Source: a virus. Taken from it: a DNA stretch of 64,000 nt. The stretch covers positions 1 to 64,000 of IMG/VR virus record IMGVR_UViG_3300032047_000003, one strand, 5' to 3'. The position numbers and the translations under genes were made by a program. Of this stretch, positions 1-64,000 are shown in pieces (the stretch's first letter is position 1; the number at the start of each line of letters is the position of its first letter). Below the pieces are notes generated by a model. That model saw only the letters and a list, made by a program, of their open reading frames with translations, did no database searches and was not told where the DNA came from.

Positions 1-1
1 T

Positions 2-367
2 GGGGACGCTGGCATGGATTTAACAGCAATCTCAATAGACTTTAACGAATGGGAATACCTCACTTATCATACTGGCTTAAGTATCGAGATTCCCAAAGGG
101 TATGTCGGACTACTTTTTCCAAGATCCTCAGTGTACAAAACTGGACAAACTTTAACAAATTCTGTCGGTGTTATCGACTCAGGATACCGAGGTGAAATAA
201 TGTTAAAGTATACAAGAGATACTCATTCTGACAAAAAAGCCTACAGTTCAGGGGACAGAGTTGGGCAAATAATAATACTACCCTACCCTCAAGTAGAATT
301 TGAAGAAGTAGAATCTTTATCTCAAACTGAAAGAGGCGAAGGTGGATACGGTAGCACAGGAATTTAA
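2..367 (+). CDS. dut: dUTPase (trimeric), 5' end outside window
   Basis: Hydrolyses dUTP to dUMP and pyrophosphate, keeping uracil out of phage DNA and feeding dUMP to the ThyX encoded just downstream. The reading frame is open to the window edge: codons before the first visible Met read GDAG, giving the family motif 1 AGMDLTA, so that internal Met is not the start. Motif 2 PRSS, motif 3 GVIDSGYRGEI, motif 4 RVGQIII and the C-terminal glycine-rich motif 5 RGEGGYGSTG, which closes over the nucleotide, are all present and in order. Only the first few dozen residues are missing. Its stop directly abuts the next start. All five motifs are seen directly, so the assignment is secure. Confidence 0.95.
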   Translation, partial: GDAGMDLTAISIDFNEWEYLTYHTGLSIEIPKGYVGLLFPRSSVYKTGQTLTNSVGVIDSGYRGEIMLKYTRDTHSDKKAYSSGDRVGQIIILPYPQVEFEEVESLSQTERGEGGYGSTGI

Positions 368-532
368 ATGATAGATATTAAAGAAAACCAAGTCTACAAA
401 TTTACTTGGACGAATTCTGAAAACGAAGAAGTCTACACTGGAACTTATTTAGGCAAAAAAAGAGGCTTTTATCTTTTTAAAGTAAAAGGCCAAATTATAC
501 CTGTAAGAAAAGACTACCTCGTTATACTTTAA
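368..532 (+). CDS. 54-residue hypothetical protein
   Basis: A short ORF of 54 codons that fills the space between dut and thyX exactly. Its ATG follows the dut stop with no gap, an AGGA lies about 6 nt upstream, and its stop is 7 nt before the thyX ATG. The product is mixed-charge with alternating hydrophobic residues (VYKFTW, GFYLFKVKG), consistent with a small beta barrel. I do not recognise a family. Spacing and codon packing support it as real; the function is unknown. Confidence 0.6.
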   Translation: MIDIKENQVYKFTWTNSENEEVYTGTYLGKKRGFYLFKVKGQIIPVRKDYLVIL

Positions 533-539
533 GGAAAAT

Positions 540-1289
540 ATGATAAAAAATAAAACAATCAAACTCTACACTTGCCTTGATGATAGTGTAGGATCCGTTC
601 AGTACGTCCAACACGTAGGAAACGACAAGACTATAGTGAATGCAGCAAGAGTAAGCTTTGGAGTAGAAAAGGAAAAATTAAATGAAAAAGATAAAAAACT
701 CATCAAATACCTTATCGACCACAAGCACACTTCGACTTTGGAGCACAATGTTATTACTTTTAAGTTTTGTGTTCCTATGTTCGTACGGTCTCAGCACATG
801 CGTCATAGAACATGGTCTTATAACGAAATAAGTAGAAGGTACACTGATAAAGATTTAAAGTTTTATCAACCAAAACATTTTAGAACTCAGCATAAATCAA
901 ATAGACAGGCTTCGAATCAAAACGATATGATCAATCCCATTGTCGCTCCTACTTTTTTAGATCATTATGCAACTGTAAATGAAAGCATTGGGCTTTGGAC
1001 AGAACGTTCTCTAGATCTTTTCGATAAACTTATTGAAAAAGGCGTTTGTCGTGAACAAGCAAGAATGATTTTACCTCAAAATCTTTATACGGAATATTAT
1101 GGAACTACTAATTTATCTAACTTATACAAATTCATTCACTTACGATTGCACGAAGGAGCCCAATGGGAAATTCAACAAGTTGCAAAAGCTTGCTTACAGT
1201 TCGCTTTGGAACTATGGCCTGTGCCCACTGAGTACTTTATTGAATCTAATTATCCCAATCTTTCAAAAAATTTCATGGAGGCGCAATGA
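540..1289 (+). CDS. thyX: Flavin-dependent thymidylate synthase ThyX
   Basis: Makes dTMP from dUMP using FAD, NADPH and methylene-tetrahydrofolate. The protein is 249 residues, a normal length. The diagnostic ThyX motif RHRxxSxNExSxRY is present as RHRTWSYNEISRRY near residue 90. An upstream H-x-STLEHN stretch and the later ICREQAR-like segment (VCREQARMILPQ) also match the family. The start is supported by AAGGA 5-9 nt upstream. With dut it forms a dUTP to dUMP to dTMP module, which suits a phage whose A+T-rich genome needs much dTTP. The last 4 nt overlap the next gene (ATGA), implying translational coupling. Confidence 0.96.
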   Translation: MIKNKTIKLYTCLDDSVGSVQYVQHVGNDKTIVNAARVSFGVEKEKLNEKDKKLIKYLIDHKHTSTLEHNVITFKFCVPMFVRSQHMRHRTWSYNEISRRYTDKDLKFYQPKHFRTQHKSNRQASNQNDMINPIVAPTFLDHYATVNESIGLWTERSLDLFDKLIEKGVCREQARMILPQNLYTEYYGTTNLSNLYKFIHLRLHEGAQWEIQQVAKACLQFALELWPVPTEYFIESNYPNLSKNFMEAQ

Positions 1290-1477
1290 TTAAAAAACTC
1301 TTAGACAAACTTTCCAATTCTTTAAGCTGGACACTGCGTAATCTTTTTGGATATCCTGCATCTAAAACAATGTACATCCTTTCTATAATCTATAGCAGCG
1401 AAAAATTTAAAAAAATTTCAAACGAAATTTATGACAATGCAATTCCAAATCACGAACCTGAAGAGGGGAGAGGATGA
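1286..1477 (+). CDS. 63-residue hypothetical protein
   Basis: Unknown. It starts at an ATGA overlap with thyX, behind a strong GGAGG. It has an amphipathic, lysine- and serine-rich N-terminal half (LLDKLSNSLSWTLRNL), then a short hydrophobic stretch (MYILSIIYSS), then an acidic tail. No transmembrane helix is convincing. The good ribosome site and coupled start argue that it is translated. Confidence 0.6.
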   Translation: MIKKLLDKLSNSLSWTLRNLFGYPASKTMYILSIIYSSEKFKKISNEIYDNAIPNHEPEEGRG

Positions 1478-1815
1478 TGGCTAAACTTTTCTATTTACAA
1501 AGAACCCAAGATGAAAATGGAATCTCAGGCACTGGCCGCATTGCCCAAGGAATCATATTCGACAATGGCAAAGTAGCACTTACATGGCTTTCAGATACTC
1601 CTTGTACTGGCGTTTACGATAGTATTGGAGATGTAAGGTCTATACACGGCCACGAAGGCAAAACCGAAGTCATAATGGAACAAGATTGGAAAAGAAGCTT
1701 TAATGAGCTCAAAAGCGCACTAGTTCAATTTGACCCAATGACAGTAATAAAAGACAAACTTCCAGAAGGAAGCGATACAAAAGAACTTATAGAAAAACAC
1801 TCGGAGAAAAAATGA
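1474..1815 (+). CDS. Conserved hypothetical protein (SGTGxxAxG / HGHxGxT type)
   Basis: The 113-residue protein has the pattern RTQDENGISGTG...AQG, then a W, then IHGHEGKT. This resembles a small uncharacterised family that I recall from phages and bacteria with the order SGTG, DGxVxLxW, HGHxGxT. No function is known to me. The start could be either of two adjacent Met codons (1474 or 1477), both behind GAGGGGAGAGG; the first overlaps the previous stop by 4 nt. The C-terminal 30 residues are charged and probably helical. Confidence 0.65.
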   Translation: MMAKLFYLQRTQDENGISGTGRIAQGIIFDNGKVALTWLSDTPCTGVYDSIGDVRSIHGHEGKTEVIMEQDWKRSFNELKSALVQFDPMTVIKDKLPEGSDTKELIEKHSEKK

Positions 1816-2060
1816 AATTATTTAAAGTAACATATGAAAAAATATGCAACCCATCAGAAGGCTTTCACAAGGTGCAAAAAGAAGCTTACTACTTTTGCAA
1901 CTCTTTAGATCGTCTTTACAATTACATTGAAAACGAACAAAGCTTTACTGTACTTACTATTGAAATATTACGCTGCACTATGGTTGAACAAAACTTCAAA
2001 TCGTTTTCTACCGCAATAAAAGAATATGCAAACACTGAACAAATAATTAAGGCACAATAA
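1812..2060 (+). CDS. 82-residue hypothetical protein
   Basis: Unknown. It overlaps the previous gene by 4 nt and has GGAG a few bases before ATG. The N-terminus alternates hydrophobic and polar residues (KLFKVTYEKI), and the rest is mixed with several Phe, Tyr and Cys (YYFCNSLDRLYNYIENE), suggesting a small alpha/beta fold. No motif is recognised. Confidence 0.55.
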   Translation: MKLFKVTYEKICNPSEGFHKVQKEAYYFCNSLDRLYNYIENEQSFTVLTIEILRCTMVEQNFKSFSTAIKEYANTEQIIKAQ

Positions 2061-2140
2061 TGATAGACCACATTCTAGCGATGATAGTTTTGCCCCTGTT
2101 TATATATGCTTCTTTAATAATAAGCACTTTTAAACGATGA
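2060..2140 (+). CDS. 26-residue single-span membrane peptide (putative)
   Basis: A very short ORF, MIDHILAMIVLPLFIYASLI followed by ISTFKR. Residues 4-22 form one hydrophobic span, closed by a basic KR end, as in small phage membrane peptides. Its ATG overlaps the previous stop by one nt (TAATG), AAGG lies about 7 nt upstream, and its own stop overlaps the next start (ATGA). The double coupling and the coherent membrane character support translation. Such a short ORF could still be chance. Confidence 0.45.
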   Translation: MIDHILAMIVLPLFIYASLIISTFKR

Positions 2141-2376
2141 GCAACAATTTAAAACTATTCAAAACCACAGAAAAAAACAAACACAATCTTTCTTCTTATC
2201 AAGATTTAATAGATATACTTAAACATCTTTCAAAAGAAGATCTTCAACAAACAATTACTCTATATATGGAAAATATGGATGAATACTTTCCCGTAATTAT
2301 AGAAATTCATACCGTAGAATCTACAGACGTTCTTGACGAAGATCACAAAGTAATAATTTTAAAATCACCCGAATGA
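2137..2376 (+). CDS. 79-residue hypothetical protein
   Basis: Unknown acidic protein, last of the small-gene run before the terminator that precedes recA. It has a helical-looking N-terminal half (DLIDILKHLSKEDLQQTITLY) and a beta-like C-terminal half ending in VIILKSPE. It starts at an ATGA overlap with the small membrane ORF. Confidence 0.55.
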   Translation: MSNNLKLFKTTEKNKHNLSSYQDLIDILKHLSKEDLQQTITLYMENMDEYFPVIIEIHTVESTDVLDEDHKVIILKSPE

Positions 2377-2405
2377 TAAACCAAGAACTAACAGTACGTT
2401 AAGAA

Positions 2406-2428
2406 ATGGGTTTAAACTCATTTTTTTT
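2406..2428 (+). terminator. Intrinsic terminator before recA (weak stem)
   Basis: ATGGGT / ACTCAT forms a 6-bp stem with one G-U pair and a TTAA loop, followed by eight T residues. It sits between the stop at 2376 and the recA start at 2447. The stem is short and weak, so it may attenuate rather than stop transcription. Confidence 0.45.
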
Positions 2429-2446
2429 ATTTAAAAAGGAAAAACA

Positions 2447-3490
2447 ATGGCAATTAAAAAAGTAACTGGAATACCAGAAATAGATGGAATAATTAGCGCT
2501 AGTGCTAAAAAATTTGGAAAAGAATTAGTAAGCATGGGGCCTAAAAAATCACTTTCAGAAGTAAAAGTAATTTCAACCGGTTCCATCTTCTTAGATTGCG
2601 TTTTAGGTTCTGGAGGTTTTCCAGACAACAGAATAATTGAAATCTTTGGACCTCCAAGCGCTGGTAAAACTAGCATCGCTTTACAATTCATGTCAAGATA
2701 CGTAAAAGAAAGAGGGTACGAAAAACCTCCAGTCTTCATCGATCTAGAAAGAACAACAAGCCTTCAATTGGTAGAATCAATGGGAATCGACCCTAACAAA
2801 GTTATTTTCTGTTATCCCGATACCGCTGAAGAAGCATTGGAACTTGCTAAAGATTTAGGAAATACTACTAAAGTTGGCTTTGTAGTATTCGACAGTATTG
2901 ATGCTGCTCAAGCTGAAGCAGACGTTAAACGCGACATGTCTTCTAAAGGAGTAGGTGAACTTGCAAGGCTTCTTTCAAAATCTATGCGAACCTTATCTAA
3001 AGTTGGAGACAACAATGATGTCTGTTTTATTTTTATAAATCAAATCAGAATGAAAATTGGAGTAATGTATGGCAACCCAGAAACTACAAGCGGTGGGAAC
3101 GCTTTGCCCTTTTACTCATCTCTAAGATTGAGAGTAAGCTCTAAGCCTTCTAAAACTCAACCTGGCGCTTTAGATATGAAAATCAAAGTTGTTAAAAACA
3201 AACTTGCTCCAGGCCAAAATGCAACGGCTGAATTTGAATTTGTTTGTGCAAAAGGAATTGAGCCCTACAACGACTTAGTAAGTTATGCTAAAAACCTCGG
3301 CATCTTTAGATTTGCCGGCAGCGCAGTAAAGTTGAAACTTCCAGAACAAGAAGAATACACTATGTGCACCGGAGGCTCAGCAGGATGCATTGGATATCTT
3401 CAAGAAAATCCAGAAATGGAAAATAAAATTAGGAACACCTGTTATCAAATTTCCGGAATAAATCCCCCAGAACAAGAAACACAACAATAA
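2447..3490 (+). CDS. recA: RecA-family recombinase
   Basis: ATP-dependent strand-exchange protein for homologous recombination and probably recombination-dependent replication. It is 347 residues, close to bacterial RecA. Walker A is GPPSAGKTS near residue 68, Walker B-like is [10 protein letters not shown] near residue 145, and loop L2 with the RecA signature is [18 protein letters not shown] near residue 213. An N-terminal alpha/beta segment precedes the core. It is closer to RecA than to T4 UvsX in the L2 and ISTGS motifs. The start has AAGGA about 8 nt upstream. It is followed 8 nt later by the first dnaE fragment, so the two are probably co-transcribed. Confidence 0.93.
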
Positions 3491-3498
3491 GGAAAACA

Positions 3499-4812
3499 AT
3501 GGAAAAAAACGATTTTGTTCATATGCACATGCATACTGAATACTCGCTGCTTGATGGTATTAATCAAGTAGCGAGGTTGCCTCACCATATCGCATCTATG
3601 GGTCAAAAAGCAGTAGCTATTACAGACCATGGGAATGTATCCGGCAGCTACAAGTTCTACAAAGAATGCAAAAGAGCTGGCGTAAAACCCATAATCGGAA
3701 TGGAAGCGTACTATACTGTAGAAGACAGAGCAACTAGAGAAAAAGATGATCTTGGAAACTCTTACTACCATTTAGTCTTGCTTGCAATGAATAATACCGG
3801 TTTGAAAAACTTATACAAACTATCGACGTTTGCATATACTGAAGGAATGTATAGAAAGCCAAGGATAGACGATGCTTTAATTGGAGAATATTCAGAAGGA
3901 ATAATTGCTACTACAGCTTGCCTAGGAAGCAGAATAAGTCAATTGATATTAACAGATAAAATCAAAGAAGCAGAATATGTATTAGATCATCATAGAAATC
4001 TTTTTGACAAAAGGCTTTTGATAGAACTGCAGCTCCACAAAGATCCAGAACAAATTAAAGTAAACAAAGCCCTTCTTGAGTTAGCTGACAAAAAAAACAT
4101 AGAGGTAATTTTAACAAACGATTGCCACTACACGAATGAACATGACAAAATGTTTCATGAAATCGCTCTTTGCATGCAAACTAAAACAACGCTATCCAAC
4201 GAAAAACGATTTACTTTTGGCGACATAGACGTTCACGTTGCCAATCATAACTGGATGGCTGCTAAAGCCGCATGCATGGGAATACCTTATAGAGCTTTAT
4301 CAAATACAGTTGAGTTGGCAAAACTTATCGACAGCAACTCTTATTTTGAAGATAGAAAAAACAGGTATCCTAAATACAAAAATTTCCAATATGCAAAAAA
4401 TAGCTGGGACGAACTTGAGCACATGTGCAAGCGAAAACTTTACAATATGTTTGGAGAAATGCCTCCAGCTGTGTATAGAGAAAGAATTGACTATGAGCTG
4501 TCCATTATAAAGAAAATGGGATTTAGCGACTATATGTTAATCGTCCAAGAGTTCATTGATGGAGCAAGAAGTCTAAACATACCAGTTGGCCCTGGAAGGG
4601 GTTCTGCTGCAGGCAGTCTTGTTTCCTACGCTCTAGGAATAACTAAAGTCGATCCAATAAAATATGGTCTTTTATTTGAAAGATTCCTAAATTACGGAAG
4701 GGGTTCAACTCCAATAATTTTTACAGAACAACAAAAAGCCTACATTAAAGAATCTAGCAATCACACTCACTGCACACACAAACATAAGTGTTCGTGCCCC
4801 GGAGACCACTAA
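3499..4812 (+). CDS. dnaE: DNA polymerase III alpha, fragment 1: PHP domain and first half of palm
   Basis: N-terminal third of a C-family replicative polymerase. Residues 1-270 are the PHP domain. All nine usual metal ligands seem present (H10, H12, D19, H44, E69, H91, C141, D208, H210), so it may be a working proofreading exonuclease; I see no separate DnaQ. Residues 364-382 are the palm motif [19 protein letters not shown], and [13 protein letters not shown] (392-405) leads towards the catalytic loop. At that point homology stops. A tail of about 32 residues follows, ending in a Cys/His-rich stretch ([16 protein letters not shown]). The catalytic aspartates PDIDIDF lie in the next fragment (from 5371). 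The gene ends in a 4-nt tail-to-tail overlap with an antisense gene. No intein motif is visible at its end. Confidence 0.93.
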
Positions 4813-5309
4813 GCAATAAACATGCAACTTATCTTATTAGTGCCACCACTATGAGTAATTTCCAAACTTGTAATTGGCAAATCTCCATAAGAATCATAGC
4901 TATTCCAAGTAGTTCCGGCAGGTTGACTTCCGTCTGCAACTGAAATAGTCAAAGACCCCGGCTTACCACCCCAAACATTTGTGTGTCGGTCTGTTACATT
5001 GTCTGCACCTAAAACAGGTATAGTCAAGCCAGTAGTAGAATCAACTTCTCCGTAACCAAACTCTGGAAGAACGCTAACGTTCCCGTCAATGTCAACTATT
5101 CCAGCTTTAAAAGAAACACTTCTTCTTAAAGCTGAATTCAATACGATGCTTACAGTTTGACTTGCTTCTACTTCAATAATTATTTTAGAAGCGGACTCTC
5201 CTAATAAGCGCAATACGTCAATTTGCGATCCATTTTCAATATCTGTTAACTGAGCAGATAAACCAGCACCTTTAATGCTTGGAACCAATGTGGGACTATA
5301 AGTTGTCAT
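4809..5309 (-). CDS. Virion-like beta-rich protein inside the first dnaE break
   Basis: The 166-residue product is rich in Ser, Thr, Gly, Ile and Val with alternating patterns ([40 protein letters not shown]). It looks like a small beta-sandwich decoration or fibre protein, although I recognise no family. It has a strong AAGGAG 8-10 nt before its ATG, like the virion and small basic genes elsewhere. It lies antisense to the interrupted dnaE locus, converging with fragment 1 and diverging from fragment 2. Placement and strand suggest it arrived as an insertion. The virion role is an inference from composition. Confidence 0.7.
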
Positions 5310-5370
5310 TTAATAAACTCCTTTTTCTTTTATAAAGAAAAATTAATAATTTTTATATAAGGTATTTAAT
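5310..5370. promoter_or_regulatory. Divergent intergenic region between virion-like gene and dnaE fragment 2
   Basis: These 61 bp separate two divergent starts, so they are the only room for a dedicated dnaE fragment 2 promoter and for the antisense gene's promoter. They contain a perfect 9-bp inverted repeat (TTTTTCTTT at 5322-5330, AAAGAAAAA at 5334-5342) and a palindromic TTATATAA (5353-5360) that could act as a -10-like box in either direction. Everything here is A+T only, so promoter calls are tentative. Confidence 0.35.
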
Positions 5371-6987
5371 ATGTTAAACAAAATCAAAAGCTTTTACATA
5401 AGCGAAAGAATAAATAAGGTTGATAAAGATTTTCTTTCATATGAAGAAGACTTTATGACAGAAGACGATGCTTCTATAATAGTATCATTATTAAAGCTCA
5501 ATAGTAAAGCAAAACTTAAAAATACACACAATAGTATTGTTCTTTACTGCACTGGCTTGACAGATGAATTTAATTTTGAAAAAGCAAGATCAAATACAAT
5601 TGATGGCAGTCCTCCAGATATTGATATTGACTTTGATGCACTAAACAGACAGAAAGCTATAGATTGGGTTGTCGAAAAATGGGGTAGAGATAACGTTGCA
5701 AATATTATTACGCACGGAACATTTAAACCTAAAAGCCTAGCAAGAGGTTATTATCGAGTTACTGAAAAAAACTCTCAGCACTTAAATGAAATTCTTCGAG
5801 AAATACCTCAAGCTAAGTTTGGTAAAGAAGCCACTATGGAAGAAATACTTAAAGCTGCCCCTAAACTCAAAACAGAAGAAAAATATTCTGATTTTTTAGA
5901 GTTTTCAGATAGATTAGAAAGCATGGTCTCTACTTTCGGAATTCACGCAGCAGGCGTAGTAATCAGTGATTTCCCTATTCACGATGTAGTTCCCATGTGG
6001 AAAAATTCAAAATCAGAAAGAATTACTCAATTTGATAAAGACGAAACAGAAGAATTGGGTTTGATTAAATTCGACTTTCTTGGCATTGACACCCTTTCAA
6101 TAATTCAAGAATCTATAAACTTGATTAAACAAACAACTGGAGAAGAAATTGACCCCTTTAGTATCTCAGATTACGACAATAAAACATATACTCTTATGCA
6201 ATCTGGACTACTTACTGGTGTTTTCCAAATGGAAACATCTGGAAAAGCCAAGCAACTTATACAAGAAATACATCCTGAAAGCATTTCAGAATTAAGCGAC
6301 ATATCAGCTTTAAATAGACCTGGCCCTATGCAAGCTGGCCTTGATAAAAATTATATCTTAACAAAAAAACAAGGATTCACCTCTCTTGATATGCCAGAGT
6401 CAGTAAAAGAAATCTTAAAAGATACGCAGTACACACTGATTTACCAAGAACAAATTATGGCTCTTTTAAATAAAATGGCCGGATTCTCCCTTAAAGAAGC
6501 CGATGATGCCAGACGTGCAATGGGTAAAAAAAAGAAAGAAGTTTTAGAAAATTACAAAGAAAAATTTATATCCGGATCCCTTAAAAACGGAATTGATGCT
6601 TTTTACTCCAAGTCCCTCTGGGAAGACATTATGGGGTTTGCAGATTATTGCTTGCACGGAGATACAAAAGTTTGGACTCGAGAATTTGGTTACATAAAGA
6701 TAAAAAACATAGTTGACGAAAAGCTAGCTTGTACGGTTGCAAGTTTTAATGGCGAAAATATTATAGAACAAAAAGTGATCCAATACTGGAATAAAGGGAG
6801 CAAAATATGTCACTCTTATGTTATAGAAAATAATAATAATATAAAATGTACTCCAGATCACAAATTCTTAAGAAACACCGGAGAATTGGAAGAGATAGGT
6901 AGAATTTTAACTAAAAATCAACACTTGAAGGAATGCTTTAAAGATGAGTATAATAAATATAGACTTAACGAAAAAATCAATCGGTAA
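5371..6987 (+). CDS. dnaE: DNA polymerase III alpha, fragment 2 (catalytic palm and fingers) fused to N-intein
   Basis: Middle part of the replicase plus half of an intein. Residues 1-79 are an extension that I cannot align to DnaE. From residue 80, SPPDIDIDF carries the two palm aspartates (D83, D85), and KFDFLG gives the third (D235). IHAAGVVIS, TGVFQMETSG, ALNRPGPM and IYQEQIMALL mark the palm and fingers. The extein ends at GFADY (Y426). C427 opens a 112-residue N-intein with block A CLHGDTKVW and block B IKCTPDHKF (T494, H497). The gene alone cannot make a full polymerase: it needs fragment 1 for the PHP domain and trans-splicing to fragment 3 for the rest. An AAGG lies about 10 nt before ATG. 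Confidence 0.93.
   Translation: MLNKIKSFYISERINKVDKDFLSYEEDFMTEDDASIIVSLLKLNSKAKLKNTHNSIVLYCTGLTDEFNFEKARSNTIDGSPPDIDIDFDALNRQKAIDWVVEKWGRDNVANIITHGTFKPKSLARGYYRVTEKNSQHLNEILREIPQAKFGKEATMEEILKAAPKLKTEEKYSDFLEFSDRLESMVSTFGIHAAGVVISDFPIHDVVPMWKNSKSERITQFDKDETEELGLIKFDFLGIDTLSIIQESINLIKQTTGEEIDPFSISDYDNKTYTLMQSGLLTGVFQMETSGKAKQLIQEIHPESISELSDISALNRPGPMQAGLDKNYILTKKQGFTSLDMPESVKEILKDTQYTLIYQEQIMALLNKMAGFSLKEADDARRAMGKKKKEVLENYKEKFISGSLKNGIDAFYSKSLWEDIMGFADYCLHGDTKVWTREFGYIKIKNIVDEKLACTVASFNGENIIEQKVIQYWNKGSKICHSYVIENNNNIKCTPDHKFLRNTGELEEIGRILTKNQHLKECFKDEYNKYRLNEKINR
6649..6984 (+). other. Split intein, N-terminal half (IntN)
   Basis: Codons 427-538 of dnaE fragment 2. Cys1 follows DnaE residues GFADY, the exact insertion site of the cyanobacterial DnaE split intein. 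Block A (CLHGDTKVW) and block B (TPDH) are intact, and length and layout match the roughly 100-residue Npu/Ssp DnaE IntN. It acts in trans with the IntC at 9104. Confidence 0.93.
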
Positions 6988-7237
6988 TCAAAGCGCTATT
7001 TTTTTCAAAAAAGAGGAATTTATTTTAAATCAAAATAATCAAAATCCATTTGTTTTATCAAATAACGCAAAACAAGACTCAGAAACAGTTCATCTGAACG
7101 GACTGTTGTTAAAAGCCAAAAATCCTAATTCCGATTATAGTCTTTCTAATAAAACTTTAAACTTAAATATTGAAACAAATATAGGCGATTTACTTACAAT
7201 CGCTTATGCAACTGCCGACACTAACGGCAGTGAGTAA
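6944..7237 (+). CDS. Small virion-like protein, related to the C-terminus of the next fibre
   Basis: The 97-residue protein overlaps the IntN coding end by 44 nt, with GAAGGA about 11 nt before its ATG. Its C-terminal part has the order VHLNGLLL, then DYSLSN, then GDLLTIAYA. The same order (VTLNGLQL, EEYGVILN, GSDVICIMI) closes the 474-residue fibre encoded next. This NGLxL...DYxL...GDxLxIxY layout is common at the ends of phage fibre and whisker proteins. A fibre cap or accessory role is inferred. The out-of-frame overlap means it was placed right against the intein half. Confidence 0.6.
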   Translation: MSIINIDLTKKSIGNQSAIFFKKEEFILNQNNQNPFVLSNNAKQDSETVHLNGLLLKAKNPNSDYSLSNKTLNLNIETNIGDLLTIAYATADTNGSE

Positions 7238-7269
7238 ATAACAACATAAAATCCTAGGAGGGGTTATAA

Positions 7270-8694
7270 ATGAAAAGAAAATTACAACTTAAGCAAATTG
7301 ACATTACCATTGACAATGGTACTCATATTTCAATTGGCGAAACTGACTTAAAAGACAATTCAAACAATATCATTGGTAGAAAACTTGCAATTGACGACAG
7401 TAGCCTAGTTAGTCAATTAAGTACTTTGCAAAGCAATATCAATGCTGTACAAAGTGATGTCGATGGCAATGAAGCAGATGCTGATAATGCGATTGCAGCA
7501 GTCCAAGCTGACGTTGATCAAAATGAAGCTGATGCTGATACTGCAATTGCTGCAGTACAATCCGATGTTGATGCTAATGAAATAGCTGCCAACAACGCGA
7601 TTGCAGCAGTGCAAGCTGACGTTGACCAAAACGAACTTGATTCTGATGCTGCTGACACTGCTTTAAGCAATCGCCTTACCGTACTTGAAGCTGATCCGAC
7701 TACAAAAACTTATGTAGACGGCCAGATCTCAACAACTCTTGCTTCTGAAATGTCTTACAGAGGCGGAATTGATGCTAGTGCTGCAAATCCTCTTCAGGGC
7801 CTTACTGTAGGTAAAGGTGACATGTGGACTGTAACTACTGCTGGTAGTTCATTTGGAGATGCTCTAGCTGTAGGCGACATGGTTATTGCAGAAGTTGCTA
7901 ACGCTTCTATGAGTGGGCTTTCAGATTTTACTTTAGTTCAAAAGAACTTTGACCTAAGCGCTTATTCTACAACTGTTCAAATGAGTGCAGCAATTGCCGT
8001 TGTCCAATCCGATGTTGATCAAAATGAAGCTGACGCTGACGCAGCAATCGCTGCGCTTCAAGCAGATGTAGATCAAAACGAAGTCGATTCTGATGCTGTG
8101 GACACTGCTATTATAGGCGGTGCAGGGCTTGATGCTAATGGTGGCTATAGCGCTCCAGGTAACCAAGCGGCAAATCCATTTCTTCACAATGCTAGCACTC
8201 TTAAAGATGCTGATACTAAGCTCGAAACTGCAGTAGTAGCCAATGAAACCGAAATCCAAAACCTTGCTCAATCTTTAAGCACGGCATCTGGTTTCGATTA
8301 CTGCGCTTACTACACAATGAATGAAACCGATCTAAATGGTCTTGGCTCTACTCAAAATCCTGAGATTAGATTTCAAAATGCTCCTCTTGCAAATTCCCTT
8401 AAAGGTACTCATACTATCGAGTATGATGATGTTGCTGGAATCCAGCGCGACCAAAGTGGAAATATCGTTAGCCAGCATTCTCAAGAAGTACTATTAGGTA
8501 AAATACTAGTTACTTTGAACGGATTGCAATTGAGAGGTAAAACTGGAAACGTTTTTAATGCAGATCCTGAAGAATACGGTGTCATACTTAACAATAACGC
8601 TACTTCTGGTAAAGATGAGCTTGCCATTGAATTTGCAGAAGGACTACTTGACGGAAGTGACGTAATTTGCATCATGATCTCAAGAGGCATATAA
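7270..8694 (+). CDS. Coiled-coil tail-fibre or whisker-like protein in the intein gap
   Basis: The 474-residue protein has a strong GGAGGGG ribosome site. Residues 56-127 are four 18-residue repeats of the type AIAAVQADVDQNEADADT, and residues 241-276 are two more, consistent with a trimeric coiled-coil shaft. Between them is a fibre module with TYVDGQI, SYRGGIDAS and GKGDMWTVTTAG...VGDMVIAEV, typical of phage fibres. The C-terminal 80 residues form a beta-rich NGLQL/DVICIM cap. It is probably a virion appendage. It is the only clearly late-type gene in the + strand replication block and ends 38 nt before a strong terminator, so it looks like a self-contained cassette. Confidence 0.75.
   Translation: MKRKLQLKQIDITIDNGTHISIGETDLKDNSNNIIGRKLAIDDSSLVSQLSTLQSNINAVQSDVDGNEADADNAIAAVQADVDQNEADADTAIAAVQSDVDANEIAANNAIAAVQADVDQNELDSDAADTALSNRLTVLEADPTTKTYVDGQISTTLASEMSYRGGIDASAANPLQGLTVGKGDMWTVTTAGSSFGDALAVGDMVIAEVANASMSGLSDFTLVQKNFDLSAYSTTVQMSAAIAVVQSDVDQNEADADAAIAALQADVDQNEVDSDAVDTAIIGGAGLDANGGYSAPGNQAANPFLHNASTLKDADTKLETAVVANETEIQNLAQSLSTASGFDYCAYYTMNETDLNGLGSTQNPEIRFQNAPLANSLKGTHTIEYDDVAGIQRDQSGNIVSQHSQEVLLGKILVTLNGLQLRGKTGNVFNADPEEYGVILNNNATSGKDELAIEFAEGLLDGSDVICIMISRGI
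7435..7650 (+). repeat. Four in-frame 54-bp repeats in fibre gene
   Basis: Tandem 54-nt units encoding 18 residues with core AVQxDVDxNExxA. The protein copies are better conserved than the DNA, so they are under coding selection and not simple satellite DNA. Confidence 0.85.
7990..8097 (+). repeat. Two further copies of the 54-bp fibre repeat
   Basis: A second block of the same 18-residue unit (residues 241-276), 340 bp after the first block. The two blocks flank the globular YVDGQI/GDMWTV module, suggesting that the module was inserted into one shaft or that the shaft was duplicated. Confidence 0.85.
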
Positions 8695-8732
8695 TATAAC
8701 ATAATATAATAACGTAAAAACTATTGCGTTAG

Positions 8733-8763
8733 CCCCTCGTTGAAAAGCGAGGGGTTTTTTTTT
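8733..8763 (+). terminator. Strong intrinsic terminator after the fibre gene
   Basis: CCCCTCG pairs with CGAGGGG and extends through T-A and T-G pairs to a GAAA tetraloop, followed by nine T residues. It is the best terminator in the window. It separates dnaE fragments 1-2 and the fibre from dnaE fragment 3 and all downstream replication genes. Confidence 0.93.
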
Positions 8764-8778
8764 ACTTAAGGAGTAAAT

Positions 8779-9120
8779 ATGACATTCTTACAAAAAATAA
8801 ACTTGTACTACATACTGTTTTCTACCTGGCTGAAATTTTTCTTTTTATTAATAAGAAGTGATAAGAAATTTCTATTCCTACCAGAAGGCGGAACCAAAAA
8901 AATAAAGCTAATGGCAAGACCTTACATGTTGGAAGAAAAGAAAGAACGCAAAGGTCTCAAAGATAAAACAAAAACAGTCACGTACATAAACGCACTAAGT
9001 AAAACTTTAACAAGAGATGAAAATCAAAAAGAAAATTTTAAAAAATTATTAGAATATACTTTTTTATGGTATTGTTTTGAGCAACACATGGAGTTCCAAA
9101 AAGATGAAGATCAAAGCTAG
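8779..9120 (+). CDS. 113-residue basic hypothetical protein upstream of IntC
   Basis: Unknown. It has a strong AAGGAG 6 nt before ATG and starts only 16 nt after the terminator. A hydrophobic N-terminal segment (residues 8-27, with several Phe and Leu) could be a membrane anchor or signal-like helix. It is followed by a Lys/Glu-rich helical region and a short aromatic stretch (YTFLWYCFEQH). I see no HNH, GIY-YIG or LAGLIDADG motif, so it is not a recognisable homing endonuclease. Its last 17 nt overlap the IntC start. Confidence 0.6.
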   Translation: MTFLQKINLYYILFSTWLKFFFLLIRSDKKFLFLPEGGTKKIKLMARPYMLEEKKERKGLKDKTKTVTYINALSKTLTRDENQKENFKKLLEYTFLWYCFEQHMEFQKDEDQS

Positions 9121-9208
9121 CGAAAACATTGGTTATCATGATGTTTTCGATATTGGCCTTGCTGGCCCACACAACTTTCTCATAGAAGGTGGAATTTTTG
9201 CTTCTAAC
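9104..9208 (+). other. Split intein, C-terminal half (IntC)
   Basis: Codons 1-35 of dnaE fragment 3. Block F is DVFDIGLAGPHNF, block G ends in Ser-Asn, and the +1 residue is Cys, the standard class 1 splice junction. Length (35) and sequence match the cyanobacterial DnaE IntC, which is normally about 36 residues. Confidence 0.94.
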
Positions 9209-10330
9209 TGTTTCAATAAGTCCCACTCTATAGCATACTCCTACTTGACTTATATAACTGCTTACTTAAAAGCAAACTACCCTTGTCAATTCTTTTGCGC
9301 TTTAATGACAACTAGATCTAAATCTTTACAACCTAAAGATTGGGCTCAAAAAGCACCTCAATATGTCAATGAAGCAAGACAGCTAGGAGTAGAAATAAAT
9401 GCACCTAGCGTTAACGCTTCAAATTTAGAATTTACAATATCTCAAAATGAGATATATTTTGGATTAAACGCAATACGAGATGTAGGTAAAACAGCAGCTA
9501 AAAGTATAATGGCGGCAAGGGGAAATACTCCATTTAAAGACGTTTTCGATTTTGTTTCTAGAGTTAATACTCAAAAAGTAAATATAAAAACATTTGTTTC
9601 CCTTGTTAAAGCTGGCGCTTTTGATAAAATGGGCTATTGCAGAATAGAACTTTTAGAAATTTCACAACAGATATACGACTATTACAAAGATATTCAAGAA
9701 TACGCTCAAAGGATTCTTGATATCCAAGAAAGAAACGATTATAACAATATAGTAATTCCCAAAATAGAACGCAGAAATGAACTGCGAAAAATCTACAAAT
9801 CTGAAACCAATAGAAGACTTAAGGAAAAGCAAAAGCTTTCTGAAGCAGACTACACTAAAGTGCAAGTGGAACTAGAAGAGCTTGAAGCGTTAAACCTTAA
9901 AAAGAAAGTTTCGTTAAAAGAGAAAAACGAACCCGTAAAACCAAATGTAACAAAATATCAAAAAATAAAAATAACTCTTGCTCAAATCATTGAACAAGCT
10001 AACTACATAGGTTGTTATTTACAGACTCATCCTGCACAATTTATACAAACTAAAAATAAAATTCAAAACATGAATATAAATCAATATGGTAAAATAGCTG
10101 CAGTAGTTACATCTTTAAAAGAAATAACTACAAAAAAGAATCAAAAAATGGCTTTTTTAGAATTAGATGACTCTCAAACTATATGCGAAGCAGTTATATT
10201 TCCAAGAAGCTATCAAAAAATAATGAATCTAGATCTTAAACAAGGTGAACTTATCATGGCAGAAGTAAAAGTCCAATCTACCGATCCCTATAAGCTCATT
10301 GTCAATAAGATCAATATATATCAAGGATAA
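9104..10330 (+). CDS. dnaE: C-intein fused to DNA polymerase III alpha, fragment 3
   Basis: The 408-residue product begins with a 35-residue IntC (MKIKASENIGYHDVFDIG, then HNFLIEGGIFASN) and continues at C36 with CFNKSHSIAYSYLTYITAYL, the conserved start of the DnaE C-extein. Next come a helix-hairpin-helix region (FGLNAIRDVGKTAAKSI), a long charged coiled coil (about residues 170-260) and an OB fold (GKIAAVVTSLKEITT...KMAFLELDD, near residue 330). The protein stops after the OB fold, so the tau-binding tail of bacterial DnaE is missing. ATG at 9104 is chosen because GGAG lies 10 nt upstream and it matches the usual IntC start. Trans-splicing with IntN should join Y426 of fragment 2 to C36. 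Confidence 0.94.
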   Translation: MKIKASENIGYHDVFDIGLAGPHNFLIEGGIFASNCFNKSHSIAYSYLTYITAYLKANYPCQFFCALMTTRSKSLQPKDWAQKAPQYVNEARQLGVEINAPSVNASNLEFTISQNEIYFGLNAIRDVGKTAAKSIMAARGNTPFKDVFDFVSRVNTQKVNIKTFVSLVKAGAFDKMGYCRIELLEISQQIYDYYKDIQEYAQRILDIQERNDYNNIVIPKIERRNELRKIYKSETNRRLKEKQKLSEADYTKVQVELEELEALNLKKKVSLKEKNEPVKPNVTKYQKIKITLAQIIEQANYIGCYLQTHPAQFIQTKNKIQNMNINQYGKIAAVVTSLKEITTKKNQKMAFLELDDSQTICEAVIFPRSYQKIMNLDLKQGELIMAEVKVQSTDPYKLIVNKINIYQG

Positions 10331-10336
10331 AAAACA

Positions 10337-11416
10337 ATGTCTAAATGGAACGAAGAAGAAGAGCACTTGCTTAAGACCTTAATAAGTACCAAATCCTATG
10401 AAGAAATTTTTTATGCATTTAAAGAAAGACACTCTAAGTGTTTGCCTGGGTTTAAAAAATTTAGATCTTTAAGAGCTATAACTAAAAAATGCGAAAAACA
10501 ATCTATTACACCTCAAAAATATAAAAAATACGAAGACCCTTACAAAAAGCGTTGGGAGAGAATAAAAGATATAACAAAAGAATATAAAGAAAAATCTGAA
10601 AGTTATTCCGTTGGAGTAAATGTAGATGTTTCTAGAAAAATACTTTGCTTATCAGATATACACTTCCCTTTTTCCTTAGAAGATGAATTAAAAAAAGCAT
10701 TAGAAGAGCATGCAGATTCCGATATTGTTGTTTTGAATGGAGACATTCTTGATGGATATATATACTCTACTTTTGCTAAAGCTAAAAGGATTGCTGCTTT
10801 AAAAGAGTATATGGCTGCTTTCGAACTAGTAGAATATTGTTCTCTTAATTTCCCTAAAGTTGTAATAGTAGCTGGAAATCACGACATAAGACCAGCAAGA
10901 GCATTGGCTTCTGCTGGCTTTGAAAAAGAAGAATCTCAAGTTTTAAGACCAGATCTTTTAGCAAGAATTGCTAATGGAGAAAAATTAAACGAAGAAGGAG
11001 ATTTAATAAAAAAACTTGATTTTTCAAATGTTTTCTATGAAAAATATGACGCTTGGTATGTCAGGATAGGTAAAACAATATTTGCTCATCCCTCTGGTTA
11101 CAGAGGTGGCCCTGGTGGAACCGCTCAAAAGCTTTATGAATATTTTATAAAAAGAATGGGAAGTGATGACTTCGACAGTATAGTCGTAGGCCATACTCAT
11201 AAAATTTACAAAGGTGTTTTTTGTAACAAGCTTTTAATAGAACAGGGCGCCATGTGCGACAGACAGCCTTATCAACATAAACCTAATTTAAGATTCCTTC
11301 ATGCTATGAATGGATATTGCATCGTGTATCAAGACAAAGACGGAAATACAGACTTTAATAAAACAACTCCAATATACTTAGGCAGTATGCTGCCTCCAAA
11401 AAAAGGAATACTATGA
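10337..11416 (+). CDS. Calcineurin-like metallophosphoesterase
   Basis: The 359-residue protein has the full metallophosphoesterase motif set: SDIHF (DxH), NGDILDG (GDxxD), AGNHD (GNHD), an AHPSG histidine and VGHTH near the C-terminus, which together bind two metal ions. Residues 1-90 are a basic extension starting KWNEEEEHLLKTL and resembling a Myb/SANT-type helical DNA-binding unit. Substrate is unknown: phage relatives may act on nucleic acid ends or on nucleotides. It lies directly after dnaE fragment 3 with AAGGA before ATG, so a role in DNA processing is plausible. Confidence 0.85.
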   Translation: MSKWNEEEEHLLKTLISTKSYEEIFYAFKERHSKCLPGFKKFRSLRAITKKCEKQSITPQKYKKYEDPYKKRWERIKDITKEYKEKSESYSVGVNVDVSRKILCLSDIHFPFSLEDELKKALEEHADSDIVVLNGDILDGYIYSTFAKAKRIAALKEYMAAFELVEYCSLNFPKVVIVAGNHDIRPARALASAGFEKEESQVLRPDLLARIANGEKLNEEGDLIKKLDFSNVFYEKYDAWYVRIGKTIFAHPSGYRGGPGGTAQKLYEYFIKRMGSDDFDSIVVGHTHKIYKGVFCNKLLIEQGAMCDRQPYQHKPNLRFLHAMNGYCIVYQDKDGNTDFNKTTPIYLGSMLPPKKGIL

Positions 11417-11706
11417 CTCAAAAAAATATATCTATAGAAAAACTTTTAGATTTAGTTACAACTATGAAATTTAAAATAGACGCAACAAATGAACAAATTA
11501 TTAATCTTTCAATGTTGTTTGAATTTATTATGGAAAAGCTTTCAGAACAAAATATAAATCTAAGCACAGAAGATTTTGAGCCTTGGGCTGAGAAGAAATT
11601 TAAAGAGCTTGAAGAAATTGCACAAAAAGCAATCGATAACGGAATAGAAACAAAAATTCAAGAAAGAATTGACGCACACAAAAAGCAATTGGATCTAATG
11701 GAGTAG
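11413..11706 (+). CDS. 97-residue helical protein
   Basis: Unknown. It overlaps the phosphoesterase stop by 4 nt. It is almost entirely helical and charged, with hydrophobic positions at heptad-like spacing (IEKLLDLVTTMKFKI, FKELEEIAQKAI), so probably a small coiled-coil protein. No motif suggests a function. Confidence 0.6.
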   Translation: MTQKNISIEKLLDLVTTMKFKIDATNEQIINLSMLFEFIMEKLSEQNINLSTEDFEPWAEKKFKELEEIAQKAIDNGIETKIQERIDAHKKQLDLME

Positions 11707-11778
11707 CAATGCAAACTAAGTCATTTGAACAATAAGCAAAAAAACATAAGCAAAAATATAATAAAAAATGGAGTAAAA

Positions 11779-12816
11779 ATGGCTTGGTCATTTATAAAAC
11801 ATATTACAGACTACATGTCAAGGCCAAGGTTGGGCAACCAAAAAGCACCAACCTTATGGCCTTCTGAAGCCTCAATGATATTAGAAAACGAATACGGAGA
11901 AAAAGAAAATATTGGAAAATGCAGAAGAGCTATCTTTCTAAGATATCTCAAAGACAACTATATATTTTCTCAAAAGTATTCTCATTACAAATCTCTGATT
12001 GAGGAAATAGACGAACACGGAGTAGAAGTAGACCCTTATATGAGGTGGATATGGGTTCAAGGAAACCTGTATGAAGACTATTTGCTCAACACAGCAAAAG
12101 AAAGCGGCGTATATATAGGCGACCAAGTACAACTATATATACCTAAGTTCAATGTGTCTGGAAAAATAGATATCATTGTAATAAATCCAGAAACGTCAAA
12201 ACTCTCAATTGTAGAAGCAAAAAGCGTTTATGGGTTTAATGCAAATTTTGTATTAGGTTCTCCTTCTGAAAGAAGAAATGGAAAATTAGGAACTCCTAAA
12301 AACTCTTATTTAATGCAACTGGGCTTATACCAGTACTGGTACGCAAATAAAAACGACGAATTTGAAGATGCTCTTCTTGTTTGCGGTGCAAGAGATACTG
12401 GAAAGTATGCTGAATATAAAGTTAAAGTAGAACCTGATCCAGAAAAAGAAGACGAAAAAAATTACGTTTTCTATAGAGGTCATTATCCAAATGAAACGCT
12501 ATGGTGCAATAGCAATATTGCAATAGAAGATATACTTTCGCAATATAAGTACATCCAAGACTCTTTGGACTCTGCAGTAATCCCTGAAAGAGATTTTAAT
12601 ATTCTTTATTCACAAGAAAGAATAGACACTTTATATGAAAGAGGCTTGTTAAATAAGTCTGAAACATCTAGATACGAAAAAAGAAAAAAACAAATAGAAG
12701 AAGGGAAAAATAGAATAAACAAAAGAATAGAAAAAGGCGATTGGCAGTGCAACTTTTGCAACTATAAAAAACTCTGCTACGATTCTAACCTCAACCCAAA
12801 GGAAATATCCACATAA
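11779..12816 (+). CDS. Cas4/RecB-family exonuclease with predicted Fe-S cluster
   Basis: The 345-residue PD-(D/E)XK nuclease has catalytic residues D131 (GKID) and E146-A-K148 (VEAKS), with a Q180 motif (YLMQLGLYQ). Four cysteines in the Cas4/AddB layout (C48 in KCRRA, then C324, C327, C333 in QCNFCNYKKLC) predict a 4Fe-4S cluster. It is likely to process DNA ends for recombination together with the phage RecA. ATG at 11779 is preferred over an upstream TTG (11725) because GGAG sits 5 nt before it. CRISPR genes are absent, so it is a recombination nuclease and not a CRISPR adaptation protein. Confidence 0.85.
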   Translation: MAWSFIKHITDYMSRPRLGNQKAPTLWPSEASMILENEYGEKENIGKCRRAIFLRYLKDNYIFSQKYSHYKSLIEEIDEHGVEVDPYMRWIWVQGNLYEDYLLNTAKESGVYIGDQVQLYIPKFNVSGKIDIIVINPETSKLSIVEAKSVYGFNANFVLGSPSERRNGKLGTPKNSYLMQLGLYQYWYANKNDEFEDALLVCGARDTGKYAEYKVKVEPDPEKEDEKNYVFYRGHYPNETLWCNSNIAIEDILSQYKYIQDSLDSAVIPERDFNILYSQERIDTLYERGLLNKSETSRYEKRKKQIEEGKNRINKRIEKGDWQCNFCNYKKLCYDSNLNPKEIST

Positions 12817-13082
12817 TGATACCAGATACATTTTTCTTCGTATCCGTTAAAGTAGACACACAAGAATACTCTTACGGGCCATACTTGAGACTACACGAAG
12901 CAATAGAAATACTAGTTGATATAGCCCCTTCTATAGGAGCTATTCTTGCAAAAAATAAAAACTATTCATATCAATCTGTAATTCAAGAAAAAATAATAGA
13001 CTTTGAATCTAATGACGGTATATGGAAAGTCATATCAACTCCACTGTCAGAAGAAAAAGCATATCTTAGAAAAAGCAAATAG
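12816..13082 (+). CDS. 88-residue hypothetical protein
   Basis: Unknown. It starts at a one-nt TAATG overlap with the nuclease. Beta-like N-terminus (TFFFVSVKVDTQEYSYGPY), a central helix (LHEAIEILVDIAP) and a C-terminal strand give an alpha/beta mini-fold. It lies between the nuclease and the sugar kinase; nothing indicates its role. Confidence 0.55.
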   Translation: MIPDTFFFVSVKVDTQEYSYGPYLRLHEAIEILVDIAPSIGAILAKNKNYSYQSVIQEKIIDFESNDGIWKVISTPLSEEKAYLRKSK

Positions 13083-13106
13083 AATTATAAATAAGGAGCA
13101 ATAAAT

Positions 13107-13901
13107 ATGAAAAACCTACTTATCGTAGGAGATCCAATTGAAGACATATATGCCACCGTTAAAAATGGAAAAACATTAGCTTCAGCTACTTTAGCAGGAG
13201 GAGCGTCTAACGTTTTTTCAAATGCAAAGAGTCTGCTTTCTAATACTGAGTACTCTAATAATATTTTTTTTGTACCACAAATCTTGTTTACTAATCAGTA
13301 CCTTTACAAAATATTAAGAATCAATGATCAGAAAGATATACATTTGTGCATTACTGAAAATAAAGAAACTTATTATTCCAACTTAAAACACTTGATTCAA
13401 AGACAACTTAATCTTCTTATAGAGAAATCTTCTGAAGAATCTACTGTTATCTTTTCTGACTACAATAAAGGTGTTTTAAATACCGCCTGCCCAAGATATA
13501 AAGGTTTAAAAAAAATAAAAACTGCAATAGTAGATTCGAAGTATAACTCACTTCATTCTGATTTCTTCACTTATGCTGAAAATTATATATTAAGATGCAC
13601 GGGAAAAGAGTATGATCCTCATTTTGCAAAACAATTCCTTTACACAGTATGGACTGATGGAGCAAAGCCGGTTGTACTTTTGGATCAAAAACAAAATGTA
13701 TTAAAAGTTTTTGAAGTTCCTCAAATTGAACCAGTTGACACTTGCGGTGCTGGCGATACATTTACCGCTACTTTAGCCTCTTGCATACATAAAGAAGGTT
13801 TTACTCTTTCGAATCTTGAGAAAGCAATCAAACTATCAATTGAATCGTCTCTTTCAACGGTAATTAAAAAAAGAACAGCAATTACTAATATAAAAATATA
13901 G
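13107..13901 (+). CDS. PfkB/ribokinase-family sugar kinase, HldE kinase-like
   Basis: The 264-residue protein has GDPIEDIY at the N-terminus, the sugar-binding AGGASNV motif (30-36), FSDYNKGVL, and the PfkB signature 2 DTCGAGDTF with catalytic base D217. FSDYNKGVL and the DSKY...DFFTYAENYIL segment resemble the kinase domain of HldE (RfaE), which phosphorylates heptose 7-phosphate at C1 for ADP-heptose synthesis. It is shorter than usual (about 320) because of a compact lid region. A GT9 heptosyltransferase-type gene is encoded at 29251-30201. HldE-like is a homology-by-eye call; another sugar substrate is possible. AAGGAG precedes ATG. Confidence 0.75.
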   Translation: MKNLLIVGDPIEDIYATVKNGKTLASATLAGGASNVFSNAKSLLSNTEYSNNIFFVPQILFTNQYLYKILRINDQKDIHLCITENKETYYSNLKHLIQRQLNLLIEKSSEESTVIFSDYNKGVLNTACPRYKGLKKIKTAIVDSKYNSLHSDFFTYAENYILRCTGKEYDPHFAKQFLYTVWTDGAKPVVLLDQKQNVLKVFEVPQIEPVDTCGAGDTFTATLASCIHKEGFTLSNLEKAIKLSIESSLSTVIKKRTAITNIKI

Positions 13902-13908
13902 GAAAAAC

Positions 13909-16386
13909 ATGTATATAACAAATGTAGATGAAGTCGTACCTGTTCTGAGGTCTCGACTAAGGGATTATTTAACCCTAAAACTTAAAATAAGAAGCAATGC
14001 TAGAAAGATAAAATGTTTCGCTCATGACGATAATGATCCGTCTATGCATTTTAACCCTAAAAGCAATGATGAAACAGTCAAGTGCTTTGCTTGCGGTTGG
14101 AGTGGAGATATTTTTGCAGCTGCTGCAGTAATAGACAACCTTCCTAGTAGCGGTCCAGAATGGATTACTCAAACTATACCAAAGCTTTGCGAAGAGCTTA
14201 AAATAAACGTTAAGCTTGGAGCTCCCACTTTAGCTGATAAAGAAAAACTAAAAGCTTACAAATTGTGTCAGGACGTAAACGATATTGTATCAAATTACGA
14301 CTCTAACAATTCTTATGCTTCAGGCAGAAACTGGCCACTAGAATATATAAATATATCTTCTATACCCGAAGAGACTTTAAAGTCTTCCTTAATTCAACTC
14401 GGTTGGTCAGATATTGACATTGCCAAGAGTATGTTAATTAGAACGCGAAATTTTACTTTTTTTGGAGAAGACAGAATAACCTTCACTATCAAAGACCATC
14501 TTTCGAGACCAATCGGATTCATAACAAGACCTGTAGGCGACAATGTAAAATCAAAATACATAAATAGTCCAGAAACTTTAATTTATCAAAAGTCTCAAGC
14601 GCTTCTAGGAATAGATATAGCTAAAAAATATATCAGAAATTCTGATATATATATTGTTGAAGGTCCAGGAGACTTACTTCAGCTCTACAGAATTGGAGTA
14701 TATAACGCTGTCGCTGTTTGCGGAACAGCCTTAACTGCTCAGCATTTAGCTTTAATAAAATCTTTAGGTTGCAATAAAGTTAATTTGAATTTCGACTGGG
14801 ATGAAGCAGGAACAATGGCTACACAAAGAGTTCTAGAAAATGTCATCAAAAAAGTTTCAGGAATAAATATAAAAATTGTACTCAAGCCTGAAGGGGATCA
14901 CAAAGATCCAGATGACTTTTTAAAAGATTGCAGAGATGCTTCCTGCTATTTGGACCTACCAATGATGTCTGCTTTCGAATGGCAATTAAACAGAATGTCA
15001 GATAACGAAAGCCCTGATATCATTTGCAAGAAAATGATACCTTCTATTGCTTCTGAACCTGCAGCAATCAAAAGAGAAATGCTAGTAAAAACTCTTTCAG
15101 AGTATACTGGAATTTCTTCTAGATCCATAAACACAGATGTGGAGAGTATAAGAAACAATAAGTTTGAAGAAAGAAAAGAGCAATTAGCAAGTCAAGCTGA
15201 AAGATACATTCAAAGTGTTCAAGCAGACCCAGACAACATTATGGCTCATTTAGCTGAACATGAAAGAACTGTTGAAAGAATAGAAAAAGAATACAAAAGA
15301 GCTAGCCTTGGCGTAAACTATCAAATTAGCAGGTACAATGCCGTTCAAGAACAAAGAAGACTTAATGATTCTGACGAAAACAACTCTACTTTCAAAATGG
15401 ATCATTTTGGCCACTTTGAAGAAGCTATGGCCGGTGGACAAAATTGGACATCAGGATGCTTAATGTATGTTGGCGGAAGAGCAAATAGTGGTAAAACTGC
15501 AACAACTTTGCTAATAGGATGCGATGTCGCTTTAAGCGATGAAAATGCATTAGTAATCTTTCACTCAACAGACGATAGCTACGATCAAATTGAACCAAGA
15601 ATCAAATCAAACCTTTATCACATGACAGCTTCAAATTTTCCAAAATTAACAATAGGAATGATCGTTCAACCGCACTTATATTTAAAAAACCAAGAAGACT
15701 CATATATAGAAGGTTATAAGCAAGCTGATCAAATATTTCAAGGTTTGATTAATGAAGAAAGAATTGTCATAATTGACGCTGAAGACGGCAGTACTTTGAC
15801 TGTTTTAGAAAGAAATCTTAGATACTATAGACAGAAATATCCTTCCAAAAAAATACTTTTAATTTGTGATAACACGCACAACTATATGGATTTTTTAAAT
15901 ATGGATCAATCTATGAGAATGACTATGATATCCAATCAGCAAAAAAATCTAACAGCAAAATATAAATGTTGTATTGTTGCTACTGCTGAATATAGGAAGA
16001 ATATGCCTATGGACCAATCTAAACTCAAACTTCCAGTAGACGACGATTTAGCAGATGCAAGAGCTTTGATGTATAGACCTAATATTATTTTTCACGTTTA
16101 CAATGACTTACACGACAGAAAAGATCATGCAGAAATTTTTTGGAAAAGCGAAGACGATAAGGTGTATCCAAGACTCTTGTTGCATTTTACAAAAAACAAA
16201 ATATCTGGCTTTAAAGAGAAACTTGTGTTAGACTTAGATATAACAAACATCTTTCTTAATCCTAAAAACCCCGAAATAGCGAGAAGGGAATCTGCAGAAT
16301 TTATTGACAAAAAGATGTCAAAAAGAGTATCTTTGCAAGATAACAATTACGTAGAAATAGAAGCGACAGAATATGAACAATACTGA
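13909..16386 (+). CDS. Bifunctional DNA primase-helicase (T7 gp4-like layout)
   Basis: The 825-residue fusion makes primers and unwinds the fork. A CHC2-type zinc site (C36, H39, C59, C62) is followed by a TOPRIM primase core (VEGPGDLLQ near residue 250; FDWDEAG near 300). A helical linker follows, then a RecA-like hexameric helicase: Walker A GGRANSGKT (522-530), HSTDD, and Walker B-like ILLICDNTH. With the DnaE pieces it supplies the core replisome. AGGA lies 6 nt upstream of ATG. Its last 14 nt overlap the cupin gene. Confidence 0.93.
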   Translation: MYITNVDEVVPVLRSRLRDYLTLKLKIRSNARKIKCFAHDDNDPSMHFNPKSNDETVKCFACGWSGDIFAAAAVIDNLPSSGPEWITQTIPKLCEELKINVKLGAPTLADKEKLKAYKLCQDVNDIVSNYDSNNSYASGRNWPLEYINISSIPEETLKSSLIQLGWSDIDIAKSMLIRTRNFTFFGEDRITFTIKDHLSRPIGFITRPVGDNVKSKYINSPETLIYQKSQALLGIDIAKKYIRNSDIYIVEGPGDLLQLYRIGVYNAVAVCGTALTAQHLALIKSLGCNKVNLNFDWDEAGTMATQRVLENVIKKVSGINIKIVLKPEGDHKDPDDFLKDCRDASCYLDLPMMSAFEWQLNRMSDNESPDIICKKMIPSIASEPAAIKREMLVKTLSEYTGISSRSINTDVESIRNNKFEERKEQLASQAERYIQSVQADPDNIMAHLAEHERTVERIEKEYKRASLGVNYQISRYNAVQEQRRLNDSDENNSTFKMDHFGHFEEAMAGGQNWTSGCLMYVGGRANSGKTATTLLIGCDVALSDENALVIFHSTDDSYDQIEPRIKSNLYHMTASNFPKLTIGMIVQPHLYLKNQEDSYIEGYKQADQIFQGLINEERIVIIDAEDGSTLTVLERNLRYYRQKYPSKKILLICDNTHNYMDFLNMDQSMRMTMISNQQKNLTAKYKCCIVATAEYRKNMPMDQSKLKLPVDDDLADARALMYRPNIIFHVYNDLHDRKDHAEIFWKSEDDKVYPRLLLHFTKNKISGFKEKLVLDLDITNIFLNPKNPEIARRESAEFIDKKMSKRVSLQDNNYVEIEATEYEQY

Positions 16387-16828
16387 AAAGCTACAATCCA
16401 ATCCACTATTAACTAAAGCTTATACCGGTCAAAATAAAGGCCGGTATGGCTGTTCTGGATATACGAACCCCCTAAAAATAGAAAAAAAGTGGGGCTATGA
16501 ATTGATACACCAAAATCATAACCTTTACTGTTGTAAAGTCTTGCATATATATAAAAACTCTAGCTGTTCATTTCACTTGCATCTGGAAAAACACGAGACA
16601 CTATTGGTTACCAAAGGTACGCTATATGTAGATTCAACACATAATAAAATAAAAACAACGTACGTAGTCCAACAAGACGAGGCTTTTGTAGTAGCTCCAG
16701 GATTCATTCACTCCTTAAGAGCTGAAAGCGAACCTGTAACTCTCATAGAATCCTCAACACCTTCATACGACACGGACAGTATTAGAATATCCAACGGATA
16801 TAAATCGGAGAAATCTCATGAACATTAA
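16373..16828 (+). CDS. Cupin-domain protein, sugar-phosphate isomerase-like
   Basis: The 151-residue protein has KKWGYELI (near residue 38), the signature before the cupin in type II phosphomannose isomerase and ManC C-terminal domains. Cupin motif 1 is SFHLHLEKHETLLVTKGTLYV (with several His and a Glu as metal ligands), and motif 2 is APGFIHSL. Possible role: interconversion of a sugar phosphate or nucleotide-sugar, alongside the PfkB-type kinase two genes upstream. It could instead be a sugar-binding cupin without catalysis. Confidence 0.7.
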   Translation: MNNTEKLQSNPLLTKAYTGQNKGRYGCSGYTNPLKIEKKWGYELIHQNHNLYCCKVLHIYKNSSCSFHLHLEKHETLLVTKGTLYVDSTHNKIKTTYVVQQDEAFVVAPGFIHSLRAESEPVTLIESSTPSYDTDSIRISNGYKSEKSHEH

Positions 16829-17000
16829 AATCAAATTAGAAGAAATTAAAAACTTACTTCTTGAATCTGAAGAAGATTTATTCAAAAACGCTTCCGGTAA
16901 TAAAGCTGCCGGAGTAAGATCTAGAAAAAAAATTAAACAATTGAACGAATTGCTCAAAGAATTAAAAAAATTAACCTTAGAGGTTTCTAAAAATGATTAA
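16818..17000 (+). CDS. Histone H1-like (Hc1-type) small basic protein
   Basis: The 60-residue Lys-rich helical protein carries GNKAAGVRSRKKIKQL. This fits the GNxAAGxRxRKxxxxL core of the small Hc1-like proteins common in Bacteroidetes, which are thought to bind DNA. It has GGAG 8 nt before ATG and overlaps the cupin by 11 nt. It could compact phage DNA or act on the host nucleoid. The family call rests on one conserved block. Confidence 0.6.
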   Translation: MNIKIKLEEIKNLLLESEEDLFKNASGNKAAGVRSRKKIKQLNELLKELKKLTLEVSKND

Positions 17001-17280
17001 TGAAAAAGATTTAGGAATTTATATAAATTCAAATAAAACGTTTTATATTCTTGAAACCGGGTCTATAGTTATTTCTTCAAATGTAACTAGAATTAAAAAA
17101 ATCTTGATACAGAAGAACTTAATTAGTATGACCGACGCCTCATATACTGACTCGGATCAGTACGAAGTGCTATCTTACAAAGATGCCAAAGCTAAAGATC
17201 TTAAAGTCGAAAGACTCTATCTGAATTCTCATATTAGAAAACATTTTAAAAATGAAAAATCTGAAGATAATAACTGGTAG
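16993..17280 (+). CDS. 95-residue hypothetical protein
   Basis: Unknown alpha/beta protein: strands at the N-terminus (NKTFYILETGSIVISS), then a basic helix and a Lys/Asp-rich region. GAGG precedes ATG; 8-nt overlap with the previous gene and 29-nt overlap with the next one. Confidence 0.5.
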   Translation: MINEKDLGIYINSNKTFYILETGSIVISSNVTRIKKILIQKNLISMTDASYTDSDQYEVLSYKDAKAKDLKVERLYLNSHIRKHFKNEKSEDNNW

Positions 17281-18067
17281 CGCATTAGTACTTTTAATAA
17301 TTCTCGTTTTTGAGTTATGGTCAAGGTATACAGAAGCAGTGGAAGAAAACTCTCTGCTTCACCTTTCTTTAGAAAACTACAAGTCTGATATAAATATTAA
17401 ACAAAACGAAATACAATCAGAAAAAAAACTAATACAAAAACTTTCTAAAGAAAATAAAGATCTTGCTCTTGTTGTTTTAGAACTAAAAAAACAAAAAGAA
17501 AAAGTAAAATACGTGAATGTAACCAAATACGAGACCAAGACTGTTACTAAAACTGTAGAAAAGCTTCCTGATTCTTTCATATTCTACACTGAATATGAAA
17601 TGCCAATATGCAAATATGAAAAAATAAATTCATCTTATAGATTTGAAGTTCTTCCTGTAGAATATTCTGCAAGTTTAGTAGTTACTGAAACCAAAAATTC
17701 AGTAACTATAAAAGCTAAAAGCTTGTACGATAACACCACGTATGACATCCCTTTAGAATCAACTCAAACCACAAAGATCAAAACCCAAGAAGATCAAATA
17801 GTTCATCCTAAAGCAAGTCTCGGTTTAGCGCTAGACTCAAGCCTTCAACCTAGCTCTTCTATTGGAATTTCTCTTTTTAAATACAAAAATATGAATATAT
17901 TGAAAGCAAACATCTTGATCTCTGAAAATCCTAAAATAGGACTTTCTCCTATCGCTTACAATTTTTCTGACAGCTTGCCTTTGTTGCAAAATACTTCCTT
18001 GGAAATGGGAGTCGCCACTGATTTGACTAAAAATTTCATTTATATTGGAATAGCAACTGAGCTTTAA
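17252..18067 (+). CDS. Membrane-anchored coiled-coil protein
   Basis: The 271-residue protein has an N-terminal membrane anchor (residues 7-24), a coiled coil with regular Leu/Ile/Lys (about 30-88), a Thr/Val/Lys strand region (VTKYETKTVTKTVEKL) and a beta-rich C-terminal domain of about 170 residues. The layout suggests a protein fixed in the inner membrane with its domain outside. That would fit a spanin-like or envelope-acting protein, but I recognise no family and it lies far from the lysis genes. The ribosome site is weak; the start lies within the previous gene. Confidence 0.6.
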   Translation: MKNLKIITGSALVLLIILVFELWSRYTEAVEENSLLHLSLENYKSDINIKQNEIQSEKKLIQKLSKENKDLALVVLELKKQKEKVKYVNVTKYETKTVTKTVEKLPDSFIFYTEYEMPICKYEKINSSYRFEVLPVEYSASLVVTETKNSVTIKAKSLYDNTTYDIPLESTQTTKIKTQEDQIVHPKASLGLALDSSLQPSSSIGISLFKYKNMNILKANILISENPKIGLSPIAYNFSDSLPLLQNTSLEMGVATDLTKNFIYIGIATEL

Positions 18068-18069
18068 AA

Positions 18070-18771
18070 ATGATAGATCACCACAAATTATATTCATTTA
18101 CCAGGTGCTCGTATTATACGAATCACTTCAACGATCTATTTCCCTTTGACAAGAAATACACAATACACAATGAAGTATTAAAAAAAATATTTGTGATGCA
18201 TTTAAAAAGTCAATCTTACGACCGCATAGAAGGCGCAGCTTATAGGTTAATGATAGAATTATATAAAGATACTAGAACTGAAACAGATTTGCTTCCTCAA
18301 CAAATTAGAAAGTCTTTAAACGAGCATGCGATTGCTTTTTCTAACATACTTAATATAATAAAAATTCATTCAAAGATACCTGTTTTTGGCCCCACTAAAC
18401 ATTATTATTCTCACAATGGAACAAATGTAAAACTTCACAATACTGCCCTCTACAGGGACGTAAATGGATCTTATTTATCTTATTACGTTTCGCCTTATAC
18501 AAATTCATTTCAGGTTAAAAACGACCCAATACCTTATGTACTATGGTTTCTTTTAAAGGAATTTATCTCTGAAACCTTATCTAAAGACATAGACCTTACA
18601 ATTAGAATCATATACATAAAGAATAACAACGAAGTTGATTTCGAAGAAGTTTTCTCTTACGAAGAAAAAGCCTTTTCAAATATAAACTCAATAATAGAAA
18701 ATATAAATTTACAAATCCCTCAATACAACTGCAGGGAAAAGTGCAAATATAAAAACAGGTGTAATATATAA
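18070..18771 (+). CDS. Cys-cluster protein resembling a degenerate Cas4/AddB-like fold
   Basis: Unknown 233-residue protein. C13 (TRCSYY) and C221, C225, C231 (CREKCKYKNRC) reproduce the one-plus-three cysteine pattern of Fe-S RecB-type nucleases such as the one at 11779, with one extra residue between the first two C-terminal cysteines. No clear D...ExK pair is visible in the middle (NTALYRDVNGSYLSYYV stands where it would be expected). It may be an Fe-S DNA-binding relative without nuclease activity. The similarity is structural reasoning only. Confidence 0.5.
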   Translation: MIDHHKLYSFTRCSYYTNHFNDLFPFDKKYTIHNEVLKKIFVMHLKSQSYDRIEGAAYRLMIELYKDTRTETDLLPQQIRKSLNEHAIAFSNILNIIKIHSKIPVFGPTKHYYSHNGTNVKLHNTALYRDVNGSYLSYYVSPYTNSFQVKNDPIPYVLWFLLKEFISETLSKDIDLTIRIIYIKNNNEVDFEEVFSYEEKAFSNINSIIENINLQIPQYNCREKCKYKNRCNI

Positions 18772-19094
18772 TGGAATTCTTTTTAATAAATGATGTTCAA
18801 CAATATCTAAATAGAAAAATATTTGGTGGCGGACCATGGCTGCACCTTGCTACTATAAAAACTCCTCCCGCAATGCTTGGATCCGGAACTACTGTTTCTG
18901 AAAAAGAATATATCTGTTTAAAGAATATGCAGAATAACAAGATTTATATAGAGCAGTTAGACCTATACCACCCTACTGTTTTAAAAAAAATAAAAGATGA
19001 CAACCTTTGGAATGATTTAGCGGAGTTTTTAACACAAAAAGGTATACTTTCTTTTGGAGTAAACAAGGAATTCAAAATTGCAAAAAAAAATTAA
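18771..19094 (+). CDS. 107-residue hypothetical protein
   Basis: Unknown. It starts at a one-nt TAATG overlap. Hydrophobic and aromatic N-terminus (EFFLINDVQQYL, GGGPWLHLATI), then a mixed alpha/beta part ending in LSFGVNKEFKIAKKN. No motif recognised. Confidence 0.5.
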   Translation: MEFFLINDVQQYLNRKIFGGGPWLHLATIKTPPAMLGSGTTVSEKEYICLKNMQNNKIYIEQLDLYHPTVLKKIKDDNLWNDLAEFLTQKGILSFGVNKEFKIAKKN

Positions 19095-19500
19095 ACTAAT
19101 AGACAAATATAAAAAAATAAATTCATCATCAAAATTTCATGAAAAAATACGAAGCATCTTTATAGAAGATGCTTTTTTTAAAAACCTAAATTGCTATCAA
19201 GAAGTTCCCGTTTCTTACCTTGTGCAAGGCTATCCTTTTAACAGTCATCATTTTGACTGGTACATTGAAGAATTGAGAACAGTTGTCGAACTCCATGGAA
19301 GGCAGCACTACGTTAGAACTAACTTTGGCAACAAGCCTTATCTTGAATCTGTTAAAGATTTTAACAATATTAAATACAGAGACAATCTAAAGAAAACGTA
19401 TGCAATAGATGCAGACTACGAATACATAGAAATCTCTTACAAAATGGAAAACAAATTAACCCCTAAAAAACTAAAGCAAATTGTACTAAAACAGGAATAA
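19078..19500 (+). CDS. PD-(D/E)XK (Vsr/DUF559-like) nuclease, TTG start
   Basis: The 140-residue protein has the sequence order of short Vsr/DUF559-like nucleases: HHFDWYIEELRTVVELHGRQHY (D60, E71, Q76, H77), then a downstream F...D..K segment (VKDFNNIKYRDNLKKTYA) and a final IEISY strand. It may nick or cleave DNA in recombination, repair or host DNA breakdown. No Met exists before the domain, so translation must start at TTG 19078, supported by AAGGAA 7-8 nt upstream. It overlaps the previous gene by 17 nt. Confidence 0.7.
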   Translation: MQKKIKLIDKYKKINSSSKFHEKIRSIFIEDAFFKNLNCYQEVPVSYLVQGYPFNSHHFDWYIEELRTVVELHGRQHYVRTNFGNKPYLESVKDFNNIKYRDNLKKTYAIDADYEYIEISYKMENKLTPKKLKQIVLKQE

Positions 19501-19503
19501 AAA

Positions 19504-20082
19504 ATGGAAACAATAAAAACAATAGAAGCACCATGGCACTTAGAAGAGCCTCAATATTTTGGCCCAGAAACAAGATCTCTTTTTCTGTCTGCTCCAATAA
19601 ATAGCAAAACTACAAAAAATATCATAAGCCAATTACTAGAATTAAATGCAAGATCTAATAAACCTATTCGACTTTATTTGAATACAACGGGAGGAAGCCT
19701 TCCTGATGCCTTTGCTATATATGATACAATAAAAGCCATAGAATCTCCTGTGCACACTATAGCAAAAGGCCTTTGCGCTTCTGGAGGTTTAATAATACTA
19801 CTGGCTGGTTGCAAAAGATTTTCTTCAAAAAACTCTTTGTTTTTTTACCATCAACCGGTAATGTTTTTAGACCAAGTAAGCTCCATAGAGCAATCTAACG
19901 GACTTTCTGAAGCTTACACTTTATCAAAAGCTCTATTTGATGGTAAGATCATTTCAGAAACTAAAATAGATGCAGATCTTTGGGTTGAAAACTTTAAAAA
20001 CAGAACTTATAAATACTTTAATGCATCCGAAGCAAAAACTTTTGGATTCGTTGACGAAATTATAAAATATAACGAAGGGTAA
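19504..20082 (+). CDS. ClpP-like serine protease (S14), Asp position altered
   Basis: The 192-residue protein has NTTGGSLPDAFAIYDTI (60-76, oxyanion and helix motif), the nucleophile S93 in GLCASGGLI, and H116 in FFYHQP. In E. coli ClpP the catalytic Asp lies six residues before the EA of AxEA; here the aligned residue is Tyr (RTYKYFNASEA). The third triad residue is therefore missing or supplied elsewhere. It may act with host Clp ATPases or mature virion proteins. It stands among replication and recombination genes, so a classical prohead protease role is uncertain. Confidence 0.85.
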   Translation: METIKTIEAPWHLEEPQYFGPETRSLFLSAPINSKTTKNIISQLLELNARSNKPIRLYLNTTGGSLPDAFAIYDTIKAIESPVHTIAKGLCASGGLIILLAGCKRFSSKNSLFFYHQPVMFLDQVSSIEQSNGLSEAYTLSKALFDGKIISETKIDADLWVENFKNRTYKYFNASEAKTFGFVDEIIKYNEG

Positions 20083-20086
20083 AAAA

Positions 20087-20437
20087 ATGGCAAGTAGAGG
20101 AAGAGGAGCTAGATTAAAAGGAGCTAACTTTGAAAGAGAGTTGGCTAAAATATTTAACGCTAAATTTACCGACATAAACGCCAAGAGAGGCTTAGGCCAA
20201 ACTCGAGGCGGTGGAGAAGAAATTGCAGATGTAGAAATGGATCATGTACATATAGAAGCTAAACGTCACAAAAGGTGCAATATTAAAGCTGCAATGCGTC
20301 AAGCTACTGAAGACTGCAAAACTAAAAACAAGCTCCCTGTAGCCATAACAAAAGACGACAGAGAACCCATTCTCGTTACTATGCACTTAGAAGATTGGTT
20401 GACTATATTCGAAAGCTATATAAAAGACATGACATGA
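20087..20437 (+). CDS. Holliday-junction resolvase-like PD-(D/E)XK nuclease
   Basis: The 116-residue protein has KGANFERELAKIF (E16), RGLGQTRGGGEEIADV (D48) and HIEAKRHKR (E57, K59), followed by AAMRQA (Q72). This order, with an early Glu, Asp, ExK and a QA helix, is that of small archaeal Hjc- and phage-type resolvases. It would cut branched DNA made by RecA and replication. It lies 5 nt after the ClpP-like gene. Confidence 0.8.
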   Translation: MASRGRGARLKGANFERELAKIFNAKFTDINAKRGLGQTRGGGEEIADVEMDHVHIEAKRHKRCNIKAAMRQATEDCKTKNKLPVAITKDDREPILVTMHLEDWLTIFESYIKDMT

Positions 20438-21051
20438 CTAAAATGAATACTTCTTTTAACCCTATGCCTCTTTCTATTGATCCTATTCAGTTTAAAAAAC
20501 TGTATATACAGGTTATATCTGATAAGTCTTCCAATCCAGAAGCTTTTATTAGATACATAGAAGATTTCATTAAAGAAGTCTCTGATTCAATTCAAGATAA
20601 AAACGAAAACTTTTATTTTTATTACTTTTTAAAAAAAAATATACTTTCGTTTACTAATGAAAAATCAATCGATTTATGGATTGAATCAGGGACTGTAAAA
20701 GAAGATTTACTTTATGTTCTATTCATGAGACTAAAGAAAATAAAAACGATACCAACTCAAGCAAAACCAGTAATGTGTCAATTCTATTTTGTAACAGATT
20801 ACAGATTAGCCGTATCAAATTTCATTAAAAAAAACTATCTTACAAAGCCCCTACCGGTTATAGAACAGATGTCTCATGACAATCCTAAAGCCGAAATTAG
20901 AATAAAACCTCACTATTGGTACAATTATCTAGTTTCTATGTTATCATTAGGCTATACTATAACTGAAATATCAAAATTAACTGGTTATTCCAGGACTACT
21001 ATATACAAGGAATTAAACAAATATGTCTTTAACAAAAAAACAAGCAATTAA
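20434..21051 (+). CDS. Protein with C-terminal helix-turn-helix
   Basis: A 205-residue protein of unknown N-terminal part. The end (LSLGYTITEISKLTGYSRTT then IYKEL) is a resolvase-type helix-turn-helix, so DNA binding is likely. ATG at 20434 is taken because it overlaps the previous stop (ATGA); an upstream TTG would need a long overlap. It may be a late-gene regulator: it lies close to the end of the rightward block. Confidence 0.6.
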   Translation: MTKMNTSFNPMPLSIDPIQFKKLYIQVISDKSSNPEAFIRYIEDFIKEVSDSIQDKNENFYFYYFLKKNILSFTNEKSIDLWIESGTVKEDLLYVLFMRLKKIKTIPTQAKPVMCQFYFVTDYRLAVSNFIKKNYLTKPLPVIEQMSHDNPKAEIRIKPHYWYNYLVSMLSLGYTITEISKLTGYSRTTIYKELNKYVFNKKTSN

Positions 21052-21502
21052 AGATTTGCAAAGAAATAAAATTTCAAACCAACAAGCACTCGTCAAAAAA
21101 ATAGAAGGCGTTTCTACTACTAAAAATATCAAAAAATTCATTCCTGGCGGAAAGACTCTTAAAGACCAACTCTCAAAAGAATCATTCCCTAAAGCAATGA
21201 ACAACTGGCTTAAGCATTGTCGTCATTTTACTGAAATGGAATTTTCTTTTTTAGATCCTAAACCAGAAACTACTCAAGAAACAAAAGTTTACGACTTTAA
21301 TTCCAAAGCAGTAAACTTCGAATGGGAGACTAGAGGAAAAAAATGGTTGGCTGAAACTCTTTCAGAGTTCATACTGAAACCAAAAGTTGCTTTTATAAAA
21401 GTAAACAAGGACGGTATATACCTTCACTCCATTAAAAAAGAAGTAAAACAAGAAGATAAAAACTGGTTTCCATACGTCTCTTTCTCTGCAGTAAGGAAAT
21501 AA
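21023..21502 (+). CDS. 159-residue hypothetical protein
   Basis: Unknown. Basic N-terminus (LTKKQAIKDLQRNK), then an alpha/beta part with several Trp (EWETRGKKWLAETL) and a C-terminal beta region. AAGGA lies about 11 nt before ATG; 29-nt overlap with the previous gene. Confidence 0.55.
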   Translation: MSLTKKQAIKDLQRNKISNQQALVKKIEGVSTTKNIKKFIPGGKTLKDQLSKESFPKAMNNWLKHCRHFTEMEFSFLDPKPETTQETKVYDFNSKAVNFEWETRGKKWLAETLSEFILKPKVAFIKVNKDGIYLHSIKKEVKQEDKNWFPYVSFSAVRK

Positions 21503-21506
21503 AAGA

Positions 21507-21716
21507 ATGGAAAATAAACAGCAAAAAGCTAGAGCTTCTCTTTTAAAACTCAAAGAAGATCTAAACAAACTTAAAGAACAAAAAGAAGAGCTTAGCTCTG
21601 CTTTGACAGCGATACAAACTTATATATCTGCTATTGAATCAAAAATAGATATTTATGAAAAAGTAACCGAAATGTCTTTTGAAGACATACAAAGCGATAT
21701 CTTCAAAGATTCTTAA
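21507..21716 (+). CDS. 69-residue coiled-coil protein
   Basis: A single long helix with heptad leucines (LLKLKEDLNKLKEQKEELSS) and an acidic end. It is the last rightward gene. Its final 4 nt overlap tail-to-tail with an opposite-strand gene that is also a coiled coil. No specific function is suggested. Confidence 0.55.
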   Translation: MENKQQKARASLLKLKEDLNKLKEQKEELSSALTAIQTYISAIESKIDIYEKVTEMSFEDIQSDIFKDS

Positions 21717-21937
21717 GACAAAGGTTCTTCTTCTATAGCAACTATTCTATTTTCTAAAGCGGTCAATTTATTGTCGACTTCAATTAAAGAAGCTTGAATT
21801 ATTGCAAGCAATTCTTTTAACTGTTGCATTGATGCTAAATTAGTAGATGCAACATTTAAATCATTAACATGTGTTTCCAAAGCAACAAGCCTGTTCAATA
21901 TAGACTTGTATTTGTCTTCACTAAATACGAAACTCAT
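21713..21937 (-). CDS. 74-residue coiled-coil protein
   Basis: Heptad-rich helix (LNRLVALETHVNDLN, LIEVDNKLTALENRIVAIEE), of the type found in small phage oligomerisation proteins. GAGG lies about 10 nt before ATG. It is the last gene of the leftward operon and converges with the rightward block. Confidence 0.6.
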   Translation of the reverse strand: MSFVFSEDKYKSILNRLVALETHVNDLNVASTNLASMQQLKELLAIIQASLIEVDNKLTALENRIVAIEEEPLS

Positions 21938-21956
21938 TTTATATACCTCATTTCTT

Positions 21957-21987
21957 AGAGTGATCTTTTTTGATCACTCTTTTTTTT
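21957..21987 (+). terminator. Intrinsic terminator for the rightward block
   Basis: Perfect 9-bp stem AGAGTGATC / GATCACTCT with a T6 loop, followed by a T7 run on the + strand only. On the - strand no U-run follows, so leftward transcripts can read through to the 74-residue gene, while rightward transcripts stop here after running antisense over that gene. Confidence 0.88.
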
Positions 21988-22099
21988 ATAACTTTTTTAT
22001 AATTAGATTTTTTTTTAGATTTACCCGAAACCTTTTTTTTGTTTCCTCAACCTTTCGTTTTGATACGCAAGCCATTCTTACTTTTAGATTTATGCACAA

Positions 22100-22438
22100 T
22101 TACCTCTTTTTCGATTTACTCTTACTAACCTTGGTTCCTTTTTTAGTCAATCTATACTTTGACTTCTTTCCTTTAATCTTTTTTTTCTCTGCAGAAAGTT
22201 TTGCTTTCTGAGATTTAGATAAAGAACCTGCTGTTCTTGGAGTTTTTGAAGAAACTTTATTTTTAGGACGACACTTCGGATAAGAACGCTTTTTGCCGTC
22301 TTTCCCTTTTCCCGTTCTACTTTTTCTTCCACACGGAGGGTGCTTTCCATCTTTACCTTTTTTAGAAATATCAACCCATTCTTCTTTAAACCAGCGTCTC
22401 AAAGAAGCTCCTGCTTTACTTTTTCTTTGTTTTGGCAT
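22100..22438 (-). CDS. Lysine-rich small protein (SLRRWFKEEWVDI type)
   Basis: A 112-residue protein with very high Lys and Ser. The N-terminal ASLRRWFKEEWVDI, then PPCGRKS and YPKCRP, resembles a recurrent small protein of phages and giant viruses with the order SLxxWFxExWVDxS...CGR...YPxC. The last 40 residues are almost only Lys, Ser and Gly. ATG at 22438 is chosen because AAAGGAGG lies 11 nt upstream. It is probably highly expressed and DNA- or RNA-binding, perhaps packaged. Function is unproven. Confidence 0.65.
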   Translation of the reverse strand: MPKQRKSKAGASLRRWFKEEWVDISKKGKDGKHPPCGRKSRTGKGKDGKKRSYPKCRPKNKVSSKTPRTAGSLSKSQKAKLSAEKKKIKGKKSKYRLTKKGTKVSKSKSKKR

Positions 22439-22619
22439 TTTTCTTTTTGCCTCCTTTACCCCAATTCTTTGCTCCCATTTTTCTACACTTAGATAAAGCT
22501 CCGCTACCATAAGCCGAAGGCCAAGTGCCTCCGCCTCTAGTGTATCTTGCTTTTACTTTTGTATAACAAGCATCTCTTCTTGGTTTTGCAACTTTTTTTT
22601 TCTTCCTTTTAGCAGGCAT
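22416..22619 (-). CDS. Lysine-rich small protein (DACYxKVKARY type)
   Basis: A 67-residue protein with RRDACYTKVKARY, then WPSAYGSGALSKCRKMGAKNWG, a block I know as recurring in small viral proteins. It has two conserved Cys and strongly basic ends. The ribosome site AGGAGG is strong. It overlaps the next gene by 23 nt. Confidence 0.65.
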   Translation of the reverse strand: MPAKRKKKKVAKPRRDACYTKVKARYTRGGGTWPSAYGSGALSKCRKMGAKNWGKGGKKKNAKTKKK

Positions 22620-22915
22620 TACTTTTTCCTCCTATAGGCGCCTTTCTTTGCACTGGGATTAGTAGTTTTCTTATTCTTGGGCCATAAGTCTCTACAAGCC
22701 CAGTACTTAGCAGACATCTTGTCTTTAGCACCATCGCAACCGTGACGAGCTCTAAAAGAGCTTTTAGCGCTTTTAGAATAGTTATGCTTATAGCCTTTAG
22801 CTCCATAATGAACGAGCTTTTCTTTTCCCCCAGAACATGCTTTAACCATTTTCTTTTTACCAGCTCTGTCTGATCTAGTAGGAGAATTGCATTTCATTTT
22901 ACTTTTGTCTGCCAT
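22619..22915 (-). CDS. Cys-containing lysine-rich small protein (HYGAKGYKHNYS type)
   Basis: A 98-residue protein with KKKMVKAC, then KLVHYGAKGYKHNYSKSA, SFRARHGC and SAKYWACRDLW, a conserved order seen in many viral small proteins. Four regularly placed Cys and several His could bind a metal. AAGGAG lies 7 nt before ATG. Function unknown. Confidence 0.68.
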   Translation of the reverse strand: MADKSKMKCNSPTRSDRAGKKKMVKACSGGKEKLVHYGAKGYKHNYSKSAKSSFRARHGCDGAKDKMSAKYWACRDLWPKNKKTTNPSAKKGAYRRKK

Positions 22916-23096
22916 TTTTAACTCCTTTCTTTTTTGTAGATTTCTTTTTTCTCGATCTTAGGATTTTAAAATCTTCTTTATCTATTTTGCCGTTCTTATT
23001 AAGATCCAATTTTGATCTTTTTCCAATTACTTTTTTAGATCCAGCTTTCTTTTTAACTGGTGCCTTTTTAGTTGATTTTTTATTACTATAAGCCAT
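22899..23096 (-). CDS. Lysine-rich protein with one EF-hand/dockerin-like loop
   Basis: A 65-residue protein, more than one third Lys/Arg. In the middle D31-L-N33-K-N35-G36-K-I38-D39-K-E-D42 matches the 12-position calcium loop of EF-hands and dockerins (position 12 is Asp). The calcium loop in an otherwise histone-like chain suggests calcium- or magnesium-linked folding, for example inside a capsid. ATG at 23096 is preferred because GAGG lies about 10 nt upstream. Confidence 0.68.
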   Translation of the reverse strand: MAYSNKKSTKKAPVKKKAGSKKVIGKRSKLDLNKNGKIDKEDFKILRSRKKKSTKKKGVKNGRQK

Positions 23097-23346
23097 TTTC
23101 AATATCCTCTTTATGAATCCAAACGCAAACAAATTGCTTAGGATCGACTTCTGCTAAAGTCTTAACAGCGTATGCTGGAACTTTAAACGCAAAGTAACTC
23201 CCCTGATTTTTCCAAGAACGTAAATGTTCGCATTCTATGTTTTCTAGTATTTCTGTATTGTATTTATCACCTATTCCTGGATACCAGTAATCGTAATAAC
23301 CCAATTCAGAAAGCTTCCCTTTTGTTCCTTTTTTTAAACTATACAT
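23086..23346 (-). CDS. 86-residue hypothetical protein
   Basis: Unknown. It contains an aromatic block (LGYYDYWYPGIGD) and a C-terminal part (FAFKVPAYAVKTLAEVDP) that looks beta/alpha. ATG at 23346 follows AGAGGA. It overlaps the 2-TM protein's end by 8 nt. Confidence 0.55.
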   Translation of the reverse strand: MYSLKKGTKGKLSELGYYDYWYPGIGDKYNTEILENIECEHLRSWKNQGSYFAFKVPAYAVKTLAEVDPKQFVCVWIHKEDIENGL

Positions 23347-23902
23347 TGTTTTCCTCTTCTGATTTATTAGCATATTTCACTCCCATTATAGTACCTATAA
23401 TAGAAAAAGAGTTAGTTAGTAATATTCCAAGTAAATTAGACCAAGTGCTTCCTATTAAAGTGGTCTCTTCAGAATTATACCATATTGCAAAGAAATATAA
23501 AACTGTTGTAATAATTCCTGTGCTTGCAATAATATATAAAGCATATCGAACTATTCGATTTATTAACTCGAACTGTCTCTTTCTTTGCATTAGGTCTAAA
23601 TCGTTTAGTGCTTCTTTTTTAGCATTCTCAGCTTCTTCTAAAGCTTCCTTCAACTCAACCATTAAATTTTCATTTTCTTTTGCTTTGCCTAATAAATTGT
23701 CGTTCTGATCTTGAATGACTTTCGTCAATTCAAGTCTTTGCTTTCTCTTTTCTGTGTCTTTTTCTAAGCATTCAGACAAATACTTTTTAAACTTTTCGCT
23801 ACCCTCAAAGACCTTAATGATATTGCCTTCTAGATTTATATTTAATCTTTCTGCAACCTCAATAAATTTAAGCTCTTCTGTTTCTGGTAGTACGATTTTC
23901 AT
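23339..23902 (-). CDS. Coiled-coil two-span membrane protein (holin or signalling-effector candidate)
   Basis: The 187-residue protein has a charged coiled coil (about 38-112) followed by two hydrophobic spans (119-141 and 154-176) and a short acidic tail, so both ends should be cytoplasmic. Its ATG overlaps the response-regulator stop by 4 nt, and it lies in the same operon as the endolysin. Two spans with a cytoplasmic coil fit a class II-type holin with an unusual regulatory arm, or an effector for the receiver protein. No holin signature is recognised, so this rests on topology and neighbours. Confidence 0.55.
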   Translation of the reverse strand: MKIVLPETEELKFIEVAERLNINLEGNIIKVFEGSEKFKKYLSECLEKDTEKRKQRLELTKVIQDQNDNLLGKAKENENLMVELKEALEEAENAKKEALNDLDLMQRKRQFELINRIVRYALYIIASTGIITTVLYFFAIWYNSEETTLIGSTWSNLLGILLTNSFSIIGTIMGVKYANKSEEENNV

Positions 23903-24339
23903 TGTGCATAAACCTTAAATGGCAAAGAACGGCTTTTATATCCAGCTAGATCTCTTTTAAAAGATTCCAATCTTGGTTCAATGTCATGAGATTTTACAAT
24001 CCAAAATTGAGCACCAGCATCTTTAGCTTTTTCCATCTCTATCTCGTCTTTAGAGCTAGAAATAATTCCAATAACAACGCCATTTCCGTATTGATAATTT
24101 ATTCGCCTGACCAGTTCAATCCCATCGAATGAAGATCCAATAATATTAAGATCTACAAAAACGCACTCTGGTTTTCCTGGAGACCCTTCGTAATATTTCT
24201 TAAACATGCTTTCTGCTTCTTCTGCCGTCGTCACGGATTGTAAACTTAAAGAAATATCCAAGATGCTGCAAGCATCTTCGAATACCAAATGGAACAAATT
24301 TTCATCGTCAATAAGCAATATGCTGTTGATTTCACTCAT
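23899..24339 (-). CDS. Stand-alone response regulator receiver (CheY-like)
   Basis: The 146-residue protein consists of one receiver domain. Acidic pair D11, D12 (LLIDDEN), phosphoacceptor D63 (VFVDLNI), switch Ser 94-95 (GIISSS) and K116 (WIVKS) are all present. No DNA-binding or enzymatic output domain follows, only about 20 extra residues. It overlaps the kinase upstream and the membrane protein downstream by 4 nt each (ATGA), so the three are likely made together. Phosphorylation from the kinase at 24336-25106 and a protein-protein output are expected. Confidence 0.9.
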   Translation of the reverse strand: MSEINSILLIDDENLFHLVFEDACSILDISLSLQSVTTAEEAESMFKKYYEGSPGKPECVFVDLNIIGSSFDGIELVRRINYQYGNGVVIGIISSSKDEIEMEKAKDAGAQFWIVKSHDIEPRLESFKRDLAGYKSRSLPFKVYAQ

Positions 24340-25106
24340 TTTATAATTATCCTCATAATAGTACCATCCGTAGTTTTTTTAGCTTCTAACTTATAACCAT
24401 GCTCATTAAATATTGTTTTTGCTATATTTAAACCCAATCCAGACCCTGGTTCCTTTTGGTTATCTTTCCTAGAGTAAGGTTTAGAATATTCTAAAAACTC
24501 TTTTTCCGACAAACCTCTACCGTTGTCCTTAACACATATAGCGTTGTCCTTGCAGTATATCTTTACAAATTTCTTTTTACTATCATTATATTTTAAACCA
24601 TTTCGAATCAAATTATCAATGCCGGTACAAAATAAAGAAACGTTTATTTCAATCTCAAGGTCTAAACAAATTTCTATTTGATCTGAATAAGCAGTTTTTT
24701 CTAAAAAACCATTCAAAACGACGCCTAAGTTTACTTTTTGTTTTGGTAGCTTTTTATCAAATTTTACTAAATCTGTAAAAGCGTAAACCCCTTCATAAAC
24801 TTTCCTTGTATGCTCTAGCCCTTCTTTCAATAATCTCAAAGAAGGTCCTAGCTTATATTTTTTAATTGCTTCAAACGGAATCCTTCTTTCCAAAGAAATT
24901 ATCCCCCTGGGAAGATAAGTATTTATTCCTGAATGCATGTCGTGCCTAATTATTTTAGCTGCATGTTCAAGATATATATTCTTTTGTTGTATCTCTTTGA
25001 ATTTAGAATAATTATCTTTTTTATATTTTCTTATAGTAATAAAAGAAATGACAGACATACCCGTCAAAAGGCCTCCCACTAGTATTAATCCATCTGAAAA
25101 AAGCAT
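24336..25106 (-). CDS. Membrane histidine kinase A (complete catalytic motifs)
   Basis: The 256-residue sensor kinase has one N-terminal transmembrane helix (about 3-25) and no extracytoplasmic sensor domain. H-box IIRHDMHSGINTYLPRG carries the phosphoacceptor His (H55). The ATP-binding domain has N-box DNLIRNGLKYND (N169), G1 VKDNGRGL and G2 GSGLGLNIA, so autophosphorylation is expected. ATG 25106 (TAATG overlap with the upstream kinase gene, behind GGAGAGG) is chosen over a TTG 12 nt earlier. Its partner is probably the receiver encoded next. Confidence 0.9.
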   Translation of the reverse strand: MLFSDGLILVGGLLTGMSVISFITIRKYKKDNYSKFKEIQQKNIYLEHAAKIIRHDMHSGINTYLPRGIISLERRIPFEAIKKYKLGPSLRLLKEGLEHTRKVYEGVYAFTDLVKFDKKLPKQKVNLGVVLNGFLEKTAYSDQIEICLDLEIEINVSLFCTGIDNLIRNGLKYNDSKKKFVKIYCKDNAICVKDNGRGLSEKEFLEYSKPYSRKDNQKEPGSGLGLNIAKTIFNEHGYKLEAKKTTDGTIMRIIIK

Positions 25107-26134
25107 TATCCTCTCCAATCTCTATTATCTATTATGTATTCTTTGTTTTTCATAATATTTATCCTAAAAACAGTTCCCTCATCCAGCTTCTCAGGCTCAA
25201 CGCTAAAACCATGCTCTTCTATAATTGCTACAGCAATATTTAACTCAAGACCTTGATAGTCTTCGTTTTCATCAAAATAAGGTTTGCAATATTTAATAAA
25301 ATCTTTTTTAGACAAACCGGTACCGTTGTCTTTTACGCATAAAGTGCTATCATCTTCCATGTAAATAAAAACTCTTTTAACTTCCGAGCAGTTATTTGTA
25401 ATTCCACCTTTTATTAAATTATCCAAAGCAGTAATGAATAGGACCTTGTGTACTTTCATTTTTGGCAATTTAGAAATTTTAACATTATCAGAATATGCAG
25501 AAAGCCTAATATGCTCCATCAAAAGAGCTCCTACGTCACACTCTTCTTTTTCAATACTGCCATCTCTAACTAAAGCGGTAAAAGCGTGAACTCCTTTGTA
25601 AACTTTTTGAGTGTACTCAAGCCCTTCCTTAAGCAAATGTATTTCACTCTCAAGTCCATGTTTGGACACTAAATCTTTTGGAAGCTTTTTTAATAAACCT
25701 TTGAGCCCTCTTGGAAGATATGTATTTATACCGCTGTGCATGTCATGTCTTATTACTTTAGCAGTATGGTCTAAGTATATCTTTCTCTGCAAAAGTTGCT
25801 CTTTGTTCCTAATCTTTTCTGATGCGCTATATATTATGCCATGGCGCTTTGCAAGCCAAGCGTCGTACTTTGGCCTATCACCCGGCATAAACTCCCCGAC
25901 TCTATAATGAGTTGGAAGCTTGACCTCGTTTTCTTGAATAAAGACACTAGTAACCGCAATGCACACAAGTCTTATTCGATCATATTTATTTATAATCACC
26001 CCTTCTATTTGCTTCGAATCTTTTTCTGCAAATAAAAATCTAGGAGCTTGATCGTACTGTTCGAACGAAACCGGATCATAAAAGTCTATAATATCCCATC
26101 TTAAAGAAAACCATTCTCCAGCTTTTGCTTCCAT
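25106..26134 (-). CDS. Histidine kinase B, paralogue with degenerate ATP site
   Basis: A 342-residue soluble protein, clearly a paralogue of kinase A: the H-box VIRHDMHSGINTYLPRG (H130) is nearly identical. In the ATP domain the catalytic N-box Asn is replaced (DNLIKGGITNN has Gly where A has RNG), and the G2 loop GSGLG is replaced by YQGLE. G1 VKDNGTGL remains. It has an extra N-terminal domain of about 100 residues and no membrane helix. It is likely a pseudokinase that forms heterodimers with A, or is phosphorylated by A. It starts 7 nt after the endolysin stop. Confidence 0.85.
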   Translation of the reverse strand: MEAKAGEWFSLRWDIIDFYDPVSFEQYDQAPRFLFAEKDSKQIEGVIINKYDRIRLVCIAVTSVFIQENEVKLPTHYRVGEFMPGDRPKYDAWLAKRHGIIYSASEKIRNKEQLLQRKIYLDHTAKVIRHDMHSGINTYLPRGLKGLLKKLPKDLVSKHGLESEIHLLKEGLEYTQKVYKGVHAFTALVRDGSIEKEECDVGALLMEHIRLSAYSDNVKISKLPKMKVHKVLFITALDNLIKGGITNNCSEVKRVFIYMEDDSTLCVKDNGTGLSKKDFIKYCKPYFDENEDYQGLELNIAVAIIEEHGFSVEPEKLDEGTVFRINIMKNKEYIIDNRDWRG

Positions 26135-26141
26135 TTTACTT

Positions 26142-27020
26142 TTACTCTTTTAATAATTTGACTAAATCCAAACCACCACAATCTATTTTCTTAGATGTTT
26201 GATGGTAGTGATGTATAAAGCCTTTAAACTCCTTTAGCTTGGGTTTTGAAAGAGTGTCAGTGTACTGACTACCCGTAATGTTTTTGGGCGTCTCTAAAGG
26301 GATACCAAGGCCTTTGTTTATTGCCTTCGCTAAAGCCTTCATAGCTTCTTTTTGAACAGGATAAAAATCTAAATGATCTTCTAGTTTTCTTCCGTTGACA
26401 ATAGAATCAGTTAAAAGGTCTCTTTCTCCAAAACCATTTTTCACGTACCAGCTTTGATATTTTGGATAGTAAGCATTTGCTATCTCCACTCCAACCGCCC
26501 TGCTGTTCACAGAGCCAGCGTGCCATGCTACATGAGTGGTATCTAAAGTTTGATAAATAGTTCCATCGTTATCAATAAGAAAGTGAACGCTTATACCTCT
26601 TTTGTCCAAGACTCTTTGGCAAATTTTAGAAGACAAGCAAACGTCCCAATGCGTTACGAACAAATCTATTCCCCGCTGTCCGTTGACCTTTTTATAGTTT
26701 CCTTCTTTTGCCTTAAGGCCTCCTTTGTCGGTCCATAAAACAACTTTGTCCCAATCAATATCCACAGGATTGCCATGGCATATAATGTAGTCGCTATAAT
26801 TAGCATCCACATTCTCTTCTTCAAGCTCTGCAGCCCTTTCCGAAAACTTTCTACGAAAAGTTCCCGGTCCGCACATACCATCTTGAGAAACTCCCATTTC
26901 TTTTTGAAAATCTTTAATAGCATCAATTAGCTCCTCGTTGAAATCGGAACAACCAAACCACTCTGGCTCCCAACCTAATTTTTTAGAAGTACTAATATTA
27001 TATTCAATCTTTTGACTCAT
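26142..27020 (-). CDS. Endolysin: peptidoglycan-binding domain plus N-acetylmuramoyl-L-alanine amidase
   Basis: The 292-residue lysis enzyme cuts the amide between muramic acid and L-Ala. Residues 10-60 form a peptidoglycan-binding-1 helix bundle (AIKDFQKEMGVSQDGMCGPGTF). Amidase_2 residues follow: H124 (FVTHWD), VHFLIDNDGTIYQ, WHAG with H167, VGVEIAN, and near the end H273 and C281 eight residues apart, the T7-lysozyme spacing of zinc ligands. No signal peptide is visible, so release needs a holin. It overlaps the HExxH gene by 17 nt. Confidence 0.92.
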   Translation of the reverse strand: MSQKIEYNISTSKKLGWEPEWFGCSDFNEELIDAIKDFQKEMGVSQDGMCGPGTFRRKFSERAAELEEENVDANYSDYIICHGNPVDIDWDKVVLWTDKGGLKAKEGNYKKVNGQRGIDLFVTHWDVCLSSKICQRVLDKRGISVHFLIDNDGTIYQTLDTTHVAWHAGSVNSRAVGVEIANAYYPKYQSWYVKNGFGERDLLTDSIVNGRKLEDHLDFYPVQKEAMKALAKAINKGLGIPLETPKNITGSQYTDTLSKPKLKEFKGFIHHYHQTSKKIDCGGLDLVKLLKE

Positions 27021-27411
27021 ATTTCAAACCCCTATATTTTAACCAAGAAAATCTTTTTCTATTCTTCCAATAATCAAGATCTTCTTGATTGGAATAAGCT
27101 TCCCGTTCAAACGGGATTAAGTAATAAGCTGACTTACTGTTTTTTGTTAAGATTAAGTATTTAAACCAATAATAGTAATAAAAAGCAGGAAACAAAATTA
27201 CAAATAAATCTAAATACTGTTGCCAATGTATATTTTCGTGGCTTCTAGTAGTTTCGCTAATTGTATCCCTACAGAATACAAATGGCCCTATGGTTATAGC
27301 ATTTATATCTATGGGAGCAAAAATAGAAAGCAGTCTAGGGACTGCACTATTTTCAAAAAATATAGCTGACCAGTTTTTAGAACAACCTTTACCTAAAATG
27401 CATTTACTCAT
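27004..27411 (-). CDS. HExxH membrane protein, putative zinc metallopeptidase
   Basis: The 135-residue protein has RSHENIHWQQ (H58, E59, H62), a canonical HExxH, immediately followed by a hydrophobic aromatic segment (LFVILFPAFYYYYWFKYLIL) and then a second acidic motif FEREAYSN (E102, E104). I recall the same order (HExxH, membrane span, FEREAYxN) in uncharacterised small proteins of Bacteroidetes. It may be a membrane-linked peptidase or a zinc-binding accessory. Its place just before the endolysin suggests an envelope or lysis role. Activity is inferred. Confidence 0.65.
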   Translation of the reverse strand: MSKCILGKGCSKNWSAIFFENSAVPRLLSIFAPIDINAITIGPFVFCRDTISETTRSHENIHWQQYLDLFVILFPAFYYYYWFKYLILTKNSKSAYYLIPFEREAYSNQEDLDYWKNRKRFSWLKYRGLKYESKD

Positions 27412-27746
27412 TTCTTTTTATTCCTTGCAATAGTTTTCTTTTTTGAAGCCTCTTTACGCTTGACTGCATAGTCCAAAGCTTTCTTCAAACGTTTTTTAAC
27501 GTCAGGATCTTTGGCTCTAGCATGAGCAGCTCTAACTCTCTGATGAACTAAATTTATTACTTGAGATTGTCTTTTATGGCTTTTAGATTTAAAAGATTTT
27601 TTAGCAAAGGTTTCACGAATGTCTTTAGCTGTAGAAAACTTTACCCTAACAGTATCCTTAGGATTTTCGTCAGTGTAAAGTCTTCTTTTACTATTCTTAG
27701 GTTTCTTACCTGTACCTTTTTTAGGATCTGATTTTTTCTTAGCCAT
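27408..27746 (-). CDS. Lysine-rich small protein (ENPKDTVRVKF type)
   Basis: A 112-residue protein, basic at both ends, with a central block NPKDTVRVKFSTAKDIRETF and a following helix (VINLVHQRVRAAHARAKDPDV). I recall PKDTVxVKFxTxxDxxxT in other phage and viral small proteins of unknown function. AAGGA before ATG; 4-nt overlap with the next gene. Confidence 0.62.
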   Translation of the reverse strand: MAKKKSDPKKGTGKKPKNSKRRLYTDENPKDTVRVKFSTAKDIRETFAKKSFKSKSHKRQSQVINLVHQRVRAAHARAKDPDVKKRLKKALDYAVKRKEASKKKTIARNKKK

Positions 27747-27767
27747 AACACAATTTCCTTTTGTAAT

Positions 27768-27914
27768 TTATTTCTTATAAGACCCTTTCTTTTTAGATTT
27801 AGATTTAGATTTTTTCTTATCTGTCATTTTCTTTGTAGGTTTTTTGGCTGCTTTCTTTTTACCGTATCCTTTTGGAGCGGCTGATTTATATGATTTCCCA
27901 CCTGCTACTGGCAT
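27768..27914 (-). CDS. 48-residue Lys-rich protein
   Basis: A small protein of the form MPVAGGKSYKSAAPKGYGKK followed by Lys/Ser runs. ATG at 27914 is chosen because AGGAG lies 8 nt upstream. This may be the first gene of the lysis/basic-protein operon. Histone-like composition, no fold motif. Confidence 0.55.
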   Translation of the reverse strand: MPVAGGKSYKSAAPKGYGKKKAAKKPTKKMTDKKKSKSKSKKKGSYKK

Positions 27915-28013
27915 GATTATTCTCCTGTTAAATATTTTAATAATTGCTCTACCTATATTATCATCTTTAGTAAACATTTTTCTAGTAGTATAAATAACGA
28001 TCCTATGTCCACC

Positions 28014-28685
28014 TTATAATTTTTCGACCATAGCTTTGATTCTTCTATAAAGTGGCGTTTTCCTAATATTTAAAACTATTTCTCTTTTCTTTTCAAAATT
28101 TTTGTTTATGTGTGACACCCATTTTGGATCGTATCCTAATGTTTTTAGTTTTCTCCAAAGGAGCTTATCGTCAAACAATAAATTTTCATATGATATTAAC
28201 TCTTTATTCTCAATCTTTTCCAATAGTTCTTTTTGTATTTTAATTACTGCTTTACATAAATTTTCTAAAGTTTGATTTTTTTCCTTTTTTGAATCTATCC
28301 CCAGTATATTTATTGGCCAAAACCATTCTCTTAAATAAAGAGTGTATATTGTATCTTCTAGATCTCTTCTTATAACAAGCACTTTGTAATCTTCGTTTTC
28401 GTTCAAGAATCTAACTGTATGTAAGGGCTGAGCTACACTCTTGATAAGGTAACCTTTAGAATACTTTTCTAAAACAGATTTAGTATTTTGATATTGATAG
28501 TAATTGTGTCTGCCGTGTTTCTTTTCTATATTGGGAAATTCTAACTGAATATGATTTAAAACATCTCCATCGTGCCAAATTTTTGGATCTAAAATTTTCA
28601 ATTCGTCTTCAAGCATATGCGAGGCATGCTTATATATTAAGCTACTCATACTTCTTGGCAATCCTACAATAATTAAAGATTTCAT
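28014..28685 (-). CDS. Sulfotransferase-like protein
   Basis: The 223-residue protein starts with LIIVGLPRSMSSLIYK, a PAPS 5'-phosphosulfate loop (GxPRSxxxxL), and carries VLVIRRDLEDTIYT, matching the 3'-phosphate motif (RxP/RD...S/T). It should transfer sulfate from PAPS to a sugar or other hydroxyl. ATG at 28685 overlaps the methyltransferase stop (ATGA). It is the last gene of a GT9, methyltransferase, sulfotransferase set behind the tail fibre. Confidence 0.78.
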   Translation of the reverse strand: MKSLIIVGLPRSMSSLIYKHASHMLEDELKILDPKIWHDGDVLNHIQLEFPNIEKKHGRHNYYQYQNTKSVLEKYSKGYLIKSVAQPLHTVRFLNENEDYKVLVIRRDLEDTIYTLYLREWFWPINILGIDSKKEKNQTLENLCKAVIKIQKELLEKIENKELISYENLLFDDKLLWRKLKTLGYDPKWVSHINKNFEKKREIVLNIRKTPLYRRIKAMVEKL

Positions 28686-29254
28686 TTTTTCACTCTTTGG
28701 AGCCAAGCGCAATTAGCTACATGGTCTCCAAACATAATATATTTTTTCCGGTCCATTTCTTCATCTACAACCCTTTCGATTCCTGGACATCTTTCAAATT
28801 TGTAATCGTGGTATCCTATTACCCCACCTACAGATATTCTGTTTTCTAAAAATCCATAAGTATAAGATGTAGGTTTATACAAATCCATGTCTAAAAATCC
28901 AAAACAAAACTTTTTATTTTTTAAATTTTTCATTAAGGTTTCTTCTACTAAGCCAGCAATAGGAATAATATAATTTTCGACACCAGCTTTTTTTACATTT
29001 TTCCAAAAAGTTTCAAAAGAAGCCGTACACTCGCCTTTCTTTAGCATTGAATCAATTCCTTCAATACCGTTATAAGGCAGTCCATTGTACGTGTCGCACG
29101 CATATATCTTCTTATTTGAATTAAACTTTTTTAAAACTTTAGCTAAAGCTATAGTTGTTTGCCCCTCGAATACTCCACATTCGATTACATCTCCTTGAGC
29201 CGCCAAACAAAGCTTCAACGCCTCAGCTGCTTTTTCAGATCTTTTACAACTCAC
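28682..29254 (-). CDS. TylF-like SAM-dependent methyltransferase, GTG start
   Basis: The 190-residue class I methyltransferase has DVIECGVFEGQTTIALA (SAM loop), YACDTYNGLP (acidic ribose-binding motif), and FGFLDMDLYKPTSYT with GGVIGYHDY (metal and substrate acids), as in the TylF/macrocin O-methyltransferase family that methylates sugar hydroxyls. The start is GTG 29254, overlapping the GT9 stop (GTGA) with GGAG upstream. Acting after a glycosyltransferase, a sugar substrate is likely. Confidence 0.85.
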   Translation of the reverse strand: MSCKRSEKAAEALKLCLAAQGDVIECGVFEGQTTIALAKVLKKFNSNKKIYACDTYNGLPYNGIEGIDSMLKKGECTASFETFWKNVKKAGVENYIIPIAGLVEETLMKNLKNKKFCFGFLDMDLYKPTSYTYGFLENRISVGGVIGYHDYKFERCPGIERVVDEEMDRKKYIMFGDHVANCAWLQRVKK

Positions 29255-30201
29255 AACATCTCCTTAATTTTGTTTAAAACTTTTTCGGGCTTTAAATCTT
29301 TCATACATTTTATATTTATTGGACAGGCTTTATACCAACATCCTAAACAATCTAATTCTTCTAATCTAATTGACTTATGCGTAGAATAATGATTTATTCT
29401 ACTTGAAGGAGGTATGGACCCAAATACAACTAAAGATTTAGTTTTTACCGCAGCAGCTAGATGCATTAAACCTGAATCAGGTCCAAAAAACAAATCGCAC
29501 CTTTTAATATAGGAAGCTGTTTGTCTAATGTCTAATCGAGAAATATCGATAACTCTCTCATTGTATTTTTGATTCTTTAAAACTCTATTAAAATCTGAAA
29601 CAAAAATCACACTACTCGGATACTCTTTCTTTAAAAGATTAATTAGTTTTTTAGTATTCCGCCAATCATAACTTCTTTTCCCTTCATTAGAAGCAGAGTG
29701 TATAAAAAACTTTAATTTATTTTCGTAATCCTTAAAAAATGCATCCGCTGCATCACTTTCTTTTTTAGTTTCTAAATAAAAAGGAATCCAATTTTTTATT
29801 TCACGAACTTTACATGCTTTTGCAAAGATATCAATCCTATTGCATTCTGGCCTCCCAGAATGTTCATGTTCAATACATACACTCTTTATATTGAAGTATT
29901 TTTTATATTTCTCTCTAACTACATATCTTGAATCTTCAAACTTATCTATAAAAGGAGCATTAAATAGCAACTTGTAATAAGTATCATCGTAAGTCGTATG
30001 CCTATCTAAAGAAACAGTGAGTTTTGTATTTGGATATTGTTTTTTAAACTCTCTTATAGCTACACTAGCCATAAGAACATCTCCTATACCACCAACTGGT
30101 CTATCAATGCAAATCTCTCCAGAACTAAAACCCCCAGACCTCCTATTAGAAACTCTTTCAGGTTTTTTTATGACTCTGTATTTCTTATTCAAGTATTTCA
30201 T
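29251..30201 (-). CDS. GT9 family glycosyltransferase (ADP-heptose:LPS heptosyltransferase-like)
   Basis: The 316-residue GT-B enzyme. N-terminal PVGGIGDVLMASVAIREFKK, central HSASNEGKRSYDWR (nucleotide-sugar contact), FFGPDSGLMHLAAA (the GT9 signature) and a Cys-rich end (CLGCWYKACPINIKCM) are all typical of heptosyltransferases. Its ATG overlaps the tail-fibre stop (ATGA). It could heptosylate host LPS to block superinfection or decorate the fibre. The donor is uncertain, but an HldE-like kinase is encoded at 13107. Confidence 0.88.
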   Translation of the reverse strand: MKYLNKKYRVIKKPERVSNRRSGGFSSGEICIDRPVGGIGDVLMASVAIREFKKQYPNTKLTVSLDRHTTYDDTYYKLLFNAPFIDKFEDSRYVVREKYKKYFNIKSVCIEHEHSGRPECNRIDIFAKACKVREIKNWIPFYLETKKESDAADAFFKDYENKLKFFIHSASNEGKRSYDWRNTKKLINLLKKEYPSSVIFVSDFNRVLKNQKYNERVIDISRLDIRQTASYIKRCDLFFGPDSGLMHLAAAVKTKSLVVFGSIPPSSRINHYSTHKSIRLEELDCLGCWYKACPINIKCMKDLKPEKVLNKIKEML

Positions 30202-33200
30202 GTTGTTGGAGCGTTGCCTAAATAAGGATGGCCTGCTGGTAGTGAATTTTCAATCGAAAACTTATGCATCAAATACCCTTCTATTTTCTGTCTTTGCGTT
30301 TCAGTTAACTCTTCGTCAAAAAGTAAAAACTCTCCAAGCTCAAAACTACTAAAAGAATGATCAAATGTTTGCGAAGGGTTGGTGCTATTCCAGTCAGGAA
30401 ATCTTCCAATTCTCATATCAGGGCTATTCGCCCAATCAAAATTTGTAGACTGAGGAATATCTTGAGTGGAATATTTGGTTCCATTTACGTAAATACCTCT
30501 TCTCGAAGCATCTGCTCCATTGCCAAAAACAACTTCAATTAAAAATATTTGATTAACCCCTACAGCTCCAGTCAAACCGGCATCTCTGGAATTTGAATTA
30601 TTATCAAATCTCAAGTAAGTACTATAAGTATTATTGACTAGTTTTTCTCTGTGAAGTCTAAGTTGCAATCCTCTGCCTATACTAAACAATCTTGCTACTG
30701 TATGGTCAGTGGTACTTGTGTTCAGTTCATCTCCAATCGCATCAGCGACGTTGTCTTGCTCCAGCTTCACCAACATGAATACGGAACCTACACCATCGCC
30801 ACTAGAACTGTCAAAAGTGCTAAATACACTGTTGTAATCACTAGAAATGCTTTCGTGATTTGTGTGATCGAAAGAAAGGAATCTGTTTCCGTTGCTACTG
30901 TAAACAAGTTCAGGTCTATTTTCTGATCCACTAGAATCGACATTTCCTGAACTGGACTCAAATACTAAAGAATTACTCTGACTCGTCCAGCTCACTAAAT
31001 TAATAGTATTTGTATTAATATCAATTACTTCTGTAACAGACTCATCTTCTTTCAACCAGACTATCATTTCTGTACTGTGGTCGTCTGAAGGCTCCCACGT
31101 TATATTCGCACTCGTCACAGTCATAGTTGAGTTGTAACTAGCTTCAACGGAATTAACGTCTTGAATCAAATACCCATTGCCGCTATTGCTTGTGTAAGAC
31201 AACTGGCTACCATCAATAATTTCTTCTAAGCAATAATCAAAAGTGCAATCTTCTGCTTCTCTTACTATAACGGAAGAATAGCCATTTACCGTAGATACTG
31301 AGCTGTACTTTCCAAAACTATCTAATTGCAACTCCGTTCCATTACTGTCTAAAAATTGCAATTCAAAAGGCACTGCAACTTCCCAATCTGGACAATAATT
31401 GCAAACACTCGAATTAGGCAGCCCTCCTGAAAGACCAAAGTCAAAAGAAGCAAAAGGGTTAATCCTTTCAAACTCGCACAACTCCTCAGTGAAAGATTCT
31501 CTTAAAGTAAACTCTTCTAAATATATATCTATGTCAATTTCTCCATCAGGCGGATAATAATCTTTAGCCCCTGTAGGCGAAGAGCTCAAAGCGCCTATCA
31601 AATTCACACCCCACCTTCCAGAATCTACACCCCACGTAATAACTTCTAAAGTGTCGTACGCTTTTATCTCGCAGCTTTCTAAAGGAAACAAACGATAACC
31701 AATTCTTGAATTAACAAAAGCTGCGTTGTAGTAAGACAATATGTTCTGTACGTTCGAATCAGAAACAGGATGTATTGTAGTGCTTAAAGCCGTCATGTAA
31801 AAAACTTTACCTGGCCATTCCGTTAAAGTAATCGCTACTTCAGCGGTACCATTTACCATTAACACTCCTTCTTCTGAAACTACATCTATAAACCAACCTT
31901 CATCTCCTACCTGTAGAGGTATTTGACTAGAATTTAAATGAGAAGGTAGGGTTATAGTATTAATTGTCCCCCTTACGTAATAGTGAGTTCCAGAATTCAT
32001 TCCAGTAGAAGACTTACTGACAATAGGAACATTTTCCACTACATTGCTTTTTAATTTATTGTTGAAATCTTCTAGAGCGTAAGTGTAAGTTTCTGAAGTA
32101 AAAGACAAATACCTTCTGTGTCTAAAAGGATTTGTAAACTCAAAATCAAACCTATCTTTCGACAAACCTCCGCTTCCCAATAAATTTATTTGATAACCAG
32201 CTTCCAATTCACTAAGAGAATCAAAAGAAGAAGTCAGCAGTTCCCCTGCTTTCGAAGAGTATTCATACAAATCAAACTCTACCCCTTCTCCCTTAAAATA
32301 AATATTAACTTTGTCTTCATCACCAATACTTGATTTTCCAACAGTTAAAATTAGCTTTGCTTTCCATTTTGAAAAGAAATTTCTAAATGCATTCTTTGCT
32401 AAAACCGAACTTTTTAAAGTTTTGTTAACGGAACCAAGACTTTTATAGTAGTCGTCTGCAGCATTAGGATGGTAATCTTTTTCAATATAATCTGGAATAG
32501 AGCTGTATTCAGGAGTAAAGTATATATTTCTAGGATCCTCAACACAAGAGTCCGCAGGCCTCAACACTACACTGATCCCTGATAAATCTTGACTGGATAA
32601 ACCTGACATGGATCGATAAGTCTCTCCATTCAAAGAAAGAGTTTGTTTAAATATTTCAGAAGAAGCGACTGATCCAAAAATACCTTCTAGAATGTTATCT
32701 AAATTTTCTTCTATGTCCATGTTCTCATCAAAGCATTTGCTTCCGTTTTGATTCTTAAACATGTTGTATCCACTTAGTTGAATCTCATATCGTTTTCCTG
32801 GCGCTAAACTTAAAGTTTGACTAGTGCAACTCCATCTATTTAGAAAAGCCTCCTGAGCATATGTTTCCAAGTTGTCAGGCACTCCTCCCAGCGAGTCAGA
32901 TCCACCGCTAAAATTAACAGAAAGAACAGTGCCCGAAGGATTTGGAGAGGCATCTACAGTTGGTATTGAAGTATTACCATCAACTCCATGTTGAGATTGA
33001 GTCAAGTAAACAGAATAAGTGCTTTTTTGTATTGCTTTTAAAATTACAAACTTATCACTTGGACCATTTTGGTTGTGCCCGTTAGCTCCGTTTATTGCAT
33101 CAATAAAATTATCTAAAGCCTTTTCAAATCTTAAAACAGTTTGAGTAGTAGGACTTGAGCCCGTCAAATCGTCACCGTTCAAAAAGACAACTTCACTTCC

Positions 33201-36044
33201 ATCTAGGTCTCCGTTATTGTGAACGGCTGCGGAACTTGATTCACACCTATAAGTAATTGAAGTACCGTCTGTAGATTCTAGAGTAACTTTAGACCCTGAA
33301 GCTAAATTCGTGTTTCCAAAATCAGCCATAAACATGACTCTACCTTCAGCAGTGCCAGGGCCTCGAACTGGCAAACATTCAATAGTAGACGCCAAGCCTC
33401 CTGAAAATCCATTTAAAGTTACATAATTTAAAGAAGAACCATTTGAAGTGATCGGAGTATTAAATCTTTCACCATAGTCTCTTGCCTCTAAATTCACAGT
33501 AGCTTGAGTTACTACGGGGTTGAAATCAGCAGTAAATCCAGAAGCAGAAATTGCATCTCCTAAGTTGACTGCCATTTCCTCTTTGCTTAAGCCAGTATAA
33601 AAATAATAATTAAAAGTATTTGGATTTTGAGTTCCATCTAAAGCAGGATCGTTAGTTGATTCATATACAAGAATTTCATGAAAAATATTTAAATTTGGAA
33701 CATCGTCAACGACTCTTCTCAAGTTTACAATCCAACCTGGATTGGCAAATCCCAAATCAGTTATTTCTATACTTCCAGTAGCTTTTATTGGGCTCCCTGC
33801 CAAAGCCATATAAGCTGCTGCGTACTGATGTCCCGCTAGTTCAAATTTTGCAAACTCAGTAGAAAATTCAATTTCAGTTCCATTTCTTGCAATTCCGTCT
33901 ATTGTTTCTCCATTCACTCTAGAAACAATAGAAAGTTGACTAGCAATCGCATCCCCAACTTGATATCCACCAGAATCAAAAATAGCATCTTCTCCAAGCT
34001 CCCACCATTCTGCAACTTTATCGTTAACCCAACTGTTGGCTCCAAATATATCTTTGTATTTTCTTTCTCCAAAAATGCTACTTGCTTCAATTGAAGTCAA
34101 ACGGTCTGAGTAAATTACGAAATCTTCTAAAGCGCCTCTAAAGTCTCTGCAAGGAGAAACAGGAAAAGCGAACAAAGAATAATACTCTTGGCTAGAAATT
34201 CCAGAAGTATTGCCAGAATCAAGGATTCCGCTTAACGCATTACTATACAAGCTTCCGTCTAAGTAAAGCTCTACTGTTGAAGAGTTTGTAAATTCCAAAT
34301 CCAGAACAATTGAAAAATGCTTCCAATTCAATTCTAAACCTTCTTCCGTAATGTCTATTAATCGATACAAGAAGCCTGTAGAACTTTTAACGTACATTAC
34401 AAGATGCTCGTTCATTTCCTGACCTTGGCTTATAGTTACGTTAGAATATTCTGGATCCAAAGGATGGTTTTTAGGATAGTCTAAAATCAATTCAAAATTA
34501 ACAACATTGTTTGCGTCGTAAATGCAAAATATAACCTGTTTTCCCGCATCTCCGCCTATCCAGTCAGCATACTGCTTGTTTAACCAAAAAGACAAAGACA
34601 TTCCCCTTCCTCCTAGGGAAGAAGGCTCCAGAACGTATTCGTTTAAAGTCTGTATTTTACCTGACAAATTAGCAGCTGTACCACTGTTGATTGGGGAGCC
34701 AGAATTTATTTGCAAAGCTCTATCAATTACCGCGGGTACTTGAACATTATAATTATACTCAAAACAACATTCTGGTTCTAAAAAATCAGAATAGTAATCA
34801 ATTGCACGAATTGGAGAAATTGCTTTTTGACCCAATATGCTTTTAGAAGTCATTCCTATGCTTGAAGAATTATCTTCAATTACCATAGTAGAATCACTCA
34901 ATTTTGATACCGTTATGTTTCCTGAACCTTTTATAAAAGTTCCATCTACTTTTGTCGAATCCATGTTTAAAACTAATTCGACGCCATCTGCAGCAGTATC
35001 AACTTTATTAGAATATAGTTTCGCATCCACAGTGATGTTGTTGCTGCTTTCTGTCAAGGTAATACCGTTGCCTTCCCTCAACGCAATAGACGTAATATTG
35101 TTAGAGCTATCAGTTAAATCTAAACTGACGATAGTTGACGAAACCGTACTCGAAGTAAGAGTGTAAGTAGACCCACCAGAACCACCCGTAGAACTAATCT
35201 CTATTTGGTTGGTATTATTGTTGTATCCTACCGTGGTATTGCCTAGTCCAATAATTTCAACCCCATCATAAGCTACTCCATTGTTTTCCAATTTAATAGT
35301 CGCCCCACCATTAATAGAACCAGCTCCTATTTCTACTAATGGGCAGTTTGGATCCCAAGCTATATCGCAAGTGCTAATGTTTAAAAATAATTCAGGATAC
35401 GCATTCTCACAAGAAAAGTCTCCTGAAAGATCTGGCCCTCCTTTTATTACTTGAGAAAAAATTTCATATAAATGCCTTTGAAATGAAAATTGTAGCTTTT
35501 CGTTTCCACTACAATTAGGGTCCAAGTCGCAAGCGTATATATCTTTATACAAAGTTCTTATATTCAAATCATTGCAATGAATTAAAGATCTAATCTCTGA
35601 ATCATCATACTCTTCAATTTCAAACTCTTCGCTAAGGATTGAGTCAATTTTGGAAGAAAGGCAATAGATAGCCCCTGTAATGGAATTAGGTTGACCTCTA
35701 GTTCCATCCCATAAGCAAGGTAAACCATGCTCAGTCGCCCAAGGCTCGGCAGTAACTGTCCAGCCGCTTACCCCTCCTCTTTCTGGATCTAATATGTCAT
35801 ACTCAGCCCAAGGTGCTGATCTGAATCCAGAGTATTTTGCATAAGGGCTTCTTTCAGGCCCATTGAATACTGGATATATGAATCTCTGCCAGTTGTAAAC
35901 GTAATTCGATTCAAAGTTTTTAACAGACTTTAAGAAAGATATCCTATCTCCTTCTCTTTCCAAAGACATAATAGACACCGTCTGTTGATATACTTGTTTT
36001 ATTAAACTTTGAAAATTTTCCTTTCCTAATGTTTCGTTAATCAT
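30198..36044 (-). CDS. Large tail fibre / adhesin with two LamG-like domains
   Basis: A 1,948-residue virion protein. The N-terminal 230 residues are alpha/beta and may attach to the baseplate. Residues 240-420 are a repetitive beta region. About 445-665 is a LamG/concanavalin-like domain (GMSLSFWLNKQ, VELYLDGSLY, FVIYSDRLT). Beta-rich modules follow, then a second LamG-like domain at about 1645-1945 ending with the typical LTETQRQKIEGYLMHKF and LPAGHPY. LamG folds bind glycans, so this is the likely receptor-binding protein. It starts at a TAATG overlap with the previous tail gene and ends overlapping the GT9 gene. Confidence 0.82.
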   Translation of the reverse strand: MINETLGKENFQSLIKQVYQQTVSIMSLEREGDRISFLKSVKNFESNYVYNWQRFIYPVFNGPERSPYAKYSGFRSAPWAEYDILDPERGGVSGWTVTAEPWATEHGLPCLWDGTRGQPNSITGAIYCLSSKIDSILSEEFEIEEYDDSEIRSLIHCNDLNIRTLYKDIYACDLDPNCSGNEKLQFSFQRHLYEIFSQVIKGGPDLSGDFSCENAYPELFLNISTCDIAWDPNCPLVEIGAGSINGGATIKLENNGVAYDGVEIIGLGNTTVGYNNNTNQIEISSTGGSGGSTYTLTSSTVSSTIVSLDLTDSSNNITSIALREGNGITLTESSNNITVDAKLYSNKVDTAADGVELVLNMDSTKVDGTFIKGSGNITVSKLSDSTMVIEDNSSSIGMTSKSILGQKAISPIRAIDYYSDFLEPECCFEYNYNVQVPAVIDRALQINSGSPINSGTAANLSGKIQTLNEYVLEPSSLGGRGMSLSFWLNKQYADWIGGDAGKQVIFCIYDANNVVNFELILDYPKNHPLDPEYSNVTISQGQEMNEHLVMYVKSSTGFLYRLIDITEEGLELNWKHFSIVLDLEFTNSSTVELYLDGSLYSNALSGILDSGNTSGISSQEYYSLFAFPVSPCRDFRGALEDFVIYSDRLTSIEASSIFGERKYKDIFGANSWVNDKVAEWWELGEDAIFDSGGYQVGDAIASQLSIVSRVNGETIDGIARNGTEIEFSTEFAKFELAGHQYAAAYMALAGSPIKATGSIEITDLGFANPGWIVNLRRVVDDVPNLNIFHEILVYESTNDPALDGTQNPNTFNYYFYTGLSKEEMAVNLGDAISASGFTADFNPVVTQATVNLEARDYGERFNTPITSNGSSLNYVTLNGFSGGLASTIECLPVRGPGTAEGRVMFMADFGNTNLASGSKVTLESTDGTSITYRCESSSAAVHNNGDLDGSEVVFLNGDDLTGSSPTTQTVLRFEKALDNFIDAINGANGHNQNGPSDKFVILKAIQKSTYSVYLTQSQHGVDGNTSIPTVDASPNPSGTVLSVNFSGGSDSLGGVPDNLETYAQEAFLNRWSCTSQTLSLAPGKRYEIQLSGYNMFKNQNGSKCFDENMDIEENLDNILEGIFGSVASSEIFKQTLSLNGETYRSMSGLSSQDLSGISVVLRPADSCVEDPRNIYFTPEYSSIPDYIEKDYHPNAADDYYKSLGSVNKTLKSSVLAKNAFRNFFSKWKAKLILTVGKSSIGDEDKVNIYFKGEGVEFDLYEYSSKAGELLTSSFDSLSELEAGYQINLLGSGGLSKDRFDFEFTNPFRHRRYLSFTSETYTYALEDFNNKLKSNVVENVPIVSKSSTGMNSGTHYYVRGTINTITLPSHLNSSQIPLQVGDEGWFIDVVSEEGVLMVNGTAEVAITLTEWPGKVFYMTALSTTIHPVSDSNVQNILSYYNAAFVNSRIGYRLFPLESCEIKAYDTLEVITWGVDSGRWGVNLIGALSSSPTGAKDYYPPDGEIDIDIYLEEFTLRESFTEELCEFERINPFASFDFGLSGGLPNSSVCNYCPDWEVAVPFELQFLDSNGTELQLDSFGKYSSVSTVNGYSSVIVREAEDCTFDYCLEEIIDGSQLSYTSNSGNGYLIQDVNSVEASYNSTMTVTSANITWEPSDDHSTEMIVWLKEDESVTEVIDINTNTINLVSWTSQSNSLVFESSSGNVDSSGSENRPELVYSSNGNRFLSFDHTNHESISSDYNSVFSTFDSSSGDGVGSVFMLVKLEQDNVADAIGDELNTSTTDHTVARLFSIGRGLQLRLHREKLVNNTYSTYLRFDNNSNSRDAGLTGAVGVNQIFLIEVVFGNGADASRRGIYVNGTKYSTQDIPQSTNFDWANSPDMRIGRFPDWNSTNPSQTFDHSFSSFELGEFLLFDEELTETQRQKIEGYLMHKFSIENSLPAGHPYLGNAPTT

Positions 36045-38014
36045 TAAATCACCCTTACGCTAAAAGAATTAATATGAGGAACAGTATTAGTATCTGAACT
36101 TCTGATTACTGCCTTTACATATAACTTGTTGTAATCGCTAGAACTACCTATTATTTTTAAACTGTTTTCTTCTTCAATCCATGAAGAGTCAGTTTCAATA
36201 ACATTTATTTTAAAAAAAGAATACCTTATTCCATTTTCAACTTGCTCTATTATAGTATAATTTTCTAAAGAATTCATAAAATCAAATTTTTCTTCCGGAA
36301 TGTATTTCATTTTAAAACTGAAATTCTTTTCAAAACCCAAATAAACTTTTTCTCCTAAAAAGCCACTAGGATAAGCATACCCTTGAAACAAATACTTATG
36401 GTTGTAGGGATATAGTATATCTTTTGATTCAAAAATTTCTTGATCTGTTAACATTTCCTCTACGTCTTCATAAGAACTTAAACTCACTTCAATTTCATGA
36501 ATTCCTTTTTCAAATTTTATTAAACCGCTTTTTATAAAACCGTTTATTCTTACAGAAGCGCTACCTGCATCCAAGTACTTGCCTTCGATGTTTTCTACTT
36601 CAATGCAAGTTTTATAAACTTCTTTAGTTTTATCAAAAAACCAACCATTATCACTATTGTAAAGTTTTTTGTTTTGTTTAATATTCCTTTTAAAAACGAT
36701 ATTGTTTCTAGTAACACCTTTTATTTTTTCGCTTTCAATTTTAAAGTTTAAAAAATAATTTCCTTTAATTTGCAAAATAGAATATTCCGATTTACTTGAA
36801 TCTATTTTAACTCCATTTTGAGTTAAATCTAAAGTATCAAATCTAATTATATTTTGATTTTCTTTCCAAAAAGCTTCTTTCCAGTTTTCGTCGTCTACGG
36901 AAAGGTAAAAATTTACACTTGTTTTTTCTGGGAATATACAACATGTATCGCTACCAAGCTTTGCCATGGAAAAAGAAATAGGTTCATTTTTAGAATTTAA
37001 AACTTCATACGGCCCTGCATACATGGTTCCTGAAGTTTTTTCAATCTTGTCTTTTCTTATTTTTATTTTCGATATGTTAAAAAGATAAGAATAACCTCCC
37101 CCCTGTTTTTTTACATCGTAGCTTTCTTTTATTAAAGATATCCTCAATCTCTTTACATTCTCTTCGTTTATACAAGTAAAATTCTCGCCTGTCGAAAATC
37201 GCTTTATCCTTGGCTGAATAGCTCTATAGCTAGAGTTTTCTACTTCCACTTCAGTGCCATAATACATCTTAGAATTGGTTTCCATAGCCTTCCCTTGAAT
37301 CATTAAAGAACCAATATAAAGACCTTCTTGTTCCTTTAAGTCTATGTCTATCTCCAGGACAACTCTACCTTGCATTTCAGAACTTACAAATTCTGCTATC
37401 CATTCTTTTCCATTTGAAGTTAATATTTCTTTCACTTCAAAATTAGACCCCTGACTAACTCTCTTTAAAGAACTTCTAAACGAATATTTTATCTCTTTCC
37501 CACCCAAATCTATATATTCTTTTTTTGAATTTAAAGTACAATACCCATTGAAAAAATCAACAGAGCTATTGTTTAAATTTAAAAAGTCTTGACTCTTAAA
37601 GTCTTCACTTATCGAATGCAAAAATATGTCACTGCTAGAATAATTAATCAAAAGGTTGTTGAGCCTTTTTTCTATCGAATCTAAAGAAGAAGAAGTTCTA
37701 TTCAAGTAAGATTGCACGTAACATTTATCTGCATCAAGGAGCCCCACTATAGATTTACTTTCCTTAGCATGGTAATCTAAATCTTCTGCGACCGTTTCCA
37801 TATTTTTGTTAATCTTTTCTGCTGAAGCTTTTTCTAAAAACGAGTATTTTTTTAGAAAAGAGCCACTAGCTCCATAAAAGTTTACTTGCGGATTTTTTTT
37901 CTGAAAACCAATCAAGTATTCATTGATTTGACTTTCGGTAGGAACCCTATTGTTTTTTTTCAAATAATCTTTTACAAAAAATTTTGTTATTATCTTTGAA
38001 TAACTCTTGTTCAT
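36044..38014 (-). CDS. Large beta-rich tail protein (unknown)
   Basis: A 656-residue protein in the tail operon. The N-terminal 150 residues are helical with coiled-coil-like segments (ASAEKINKNMETVAEDLDYH), and the rest is beta-rich with many Lys, Glu, Phe and Tyr. It resembles its two upstream neighbours (helical start, then beta domains), so probably a baseplate or fibre-network component. The 1-4-nt overlaps on both sides indicate coordinated translation. Confidence 0.65.
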   Translation of the reverse strand: MNKSYSKIITKFFVKDYLKKNNRVPTESQINEYLIGFQKKNPQVNFYGASGSFLKKYSFLEKASAEKINKNMETVAEDLDYHAKESKSIVGLLDADKCYVQSYLNRTSSSLDSIEKRLNNLLINYSSSDIFLHSISEDFKSQDFLNLNNSSVDFFNGYCTLNSKKEYIDLGGKEIKYSFRSSLKRVSQGSNFEVKEILTSNGKEWIAEFVSSEMQGRVVLEIDIDLKEQEGLYIGSLMIQGKAMETNSKMYYGTEVEVENSSYRAIQPRIKRFSTGENFTCINEENVKRLRISLIKESYDVKKQGGGYSYLFNISKIKIRKDKIEKTSGTMYAGPYEVLNSKNEPISFSMAKLGSDTCCIFPEKTSVNFYLSVDDENWKEAFWKENQNIIRFDTLDLTQNGVKIDSSKSEYSILQIKGNYFLNFKIESEKIKGVTRNNIVFKRNIKQNKKLYNSDNGWFFDKTKEVYKTCIEVENIEGKYLDAGSASVRINGFIKSGLIKFEKGIHEIEVSLSSYEDVEEMLTDQEIFESKDILYPYNHKYLFQGYAYPSGFLGEKVYLGFEKNFSFKMKYIPEEKFDFMNSLENYTIIEQVENGIRYSFFKINVIETDSSWIEEENSLKIIGSSSDYNKLYVKAVIRSSDTNTVPHINSFSVRVI

Positions 38015-41000
38015 CTAAATTTAAACCTTAAGGAATATAGCAAAGGGGAAAAGTATTCTCTCACTTCTTCTAAGTTGTAACTGAATAAATTCTTTTTGTA
38101 AAATAAATAGCAATTGCCTCTATCCAAAAGGAATTCGGCTGAATTAATATTTATTTTTTTGCTTGAAAAATCTACTTTGTAATCGTTTACTTTTTTAAGT
38201 ATATCATATTCAGCTATATAATTCGATACATTGTACTGGATACTTGCTGTTTCGTTCTGAAGAACTGCACTAGAGAAAAATATAATACTGTTTTGATAAT
38301 CTACGCTATAGAAGTTTCCTTGATTTTGACTGTTCTTCTTTCTGTAATAGTAAGAGTATCTAATGTTTTTAGGAAGACTGTTACCACCTCCGACAAATAC
38401 AGTTACTTCTCCGTCGCTAGAAATAAACCAATCTCCAAGAGAAGTTACATCTGTTACTACATTCTGTTCTTGAGAAGGAACAAAGTACTCTCCTTCATCT
38501 TCAAAAATTATTCCGGTCTCTTTATAATATAAACCTCTAGCCCCTACCGAGAAACTAACAGTTCCAATTGAACTTAGTATTTGATTGGTAAATTCATCTT
38601 CTATATGGCCCAAGCCTAAAAACTCAGTATTGCCATCAATGTAACCCTTTTCTTTAAATGGTTTGTCAAATGGATTTTCTAATATGTTCTTATCAATTAC
38701 AAAAGATCCTTCAAGTATATTTTCGTGCGAAAGCTCAAATGCTCTTTGCTCGCTTCCTGAAGGTGAAGAATTGTCTAATGTTTTCTGTCTTGAAACTGTT
38801 ATATTTTCTATATTAGAAAATACGCTTGGAATAGACGTATAAAGTTTCTGACTTATTGTTTCAGATTTAAAATTCTCCTTTAAAATCTTGATTCCAACTG
38901 GAGCAGAATCTTTTTCCCAGATTTCATATTCATCATTTTTCAACTTCTTTTTCTCTCTGTAAAAGAAATTTACTTTTATTAGCTTTCCTCTATCTAGAAA
39001 ATCATTTAAATGAAAAACGCTAGATTTTTCATCAAAGTAATATGCATAACCACTACCAGAGTAATTACTTAAGTCTAATAAAGACGAGACTTCCGTAAAA
39101 GAAATACTTGAAGAAATAGAAATACTATCTTTTTCAATTCCATTTTTGCCAAAAAAGAATCTTTTCTTACCAGGTCTTAAGCTAAACTCTCCAGATCTCC
39201 TTATTGCAGACAAATATTTGATTTCAATTTGCTCTTTATTGACGTCAAAAAAGAAATCAAATTTAGAATAAACGTAATCTGATTTTGAAAAAAACCTTAA
39301 TTGCTCTGGTTTCAACCACCATCGCACACGACCCCTTGAAGGAAACATATCCTTTAGGAAAATAATACAATTTTCTCCATAAGATACGAAAAACGTTCCA
39401 TTGCCTAGCAGTTCTACGGCTTCAACTGGTTCGTAATCTACATTGTTAATACTAATACCCAAATCTTCTTTTTCAATTTTTAAATTTTTTAAAGATATAG
39501 GTATATCGACTTTTATATAAAGACCGTCAGGAGTTGCTTGAATGCCATCTATCATGATGTTCAACTTCATAGTATCGCTCTTAATGTACTTTAAAGTTTT
39601 ATACCTCTTGTTCTTAGAAGTTCTATTCAGTCCAGTATCGCAAAAAACTGAAATTTTTTCTTTTTTAACTTCTCCTTCGAAGCTCATATTGCACGGATTT
39701 ACTTTTTTGCTAACTGTTTTGTTTTTATAAATCAATTCAGACAAATTTTCTTCATAAGAAGACTTGTTTTTAAAATCAAAATCTTTTCTTTCTAAAAAAT
39801 ATTTCCATTTAAAAAACTTTTCGTCTCCATTCAGCAAGAAAGTATTCTCTTCCCGTTCAATTTCTTTCCACTTTCCTTGAGAGTAAACCCCAATGTTTTC
39901 TCCATACAGGTCTCTTTGCTTTGGAAATACTTCTATTTCTGCTTCCCCAGCAAAAACCTCCACACCTAAAGGTATACTTTTCGAATAAGAAGATCCTTCT
40001 TTCGTATACTTTATAGACTTTGGTTCAATGTACCTTATAGATATTGAAAATCTTTTTCTTTCTCTCTCTCTCAACCTTCTTTCTTTTTTAACAACATTTG
40101 AATTCTCTTGTTTAAAAAGGATGCAAAATGAATCGCATTTTATTGGAAGGAAATTTAAAGTATAGTTTTCTCCAGATTCGCTGCTTATGTAAAATGAAGA
40201 AGCTTTGCATAAACTTTTTATTGACACTGTCTTGCTGTTCTTTTTGTAAAACAATACGTCTTCTATTTCAAAACCCAAGTTCTCTTCATTTAAAAAAGGA
40301 AAAATATCTATGCTGTTTAGAATAGATTCTCTTGCTAATTCAAAATTAAGTTTCAATGTTAACGGCCCAGAATCAAGTTTTTCATATTCAAAATAAACTT
40401 TTTGATCCTTATTTAAAATGTTATCCAAGTTTTGAGTATTGGAATCAATGCTCAAATCTGAATTTCCCGGAACTCCATTGCCTTCCCCGAGGTACAAGGA
40501 CTTAACTATAGCAACATCTTCAGATTTTATCGGAAGAGTGCAAAGCCCCATGTCATGGTTAAAGTTCAAATTGTTGGTTCCAGTTTTAAGATAATCCATG
40601 TTTGTAAAATTTTCTAAATGCAAAAAAGAAATGTTTTCTTTCCACAAATTTAAAGCTGATTTTTTTTGATTAATTCTTTTTACTTTTCCACGTATCGATT
40701 CTAGAAGAAAATTAATTTCATTCAATTCTGTAAAAAGTCTACTTTCAATAAAATTAAATACGTTATAACTGTTTATCAACTTCCTGTTTAACAAAGTGAC
40801 ATTGAAACCATAGTTTTCAATTAAAAGCTCGTCTCTTTCATCTACTAAAACAACTTGATTCAATGTTTCATTTTCTATTATTCTTACGTAATCAAGGAAC
40901 AAGCTTTCGTGTTGAATTCTCTCCTCCAATGTAATTCTGGAAGAAAGTTTCCCCTTAAATAATTTTGCTAATCCAAAATAAACAAAAGAATTAAGATCAT

Positions 41001-41031
41001 CTTCAACTAAATAAAAATTATTTGAACTCAT
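38011..41031 (-). CDS. Large beta-rich tail/baseplate protein
   Basis: Unknown 1,006-residue structural protein. It shows a helical N-terminal part with a coiled coil (FIESRLFTELNEINFLLESI) and then several beta domains. One segment near residue 235 (ESILNSIDIFPFLNEEN then LGFEIEDVLFY) has the order N-x-I-x-I-x-P...I-x-x-I that recurs in the next gene on the operon (41028-43196), suggesting a shared discoidin-like sandwich. It overlaps both neighbours by 4 nt. Confidence 0.65.
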   Translation of the reverse strand: MSSNNFYLVEDDLNSFVYFGLAKLFKGKLSSRITLEERIQHESLFLDYVRIIENETLNQVVLVDERDELLIENYGFNVTLLNRKLINSYNVFNFIESRLFTELNEINFLLESIRGKVKRINQKKSALNLWKENISFLHLENFTNMDYLKTGTNNLNFNHDMGLCTLPIKSEDVAIVKSLYLGEGNGVPGNSDLSIDSNTQNLDNILNKDQKVYFEYEKLDSGPLTLKLNFELARESILNSIDIFPFLNEENLGFEIEDVLFYKKNSKTVSIKSLCKASSFYISSESGENYTLNFLPIKCDSFCILFKQENSNVVKKERRLRERERKRFSISIRYIEPKSIKYTKEGSSYSKSIPLGVEVFAGEAEIEVFPKQRDLYGENIGVYSQGKWKEIEREENTFLLNGDEKFFKWKYFLERKDFDFKNKSSYEENLSELIYKNKTVSKKVNPCNMSFEGEVKKEKISVFCDTGLNRTSKNKRYKTLKYIKSDTMKLNIMIDGIQATPDGLYIKVDIPISLKNLKIEKEDLGISINNVDYEPVEAVELLGNGTFFVSYGENCIIFLKDMFPSRGRVRWWLKPEQLRFFSKSDYVYSKFDFFFDVNKEQIEIKYLSAIRRSGEFSLRPGKKRFFFGKNGIEKDSISISSSISFTEVSSLLDLSNYSGSGYAYYFDEKSSVFHLNDFLDRGKLIKVNFFYREKKKLKNDEYEIWEKDSAPVGIKILKENFKSETISQKLYTSIPSVFSNIENITVSRQKTLDNSSPSGSEQRAFELSHENILEGSFVIDKNILENPFDKPFKEKGYIDGNTEFLGLGHIEDEFTNQILSSIGTVSFSVGARGLYYKETGIIFEDEGEYFVPSQEQNVVTDVTSLGDWFISSDGEVTVFVGGGNSLPKNIRYSYYYRKKNSQNQGNFYSVDYQNSIIFFSSAVLQNETASIQYNVSNYIAEYDILKKVNDYKVDFSSKKININSAEFLLDRGNCYLFYKKNLFSYNLEEVREYFSPLLYSLRFKFR

Positions 41032-43196
41032 AAGTCGTTTCCTCGCAGCTTATTTCCGAATTTCTTTTTTATAAAATTCTCTTCTCCCTTTTTCCCGTTC
41101 TGAAAGATAGTATTTATGTATTTGTTTATTAGAAATATTTCATTAGAATTGCCAAATACATTTCTTGCTGTAATTATATTTTGACAATATCCGTAATTAG
41201 GAAAAAGTTTTTGGTCTAGTTTTATTTTCTCATTAATAAGAAACACATTGTTTTTCTTAGAAAGAGTTTGCTCAGGCTCTATCTTGTATCTTACTTTGTA
41301 AACAGTCTTTTCCTTTTTAGGAATCGTAAGTTTTATTTTTAAATTTCCAGCTTTTTTATTTTGTATTTCAGATAAATAATATTCAGAATCAATAACGTTT
41401 CCATACCAAGAAACACCATTGTCCAAACTGTAAAGATAATCTAAACCTGGTTCTAAAAGGCGTTCACCTTCATGCACTTCTAAAAAAAACTCATTTCTAC
41501 CGTAAATGAATATTTCGTTTTCATTTATACTATTAGTAAAATCCTCTGGAGTATAATTTGAAAAATCGTAATCAGTTTTGGTAATTGCAATTAACCATGA
41601 ATTGCTCGAAGCTTTTCTAAACACAAATCCTATGGTGTTTACATCTTGACTTACCAAGAACCCTTCCTGCATCAAGTTGACCAAAAATCCACTTTGATCG
41701 ACTTCAGGGTTGAAACACTCATCTAAAACTATTTCATAAACGCTAAAATTGTTCCAACTCAAAAGCTTGTAATCGTTTATATCTAGCTCAACTTGCAACT
41801 CGCAGCTACCTTCAATCACATCTGGGTACAGTTTGCATCTTGCTTCAGTGGGAAAAAATAATAATATTTCTTCTTGAAAAGATTGAGAGTCTGGAAGCGG
41901 CAACACTTCTTCTACTTGTAGATTTCCATCTGCATCAATTAAGGATAATCCTAAATATGACTCTATCATGTACGAATCTGAAACTGCAGTGTATTCTAAA
42001 TTTGTCTTAGAAGAAACAAAATCAAATACTTCTATTGGCTTCGATTGCAAAAAACCATAGGTTTTAAAATGCATGCAACCTATTTCAATATCTTTAATTG
42101 ATAAGTCAAATACATTTCCCACTATTTCTTCGTAGTCTTCTTCCGTTCTTGAAAGAAATCCATTTTTTTGAAGACTTTCATTCAAATAAAAACTTTTTTT
42201 ATTCGATACGATTACTCGAGCATTTTCCAAAAATGCTCTTTGCTCGAATTTCAATTTGAACTTATGGCAGTAAATTCTTTGAAAAAATATATAAAATTTA
42301 TTGTCTATTGTTTTCGTTTCAAATTCTAAACTAAAATTCTCTTTTCCATCCTGGCATTCAATGCTTTTTAAAATAAAACCTTGCATCGAAACAGGGTCTA
42401 TTTTCAAGTAATTGACGGAAGAGTAACTTTCTAAATCTAATTCTAAAGTTAAGGTAGGAGCTAAACTGTAAGGATATTCTAGAAAAGATGTTTTCCTTTT
42501 GTAAAAACGACTTGAAGTATCAGAAGTAGACTTTACTATTGCGTATCTAAATATTTTTCCTTTTCTAAAAATATCATTAGGGTTTTCGTTATCAAATATT
42601 TTTTTTCGAGTATCCCCCACATTGGTTTCTTCATCGATGACAACACATCTGTCTACATTGTAAATCTCTCTTCTTTCTAAAGGCAACCCTATGCCTGATC
42701 CAAAAATACCTTCCATTAAATTTTTTCTTTGAAAGCTTAAGTTTGTTTTATAGTCTTTTCTAAAAATACTATTACTCGTATAGTCTATTTTATCTTTTTC
42801 TTTAGAAAAATTATTTACATGAACTAAGTCTGAATTCTCAAAGTATTTAACTTCTAGAGATTCAACTTCCGAATCAATTTCCCTTACTAAATCTCCTTGG
42901 GATTTTACCAAGTACTTACAGTACTCATTTAAATAAGTGCTACTTTCTTTTATTTTTTCCAACCTAGTATTCAAAATAGAAACTTGATATTTCAAACCTT
43001 TCAATCTTGAAGTTTCCCCACTAGAAAGAAATATATCATCTGCTGATACAATCATAGGTTGGGGTTGATAGTTTTCTTCTAAAGTGGAATTTAAAAATTC
43101 TTTTCGGTAAACAATATGCTTGCCAAAAGCTCTATCGTTCAAAAAGGTATTAGTGACTTCTCTTAATTTTTTTTTTAGATTTATATTTTTTTTCAT
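41028..43196 (-). CDS. Large beta-rich tail/baseplate protein, related to neighbour
   Basis: Unknown 722-residue protein. Helical start with a coiled coil (LKYQVSILNTRLEKIKESS), then beta domains. The segment YSSVNYLKIDPVSMQGFILK matches the N-x-I-x-I-x-P...I pattern of the 38011-41031 product. The probable function is assembly of a large baseplate or an adhesion ring. ATGA overlaps at both ends. Confidence 0.65.
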   Translation of the reverse strand: MKKNINLKKKLREVTNTFLNDRAFGKHIVYRKEFLNSTLEENYQPQPMIVSADDIFLSSGETSRLKGLKYQVSILNTRLEKIKESSTYLNEYCKYLVKSQGDLVREIDSEVESLEVKYFENSDLVHVNNFSKEKDKIDYTSNSIFRKDYKTNLSFQRKNLMEGIFGSGIGLPLERREIYNVDRCVVIDEETNVGDTRKKIFDNENPNDIFRKGKIFRYAIVKSTSDTSSRFYKRKTSFLEYPYSLAPTLTLELDLESYSSVNYLKIDPVSMQGFILKSIECQDGKENFSLEFETKTIDNKFYIFFQRIYCHKFKLKFEQRAFLENARVIVSNKKSFYLNESLQKNGFLSRTEEDYEEIVGNVFDLSIKDIEIGCMHFKTYGFLQSKPIEVFDFVSSKTNLEYTAVSDSYMIESYLGLSLIDADGNLQVEEVLPLPDSQSFQEEILLFFPTEARCKLYPDVIEGSCELQVELDINDYKLLSWNNFSVYEIVLDECFNPEVDQSGFLVNLMQEGFLVSQDVNTIGFVFRKASSNSWLIAITKTDYDFSNYTPEDFTNSINENEIFIYGRNEFFLEVHEGERLLEPGLDYLYSLDNGVSWYGNVIDSEYYLSEIQNKKAGNLKIKLTIPKKEKTVYKVRYKIEPEQTLSKKNNVFLINEKIKLDQKLFPNYGYCQNIITARNVFGNSNEIFLINKYINTIFQNGKKGEENFIKKKFGNKLRGNDL

Positions 43197-43633
43197 TCCG
43201 CCACCATATTTATGAAAAGCCTTCTTGACAAAATAGAGCTAGGAGCTTCTACTTTGACGGTTAAAACTTTCCTTTCATCTATGTCAAAGGAACCCAAGTT
43301 AACTCCGTTACTTTTTTTAGAAGCTATGTCTTTGTTAAAAATGTATTCCTTTCCGTCGTAAATTACAATTAAACAACCAAAATTATTAGAATTTAAAACT
43401 TTTTCATTACCCAATTTGATTAAATCGTAATAGTCTATGTACGGTTCAAATGTAGCTGGATTGTCTAAAGATCCCAGCGTTTCGCTCTTTTCAAAATACA
43501 CTACAACTTTGCTTTTAAAAGCATTAGATACATTATGTATAATAAAATCAACTTCTGAACTTGTTCCAAAGTCAGTTTCTATTAAATGCGGATCGTATAT
43601 ATTTTCAAAATTACGGTTTTTTATTTCTATCAT
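43193..43633 (-). CDS. 146-residue beta-sandwich tail protein
   Basis: Unknown. A short beta-rich protein (VDFIIHNVSNAFKSKVVVYF, CLIVIYDGKEYIF, KVLTVKVEAP) resembling one immunoglobulin-like sandwich. It sits between two large structural genes with 4-nt overlaps on both sides, so a small linker or decoration subunit of the tail is likely. Confidence 0.6.
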   Translation of the reverse strand: MIEIKNRNFENIYDPHLIETDFGTSSEVDFIIHNVSNAFKSKVVVYFEKSETLGSLDNPATFEPYIDYYDLIKLGNEKVLNSNNFGCLIVIYDGKEYIFNKDIASKKSNGVNLGSFDIDERKVLTVKVEAPSSILSRRLFINMVAE

Positions 43634-45717
43634 CTTACATAAACCTCTCGATAATTATGCAAAGGGTATTCGTATCCTTTTTCTTTTATTGAAGCAGCGT
43701 AGTAATATATAGATCCCGAAAGAACGTCTTCGTCTACAAGCGTAAATCCACCCAAAGTTGATTTTACCGTACTGCACTGAACATATGCTTCTTCTTTTTT
43801 TGACTTTTTATAAAGTATATATTCTCTTTCTTTCCCACAGAAATTAAAATCAAAACGCAATTCACCTTTTTTAAAATTAGTTATTTCAAATTCCCCTTTA
43901 GGATACGTCCACTTTAGTACATTTTTTGAAAAACTTGGCATTTTGCTATTTATCAATTCTTTTACTTTGCTTTCTGAAAATGGCCCACCGTAAGTTTCAA
44001 GCAAAGACATCGGTACTTCTATGTAGTGGCAATTGCTTTTAGAATATCTTATGCCGCCCAGACTGTAGCCCAATCTGCTTTGTATAAGCTTTCTGTTTCT
44101 ATTTAAAACTTTTTTCTTTTCTTCTTTTTTTATTTTTCCGCCTTTTTCTTGATACTCAAAATGAAAGACCTCGTCAATGTTAGTCTTTTCCTGAAAAGAA
44201 ATTTCTCCTAGCACTTGATACCTAAACTGATTATCTCCTTCTGAAGAATAAAGAGCTTTAAATCCACCCTCTCCTTTATAGCTGCTTCCTACTACCGTAT
44301 TTGAGTTTGGGTTTCCACTTTCATCTGTAACCGAAAGACAAGGGTAGTTTGCTCTTTCCGATGCTAAACCATCTCCTTGGGAACAATATACTATGCTTCC
44401 ATATTTGTTCACTTTCAGATAGTGAATACTAGTTTCGTAATTATATAAATTCGGTATACAATAAAAAACGTAGTAATTCTTTAAAATGTCTTTATTGTAA
44501 ATAGGATTTAAATTTACTTTAGAATATTGAAAGTTTTTCTTTTTGTAGAAAAAAGAACCCTTGTAAGTACTTGTTGAATCTAAATCCTCTTTCAGCTCTA
44601 TAAAACCTTTTTCTTCGTCCACAGACGATATCATATCCGTTTCCCAAAATATATCTGATTTTTCAAACCTTTCATTAGTTTTAGTTTTATCAGTAGAAAA
44701 AACTCGACTCAACGTTTTGTCTTCAGAATACACAAATACTTCAACATTCAAGTTTTTTTCTTTTGAGTAAAAAATAGAATCAGTATCGCTTTTCAATGTG
44801 TTTTTGTTAACCCAATCCAATTCAAAATATACAACAAAACTGTAAGGGAAAAAAGGAGTAAAGTGTTGATTATAATACTCGTTTACTCGATATTTATACA
44901 AATAGTTTTCATAGGTTTTGCTAAAGTTTCCATTTTGTATCTCTAGATACCATGGCTCTCTCGAGCTTCGACCTTTCGGAGCATTGCATTTAATGTAATT
45001 CTCAGACAAAGGAAACCAATAGTACTCCCCAGGGCTATTCAAAAAGTAACTAAAATTACCAGCGTTTTCCACCTTTTCGTATCCGTAAACTCCTGCTTTT
45101 ACTTGGCCCGTAAAAGGATCTATATCTTCCCAAGTCAATTCATATACCACGTCTGAGGAGTCTAAAAGCTCTCTATAGGAATTTCCATTAACGTCTATCC
45201 AGTTGACATAAAACAACCTATATCTTCCCGACTTTTCATCAAAATGATTTATATAATTGTGGTAAATAGAATTATTAGCTATATCTACCTTGTAAACTTC
45301 GTCATATTCTTCTGACATATTTGTTTTGATTTCGATATTGGCTTCAACAGCCGAGTTTAAACGATGAACATAAAACAATGGGGTTTCAACATTGCTACTA
45401 TTTAAGTGAACGATATTAGTTACCTTAATAGAGTTATACTCAGTGTTAATAGAACTTCCATTTATAAGAAAATACTTTTCTTCTTTAGGCCCGCTATAAC
45501 CTGAATTCTTATTATTAATGCTTCTTAAGTCATTTATATTTAAGTTGCTATCGGAATATATTTTTTTACAATGTACATAAGTTAAGGGGATTCTTGTATC
45601 CTTTATTGTCTCTTTGTATACGAAACTTTCTAAAGGTTTTTTAACGTAAGACCTTACGTCAATCTCTTGGAATTGACGCTTTGAGTTATTAACAATTTCT
45701 AAAGTAACTTTATTCAT
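43630..45717 (-). CDS. Large tail protein (unknown)
   Basis: A 695-residue beta-rich protein, rich in Tyr, Asn and Lys. It ends in a fibronectin-like strand pattern (FTLVDEDVLSGSIYYYAASI then KEKGYEYPLHNYREVYV), which is typical for type III-like domains in virion proteins. No enzymatic motif seen. Part of the leftward tail operon. Confidence 0.62.
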   Translation of the reverse strand: MNKVTLEIVNNSKRQFQEIDVRSYVKKPLESFVYKETIKDTRIPLTYVHCKKIYSDSNLNINDLRSINNKNSGYSGPKEEKYFLINGSSINTEYNSIKVTNIVHLNSSNVETPLFYVHRLNSAVEANIEIKTNMSEEYDEVYKVDIANNSIYHNYINHFDEKSGRYRLFYVNWIDVNGNSYRELLDSSDVVYELTWEDIDPFTGQVKAGVYGYEKVENAGNFSYFLNSPGEYYWFPLSENYIKCNAPKGRSSREPWYLEIQNGNFSKTYENYLYKYRVNEYYNQHFTPFFPYSFVVYFELDWVNKNTLKSDTDSIFYSKEKNLNVEVFVYSEDKTLSRVFSTDKTKTNERFEKSDIFWETDMISSVDEEKGFIELKEDLDSTSTYKGSFFYKKKNFQYSKVNLNPIYNKDILKNYYVFYCIPNLYNYETSIHYLKVNKYGSIVYCSQGDGLASERANYPCLSVTDESGNPNSNTVVGSSYKGEGGFKALYSSEGDNQFRYQVLGEISFQEKTNIDEVFHFEYQEKGGKIKKEEKKKVLNRNRKLIQSRLGYSLGGIRYSKSNCHYIEVPMSLLETYGGPFSESKVKELINSKMPSFSKNVLKWTYPKGEFEITNFKKGELRFDFNFCGKEREYILYKKSKKEEAYVQCSTVKSTLGGFTLVDEDVLSGSIYYYAASIKEKGYEYPLHNYREVYVR

Positions 45718-45726
45718 TTTATTTTT

Positions 45727-47961
45727 TTACCTATGAGTTAAATAAAAGATGCTAAGTCTTAGATCAAAAGGATTAGCTGGATATTCAAGAAGATGATCCG
45801 AATCCCAAAGGCATTTGTTACCATAAGGCAATACTACTCTGATGTATTCTTTAGTGTTTGGATCATCCGGAGTTTGGCTATACCTTAACATGATAGCAGG
45901 ACCAGTTAAGTGATCTTCCTGTGTTGTTTCGTTCGTGCCATGCCCCGATCCATTTATTGTAGTGTACGTATTTGAACTTTTATTTTTTATAATACCGGTT
46001 ATGTTTAATATTTGATTTGTAGTAATTCTTACGTCTATACCACTTGTTGCGGTACCATTCGAGGTTACATGTTGTTCTTCGCTCCCATTGCCTACCGATG
46101 GAAGAAGTATATCCAAGAAAAATGGAGATACTGTCACAAGCCCTAATCCCGAGCTGCTAGTATTCACTGGATACCTGTCGAAAGTAACGTCATTTAAGTA
46201 AATAGTTGCCATTCCAATACCAGGGCATTTCCATTGATTCCCACCCATAGTAGAATCATTAATCTTATCGCTATCTTCACAAACTATTTCGTCTCTCTTT
46301 TTAGCCAAGCCTAAACTCTGCGTAGAAGTTACTGTGCCGCCCTGATTGGTATTGAATGCATCTAATCCTTGAAAGTAGACTGGCCCGCCTCTAAAAACAA
46401 AACCTCCTGGTCTTTGAGTTGCAGAAGACCTGTACTCGTTTGGCTCACATTTAAAATCAAAGTCAGTGAAACGCTCTAAAACAATGTCCGAATTTGTATC
46501 ACTGGATTGAAAAGTGTTGTCGCCTCTAAGCGTCAAATCATATCCAGTACTAACTATATTACCTTCATTTCTTATAGATAACTGCGTACCACCTCTGCTA
46601 ATGGACGTATCTTCATTTCCAAAAAGCAATTTATAGCTACTTCCAGAACCAACATAAGATCCAGCAGATCCAGCAGATTTTCCTATAAGAAGATCCCCTC
46701 TCATGGCGTTTTGATCATTTAAACCAGTGTCGGTCACTCCATCGTAACCATCTCTATGTAAATACTGCGGAGCAAAATTAGAAACATTCTCAGATTTTGT
46801 AAACGGCCCAGAACTACCTTCCTTATCAGTAATAGATCCAATTGAAGAAACCGGAACAAGAGGTTCTCCAAACTCTCTTGAATGAGAGTGATGAAATTGT
46901 TTTAATTTTAAATCCTGTATAGAACTTGTTATGTCCGTTCCTATAGTCGCTATGCAAAAAATATCCGTTGAAGGGTTTTCTATTTCTATTCCCACTATTT
47001 TAATTTCAGTATCTGAAATAAAATAGTATTCACCTTGAGTATATATTTCGCCAGTACTATAGTTCTTTAAGTAAAGGAACCCCTCAGGAATAAGATGCTC
47101 GCCAATAACGCTTCCATTGTTGTCAAAGTAATCCGAACCGTAAAGCGCTCTTAAAACATTTGGTAGTTTTAATTGAACGCCATAATTTATTTCATTGGAT
47201 TCCAGAACTACTCCTTCTTCTGAAGTTAAATTCTGATGAGCAACACTAGGTATCAATACGCTGTAATAGTCTCCGTTCAAAGTTACAGTAACTCCAACTC
47301 CTTGAGAGTTCATATAAGCTTCATCTGGGATTAAATTTGCAGAAGAGCCAGTATAAGAGCTTCCTCCGTTATATTGACTAGGAATAGTAGTGTACTCAAT
47401 TACCCAGTCTGGACCAGACTTATCGTAGAAATAAACTACGCTTCTATCTGTATCGTAAAAGTAATCTCCACTAACAGAAAGCAAAGTCGAACTACTAACT
47501 AGATTGGTTGGAGACCCTGACCCTGTAATGCTTAAAATATTCGTTCCTGGATATTTCAAAGAATGAGAATAAACATTTTCCGAAATGTCTTCCACTATAT
47601 CTCTTTCTAAATCTACATTTACACGTCCATTGGAAAGACCTTCTGTCAGATTAAAAGGGTTCAATTTAGAGATAGGCCCTAATAATCTCCCTATACTAGG
47701 AATGTTCAAGCTATATCCTTTTTCATCGCTTCCTGGATTCAACTCAAAAGAAGTTTTTTTTGAAATATCTCCACTAAGTTTTCTATTCGTGCTAGAAACA
47801 TACGGTTCACTTTCAGCCCAAATATCTCCTATTGTTTTTTCCAAAACATAAAGGTTGGCTCTTGTTTGTATACTTATGCTATTGAACTTATTCGCACTTG
47901 GCTGTTCGCCGTCTACAAAGAAAGGAAAAATAGAAGAACCGCTTTTCTTTTTATCACTCAT
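45727..47961 (-). CDS. Tail appendage/baseplate protein with fibre-type C-terminus
   Basis: The 744-residue protein has an N-terminal helical part (FNSISIQTRANLYVLEKTIGD), beta domains, a His-rich motif near the middle (LKLKQFHHSHSREFGE), then a glycine- and serine-rich shaft-like region (RGDLLIGKSAG, LTLRGDNTFQ) and a beta-rich end with TILN-type strands. HHSH motifs in phage fibres can bind metal in a trimer. It is probably a baseplate-attached spike or fibre. Spacing to the neighbours is 9-12 nt. Confidence 0.68.
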   Translation of the reverse strand: MSDKKKSGSSIFPFFVDGEQPSANKFNSISIQTRANLYVLEKTIGDIWAESEPYVSSTNRKLSGDISKKTSFELNPGSDEKGYSLNIPSIGRLLGPISKLNPFNLTEGLSNGRVNVDLERDIVEDISENVYSHSLKYPGTNILSITGSGSPTNLVSSSTLLSVSGDYFYDTDRSVVYFYDKSGPDWVIEYTTIPSQYNGGSSYTGSSANLIPDEAYMNSQGVGVTVTLNGDYYSVLIPSVAHQNLTSEEGVVLESNEINYGVQLKLPNVLRALYGSDYFDNNGSVIGEHLIPEGFLYLKNYSTGEIYTQGEYYFISDTEIKIVGIEIENPSTDIFCIATIGTDITSSIQDLKLKQFHHSHSREFGEPLVPVSSIGSITDKEGSSGPFTKSENVSNFAPQYLHRDGYDGVTDTGLNDQNAMRGDLLIGKSAGSAGSYVGSGSSYKLLFGNEDTSISRGGTQLSIRNEGNIVSTGYDLTLRGDNTFQSSDTNSDIVLERFTDFDFKCEPNEYRSSATQRPGGFVFRGGPVYFQGLDAFNTNQGGTVTSTQSLGLAKKRDEIVCEDSDKINDSTMGGNQWKCPGIGMATIYLNDVTFDRYPVNTSSSGLGLVTVSPFFLDILLPSVGNGSEEQHVTSNGTATSGIDVRITTNQILNITGIIKNKSSNTYTTINGSGHGTNETTQEDHLTGPAIMLRYSQTPDDPNTKEYIRVVLPYGNKCLWDSDHLLEYPANPFDLRLSIFYLTHR

Positions 47962-47973
47962 TTAAAATACCTC

Positions 47974-50340
47974 TTATTTAAAATTCAAACCCAAACTTAG
48001 TTTATTTTTAGTTAATGGGTTTATACTCAAAAAATTTAATCCACCTACGCCCGACGAAACATCATCCGCTTGATCTATTATCCTAAAGCCATAAGGAACC
48101 GGTAACGATTCGTTGAAATCCACACCGTTAAGATACCTAGGAATATTTATTTTAGCCCTTACTCTATTAGAAACCACAGTGTTCCCAGTATATGGATCTT
48201 GACACCAAGCATACATAGTTACCATCCCGGGAGTAAGTATAACATAATCCCCAAGTTTTTCATCAGAATTATAAGGATCCGGTTCTTTTAATTTTTCTTC
48301 ATATACCAAAACGTTATTGCTAATACTAGAAGGTCTAAGGGGGTAATAGGCTCCTTTGTCCCCTGTCAGAGGGTGAGTTACGTCTTCATTCCATTTGAAA
48401 ACAACTCTAGTTAAACCAATTTTAGAATTAGAGCTCCACTCTAAAGAATTTTTTCTAAAAGCATAACACCTTGATCCCAAGTTACTTATAGTTCCATTGC
48501 TGTAGTTATTCTTTAAAAACACATACCAGTAATCTTTTTCTTCTAATATGTTACTAGTTTCTTCTTCAATCCAACCGGTCCCAGAAGAATTTTCTATAGA
48601 CACCTTGGTATATTGATACAAATCGTCATAGTTTCTGTTTCCTGTTTTTTTAAATTTTAAATAAGTTCTGTTATCGAAAGAACCGTCTGGGTTTTGATAC
48701 CGAATTGCTTTGCTTTCTATTTGAAGCAACTCGCCTCTTGTACCTGCATTATGATCGATCTTTAAAACTTCATACAGCTGAACATCCTCTGCAGAGAGAT
48801 TCAAAGGCAAGGGTTCTGTTTCAAATTCTGTATTGTTCGCGTTATATTTTGAAGAAATTATATCTTTTTTAATGTCTTCCCATTCGTAAGGAGCGTAATA
48901 CCCTGCTTCAATTTCTCCATTGGAATTAGAAACATCTACTACTTGTTTTCCTCCATTCAAGAAACCTGGACCAGACTCTATTGCTATGTATATATCAATT
49001 CCTTCTACTCCTTCCATTTCACTGTCTAAAGCTTGAGCAACTGCTCTCGCAAATGAACTTCCATAAAAAAGACCTTCATAGTAGTTTACTCCAACTTCTT
49101 CAATCCCTTCAAGTCTTAAATCCAATTTGACAACATGAACATCTTTTGTGCTAATTTGAATTACACCAGAATTGTTTATATTCTCAGAAGGCTTTACGTT
49201 TAGCTTTTCATCATTTACTAAACTTTTGTTGCAAATTCTAGTTGAGTCCCTTCCGAATTCTAAATCAATTCGAGGAATAGCGTTATACGATATATAAAAT
49301 TTATAGCTTGAAGCTATGTTTTTGCTAAAACTTTTAAGGCCTAACGTCTTTCCCTCGTTTAGTGTATCACCGCTATAAACGATATCCTCTAAAGAACTAG
49401 CGCCTTTAGAACCATAATAGAGGGTTTCTCCTTTTTTAGTTAAAATGAAACCAAAATTAGGATACGTTTTTAAATCTTCAAGATTTTTAATTCTTACTCT
49501 AGTGCTAAGGGTGCTTAAGGTTTCGTCTAGTATTAACTCAGGGTACACTTTAGACCCAACAGTAATTACACCCAAGTCTTCATCTAGTTCAAAGTAGTAC
49601 CCCTCTTCAGCTTCTAAAAACATGTTATTTGATTTTTCAAAAACAATCTTATTGTTTTCTGAAACGGCTACCACTCTTAAAGAGTTTTTTTCTAAAGGAA
49701 AGTATTCCGTGTATATCTTTCTTTCCGAATTGATACTGTACCCCTTGTCTTCCCAAGTTTTTTTGTAAAAAACCTCAGAGCCTACTGGCTTCTTATAGCT
49801 TTCATTAAACAAAACTTTAGGCCCCTCTATTTCGTAAACGTACTTTTTTTTACCTGTAGAAACTTTTTCTACAAATTTCTTAAAAGGGGTTTTTATTTTA
49901 TTTTTATTTCTTCTCCATATCGCAACATTGATTTGATCAAAGTCTTCTTCGATCTCACAGAAGCCTCCGTCCGCTTTTAAACAATAAGAAAAATCTGAAA
50001 AAAGTTGAATTTTTTTATTGTAGATCCAATAGTCGCCTAACTCGTACTTCGGTATCCATTTTAAGCTATCTTTTTCTTCATGTTGATATATCAAAGACAA
50101 AGGTATTTTTTCGTTAACGCCACTTTGCCAATCACTTGAAAGAACCCCATCCATTAAATAGGTTTTATAATTTCCTAAAACTTCTGGATACATTTTGGAT
50201 ACTTGTGCACTGCTTCCAAAAAAAGATCTATCAAACTGCAACGAAGAGTTTTCTAGATCAAGATAGCTTCCATAGCTAAGTAGCTCTTGTATTTTATTTG
50301 TTACCGTACACTCTAAGTCCACTTCTACGCTTTTAAACAT
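47974..50340 (-). CDS. Large tail/baseplate protein (unknown)
   Basis: A 788-residue beta-rich protein with an N-terminal helix and repeated Ig-like strands. A helical segment near residue 440 (SSFARAVAQALDSEMEGVEG) interrupts the beta part, and the C-terminus contains a domain like those in baseplate wedge proteins (VILTPGMVTMYAWCQDPYTG). No recognised family. It lies in the operon 3 nt from the next gene. Confidence 0.62.
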   Translation of the reverse strand: MFKSVEVDLECTVTNKIQELLSYGSYLDLENSSLQFDRSFFGSSAQVSKMYPEVLGNYKTYLMDGVLSSDWQSGVNEKIPLSLIYQHEEKDSLKWIPKYELGDYWIYNKKIQLFSDFSYCLKADGGFCEIEEDFDQINVAIWRRNKNKIKTPFKKFVEKVSTGKKKYVYEIEGPKVLFNESYKKPVGSEVFYKKTWEDKGYSINSERKIYTEYFPLEKNSLRVVAVSENNKIVFEKSNNMFLEAEEGYYFELDEDLGVITVGSKVYPELILDETLSTLSTRVRIKNLEDLKTYPNFGFILTKKGETLYYGSKGASSLEDIVYSGDTLNEGKTLGLKSFSKNIASSYKFYISYNAIPRIDLEFGRDSTRICNKSLVNDEKLNVKPSENINNSGVIQISTKDVHVVKLDLRLEGIEEVGVNYYEGLFYGSSFARAVAQALDSEMEGVEGIDIYIAIESGPGFLNGGKQVVDVSNSNGEIEAGYYAPYEWEDIKKDIISSKYNANNTEFETEPLPLNLSAEDVQLYEVLKIDHNAGTRGELLQIESKAIRYQNPDGSFDNRTYLKFKKTGNRNYDDLYQYTKVSIENSSGTGWIEEETSNILEEKDYWYVFLKNNYSNGTISNLGSRCYAFRKNSLEWSSNSKIGLTRVVFKWNEDVTHPLTGDKGAYYPLRPSSISNNVLVYEEKLKEPDPYNSDEKLGDYVILTPGMVTMYAWCQDPYTGNTVVSNRVRAKINIPRYLNGVDFNESLPVPYGFRIIDQADDVSSGVGGLNFLSINPLTKNKLSLGLNFK

Positions 50341-50343
50341 ATT

Positions 50344-51210
50344 CTATACATCCCAATGGTTAGAAAAACTTTTAAAAAGTTCATTGTAGAATTCAATGCC
50401 TTTTTCGTTTAATTCTATTCTTTTTTGTTTTTCATTTTCTACTATATTGTTTTTTATCAAACTGTTAAAAGACTCATCTTTGCAACTTGAAATTTTAATA
50501 TTTTGTTTTTTCAAAAAAAATGGAAAATCAGCATACCCTACAGAAAGGCTAGCGGTCGTTTTGTCAAAAAACAATAATTCTCCATTGAGCCTATTAAAGC
50601 AATAGTCTCCTTCCTCTACAACTTCTTCAAAAGTGTCAACCTTGTTATATGCTCTTTCGTTTAAATTCAAATCAAAATACATAATGTTTTCTATACCTGT
50701 ATCGACTTTCTTTTTTTCTACAAAAGCAACATCTTTGTATTTTAAATTAGTTTCACATTTCAATTTATATGCGCTATCGTATTCATTGATGTTGGCGCCG
50801 TAAACTTCAATACAATCGAAAACTCCAGTAGAATTTATGTATTGTTTTATTTCAGAAAAATCCAAACTATCTCTATACTTAAACTTAAGCTCTTCTTCTT
50901 TGAAAACGTCTTTTACAATTATAAGATCACAAGCATCAATCCTTATACAGCTGTAAGGATATAATTCTTCCCCGTTGGCGTCCTTTGCTTTTTTAATCTC
51001 TAGCATGGGTGCTTCGGTCAAACCCAAACTATTGTTCAAAAAAGAACCTATGTCCTCTATCTTTGCAGACATTCCAGACCTGCATTGGTGCATTATTCTT
51101 TCTTGAAAAGACGCTGTGTCTTCTCCTCTTAGCCTTGTTAAAGAGTATTTAGATCCAATCTCATCAATTTCGTTAAAAAAATTAATCTTTCTAGTTTTAT
51201 ATTCAGACAT
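50344..51210 (-). CDS. Baseplate-associated protein (unknown)
   Basis: The 288-residue protein has a helical N-terminal part (LTRLRGEDTASFQERIMHQC), which is arranged like the wedge-attachment segments of baseplate proteins, followed by beta-rich stretches. It lies two genes from the gpJ-like gene. This suggests a wedge or tail-fibre connector; the evidence is only context and overall layout. Confidence 0.6.
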   Translation of the reverse strand: MSEYKTRKINFFNEIDEIGSKYSLTRLRGEDTASFQERIMHQCRSGMSAKIEDIGSFLNNSLGLTEAPMLEIKKAKDANGEELYPYSCIRIDACDLIIVKDVFKEEELKFKYRDSLDFSEIKQYINSTGVFDCIEVYGANINEYDSAYKLKCETNLKYKDVAFVEKKKVDTGIENIMYFDLNLNERAYNKVDTFEEVVEEGDYCFNRLNGELLFFDKTTASLSVGYADFPFFLKKQNIKISSCKDESFNSLIKNNIVENEKQKRIELNEKGIEFYNELFKSFSNHWDV

Positions 51211-53147
51211 TATGTAATCCTTGGCAAAGAATCGATATCAACTGCATCGATTTCTAACTTTAAATGCTTGTCGTTTTCACAATAAACAAAAAGCTTTTCT
51301 TTTAAATTGAAAAATAATTCTATTTTTTCATAATTCGAATTATCGCAAGCCGCAATGTAATCTAAAACGGTTTTCTTTTCTCCATCTATGTAGTATTCCA
51401 AATTAATCTTTGAATTAACAGCAAGATCTCTTTCTGCTTCTTTTGACACAAATAACTTGTCTTTATTTTTGCTCTTCTCTACTTGTAACAAACAATGCCG
51501 CTCATTAATTTTCAAATTGATCTTGTCGGTTGCCTTACCGTTCGCATAAAAAGTATACGTATTGCTTTCTTTTTTGGAAACCAAATGAAAAGGCATTATA
51601 ACCTCTACATCTGTTCTATCCCTTGTGACTAATTCTTCAAGCAACGGAGAGTAAGAAAAAGTATCATGAAACTGATCGTATACCATATAAGAATTAGCTA
51701 AAGACAAGCAAAGAGCTTTGTCTTTATTAAAGAAGATCCCATCAAATTTTTCTGAATTCTCAAAAGAATAACTTTTTTTAGGTTTCATATACTCGCAAAA
51801 AACAGTTGTTGCTATTACTTGAACTGGAAACTCTTCGTACTCTGCTTCTAAGTAAAACTCCCACTCTCCGTATTCATCAAAATAATTTTCAAAATCAAAA
51901 GAATAGGTGTCTGAATTTTTCCAAATATCTGTATTTAAAGATTGAGTTGTTTTAGAACTCGTCCAGGAGCCTTGGTCGTACCACTCAGTAACTCCTGAAG
52001 GTGATATTCTTTTAATTGAAAAACTTTTCACTTTTGCTCTTCTGTTTAAAAAAATCGCTCCAATGTCGTGTTCTTCTAAATATCCGCACCGATTAATCTC
52101 CCTGTAAAAGGACAGAAAAGAATTTCTATTATATGGCTCTGAAGGCCCTTTCATGTCGTGTAAATCGATTTCGTATACATGGATATTATTTTCGTCAGAC
52201 AAACAGTACAAATCGTAGTTCTGCTTATTGATTGCAAAATCAATAATTTTAATCTCTTTCAAATTCTCATCTAAAAAAAGACAATCTACGATATGTTCAG
52301 TCTTTTCAGAAGAACTCAATGTCTTGTCAAAAATATCTATTAGCTGTATTGCCTTTTCAAATTTTAAAAAACAGTATCCAGAATCTTCTTCTAAACTTAA
52401 TTTTAAATTTGTCAAATCTATCCCAGAGCTTGTAAATTTATCAAGAACAACTTCTTTCTTATAATTAGGGCTCTTTCTGCTCGTTAAATAGATCTTTATG
52501 TCTCCTTCAAAACCATCAAAATCAATTTCTTCTAATCTTTTAAATCTCAAAGACGTAACAACTGGCTCTCTATTAAAAACAACTAAACTTTCTTCAATCT
52601 TATTAAAAAACTTATCCCTTCCTTTAATTACAAGCCCATACTCATTGTGGTGGCTAAGTCTTTTGATTACTGATTCTTCATCTTGAAACTGAGATACAAA
52701 GCTGCTTATTCCTGAAAAATCAACCATTAAATTTTCGTCTTCATAAATGTCATTATAAAAATCGCTAGAGCTTTCCCAAATTAACCAATCGTTTACTTTG
52801 ATTTCTTTTTTCAAAATCCAAGCTTCTGGATTTCTATTTAAAAAATCTTTAAAAGAAGGAATGTATTTTAACCTTTTTGAATCTTTGAAAACTGCAGGCT
52901 CTAAAAAATATCCGAATTCATTTGAACTAAAATCTTTATAAGATAAGTTTATTTTATTCAAAAAACTTACCTGCTTAACTGGATTGGAAAACTTTTTATA
53001 ATTTCTAAATACTCTGTTTTCGTAATAGCTGTTTTCTAAAAAACCAGCTACACTATTATAGAGTTTAAATCCGTTTGACCCTTCTTCGTAATTAAACTTA
53101 AAGCTTTCCGGAAAATAAGAAACCATAAGATTGGTATAAAGACTCAT
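51210..53147 (-). CDS. Large baseplate protein (unknown)
   Basis: A 645-residue protein directly next to the gpJ-like gene with 1-nt overlaps at both ends. The N-terminus (LMVSYFPESFKFNYEEG) is a short helical anchor, and the bulk is beta-rich with repeated sandwich-like strands (EIKIIDFAINKQNYDLYCL). A baseplate wedge or fibre-holder role fits its position, but no family is recognised. Confidence 0.62.
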   Translation of the reverse strand: MSLYTNLMVSYFPESFKFNYEEGSNGFKLYNSVAGFLENSYYENRVFRNYKKFSNPVKQVSFLNKINLSYKDFSSNEFGYFLEPAVFKDSKRLKYIPSFKDFLNRNPEAWILKKEIKVNDWLIWESSSDFYNDIYEDENLMVDFSGISSFVSQFQDEESVIKRLSHHNEYGLVIKGRDKFFNKIEESLVVFNREPVVTSLRFKRLEEIDFDGFEGDIKIYLTSRKSPNYKKEVVLDKFTSSGIDLTNLKLSLEEDSGYCFLKFEKAIQLIDIFDKTLSSSEKTEHIVDCLFLDENLKEIKIIDFAINKQNYDLYCLSDENNIHVYEIDLHDMKGPSEPYNRNSFLSFYREINRCGYLEEHDIGAIFLNRRAKVKSFSIKRISPSGVTEWYDQGSWTSSKTTQSLNTDIWKNSDTYSFDFENYFDEYGEWEFYLEAEYEEFPVQVIATTVFCEYMKPKKSYSFENSEKFDGIFFNKDKALCLSLANSYMVYDQFHDTFSYSPLLEELVTRDRTDVEVIMPFHLVSKKESNTYTFYANGKATDKINLKINERHCLLQVEKSKNKDKLFVSKEAERDLAVNSKINLEYYIDGEKKTVLDYIAACDNSNYEKIELFFNLKEKLFVYCENDKHLKLEIDAVDIDSLPRIT

Positions 53148-54376
53148 TATATTCTCTCAACTTTTATATTTAAATCCCCTAAAGTGAAAAATTCATTCGG
53201 TTCCAACTCATAAACAAATTGAATCAATTTTAATCTTTCGCTTGTAGAAAGGTGAGCTCCGCCATACCCTTTTCTTACATAAGCGGCTTCAATCATTTTA
53301 GACCTGTTAGTCCGATTTGAAATTCCAGAAAGTCTTGTAACTTTCTCTGAAACTTCATTGATCAGCGATATCAAGCTTATATTATTTTCTTCAATTTGAG
53401 ATATTATAAAATTTGAAGCAGCGCTATACACTTCATTTTTTATGTCTATTTCTTCTTCTAGCCCTACAGAGCTACTTACCCAAATAGTAATATCTAAATC
53501 CAAATAAACCCTTACTCCAGGCATGGCTACAATATTAGAGTAAACGCCAAGAGAACTGTTCAATTGATTTTGATACCTATTTACAGTAGATTGATTTATC
53601 TCCTTATTGCCTCCAAAAAGAAAAATTGCAGACTTTCCATAACCAAACCAATTCTTTACAAACCTTTGCGCAAATATTCCCGGTATTTCAAGAGCTTTAA
53701 CTCTCACTGAATTCTCAGTAATTGCAAAATCCGAACTATATTTATTATATATTCTATAACGATAATTTTCGTCTCCCTCAAGATCTCTTCCATTAGTTAT
53801 AGGAATTCTATTCGAACAATACAAGCTATTAGGAGTGCCGCTGTACTTGTTACAAGCATGCTCGGTCAACACGCTAGAGCTTACATTTGAGGCTTCTCCT
53901 GTAGATATTGCTTCAATCCCAACGTACATAAAAGAGGAATTTGCATTCAATATGGCTTTTTCTTTTGTTCTGTACTTTAGTAAATTTCCATTAGCGCCCG
54001 CTGCTCTTATTTCTGTTCCTTGATTTACAACAATATCGTTTCCAGAATTAATATCACCAAAACTCTGGCCTACTGTATAAAAGTAAAAATTATAATCAGA
54101 AGAATCTGTTTCCGCTCGGGTGATTCCTAAACGATCCATCCCATAAGTTCTTCCTATTTCGTCAAGATCTGAACCTTTTGCGCTTGATATACTAATAGAG
54201 TCTAGTACTGCTAAAGTCTGATTATTTACTCTAGCGAGCTCAGCTCCTATAGGCTCAATAATACTTCTTATTACTGAATCGGAATTCCAATTATTAATAC
54301 CAGTTTTGCTCTGAATGCTTTCTTTCATTTTATTATAAATATTCGAATAGCTATTTAAATTAAATTTTGTTGCCAT
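53147..54376 (-). CDS. Baseplate wedge protein, gpJ/gp6-like
   Basis: A 409-residue protein with the layout of phage baseplate J proteins: an N-terminal helix (YSNIYNKMKESIQSKTG), then GSDLDEIGRTYGMDRL, a beta barrel with VNQGTEIRAAG, ITNGRDLEGDENYRYRI, and a C-terminal alpha/beta domain (LDLDITIWVS, EEIDIKNEVYSAASNFI). J proteins form the baseplate wedge of contractile tails, so the virus is very likely a myovirus-type phage or a related contractile particle. Confidence 0.85.
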   Translation of the reverse strand: MATKFNLNSYSNIYNKMKESIQSKTGINNWNSDSVIRSIIEPIGAELARVNNQTLAVLDSISISSAKGSDLDEIGRTYGMDRLGITRAETDSSDYNFYFYTVGQSFGDINSGNDIVVNQGTEIRAAGANGNLLKYRTKEKAILNANSSFMYVGIEAISTGEASNVSSSVLTEHACNKYSGTPNSLYCSNRIPITNGRDLEGDENYRYRIYNKYSSDFAITENSVRVKALEIPGIFAQRFVKNWFGYGKSAIFLFGGNKEINQSTVNRYQNQLNSSLGVYSNIVAMPGVRVYLDLDITIWVSSSVGLEEEIDIKNEVYSAASNFIISQIEENNISLISLINEVSEKVTRLSGISNRTNRSKMIEAAYVRKGYGGAHLSTSERLKLIQFVYELEPNEFFTLGDLNIKVERI

Positions 54377-54378
54377 TT

Positions 54379-54984
54379 TTAACTCCTGGGTAAATATTCT
54401 GCATAATCTATATTAGAAACACTAAGCAAATTAGAAGAAGTATTATAATTCATAGTGATTATAATTACTCTGTCTTTTATTTTAGCTTTAAAAAACATCC
54501 TTTCCTTAGGATCTGTAAATCCACTCAAAAGCCAATTTAAACTCGCTTTTGCAATTACCGAAACATTGACTGTGCTTTCAGTATACCTTGTAACTATAAC
54601 ACGAACATCCAAACCGTTAAGCGCGTCATCTGAAAATAATGCACTTTCTACGCTTGTTTTTATTGCATCCATTGCAGAATTACTCAATTCTGCACCATGG
54701 AATTCTACCAGATTTGAAGCCGGTCTAAAAAAAGATGCAGCTGCTTCTCTGCTTAAGGTCAAAAGTCCTTCTTTTAAATTTTCGGTAATGCTGTTTCCCC
54801 ATTCTACTTCCGATAAAGTCAATCTGTCAAAAATGCACTTTGCGACTATATCCATTGGATCTACTGTATGTGAAATATCAATATGGCCCAAGATTGGAGT
54901 TTGATTATAACCTGAATCTTGTGAAAAAATTAAATCTCCATCAGCACCCATTTTTAAATCTCTAGTGTTCCCTTCAAGTCTCAT
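54379..54984 (-). CDS. Baseplate protein, gp25/gpW-like candidate
   Basis: The 201-residue protein starts with a DGDLIFSQDSG segment and a helix region (PMDIVAKCIFDRLTLSEVEWG) arranged as in gp25-type baseplate wedge proteins, and it lies immediately before the gpJ-like gene, as gp25 usually does. The C-terminal part is beta-rich (LDVRVIVTRYTESTVNVSVI). Synteny supports the call more than sequence does. Confidence 0.5.
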   Translation of the reverse strand: MRLEGNTRDLKMGADGDLIFSQDSGYNQTPILGHIDISHTVDPMDIVAKCIFDRLTLSEVEWGNSITENLKEGLLTLSREAAASFFRPASNLVEFHGAELSNSAMDAIKTSVESALFSDDALNGLDVRVIVTRYTESTVNVSVIAKASLNWLLSGFTDPKERMFFKAKIKDRVIIITMNYNTSSNLLSVSNIDYAEYLPRS

Positions 54985-55334
54985 TTTAAATTACTCCTCA
55001 AGATATAAGCAACTCCAGCAACAGAAATTGCAACTTTTGCAATACCGGTCATATCTGGTATTGCGCCTGGTGCTCCTGGAAACATTTTTGCTAAAACATT
55101 TGTTTCTTTTATTAAGCCCAAAAAGCTTTTATCTGGTCCGGCATAGCTTTTTTTTAATCCAGGTTTTAGAACTTCTGAAGACCCTCCTTCTGTTGGAATT
55201 CCAGAAGCAGGAGATATAAAAGATTTACTTCCCGCGCTTCCATTTCCAAAAGTTATGCTGGAATTGCCTTCAGGCGTAAAATTATAATTTAAAAAACTGT
55301 TGCCTCTACGACCTTGTGTAAAAGAATTTCTCAT
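54981..55334 (-). CDS. 117-residue tail protein (unknown)
   Basis: Unknown. Ser-, Gly- and Asn-rich N-terminal half without clear secondary structure, then a hydrophobic C-terminal segment (IAKVAISVAGVAYIL) followed by a basic end. The hydrophobic helix could insert in the membrane or sit inside a hub. ATGA overlap with the gp25-like gene. Confidence 0.55.
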   Translation of the reverse strand: MRNSFTQGRRGNSFLNYNFTPEGNSSITFGNGSAGSKSFISPASGIPTEGGSSEVLKPGLKKSYAGPDKSFLGLIKETNVLAKMFPGAPGAIPDMTGIAKVAISVAGVAYILRSNLK

Positions 55335-55347
55335 ATTTACCTCTTAA

Positions 55348-55914
55348 TTAAGAATATAGCTTGCCCATTAAAAAACTATTAGCACCGTCAATTATACCAG
55401 AAAAACCTCCCGAAAAAAAGCCCATACTTTCTTCCAGTGGGTTTTCTTCCGTTTTGTATATTTGCGAATTCACATTCACTTGAGGTTCTTCGACTTCAAT
55501 TTTATTTCTTGCCACTCTTTCCCCTTTGACATCTCCAATATCCAGAACCCCCCTAAGGCCTTCTTTGATATCTTTGGGCAAAAAATCACCTCTATATTTA
55601 CAAGTTAAATTTAACCCAAGGTAGTTTTCTTCGCAATAGCCTATTTTTTCATAAGCTTCTTCTTTGGTAATATTTGGAGTTACCATTTCTATTCTTTTTT
55701 CATCTTCAAAAAAAACTCTAAACTTTAAAAAATCCCTCGCTTTGTCATGAGAACTTCCTAAAAACCCCTCGTCTGGCGAAGAAACCCCAATCACTTTTCC
55801 TCTGTAAGTTTTAACCTCTTCCCTATTCCTTCGACTTAAATCTTCTTTGCTGATTTGATTTACTTGTAGAGCGTGTCTACTGGTAGAAATTGGACTTATC
55901 ATTTTATAACTCAT
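55348..55914 (-). CDS. 188-residue hub-associated protein (unknown)
   Basis: The N-terminal half has OB-like alternation (YRGKVIGVSSPDEGF, LKFRVFFEDEKRIEMV), the middle has LNLTCKYRGDF, and the end is a flexible segment with a Gly/Ser/Phe tail. It lies between the giant hub-like gene and the baseplate wedge genes, a usual place for a spike or hub-cap protein. No specific spike motif is visible. Confidence 0.55.
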   Translation of the reverse strand: MSYKMISPISTSRHALQVNQISKEDLSRRNREEVKTYRGKVIGVSSPDEGFLGSSHDKARDFLKFRVFFEDEKRIEMVTPNITKEEAYEKIGYCEENYLGLNLTCKYRGDFLPKDIKEGLRGVLDIGDVKGERVARNKIEVEEPQVNVNSQIYKTEENPLEESMGFFSGGFSGIIDGANSFLMGKLYS

Positions 55915-55915
55915 A

Positions 55916-58900
55916 TTAATTACCTTTTATATATTGCAACAACTGTCCCGAATCTTTTAGATATTTCAATCCAGGATCGTTTGCTCTTTCTGGGTTTCTG
56001 GAAACTATATGTTTATAAAACTCAGTACCCATTGCTTCGTTTTCGTCAATCGTATCAAAAACGCCTCTAAATGCATCATCTATTCCTGACACAATATCTC
56101 CTAAAATATTTTGCCATACTGAAGTTGGAGACCTAGTACTTACCCCCGCAAATAAAGGCTTCCCTTCTTTTACAATGGGAACAATAGTAACTGCTTCACT
56201 TTCCAACAATTTAGAAAAAATTATTGGAGCTGCAATAAGGTAACTGGAGCTAAACCTATCTAAAACTTGACTCGAGTTGTAATAATACTGATTGTCAACA
56301 CCTGCCATATACACTCCTCCTGAACCCCCAACCCCAGCTGCTTTTAAAAGCCCACCCGCATTAAGTTTCCACTTCCCCAGAAGCAGCAAAGATAAACCCG
56401 CACCTGTAAGGCCTATAGCCTTAGTCGCGAATTGACCAGCTGTACCTGTCGTAGGATTCAATGCATCGGCTGCAAAAAAAGCAGAAACTCCAAGGTCAAA
56501 TAAACTTTCAACTGTAGAAACAGCTTGATCTTGAAAATCGCTAAAATCTGAATTCAAAGAAGGGTTCTGGTTTCCTAAATCCTTAAAAAGCTTTTCGAGA
56601 TTAACAGTTGCTTTAACATTATTTTCCGTATTAGTTGTCTCTCCAAAAATATTTTTATCTATATCGACAACTTCTTTATACTCAATAATTCCATTTCGCA
56701 CTAAATCGCTATAGCGTTCTATCATCGAACTAGAAGCTTCATAAGACAAATTAAAACCATCTATATTCAAAGATACGTCTGGTGATTCTGGAATTATTCC
56801 TAATCTTTGCCCAAGAGTACCATACCCTATCTCTCCCAATTCTCGCGAAGTACTTTCATTCATTCTTTTTATTGCAGTGTCTAACTCTTCTTTATCCTTA
56901 CTGGTTGTAAGAATTGCTGGCAGGTTTTTATCTCCACCATATTGCTCATTTACTGAGCTCGCATCTGAACTAGAGCCTCTGTCTATAACACTTCTTTCCC
57001 TTGCTATGGCTCCTCCTACATATACTTTTAAAGCTTCTAGTACTGGCCAACTTGAAGATTCATTTCCAACAACAATCGCGTTCGGAACTATTTCCGTTAT
57101 ATATCCTGTTTCAAAAGAAAATATATGGGTTACTGATTTTACTTCAACTGGCCCGGACATTTTACTTTGATCGTCAAATAAAAAACAAACATCCCATGGT
57201 TTTACAGAAGGGTCTCCTAATATGGATATCTCTCCAGAATACATTTCTTTAACTCCATATATTAAACTTCCAATACCGTATCTTGTAGCCATGGCTCTAT
57301 CTCTTATATCGTATTTGTCTACGTTTTGACTAATTAAATTGCTGTCAGGTATATTGGAACTTGCTTTCATAAAGACACTTTTTTTATTGTTCGCATCATG
57401 CATATCTTTGTAATATACGTTCACGGAATTAACTGCATTCCTTTGAGAAACTGTGAAGTTGTTTCTAATCAAATTTTCCCTAGATCTAATTAGGTGATAA
57501 TTTCTAAACGGAACAAAACGATTTTCTAACCCTGTTAAATACTCTTTTAAAAGTCTTCCTCTTAGTTCAATTGTATTTCTGTTTAATTCTAGATCGTCCT
57601 TACTAATCGTCTGACCCTCAACATACCTTTCATCGACATTATTTTCGTCAGCAAGAAAATTTTCGATTTTAGAACCAAAAGTAGAAAACCTGTGATCCGC
57701 TCTATTATTTATAAACTCAATTAGTTTTTTTCTATCATTAATGTCAGAAAACGTTTCGTCTGCACGAATATCCGTTTCTATCGATCTTGCTTTATCTTTA
57801 AGCTTCAGGCGAGCTTCCCCTTTAGCAGCCATTCGCTCAAACTTTCTTTTTAGCTCTCTTTGACTCATCCCAGAATAACGTTTTGGTTTCTTCAACATCT
57901 CCTCCATCAAAAATAGTAAATTACTTCCGGTCTCATCCCAGGAATTGGTTTCATAATAATTCTGTCTATCCTTAAGGTCTGCTTCAGTCACTATTGCGTC
58001 TGGATTGTAAACTCCAATTGCTATATTCCAAGTATCTGTAAATTTCCTTTTTGACATAGCGGCATGATACTCGGCTCTGTTGTACGTAGTTTTTACTTGA
58101 TTTGCAACAGCAAGTAAATTTCTTGCTTTTCCCTTGAATTTAGACATAAGATTTTTTCGAGCTTTTTTCTTAAATTCCTCGTATTCTGCATCAGATATCT
58201 TTTTGGTTTTGTAATCTTCGTTGTACCCTTGCTTGAAAAATCGTTTCAAATCATCTTCATCATCAACATTTGCTGTTAGCAGCTCTCTTACTGAATTCAT
58301 TCTTTGAATAAAACCAGGAGTGGCCGGCTTGCTCCAGTATCTTTGAGATGGGATTCCAAAAAACATAGTATACCTAAACTCCTTTCCATAAGGAACTGCG
58401 CTGTAAATCCAACCAGGATGCCTTAGCGTCATTTCGTGAAAAACATCCCATATAGTGCTATTCTGAAGTTTATACCTACAAGCGTCAGGATGAACTCTTT
58501 TTAAATACAAAAGTGGGTTTACGTTTTGCCAGTCCTTTAAAAACTCCATTGCGCTTTTACCTTCAGCTCCAGAAAAATCCGAAAAAGCCATTTGGAACAA
58601 CATTCCTACTTTTTCGCTAACAGTCTTTTCTATATGCGTAAGATTGTGCATGTAGTAAATTGGACTAGGAGGATACAAGTTGTCATCTGAAGGATTTAAT
58701 TTAAAATAAACCAGTTCTTTGGTAAACCAATTTTGATAAAGCCTTCGATATTCTTTATGAGTATCTGTAAAACTCTTTCCAAAAATACCCCCTCCAATAT
58801 AATCTACTGCAAAAAAGAAAAGAGAAGTTTTAAAAAATATTGCCGTAGAGTTAAAAGTTGCACTTAGAGCAGTTGTTCCTAAAAATAACGGCGTACTTCC

Positions 58901-61900
58901 CCCGGCTCCTCTGAAGCCTTGCAAATAAACACTTCTTGCAAATGAAGGTTGAGAAACAGCAGCTATCATAAACCTTTCACTCGCTTTAAAAAGGTCAAAA
59001 ACTCTTTTAGTCAATTGGGGATTAGCAAGAACATCATCTGCACCTGAGACTGCGGTTCTTCCTATAATGGCAAAAATTTCATCTATTTCTTTCGTAAGCG
59101 TTTTAAACACAGCATAGCTGCTTCCTCTCGGCACAGCCTTTAAAGCAGTCTCTACACTTAGTAAAGATTTTCTCAGTGCTGTTTGCGTTAAAGATGTCGT
59201 CGCTGCTGAAAGTACCTTTACTTCAGCTGCCACTGTCTTTACAACGCTACTAGCCGCTCTCACCAAATCGTCTCCTATCCCAATAAAAAGATGCTTAAAA
59301 GCTCCTAAAGCAGCATCTCCACCTTGCGCAAGCCCTCTGCGCAGAGCAGTATATCCGCTAACAGTGCTGAAACCTCCTCTCATCAATGAACCAACCCTGT
59401 TAAGCCCCACTCTAGAAGCTAATCTTCCTAAGCTTCCTGACACGAAAGGAAAGAATCTGGGATTCATTAAACTCGCAACTGCTGTCCTTATATAACTAAA
59501 TGGAAGTCTCCATGCGGTTCTTGGCGCTAACTTAGACCCTCCTTCCACTGCTTTTACCGTAAACCCTCTTAAGCCAAATCCCGGAAGACCTACTTTTCCC
59601 AAACCAAGTCTTTTTGTAAAAAGAAAACTGATTCCAATACCCACTGAAGCAATAGCGGTTTCAAGCCCCCAATCAGACAAAAATCCTGCCCACTGTTTAT
59701 AGCCTTGAAGAGCAGACGGATCGCTATTGTCCTTATACCTAAAGAAATCCAATCTAGCATCTTGAGCTTCGCCGTATTGAAAAATCCTACCAGTCTCCCA
59801 TCTTCCAAAATGTTTTAATTCTGGAGAAAGCATTAAGCTGCCTAAAACTTGATGAGTAGCAAAATACTCTTTATTTTTTGAGTCTTCTTCGATACCTTTT
59901 AAGTGTTGAACTAGTTCAGTCCCAAAACTTTGAACAACTATTTCGCAAGTATCTCCTGCTCCGCCCCAACTAATATCTGTCACTCTCCCTGAAATTAAAA
60001 CCTCTAAGTTATCTGGATTGTTAGAATATCCAGCTCTAAGCTGGATATTCATTCCAGGCCTTAAAACAACTGCACTGAAAGGTTGGTCTGTATCTGACTC
60101 TAAATTAGAGTTATCAGCAGAATAAGAAACCAAAGTATTCCTGTCTTTTTTTTCAGAAGACTTATTCTCTCTTTTTATTCTTTCTACTCTTTTTTTCGAA
60201 AAATAATCAACATCAATCGTAGCTCCTTTTCTTGTTCCATCTAAAGTGCCTGCAATATTTTGCAATGAAATGATTGCTGAGTCTGCAGCATTCTCCCTGG
60301 ATCTTGAAACTGAAAAAGATCTAACCCCGTTAAAAGAATAAAAGTCATCCATGTTTATAAATCTACTTTCAAATTCGTCCTCTTCTATAAAGAATAATTT
60401 AAAAGTAGGATAAGCTCGAGAAAGTTTTTTCTTTTCCGTAAAAAGCCTCGCAGAGGAAGCCTTAGCTAAACTATTTAAACCTTCAAGTGAAAAAGTTTGA
60501 TTATAATTTGTTTGAGCCCCAAGGCCTCTCAGCTTAACGTCATTGAGTAAGGTTTCTACAGCCTTGCTGTTTTCGCTTTTTTCTTCGATCAAATCGCCTA
60601 CATATCCCGCTCCATTTCCAAACATATTCTCTATTTGCATTACTTCGTCTGATAGCATCGCTACAGAATTGACTTCTTCAAGCAAGTTTCCATTTTCATG
60701 AACATACAAAGCACTTGAATCATAACTGTTGTTTTTCACAATTGCCTTTAGGGGCTCGACTCCTGTGATTTCATGAACACGGTTGAAACCACTAATTGCA
60801 TCTGAAGGGCTTTGAACCCCTTGCTGCCCGTCCATTATATAGGAAGTGTCTATTCCTACTGCCCACCCTCCTACAGTAGCTGCACTGTCATAAAGCATCC
60901 CACCGAAACCAGAAGCTCCATCAGTTATTTTTGCTGACCACGGCTTAGTTATGGAACGGTTGCCATCAGCATCTATGAATCTTAAATACCTGTAGAGGGA
61001 AGTTCTCTGAGCAACTACTTGCTCTCTTGTCTCGGCTACATAGCTATTATCGTAACTAGAGCCATCTCCATTTTGGTCAAATTTAAAAACAAAGCTATCT
61101 TTTCCTTCTGATTCTTGAATCAAAGTAACGATTTCTTTTTTCAACGAATCGGTCAAATCATTTCTTTTTGCCTGCCCTGTAAAAAACGGACTGTTCGCTT
61201 CTCCCAAGTTTTTATACAAAACGTAATGCCCGTTACTATCGTAATAAGTATCGTAAGGGTAAAGAACGTTGTCGGTACCTTCATTGTTAGTGCTAAGACC
61301 TGAAGTGTTGTCGTTTGTAACATCTGTCGCATCTGAATCCGCAACCCTAATAGCAGTAATACTTTTGGACTCCATCTTTTTTAAATGTTTGTATGCTCCC
61401 TCTAAATAAACCTTTGAATTCCTTTCGATTTCATCTAGAAACTCTTTAGTTATTTTTGCTCCTCCATCATTATAAATATCCCACATGTAAAAAGCGGCTC
61501 CAGTCTCAAAATTACTTTGAGTGTAAAAAGGATGATTGGGCAAACCTAAATCAGGATAACACTCTATGCCGCTATATCTTTCAGAAGGAGGCACATAGTT
61601 ATAAGACTCATTTAAAAAGTCGATTCCCAACGCATAACAAACTTCTCTGTTTTTTTTCACTTCTTCTACAAAGCTTTTCAATTCATTTCTAAAAGCTTCA
61701 AGTTTTTTTAGTTCGTCGTCAGCATTTATATAGTTTGACAAATTGATTTCTTTTAAAACCTCAAGATCTGTTCTAATATCTCTAAATCGAAAGTTATTTG
61801 AAAGAGCAGCGCCTTTAGCATAACGACTCTCGTTTGCTGTTTCGCTAAGATATTTTACATCAGTTCCCAACATGCTTTCAATTTTAAGGTTACCCTTATC

Positions 61901-64000
61901 GTCAACATCACTCTTGAAGTTCGAATGCAGCCTTGTCATTAATTCTTCGGCTTTTGTAGAGTAGTACTTACTTAATGCAGAATTTGATCGATTTATAAGC
62001 ATTGACGTGGCTGCCAGCTTGTTTAAAGTCTCTGCAGAAAGTTTACCTGTTGGATTTCCGAAAAGATCAAATTCTTTAGTATATATTCCCGTTGAAGTAG
62101 GGTTTCCAGTCTTTAGACTCAGGCCATCCACCTTAATGGACTGCGATCCATAATGCGCAGATCTAAAAACCGCTTCAGTCCCTACTTCAATTCCCGATCC
62201 GATAAGACCGTAAGGAGTAAGTCTCGCCACATCTTTTCCAGTTTTTAGTGATCTTGCAACATCGTACACTAATAATCCTCCCCCTACCCCTTTTGCAATC
62301 GCCGCACCATTAGAAGCGCTGTAATCGAGTTTGTCAGGGTTATACTCTCCGTGAGCCGTAGTCTGAAACATACCTCCAAAACCTCTTTCAATAGAATTGA
62401 GGCCTACATTGAAGCCAGATCGAAGATCGTCTAGTCCGAATTCATTAATAATTCTTGGTTCTAAAAACCACTCGGAATACTGTTCAAAATATGACTCCAA
62501 CTGCTTGAACATTATGAATTTTTGAATCTTAGGAGGAGCGTCTTTATACGCGTCTTTTGAAAATTTCATATAAGCGTATGACTTAAGCAAAGTGAAATTA
62601 TTCTCAAGTAAATCCATTCCTCCAACTTTTGCCAAATTAATAGTATCCAAATAGTTAATATATTTTCCATGAACTTGATCCCGAGCATCTTTAAAAGCCA
62701 AAGCTCTTAAAGTTAATTGGGTTACAGTCGTCCCATCAAAAGCACTTCCTTGATCTTCCCAAAATAGAGAGTTAAGTCCGGTATTCATTGCCCCACCCCA
62801 ACCCATAGAACCTGATGTCGTTTCAAAATTTCCCAATCTTTGAACATTCGAAGATAAAAAAGTATTAATCGCTTTTTCATCTTCTGGATGAACGTTCCAT
62901 ATCGCAGTGGGTCCTGGAGTCACATGTTCGATCCCCTTATCTAACCTAAGATAAAGTTGTTCCGATATATTAAAGTTATGACTCAATTCTTCAGTTTCAC
63001 CAAGAAGATGATCTGCTATAAAGGACGGACCAAACACAGGAATGCCTCCCTGCAGTTCAATCTTCATGTAGTCATGGAGCAACTGGTCTACAGGGTGAAG
63101 GGGCGTATACATTGAATGCCCTCCGCGAGAATAAACTAAGGTGTTTTTATTAACGATTCCCCTTGCCTTCTTATGTATTTCTGTTATTCCTTGAGTCTCG
63201 ACAATAGGAATCTCCTTAAATAAAAAACCTTGCGCCCATCCTCCATCCGCGGCTTCTTCTCTATATGCGCCAGGTTTTGAAATATTTTGCAGAATTGGAT
63301 CCTCGGACAAATTGTTTTCCTTAGAAATGTAATCATAAAGGATTTCATTTAAAAGGTCTTGCGCCCTGATATACAGGTCCTTGGTGAGTTGAGAACGAAC
63401 CGCGTCGTTATAAAGTCCCGCCTCCACCGCTGCATTCCACGCACGCTCAGCCAAAGCCCTACATGCTAAGAAATCATTCCGAAAATTATTTCCATCTGCA
63501 AGAACCCTGTTGCCGTCTCTATCAATGTAAAAAGGCATCGTGTCGTTGCCTATAATTTGTTTTCTAAAATTGTATATAATGGCCAATTCTTCTTGTTGTT
63601 TTTTATCCGCATTGTTTGGCAGGCCGTTGGTATCTATATTCAAGTTTATTAAATCTTCTTGTTTTATTTCTATACTCGCATCTGTTTTTATACCTAACCT
63701 TTGATACTCGTCATTCAAACCACTTGATACCAACCTTATGACTTCGGAACTGGACAGTTCAATATTACCCGAGCTGCCGATTGCTAAAAGAAATGTTGTA
63801 GAAAGAGCTCTATTTAACTCATAGTAGAAAGAAGCTTTAAGTGCGCTATCAGACCCTGAATTACTTGCTTTAAAATATTCTACTAAATCCACAGGGGTTT
63901 CAATTTCGGAAATTTCTGGAGCACTTCCATCAGCTGGCCCTGTAACTAAATTGAAAAAGAAAACGCTTGCAATTTTTTCGTATTCTTCTTCTAGATTGTC
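55916..64000 (-). CDS. Giant tail hub-like protein, 5' end outside window
   Basis: The frame is open to the window edge (36 more codons before a GTG at 63892 that might look like a start), giving at least 2,694 codons. The N-terminal 1,200 residues are mixed alpha/beta. Around 60.4-59.85 kb is a gpD/gp27-type hub segment (SFSVSRSRENAADSAIISLQ, RPGMNIQLRAGYSNNP, CEIVVQSFGTELVQH). About 57.35-57.05 kb holds a second hub block (GDPSVKPWDVCFLFDD, GPVEVKSVTHIFSFETGYIT). The 2.5 kb between them encodes hydrophobic and Ala-rich helices (ETAIASVGIGISFLF, TSLFFFAVDYIGGGIFG). It is probably a fused hub and tail-tip or tape-measure-like protein. No lysozyme motif was seen. Confidence 0.78.
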   Translation of the reverse strand, partial: DNLEEEYEKIASVFFFNLVTGPADGSAPEISEIETPVDLVEYFKASNSGSDSALKASFYYELNRALSTTFLLAIGSSGNIELSSSEVIRLVSSGLNDEYQRLGIKTDASIEIKQEDLINLNIDTNGLPNNADKKQQEELAIIYNFRKQIIGNDTMPFYIDRDGNRVLADGNNFRNDFLACRALAERAWNAAVEAGLYNDAVRSQLTKDLYIRAQDLLNEILYDYISKENNLSEDPILQNISKPGAYREEAADGGWAQGFLFKEIPIVETQGITEIHKKARGIVNKNTLVYSRGGHSMYTPLHPVDQLLHDYMKIELQGGIPVFGPSFIADHLLGETEELSHNFNISEQLYLRLDKGIEHVTPGPTAIWNVHPEDEKAINTFLSSNVQRLGNFETTSGSMGWGGAMNTGLNSLFWEDQGSAFDGTTVTQLTLRALAFKDARDQVHGKYINYLDTINLAKVGGMDLLENNFTLLKSYAYMKFSKDAYKDAPPKIQKFIMFKQLESYFEQYSEWFLEPRIINEFGLDDLRSGFNVGLNSIERGFGGMFQTTAHGEYNPDKLDYSASNGAAIAKGVGGGLLVYDVARSLKTGKDVARLTPYGLIGSGIEVGTEAVFRSAHYGSQSIKVDGLSLKTGNPTSTGIYTKEFDLFGNPTGKLSAETLNKLAATSMLINRSNSALSKYYSTKAEELMTRLHSNFKSDVDDKGNLKIESMLGTDVKYLSETANESRYAKGAALSNNFRFRDIRTDLEVLKEINLSNYINADDELKKLEAFRNELKSFVEEVKKNREVCYALGIDFLNESYNYVPPSERYSGIECYPDLGLPNHPFYTQSNFETGAAFYMWDIYNDGGAKITKEFLDEIERNSKVYLEGAYKHLKKMESKSITAIRVADSDATDVTNDNTSGLSTNNEGTDNVLYPYDTYYDSNGHYVLYKNLGEANSPFFTGQAKRNDLTDSLKKEIVTLIQESEGKDSFVFKFDQNGDGSSYDNSYVAETREQVVAQRTSLYRYLRFIDADGNRSITKPWSAKITDGASGFGGMLYDSAATVGGWAVGIDTSYIMDGQQGVQSPSDAISGFNRVHEITGVEPLKAIVKNNSYDSSALYVHENGNLLEEVNSVAMLSDEVMQIENMFGNGAGYVGDLIEEKSENSKAVETLLNDVKLRGLGAQTNYNQTFSLEGLNSLAKASSARLFTEKKKLSRAYPTFKLFFIEEDEFESRFINMDDFYSFNGVRSFSVSRSRENAADSAIISLQNIAGTLDGTRKGATIDVDYFSKKRVERIKRENKSSEKKDRNTLVSYSADNSNLESDTDQPFSAVVLRPGMNIQLRAGYSNNPDNLEVLISGRVTDISWGGAGDTCEIVVQSFGTELVQHLKGIEEDSKNKEYFATHQVLGSLMLSPELKHFGRWETGRIFQYGEAQDARLDFFRYKDNSDPSALQGYKQWAGFLSDWGLETAIASVGIGISFLFTKRLGLGKVGLPGFGLRGFTVKAVEGGSKLAPRTAWRLPFSYIRTAVASLMNPRFFPFVSGSLGRLASRVGLNRVGSLMRGGFSTVSGYTALRRGLAQGGDAALGAFKHLFIGIGDDLVRAASSVVKTVAAEVKVLSAATTSLTQTALRKSLLSVETALKAVPRGSSYAVFKTLTKEIDEIFAIIGRTAVSGADDVLANPQLTKRVFDLFKASERFMIAAVSQPSFARSVYLQGFRGAGGSTPLFLGTTALSATFNSTAIFFKTSLFFFAVDYIGGGIFGKSFTDTHKEYRRLYQNWFTKELVYFKLNPSDDNLYPPSPIYYMHNLTHIEKTVSEKVGMLFQMAFSDFSGAEGKSAMEFLKDWQNVNPLLYLKRVHPDACRYKLQNSTIWDVFHEMTLRHPGWIYSAVPYGKEFRYTMFFGIPSQRYWSKPATPGFIQRMNSVRELLTANVDDEDDLKRFFKQGYNEDYKTKKISDAEYEEFKKKARKNLMSKFKGKARNLLAVANQVKTTYNRAEYHAAMSKRKFTDTWNIAIGVYNPDAIVTEADLKDRQNYYETNSWDETGSNLLFLMEEMLKKPKRYSGMSQRELKRKFERMAAKGEARLKLKDKARSIETDIRADETFSDINDRKKLIEFINNRADHRFSTFGSKIENFLADENNVDERYVEGQTISKDDLELNRNTIELRGRLLKEYLTGLENRFVPFRNYHLIRSRENLIRNNFTVSQRNAVNSVNVYYKDMHDANNKKSVFMKASSNIPDSNLISQNVDKYDIRDRAMATRYGIGSLIYGVKEMYSGEISILGDPSVKPWDVCFLFDDQSKMSGPVEVKSVTHIFSFETGYITEIVPNAIVVGNESSSWPVLEALKVYVGGAIARERSVIDRGSSSDASSVNEQYGGDKNLPAILTTSKDKEELDTAIKRMNESTSRELGEIGYGTLGQRLGIIPESPDVSLNIDGFNLSYEASSSMIERYSDLVRNGIIEYKEVVDIDKNIFGETTNTENNVKATVNLEKLFKDLGNQNPSLNSDFSDFQDQAVSTVESLFDLGVSAFFAADALNPTTGTAGQFATKAIGLTGAGLSLLLLGKWKLNAGGLLKAAGVGGSGGVYMAGVDNQYYYNSSQVLDRFSSSYLIAAPIIFSKLLESEAVTIVPIVKEGKPLFAGVSTRSPTSVWQNILGDIVSGIDDAFRGVFDTIDENEAMGTEFYKHIVSRNPERANDPGLKYLKDSGQLLQYIKGN

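Follow-up and report, generated by a model that had tools for sequence, protein, structure and literature searches.

A DnaE replicase encoded by three genes in uncultured phages, divided once inside the palm and once at a split intein

The replicase locus and its relatives

In the window, i.e. the first 64 kb of a 111,567-bp IMG/VR virus record, DnaE is covered by three genes, termed F1, F2 and F3, that lie between positions 3499 and 10330 and were delineated from the list of open reading frames (ORFs) and Pfam matches. F1 (3499-4812, + strand, 437 aa) encodes an N-terminal subunit with the PHP domain (E 2.5e-46) and the first half of the palm, corresponding to positions 2-104 of profile PF07733 (Pol III alpha NTPase domain), an assignment based on Pfam, the alignment of the clade described below and sequence motifs. 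F2 (5371-6987, +, 538 aa) continues with the catalytic part of the palm (motifs PDIDIDFD and LIKFDFLG; PF07733 positions 99-260), the finger domain and the N-terminal part of an intein (IntN), as found by Pfam, PDB and fold searches, and begins with a conserved N-terminal extension of about 80 aa ahead of SPPDIDIDFD (5371-5610, +), which we call the F2 head. F3 (9104-10330, +) combines the C-terminal intein part (IntC) with the C-terminal part of DnaE, i.e. HhH (HHH_6, E 3.9e-27) and OB fold (PF01336, E 1e-6), in agreement with the clade alignment. Its start is most likely the ATG at 9104 rather than the TTG at 9077, which results in an IntC of 35 aa, in line with relatives starting with MKI. 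PHP, palm, finger, HhH and OB domains are all present in DnaE order across the three genes, confirming the first-pass annotation, which had assigned PHP and a palm half to the first gene, catalytic palm, fingers and IntN to the second, and IntC, HhH and OB fold to the third.

The whole locus is clustered within 7 kb, with F1 and F2 being 0.56 kb apart, and primase-helicase and recA genes are part of the same cluster. A recA-like gene (2447-3490, +; PF00154, E 2.2e-65) constitutes the upstream flank and a gene for a calcineurin-like metallophosphoesterase (10337-11416, +; PF00149, E 1.2e-12) the downstream flank. Gap 1, between F1 and F2, holds a gene for a small, predicted all-beta protein on the opposite strand (4809-5309, -, 166 aa), the end of which overlaps the end of F1; it belongs to a fast-evolving family, of which most relatives have a member in their gap 1, and fold searches with the protein gave no significant match. 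Gap 2, between F2 and F3, contains three ORFs (6944-9120), i.e. one of 97 aa that overlaps the end of F2 (6944-7237, +), one of 474 aa (7270-8694, +) and one of 113 aa (8779-9120, +). The 474-aa protein contains repeated DVDxNExDADxAIAA motifs and may be fibre-like; it matches phrog_30158 (E 9.5e-18), a PHROG of unknown function. A strong terminator-like hairpin (8731-8756; 8731-8765 with its T-run, +) is located between this gene and F3. Because of the opposing gene in gap 1 and the terminator in gap 2, F1, F2 and F3 are probably transcribed separately.

Other parts of the window contain a ClpP-like protease gene (19504-20082, +), neighbouring genes that encode a response-regulator domain and two ATPase domains of histidine-kinase type (23899-26134, -), which are unusual for a phage, and, in the structural region, genes for a TylF-like methyltransferase and a family 9 glycosyltransferase (28014-30201, -) as well as a very large ORF of at least 2658 aa (55916-63892, -).

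The first-pass annotation had suggested searching for the same gene order in other viral records, and it recurs. Scans with F2, F1 and the F2 head yielded relatives that are all uncultured contigs, and F1 and F2 are separate genes in 14 distinct virus records including the window (near-identical contigs counted once; two further records carry one half only), with F1 identities of 52-67%. L003, found in the F2 scan, has the whole layout, with F1 and F2 being 59-65% identical to those of the window, a homologue of the opposite-strand gene in gap 1 and virion-like genes in gap 2. The flanks are conserved, too: where flank sequence exists, recA is located upstream of F1 in most relatives and the metallophosphoesterase gene directly follows F3. 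In L092 the recA homology is itself interrupted by about 1.4 kb (L092:5017-7402), possibly by an intron or an intein or because the gene is split. In every record of the split clade PF07733 is divided at profile positions ~102-104 / ~94-104, and in none is it intact. As the window is part of a metagenomic contig, an artefact of assembly, sequencing or annotation was considered; the same break occurs, however, in 13 further distinct records that differ in what their gaps contain, and because the broken layout recurs in independent contigs we regard assembly or sequencing error as excluded and the probability of any such artefact as negligible.

Apart from the distant virus L033, the split genes form one clade in both the F1 and the F2 tree (SH-aLRT 99-100). 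Grouping of L033 with this clade was not rejected by the AU test (p 0.52), the backbone of the trees being weak. F2 head and IntN had no match in 50,697 annotated phage records, and one scan of genome contigs gave no cellular relatives of the F2 head. For F1, the matches listed from annotated phages reach 42% identity across the greater part of the protein, and two records at 60-80% were also counted.

The contents of the gaps differ between members of the clade. Tail-fibre PHROGs are matched by gap genes of L014 and L016, a collagen-repeat protein is encoded in a gap of L095, and a C5 DNA methylase in a gap of L016. Gap 1 of L095 contains a gene of 858 aa (L095:7332-9908) that its close relative L096 does not have there, indicating gene turnover in the gap. 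We speculate that the replicase locus may serve as docking site for fibre genes.

The split intein between F2 and F3

In the window, IntN (6649-6984, +, 112 aa; PF14890) matches Npu/Ssp-type DnaE inteins with a best E of 8.1e-13 and IntC (9104-9208, +, 35 aa, ending in GIFASN ahead of CFNKSHS) matches DnaE inteins with a best E of 3e-5, both in phmmer searches. Break 2 coincides with the classical cyanobacterial DnaE insertion site and split position, before CFNKSHS, and all residues for splicing are present, i.e. Cys1 in CLHGD, the TxxH of block B as TPDH, block F as DVFDIGL..HNF, and the terminal Asn of ASN followed by Cys+1. A split intein lies between F2 and F3 in the window, L003, L007, L009, L092, L095 and L096, whereas in the intein-less L006, L010 and L090 both are part of a single gene of 802-808 aa. 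The predicted spliced product has 799 aa in the window and 799-809 aa across members, and its length matches that of the intein-less single genes, suggesting that F2 and F3 are joined by protein trans-splicing. Among the gap genes of the window no homing endonuclease was matched. Other members have group I introns (RF00028) within F2, i.e. in L012 and L015 between RRAMG and KKK and in L013 and L014 after SPPD, and LAGLIDADG endonuclease genes accompany the F2-F3 introns in L013 and L015.

The break inside the palm and the proposed heterodimer

In unsplit phage DnaEs the catalytic PDxDxD motif follows six residues after FERFLN. F1 of the clade continues through the equivalent proline and ends 17-39 residues past FERFLN, often with a Cys/His-rich end, and F2 begins about 80 residues before PDIDIDFD, both the F1 tail and the F2 head being conserved across much of the clade. 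SD-like sites are found ahead of F1 and F2 in most members (for F2, in members with a confident start). pN is 0.11-0.21 for the cores, 0.24-0.25 for the F2 head and 0.18-0.24 for the F1 tail; synonymous sites are saturated, which precludes a dN/dS ratio. These pN values along with saturated synonymous sites indicate that head and tail are selected proteins.

Were break 1 closed as well, through a split intein that escaped recognition or an intron spliced in trans, a normal single-chain DnaE would result, and both the split intein at break 2 and the heavy invasion of dnaE in the relatives by group I introns (L012-L015), two of them at the SPPD site beside break 1, lend this idea some appeal. 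Nevertheless, we consider it very unlikely. F1 ends at a separate stop codon after a conserved tail, F2 has a start of its own, an SD-like site and a conserved head under purifying selection, and a gene on the opposite strand is located between them. No intein motifs were found by eye at the end of F1 or the start of F2, the head lacks a terminal Asn ahead of the junction and resembles palm sequence rather than an intein (see below), and no Rfam intron was detected between positions 2000 and 12000 of the window, even at E 1. The first-pass annotation is thus borne out in having one break mediated by an intein and the other not. Its two breaks are both real, but they are not equivalent: break 1 is located inside the palm and is common to the whole clade, whereas the intein of break 2 is present in only a part of it.

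The palm motifs of the two chains are complementary. The GPGRGS core is present in F1 of every clade member (L090 has SGGS after it instead of AAGS), and the catalytic PDxDxD and KxD (KFD) motifs of F2 are kept wherever the exon is complete, i.e. the GS motif and the catalytic Asp triad are distributed over F1 and F2. As neither chain has a whole palm, a complex of F1 and F2 is the simplest reading, and from these sequences we regard it as quite probable that the phages possess a heterodimeric replicase composed of F1 and trans-spliced F2-F3, with one palm rebuilt from two chains. The F2 and F3 precursors would be joined through the cyanobacterial-type split DnaE intein, yielding a catalytic subunit of about 799 aa, whereas F1 would never be joined and would remain a separate, permanently non-covalent subunit. 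F1 would contribute PHP together with that half of the palm which binds the nucleotide (GPGRGS) and dock with F2-F3, which would bring the catalytic Asp triad, so that the assembled heterodimer would be active as polymerase. F2 head and F1 tail probably make break 1 tolerable and may form the interface between the chains. When F2 is modelled by itself with AF2 (mean pLDDT 70, pTM 0.44), the result resembles structures of Pol III alpha in a fold search. Confidence is lowest at the palm strands, as would fit a missing partner, but the low confidence may also result from the alignment of only 13 rows.

F1 might, however, act as a free PHP nuclease or be a remnant, and F2-F3 might be inactive or repurposed, with the phage using the replicase of its host. 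No beta clamp gene was found in 7 records, so that the phages probably take some replication factors from their hosts, and the records are uncultured contigs that may be incomplete. On the other hand, GPGRGS in F1 and the catalytic Asp residues in F2 are kept despite large divergence, purifying selection is strong, and primase-helicase and recA genes are located in the same cluster, rendering this reading improbable. Nor is there a recognised substitute: contrary to the concern, raised by the first-pass annotation, that an intact dnaE elsewhere might make the pieces redundant, none is present in the 111,567-bp record or in the clade records, and neither PolA nor PolB (PF00136) was found in 18 records searched with Pfam. 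As these contigs may be incomplete, another polymerase may lie outside the assembled part or be too divergent for Pfam. The heterodimer thus remains our preferred reading.

Concerning origin, the palm segment that F1 keeps intact is probably present a second time, in degenerate form, as the F2 head. The F2 profile of the clade aligns to E. coli alpha from within the head onward, at residue 368. The clade heads alone give a weak match to the normal palm segment (E 0.0045, with 1 of 200 column shuffles scoring equally well), and combined with L033 they match it with E 5e-4 (an equal score again being reached by 1 of 200 shuffles). The distant virus L033 is broken at the same place, but its F1 and F2 are overlapping ORFs (L033:9992-13589), for which an assembly frameshift is possible. 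Here F1 covers positions 2-105 of PF07733 and F2 positions 68-260, so that the head itself is recognised; this head matches the normal palm segment with E 9e-8 and the clade heads with E 2.8e-7. Because the clade heads match the normal palm weakly, the duplication reading rests largely on L033.

Certain unsplit phage DnaEs (L054, L060, L061, L064, L068, L069, L074, L083, L084 and L086) contain an insert of about 115 aa between FERFLN and PDVDTD. The break might accordingly have arisen by fission inside an inserted domain (FERFLN to PDxD) and not by duplication of a palm segment, a scenario that bears on nothing but the origin and does not conflict with the two-chain mechanism. That a separate unsplit group (L054, L060, L069, L083 and others) has its insert exactly here speaks for it. 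The insert resembles, however, the preceding palm segment, although its match to the normal palm is weak (E 3e-4), the match between clade head and insert is marginal (E 0.04), and in trees with a weak backbone the L054 group does not appear as sister of the split clade; we therefore view fission in an insert as possible but rather doubtful. These one-chain inserts, which are similar to the F2 head, may be a parallel or an intermediate. The trees, given their weak backbone, do not support the L054-group DnaEs as sister group and hence as direct ancestors.

Taken together, we give about even chances to the full scenario of a lineage of uncultured phages with an obligate heterodimeric C-family polymerase, in which the palm active site would be formed by two independently translated chains, enabled by a duplicated palm segment, the second chain being divided by a split intein, and in which the gaps would be exchange sites for tail-fibre-like genes between conserved replicase flanks. 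The locus exhibits a naturally evolved, conserved division of the palm in a replicative C-family polymerase that does not involve an intein, with F1 tail and F2 head as candidate interface elements and L033 and the insert-bearing unsplit DnaEs as possible intermediates, and thus allows the division of a catalytic domain to be put to test. Moreover, it provides a new family of phage split DnaE inteins, for which the intein-less sister genes are natural references for the spliced product, and an unexplained genome architecture with fibre-like genes repeatedly lodged inside a replicase locus.

Comparison with known systems

No description of this arrangement was found in the open-licence literature, in line with the first-pass annotation, which knew of none. 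A palm-split Pol III alpha as such, by contrast, is already known in phages: in group 2.2 jumbo phages a minimal Pol III alpha is split, without an intein, into an NTP-binding and a Mg-binding protein, the genes of which are distantly located and occur alongside a family B polymerase (PMC7824862). Both systems share a C-family core that is split without an intein (PF07733 2-104 / 99-260 here). Our locus differs in that PHP, HHH_6 and OB domains are present, whereas the jumbo phage proteins are devoid of other Pol III domains, in that its genes are clustered, F1 and F2 being only 0.56 kb apart, instead of distant, and in that no PolB or PolA was found in 18 records.

Phage polymerase genes broken by a split intein are also known, e.g. 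the split-intein PolB of phage MIJ3 (PMC6892783), and fractured genes with split inteins and homing endonucleases have been described (Dassa et al. 2009, as cited in PMC6892783). These systems, too, have genes in the gap, but gap 2 of the window contains fibre-like and other genes and no recognised homing endonuclease, and the replicase has an additional break without an intein.

The intein itself closely resembles the cyanobacterial split DnaE inteins (Ssp/Npu) in insertion site, split position, the 35-aa IntC, Cys1, TxxH, the terminal SN and Cys+1. In contrast to these, it is phage-borne, its F2 precursor does not contain the N-terminal third of DnaE, fibre-like genes are located between its halves, and its IntN is unmatched in 50,697 phage records. 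The dnaE gene of Trichodesmium contains several inteins (Liu and Yang 2003, cited by title in PMC5874633). It reportedly also combines several interruptions with a split intein at this very site, but there all interruptions are inteins, whereas break 1 is not. Genes interrupted by group I introns differ from our locus in that no such intron is present at the break of the window, introns being found in L012-L015. Finally, family B polymerases may be split without an intein, as in PolB of Methanothermobacter and gp43A/B of T4-like phages, which likewise build a replicative polymerase from two chains, although polymerase family and position of the break are different.

What the first reader, a model, noticed from the sequence alone, without database searches (positions are those of the whole stretch)
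4690..5613. First dnaE break: overlapping palm motif but no intein signature
Fragment 1 ends its DnaE homology at [13 protein letters not shown], and fragment 2 restarts at GSPPDIDIDF, so about four motif residues (GSTP/GSPP) are duplicated. Each side carries unique sequence: a 32-residue Cys/His-rich tail on fragment 1 and a 79-residue extension on fragment 2. The break lies just before the catalytic aspartates. The extensions may be docking domains replacing covalent linkage, or a strongly diverged split intein.
Basis: partly seen in the sequence, partly recalled or inferred. Interest (0 to 1): 0.8.

Follow-up and report, generated by a model that had tools for sequence, protein, structure and literature searches.

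The report
DNA polymerase split inside its palm
A family of uncultured phages makes its replicative DNA polymerase as separate proteins, cut inside the catalytic palm between the nucleotide-binding motif and the catalytic aspartates; the extra sequence beside the cut is not an intein but appears to be a worn-down second copy of that part of the palm.

Summary
The break is real. Fragment 1 (3499-4812) stops 32 residues after [13 protein letters not shown]; fragment 2 (5371-6987) restarts with a 78-residue extension before GSPPDIDIDF; a small antisense gene (4809-5309) lies between. All 13 related contigs keep the break, with both end pieces conserved. Intein and RNA-family models find nothing here, while the second dnaE break scores as a normal split intein, so a diverged split intein is disfavoured. 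The extension is probably not a newly acquired docking domain: a bridging phage (L112) and a clade of unsplit phage DnaEs carry a related ~110-residue segment exactly where the window is broken, and it resembles, collinearly, the palm segment that precedes the catalytic aspartates. Likely history: partial palm duplication, complementary decay (fragment 1 keeps the GS motif, fragment 2 the aspartates), fission between the copies, then insertion of other genes. Fragments 1 and 2 most likely assemble non-covalently; this is inferred, and the AlphaFold model is only weakly supportive. Split phage polymerases are known (gp43A/B, actinophage DnaE), but I found none with this break inside the palm.

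The parts
3499..4812 (+). dnaE fragment 1: PHP domain plus first part of the palm with the GS motif
   Evidence: PF02811 and PF07733 positions 2-104; TIGR00594 1-401
4588..4617 (+). GS motif [10 protein letters not shown] of the palm, kept in fragment 1
   Evidence: sequence; identical in nearly all relatives
4714..4809 (+). 32-residue tail of fragment 1 (clade consensus (A)TP-LIF[DN]..M...I; CxHxH end in 7 of 13 members)
   Evidence: purifying selection in close pairs
4809..5309 (-). antisense ORF of 166 aa between the fragments; a family present at this place in most relatives, function unknown
   Evidence: no Pfam or PHROG match
5371..6987 (+). dnaE fragment 2: extension, catalytic palm, fingers start, N-terminal half of a split intein
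   Evidence: PF07733 99-260, PF17657, TIGR01445
5371..5616 (+). extension of fragment 2 (to the proline before DIDIDF), proposed degenerate second copy of the palm segment
   Evidence: conserved in 12 relatives; hhalign to L112 P 2.5e-6; L112 to palm P 2e-7
5614..5634 (+). PDIDIDF: the first two catalytic aspartates, in fragment 2
   Evidence: sequence; DnaE alignment
6649..6984 (+). N-terminal half of a split intein at the second break (positive control)
   Evidence: TIGR01445 E 2.9e-14
9104..10330 (+). C-terminal intein half (to 9208) and dnaE fragment 3
   Evidence: TIGR01443 E 1.5e-4; PF14579, PF01336

Best explanation
The window encodes the only recognisable DNA polymerase of the record, a family C (DnaE) enzyme, in three genes. 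Fragments 2 and 3 are joined by an ordinary split intein. Fragments 1 and 2 are not spliced; they associate non-covalently so that the GS motif of fragment 1 and the catalytic aspartates of fragment 2 form one palm. The extra sequence at this break comes from an ancestral tandem duplication of the palm segment: the upstream copy (fragment 1) kept the GS motif and has no catalytic aspartates, the downstream copy (fragment 2) kept the aspartates and lost the GS motif. Fission fell between the two copies and other genes later settled in the gap. Shown: the split, its conservation, absence of detectable intein or intron, unsplit relatives with an insert at the same point, and the similarity chain extension - L112 - palm. 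Inferred: order of events, non-covalent assembly, and the role of the degenerate copy (probably packing against fragment 1).
For: Same break in 13 related contigs, tail and extension under purifying selection. No intein or RNA-family hit at break 1, both intein halves recognised at break 2. Only DnaE pieces, no PolA or PolB, in the 111.6 kb record. 24 unsplit phage DnaE loci carry a 109-113 residue insert at the same point where other DnaEs have about 7 residues. hhalign: extension-L112 P 2.5e-6, L112-insert P 2.9e-8, L112-canonical palm P 2e-7 collinear, insert-palm P 1.6e-4; 0 of 100 column shuffles as high in each. One clade for all three not rejected and slightly more likely. Both halves of the palm keep their own motifs. 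In the AlphaFold read-through model, PolC superposes over 443-460 residues spanning both fragments at 3.1-3.3 A. Precedent for non-covalent split phage enzymes: gp43A/B and NrdA-a/b (PMC2988022).
Against: The window clade's own extension is only weakly palm-like (P 0.0017; BLAST no better than E 0.09), so the duplication rests on one bridging locus, L112. The tail's resemblance to a PDIDIDF without aspartates is marginal (p 0.048). In the same AlphaFold model the full DnaE superposition is poor (rmsd 14-18 A). No direct evidence of a complex. The gathered record may be incomplete.
Confidence: 0.68

Rival explanations
1. The two ends are docking modules of independent origin (for example left by an inserted mobile element) that hold the halves together, with no palm duplication; the palm-like look of L112 is convergence or chance.
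For: Both ends are conserved. Tails derived from an element at a split are known to me for Aeh1 NrdA (own knowledge). Group I introns and LAGLIDADG-like ORFs invade dnaE in this clade. The extension alone hardly resembles the palm.
Against: A related segment sits inside unsplit DnaEs at the same point; the L112 bridge aligns collinearly with the palm and beats all shuffles.
Confidence: 0.17
2. A strongly diverged or novel split intein, or another protein-joining element, ligates fragments 1 and 2.
For: A working split intein lies next door at break 2; the extension ends in [DNE][TS] before GSPP, faintly like a C-terminal splice site.
Against: No intein model hit at E 10 on tail or extension; no Cys/Ser block A; the terminal residue is D, N or E, not conserved; the fragment 1 homology runs through the proline before the aspartates, so joining would leave duplicated residues; a related segment stays in intact proteins.
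Confidence: 0.04
3. Fragment 2 (with its own degenerate palm copy) plus fragment 3 is a self-sufficient polymerase, and fragment 1 is a separate PHP-domain nuclease or accessory.
For: Fragment 2 holds the catalytic aspartates and a palm-like upstream segment; actinophages encode the PHP part as a separate gene.
Against: The GS motif is lost in fragment 2 and strictly kept in fragment 1, which ends far beyond PHP, after the GS helix and FERFLN. In the unsplit homologue model the upstream copy folds confidently in the palm and the insert does not.
Confidence: 0.09
4. Assembly artefact or decaying pseudogene.
For: The gene is interrupted twice and by antisense DNA.
Against: Same break in 13 independent contigs with purifying selection; no other polymerase family found in the record.
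Confidence: 0.02

Closest known systems
Split family B polymerase gp43A/gp43B of Aeromonas phages 25 and 44RR (PMC2988022)
   Same: Replicative phage polymerase in two genes; the products co-purify and are active, per that review
   Different: Family B, not C; associated there with a seg endonuclease or an untranslated intercistronic sequence; no duplicated palm reported
NrdA-a/NrdA-b of Aeromonas phage Aeh1 (PMC2988022, PMC3653736)
   Same: Essential phage enzyme in pieces without an intron, still functional
   Different: Ribonucleotide reductase; split by the mobE homing endonuclease gene, which is absent at the window's break
Split DnaE genes of actinophages (Terapin, Candle, CoolCookie, ChewyVIII) and of Rossellomorea phage phiT1
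   Same: DnaE in two adjacent phage genes
   Different: Actinophages are cut between PHP and palm, phiT1 further downstream; the GS motif and first aspartates stay in one protein
Cyanobacterial-type DnaE split intein
   Same: Break 2 of the window (GFADYC / CFNKSHS) is of this kind
   Different: Break 1 shows none of its features
Unsplit phage DnaE with ~110-residue palm insert (L133, L153, L162, L255-L278)
   Same: Related segment at exactly the point of the break
   Different: One continuous protein; GS motif varied (GIRGSGVGS)

Membership tests
Family C DNA polymerase (DnaE) | PHP, palm with GS motif, catalytic Asp motif, fingers | tested here: met
   Pfam and TIGR00594 matches spread over fragments 1-3
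Family C DNA polymerase (DnaE) | Polymerase activity | not testable with these tools
   needs expression
Split intein at break 1 | Intein N- and C-terminal splicing blocks | tested here: not met
   No hit at E 10, break 2 positive
Split intein at break 1 | Conserved terminal Asn followed by Cys, Ser or Thr | tested here: not met
   D, N or E before T/S; not conserved
Group I or II intron at break 1 | Covariance-model match | tested here: not met
   None in 3400-10500; the same library finds introns in L091-L094
Non-covalent enzyme in pieces (gp43A/B, NrdA-a/b type) | Complementary halves in separate conserved genes, no joining element | tested here: met
Non-covalent enzyme in pieces (gp43A/B, NrdA-a/b type) | Halves associate and are active together | tested here: inconclusive
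   AlphaFold read-through: PolC fits at 3.1 A over 459 residues, full DnaE poorly
Tandem palm duplication | Extension or insert homologous and collinear to the palm segment before the catalytic Asp | tested here: met
   Through L112 (P 2e-7) and the insert clade (P 1.6e-4), 0 of 100 shuffles; weak for the window clade's extension alone

The most novel reading that the evidence does not exclude
The palm segment of a replicative polymerase was duplicated and its copies subfunctionalised, one keeping the nucleotide-binding GS motif, the other the catalytic aspartates. After fission, the degenerate copy in fragment 2 acts as a placeholder that shields the catalytic strand until fragment 1 displaces or packs against it, so that activity is switched on by subunit assembly.
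Probability: 0.2. Interest if true: 0.8.

Novelty: new variant of a known kind. Interest (0 to 1): 0.6.

Why it matters
It gives a traceable series (unsplit with palm insert; split with abutting genes; split with inserted genes) for how an essential catalytic domain can be cut between its active-site motifs and survive, and suggests that an internal duplication before fission made the cut tolerable. It also adds a natural split point inside the palm to the known split polymerases, which can be tested directly.

Tried and rejected
Intein models on tail and extension: negative, with the second break as positive control. Rfam introns at the break: none. tblastn of the extension, and of L112's extension, against named phages: no match. 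L162's insert region matched named phages only weakly (E 1e-3 to 2e-5), in stretches that include the shared PDVD part. Reading L093's PPDCDM as a variant motif: rejected, it is intron sequence after GAT. Alignments A7 and A9 for modelling were discarded because fragment 2 rows were laid on fragment 1. AlphaFold of the joined halves by reading through the stops between them: each half folds, mutual placement uncertain. Tail as a PDIDIDF that lost its aspartates: only p 0.048, left open. Promoter and terminator scan around the break: near chance. Frameshift error as cause of L112's split: unlikely, the junction is a clean TAA-T-ATG.

Full report
1. Observation. Fragment 1 (3499-4812) ends its DnaE homology at [13 protein letters not shown] and adds 32 residues; fragment 2 (5371-6987) has 78 residues before GSPPDIDIDF. 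Pfam DNA_pol3_alpha stops at position ~104 of 260 in fragment 1 and resumes at 99 in fragment 2. Between them lies an antisense ORF of 166 aa (4809-5309). The window lies in a 111,567-base virus record in which these pieces are the only DnaE, and no PolA or PolB is found; the record may be incomplete.

2. Conservation. IMG/VR scans gave 13 other contigs of the same clade: L001, L003, L004, L086, L087, L088, L091-L095, L166, L167. L003 shows only the fragment 2 side and L087 only the fragment 1 side. The break is present in all. Fragment 1 ends with a tail of consensus (A)TP-LIF[DN]..M...I, closing with C.H.H in 7 of 13 members; fragment 2 starts with a conserved extension ending NSILLY..GLTDEFDF.KARSDTIGGSPPDIDIDF. 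Pairs show purifying selection: tails pS 0.66-0.99 against pN 0.20-0.52 (weakest for window-L001), extensions pS 0.56-0.74 against pN 0.24-0.35. The gap runs from 272 to 4514 bases and usually holds an antisense gene related to the window's.

3. Not an intein, not an intron. The second dnaE break is a canonical split intein (TIGR01445 2.9e-14, TIGR01443 1.5e-4), which serves as positive control. Tail and extension give no intein hit even at E 10, and Rfam finds no intron in 3400-10500. Group I introns do exist in this clade, at the PDIDIDF codons (GAT^ATTGAC) in L092 and L093 and at RRAMG in L091 and L094, but not at break 1.

4. What the extension is. In the loci gathered, the distance between FERFL and PD.D is 5-20 residues, modal 7 (166 ORFs), except in a group of intact phage DnaEs with 114-115 (two further values, 58 and 73, are pattern artefacts). 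A further scan brought 24 loci of this group, some repeats of the first ten, all unsplit. The window's tail plus extension has about the same length and the same position. L112 is also split here, with abutting genes (TAATATG), and its fragment 2 extension is a bridge: hhalign to the window clade's extensions P 2.5e-6, to the unsplit inserts P 2.9e-8, to 107 canonical palm segments P 2e-7, collinear up to the GS helix and CLGIT..DP (BLAST E 9e-5). The insert clade aligns collinearly to the palm (P 1.6e-4). In each of these comparisons 0 of 100 column-shuffled profiles scored as high; an earlier, thinner insert profile against the palm was exceeded by 1 of 100. The window clade's extension alone is only weakly palm-like (P 0.0017, BLAST no better than E 0.09), so the duplication claim depends on the bridge. 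MAFFT, unprompted, also laid the extensions on the palm and the fragment 1 tail on PDIDIDF minus its aspartates; the latter is marginal when tested (p 0.048).

5. History. In a 63-row tree the window clade is one group (support 100), L112 its sister (83), and the insert clade lies close; holding all three together raises the likelihood by 2.3 units and is not rejected (AU p 0.564). The simplest order is duplication of the palm segment, complementary decay (GS motif kept upstream, aspartates kept downstream), fission between the copies, then insertion of antisense genes. This order is inferred, not proved.

6. Mechanism. GS motif and catalytic aspartates are on different chains, both conserved, in the only recognisable polymerase of the record, with no splicing element found. 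Non-covalent assembly is therefore the most likely working, as reported for gp43A/43B of Aeromonas phage 25 and NrdA-a/b of Aeh1 (PMC2988022; PMC3653736). Structure modelling is only weakly supportive. The unsplit homologue L162 folds as DnaE (TM 0.72-0.76, normalised by the query) with the upstream palm copy mostly confident and the insert at pLDDT about 40-65. The window's two halves, joined by reading the stops between them as glycine, each fold, including the extension at pLDDT about 76-90 as a small helical unit. PolC superposes on 443-460 residues at 3.1-3.3 A over a range that spans both fragments, which suggests that the two palm parts were brought together, although the tool gives ranges and not residue pairs; the full DnaE superposition is poor (rmsd 14-18 A), so the whole arrangement is not established.

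7. Relation to known systems. Split DnaE genes exist in named phages, but Terapin, Candle, CoolCookie and ChewyVIII are cut between PHP and palm, and phiT1 further downstream. A 2026 survey of bacterial DNA polymerases gave no passage on split DnaE in a term search of its text (PMC12926913). I found no description of a cut between GS motif and catalytic aspartates, nor of a duplicated palm segment, in what could be searched; most subscription papers are not in the library. Hence: a new variant of a known kind (enzyme in pieces), with an unusual break site and a probable origin in a duplicated palm.

Noticed in passing
L092:9520-10600 and L093:12970-13330: Group I introns interrupt fragment 2 at the same site, GAT^ATTGAC, inside the catalytic PDIDIDF codons; L092's carries a LAGLIDADG-like ORF.
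   Followed up: partly
L091:13175-13503 and L094:11984-12220: Group I introns interrupt dnaE at the RRAMG motif of the fingers.
   Followed up: no
window 4714-4809; L166:5400-5460; L167:5030-5080: A CxHxH motif closes fragment 1 in 7 of 13 members; L166 and L167 lack it but have a Cys/His-rich N-terminus on fragment 1, as if a metal-binding motif had changed ends.
   Followed up: no
window 4809-5309 (-), 6944-8694 (+): Both dnaE breaks hold small or repetitive virion-like genes rather than homing endonucleases; the antisense 166-aa family has no Pfam or PHROG match.
   Followed up: partly
L167:3698-5073: The RecA-like gene seems interrupted: only its C-terminal half is read at 4537-5073, next to an endonuclease-like ORF (3698-4528).
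   Followed up: no
L255-L278: DnaE with a ~110-residue palm insert occurs in uncultured virus contigs up to 479 kb; no close named phage was found.
   Followed up: partly

What the first reader, a model, noticed from the sequence alone, without database searches (positions are those of the whole stretch)
6649..9208. Phage split intein at the cyanobacterial DnaE site, with virion genes in the gap
IntN (112 aa) and IntC (35 aa) match Npu/Ssp DnaE inteins in layout, block motifs and insertion site (GFADY/CFNKSHS). Fractured phage genes with split inteins usually have a homing endonuclease between the halves; here the gap holds a fibre gene, a small cap-like gene and a 113-aa gene. Phages may have moved or donated this intein.
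Basis: partly seen in the sequence, partly recalled or inferred. Interest (0 to 1): 0.88.

Follow-up and report, generated by a model that had tools for sequence, protein, structure and literature searches.

The report
Phage polymerase gene fractured around fibre genes
In a family of uncultured phages the gene for the DNA-copying enzyme is broken into three pieces with virion and host-recognition genes in the breaks, and a split intein, the same type that cyanobacteria use, is predicted to weld two of the pieces back together at the protein level.

Summary
The window encodes a DnaE-type split intein: IntN 6649-6984 (112 aa) and IntC 9104-9208 (35 aa), at the cyanobacterial site GFADY|CFNKSHS. 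The closest solved relatives are Npu/Ssp DnaE inteins. The 2.1-kb gap holds a fibre-like gene and two small genes, and no homing endonuclease.

The polymerase gene is in three pieces: a second, intein-less break (4812/5371), beside the catalytic Asp motif, holds an antisense gene. About 20 IMG/VR phages share this locus. Break 1 is in every member that shows both sides; most members carry the split intein. Gap 2 (2.1-9.4 kb) carries tail-fibre, lectin-like and, in one subgroup, lysis genes. None of 70 gap ORFs matches a homing endonuclease family. Gap genes turn over faster than flanking dnaE. One 4.2-kb fibre block is 90% identical between phages whose dnaE is 70-79% identical, so the gap behaves as an exchangeable cassette. 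Two larger phages carry inteins closer to the cyanobacterial ones; one has a LAGLIDADG endonuclease fused to IntN.

Splicing and polymerase reassembly are inferred. Phage donation to cyanobacteria is compatible with the tree but not shown. I rate it a new variant of the fractured-gene arrangement.

The parts
3499..4812 (+). dnaE piece 1 (437 aa): PHP domain and start of the palm, ending ...[16 protein letters not shown] plus a ~30-aa Cys/His-rich tail
   Evidence: PHP E 2.5e-46, DNA_pol3_alpha to profile position 104; TIGR00594 1-401; 65% identical to L002 piece 1
4809..5309 (-). antisense ORF in gap 1 (166 aa), probable virion protein
   Evidence: no significant profile hit; homologous to the antisense gap-1 ORF of L036 (E 6e-4), which links to those of L069, L083, L010, L002 and L006
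5371..6648 (+). dnaE piece 2 extein (426 aa): novel ~80-aa N-terminus, catalytic DIDIDF motif, palm and fingers
   Evidence: DNA_pol3_alpha 99-260 and finger domain E 2.6e-45; 59-64% identical in five relatives; dN/dS about 0.1 where measurable
6649..6984 (+). IntN (112 aa), Cys1, block B CTPDHKF
   Evidence: TIGR01445 E 1e-12; Npu DnaE 2KEQ E 7.7e-17 as IntN+IntC
6944..7237 (+). 97-aa ORF overlapping the end of IntN; small fibre-cap-like protein by position and length
   Evidence: same position as small first gap ORFs of L002, L010, L024, L072 and others; no significant profile hit
7270..8694 (+). 474-aa fibre-like protein with NEADADxAIAAVQADVD repeats
   Evidence: phrog_30158 E 9.5e-18, function unknown; position equals confirmed tail fibres of L077 and L079
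8731..8756 (+). intrinsic terminator that ends the fibre transcript before the IntC unit
   Evidence: 11-pair stem then T8; z -5.8; similar hairpins at the same place in L002, L010, L069
8779..9120 (+). 113-aa ORF, hydrophobic N-terminus, overlaps the start of IntC by 17 bases
   Evidence: small ORF before IntC also in L002, L010, L072, L077, L075
9104..9208 (+). IntC (35 aa), ATG with GGAG about 10 bases upstream, ends ...FASN
   Evidence: TIGR01443 17.6 bits; PRK07373 from its position 3; 60% identical to L002 IntC; dN/dS 0.03-0.05 in relatives
9209..10330 (+). dnaE piece 3 extein (373 aa): CFNKSHS... to HHH and OB fold
   Evidence: HHH_6 E 3.8e-27, OB fold; phrog_405 786-1071

Best explanation
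The phage replicative polymerase (Pol III alpha, DnaE) is made from three separately translated pieces. Pieces 2 and 3 are joined by protein trans-splicing: IntN (end of piece 2) pairs with IntC (start of piece 3), Cys1 and Cys+1 carry out the acyl transfers, Asn35 cyclises, and GFADY is ligated to CFNKSHS. Piece 1 (PHP and start of the palm) has no intein and probably binds non-covalently. The DNA between IntN and IntC is no longer a homing-endonuclease niche. It is an insertion and exchange site for host-recognition genes, tolerated because the intein removes the cost of interrupting dnaE. The conserved dnaE exons on both sides provide homology for swapping the cassette between co-infecting phages. 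Shown by sequence: layout, conservation across the family, purifying selection on both intein halves, absence of recognisable endonucleases, cassette mosaicism, a terminator before the IntC unit. Inferred: splicing, polymerase reassembly, the homology-arm role, and that both breaks began as homing-element insertions.
For: Profiles and PDB match; same three-piece layout in L002 and others. Empty-site siblings L005 and L006 read through GFADYCFNKAHS as one ORF. IntC dN/dS 0.03-0.05, IntN 0.29-0.45. Gaps 2.1-9.4 kb, mostly 86-98% coding, gap-2 ORFs all on the dnaE strand. Tail fibre E 4.7e-131 and collagen E 1.7e-81 (L079), head decoration E 3.9e-25 and M15 peptidase (L009), LamG (L036). No endonuclease family among 70 gap ORFs. 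Mosaic: L072/L079 gap block 90% over 4.2 kb against 70% and 79% in the flanking dnaE; L077/L079 gap 16% aligned against 100% of the exons. L002 gap-2 gene is homologous to an L006 gap-1 gene, E 4.6e-9. Terminators. Endonucleases at or next to both sites in relatives: L054, L061, L085, Bacillus phage G gp330.
Against: No splicing or polymerase assay. The window's own gap genes lack informative profile hits, so their virion role is by analogy. Host unknown. Break 1 splits the enzyme beside the catalytic aspartates without an intein, so a non-functional or alternative product cannot be excluded from sequence, although conservation argues against decay. The endonuclease-origin step rests on relatives, not on remnants in the window.
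Confidence: 0.78

Rival explanations
1. Plain fractured gene that lost its endonuclease: the gap genes are neutral passengers and the fibre location is accidental.
For: Fractured genes with an endonuclease in the gap are known (e.g. MIJ3 PolB); L054 still has a LAGLIDADG endonuclease in the gap.
Against: Gap-2 content is adhesin or virion-like in several sublineages and also in L061, which branches outside the L003 outgroup; the fibre block is exchanged faster than the flanks.
Confidence: 0.15
2. Regulatory design: the split delays or doses active polymerase by putting the IntC half in a separate transcription unit after the fibre terminator.
For: Strong terminator-like hairpin before the IntC unit in four phages.
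Against: Intein-less siblings L005, L006 and L071 manage without it; gap size and content vary widely; no expression data.
Confidence: 0.1
3. The inteins are dead relics and the polymerase works as three non-covalent subunits.
For: Break 1 has no intein at all, so non-covalent assembly must be tolerated there; split polymerase and RNR are functional in T4-like phages (PMC2988022).
Against: All catalytic intein positions are kept; IntC dN/dS 0.03-0.05; exact extein junctions CFNKSHS and CFNKAHS kept.
Confidence: 0.07

Closest known systems
Cyanobacterial split DnaE inteins (Ssp, Npu)
   Same: Host protein, insertion point Y|CFN, split point, sizes (~100+35 aa), Ser before the terminal Asn instead of His; Npu 2KEQ is the best PDB hit
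   Different: Phage gene; halves 2.1-9.4 kb apart in one locus rather than in distant places; family lies outside the cyanobacterial clade in the intein tree; cargo in the gap
Fractured genes with split inteins (Dassa et al. 2009, known here only as cited) and MIJ3 PolB (PMC6892783)
   Same: Gene broken inside an intein, halves adjacent, phage or phage-like
   Different: Those have a homing endonuclease in the gap (MIJ3: HNH orf154); here host-recognition genes and no endonuclease match
Genes-in-pieces of T4-like phages: Aeh1 nrdA/mobE, T4 topoisomerase gene 60/mobA, gene 43 of phages 25 and 44RR (PMC2988022)
   Same: Break 1: essential enzyme encoded in two pieces without intein or recognisable intron
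   Different: Gap 1 holds virion-type or metabolic genes, not an endonuclease, except in L061 (LAGLIDADG)
Bacillus phage G dnaE (gp329, gp330)
   Same: gp329 stops at FERFLNPTRGKLP, the same place as break 1, with a homing endonuclease gene next
   Different: The gap contains an annotated homing endonuclease; a separate contiguous intein sits at GPGRG

Membership tests
DnaE-site split intein (cyanobacterial type) | Inserted in DnaE before CFNK(S/A)HS | tested here: met
   GFADY|CFNKSHS
DnaE-site split intein (cyanobacterial type) | Splicing blocks: Cys1, block B TxxH, block F HNF, terminal Asn, Cys+1 | tested here: met
   CLHGDT, CTPDH, PHNF, ASN|C
DnaE-site split intein (cyanobacterial type) | Ser/Ala instead of His before the terminal Asn (PMC5874633) | tested here: met
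   ASN in the window, AAN in L069, VSN in L009
DnaE-site split intein (cyanobacterial type) | Halves on separate polypeptides, split near residue 100 | tested here: met
   112 and 35 aa
DnaE-site split intein (cyanobacterial type) | Falls in one clade with cyanobacterial DnaE inteins | tested here: inconclusive
   Sister side: family versus L054, L061 and cyanobacteria 97/92; root unknown
DnaE-site split intein (cyanobacterial type) | Splices in trans | not testable with these tools
   needs an assay
Fractured genes (Dassa-type) | Gene broken within a split intein, halves adjacent | tested here: met
Fractured genes (Dassa-type) | Homing endonuclease gene between the halves | tested here: not met
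   no endonuclease family at E<=0.01 in 70 gap ORFs; present only in the related L054
Genes-in-pieces (Aeh1 nrdA type), break 1 | Coding region broken without intein or intron, both pieces translated and conserved | tested here: met
   No Rfam intron match; pieces conserved with low dN/dS; translation itself not shown
Genes-in-pieces (Aeh1 nrdA type), break 1 | Homing endonuclease in the gap | tested here: not met
   Antisense 166-aa ORF without significant profile hit; LAGLIDADG only in L061
Genes-in-pieces (Aeh1 nrdA type), break 1 | Pieces assemble into an active enzyme | not testable with these tools
   needs an assay

The most novel reading that the evidence does not exclude
The cyanobacterial DnaE split inteins, standard laboratory tools, descend from a phage homing element at this site. 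The L054 phage keeps a form close to the ancestral one (IntN fused to a LAGLIDADG endonuclease, IntC restarted in another frame). In the phage line the endonuclease was replaced by a swappable host-recognition cassette inside the replicative polymerase gene, so that conserved dnaE halves act as homology arms for exchanging host range.
Probability: 0.3. Interest if true: 0.92.

Novelty: new variant of a known kind. Interest (0 to 1): 0.82.

Why it matters
Natural split inteins are usually described with an endonuclease between the halves or with the halves far apart. Here the split appears to have been put to use: an essential polymerase gene is a landing site for genes that decide which host is infected. 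It also supplies about a dozen new, divergent DnaE-type split inteins, and two phage relatives close to Npu/Ssp, one still carrying an endonuclease. This makes the origin of the cyanobacterial split intein directly testable.

Tried and rejected
Group I/II intron in the dnaE region: no Rfam match above gathering in window 3400-10600 and none in six related loci. Split intein at break 1: no splicing motifs in the piece 1 tail or piece 2 head. Duplication at break 1: piece 2 SIVLYCTGLTD resembles palm SLVAYALGITN, but hhalign gives P 0.0012, probability 19%, and for most members some shuffles score as well; suggestive only. AlphaFold2 of piece 2: mean pLDDT 55 with six sequences, not used. Intein at this site in Streptomyces phage Daubenski: none, an extein-only match; Weasels2 has a contiguous intein a few residues downstream, a different site. 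Cyanobacterial host: no psbA-type gene in 19 phage records; host stays unknown. Omnitrophota L205: LAGLIDADG intein at the downstream site, not this one. Nucleotide search of phage records found no relative. Sigma-70 promoter scan at background.

Full report
OBSERVATION. The window is bases 1-64,000 of a 111,567-base virus record. At 6649 the dnaE reading frame passes from ...GFADY into CLHGDT..., and runs 112 codons to a stop. At 9104 an ATG with GGAG about 10 bases upstream opens a 35-residue IntC ending ...FASN, followed by CFNKSHS and the rest of DnaE. NCBIfam recognises both halves, and the cyanobacterial DnaE-N and DnaE-C models run through them. The joined halves match Npu DnaE 2KEQ with E 7.7e-17.

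THREE PIECES, NOT TWO. Piece 1 (3499-4812) ends after ...[18 protein letters not shown] with a short Cys/His-rich tail. Piece 2 (5371) starts with about 80 residues not seen in ordinary DnaE, then the catalytic GSPPDIDIDF. The TIGR00594 profile is used almost without loss across the break (1-401, then 396-747). There is no intein and no Rfam intron here. The gap holds an antisense 166-aa ORF. Piece 1, piece 2 and piece 3 are 65%, 58% and 53% identical to those of phage L002, and the new N-terminus of piece 2 is conserved as protein.

A FAMILY. Scans of IMG/VR found about 20 distinct contigs with this locus, several represented more than once. Mapping the pieces shows break 1 in every member of the family whose record covers both sides. 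At site 2 there are three states: split intein with a gap of 2.1 kb (window), 2.8 (L036), 3.4 (L069), 3.9 (L002), 5.1 (L010), 7.7-8.4 (L077, L079, L072, L075), 9.1 (L011) and 9.3-9.4 kb (L009); nothing, with one ORF through GFADYCFNKAHS (L005, L006; L071 by mapping); and, in the sister pair L083/L085, no split intein, with L085 interrupted there by a LAGLIDADG ORF. The extein tree (quick method, SH-aLRT only) separates phage DnaE from cyanobacterial DnaE (98), groups 19 family rows (100), and nests the three intein-less phages inside the intein-bearing ones (91 and 96), which suggests precise loss. Several long branches in that tree are flagged by the program.

WHAT IS IN THE GAPS. Gaps are mostly 86-99% coding. 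Of 70 gap ORFs scanned, none matches LAGLIDADG, HNH, GIY-YIG or another endonuclease family in Pfam at E 0.01. Hits include collagen, laminin-G lectin, peptidase M15, cement protein and AdoMet decarboxylase. PHROGs give tail fibre (E 4.7e-131, L079) and head decoration (E 3.9e-25, L009). In L009 and L011 the gap also contains an M15-peptidase-type ORF and a holin-like ORF next to many small virion-type ORFs (the holin label is mine). The window's own 474-aa ORF matches only an uncharacterised PHROG, so its fibre role is by repeat pattern and position. The antisense gap-1 ORF is a family shared by several members, and one L002 gap-2 gene is homologous to an L006 gap-1 gene (E 4.6e-9), so both gaps draw on one pool.

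CASSETTE EXCHANGE. L077 and L079 align over all of exon 2, IntN, IntC and exon 3 at 70-75% but over only 16% of gap 2. L072 and L079 have exons at 70% and 79%, yet a 4,242-base block covering fibre sequence in gap 2 is 90% identical. Cargo more alike than its frame, next to cargo with no similarity, is the signature of recombination of the fibre module. That the dnaE exons serve as homology arms is my inference.

EXPRESSION. In the window, L002, L010 and L069 a strong hairpin lies between a fibre-type gene and the small ORF (or ORFs) that precede IntC. In the window, L010 and L002 it is followed by a U-rich tract, as in an intrinsic terminator. The IntC half is therefore probably transcribed separately, and the pieces must meet as proteins.

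FUNCTION OF THE INTEIN. Catalytic residues are kept in all members examined. Between related pairs IntC has dN/dS 0.03-0.05 and IntN 0.29-0.45; distant pairs are saturated and uninformative. Both halves are under purifying selection, which is hard to explain unless splicing occurs.

ORIGIN. Two large phages outside the family hold DnaE inteins at the same site that are 59% (L054) and 63% (L061) identical to cyanobacterial ones. L061 has two ORFs in its gap, one of 915 aa with a carbohydrate-binding domain (E 1.4e-6), a second HNH intein four residues downstream, and a LAGLIDADG ORF in its own break 1. L054 has IntN fused to a LAGLIDADG endonuclease (E 8.4e-8), and IntC opens in another frame overlapping its end, with a GGAG before the ATG. 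L054 and L055 are identical over 20 kb, so they are one virus; a frameshift polymorphism cannot be excluded. The intein tree joins L054, L061 and cyanobacteria (97/92), L061 and cyanobacteria (95/87), and leaves the window's family on the other side. Break 1 coincides with the end of gp329 in Bacillus phage G, which is followed by a homing endonuclease gene, and in L085 a LAGLIDADG ORF interrupts GSPPD|IDIDF. Both breaks thus sit at or next to sites that attract homing elements. I infer that endonuclease-bearing elements made the breaks and that virion genes later replaced the endonucleases. Direction of transfer between phages and cyanobacteria is undecided.

COMPARISON. By anatomy this works like a fractured gene with a split intein, but the defining endonuclease in the gap was tested and not found, so it is a variant rather than a plain member. 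The intein itself meets all sequence criteria of the DnaE-site split intein except proven activity and clade membership. Literature: passages of MIJ3 PolB (PMC6892783), genes-in-pieces (PMC2988022) and homing genes at exchange boundaries (PMC10448857) were read. Dassa 2009 and Caspi 2003 were not available, so statements on them rest on citations and my own knowledge. My paper searches found no description of virion genes inside a DnaE split intein, but only open-licence papers could be searched.

LIMITS. All members are metagenomic or unassigned contigs; the host is unknown and no psbA-like gene was found. No assay was possible. The intein tree rests on 136 columns.

Noticed in passing
L054:8389-11239: Cyanobacterial-like DnaE IntN fused to a LAGLIDADG endonuclease, IntC restarted in another frame with its own ribosome-binding site; a candidate ancestral form of the DnaE split intein.
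   Followed up: partly
L061:5428-11317: Npu-like split intein with two virion-type ORFs in the gap, then a four-residue extein (CFNK) and a second, contiguous HNH intein before SHS.
   Followed up: partly
L024:61-1984: RecA in two ORFs broken near ...GVMYGN / ...PETTSGGN with a 205-aa ORF matching a restriction-endonuclease-like family (MTES_1575, E 2e-4, below cut-off) between them; no Rfam intron at gathering.
   Followed up: no
L085:8630-13313: dnaE interrupted at GSPPD|IDIDF and after GFANY by two LAGLIDADG ORFs, in addition to break 1 with antisense virion-type ORFs.
   Followed up: partly
L024:3626-3988: S-adenosylmethionine decarboxylase-like gene in gap 1, an auxiliary metabolic gene inside the polymerase gene.
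   Followed up: no
L032:3303-7056 (Rhodococcus phage Weasels2): dnaE in two ORFs at the PHP/palm border, and a contiguous intein a few residues downstream of the cyanobacterial site.
   Followed up: partly
L034:9246-20009 (Bacillus phage G): gp329 has a contiguous intein at GPGRG and stops at the break 1 site before homing endonuclease gp330; polymerase sequence resumes in gp339.
   Followed up: partly
L083:11176-11570 and L086:10942-12196: Further insertions within the fingers part of dnaE in two relatives, not identified.
   Followed up: no
window 55916-63892: 2658-aa ORF on the minus strand with an endolysin PHROG match (E 1e-39) in its C-terminal part, next to baseplate genes.
   Followed up: no
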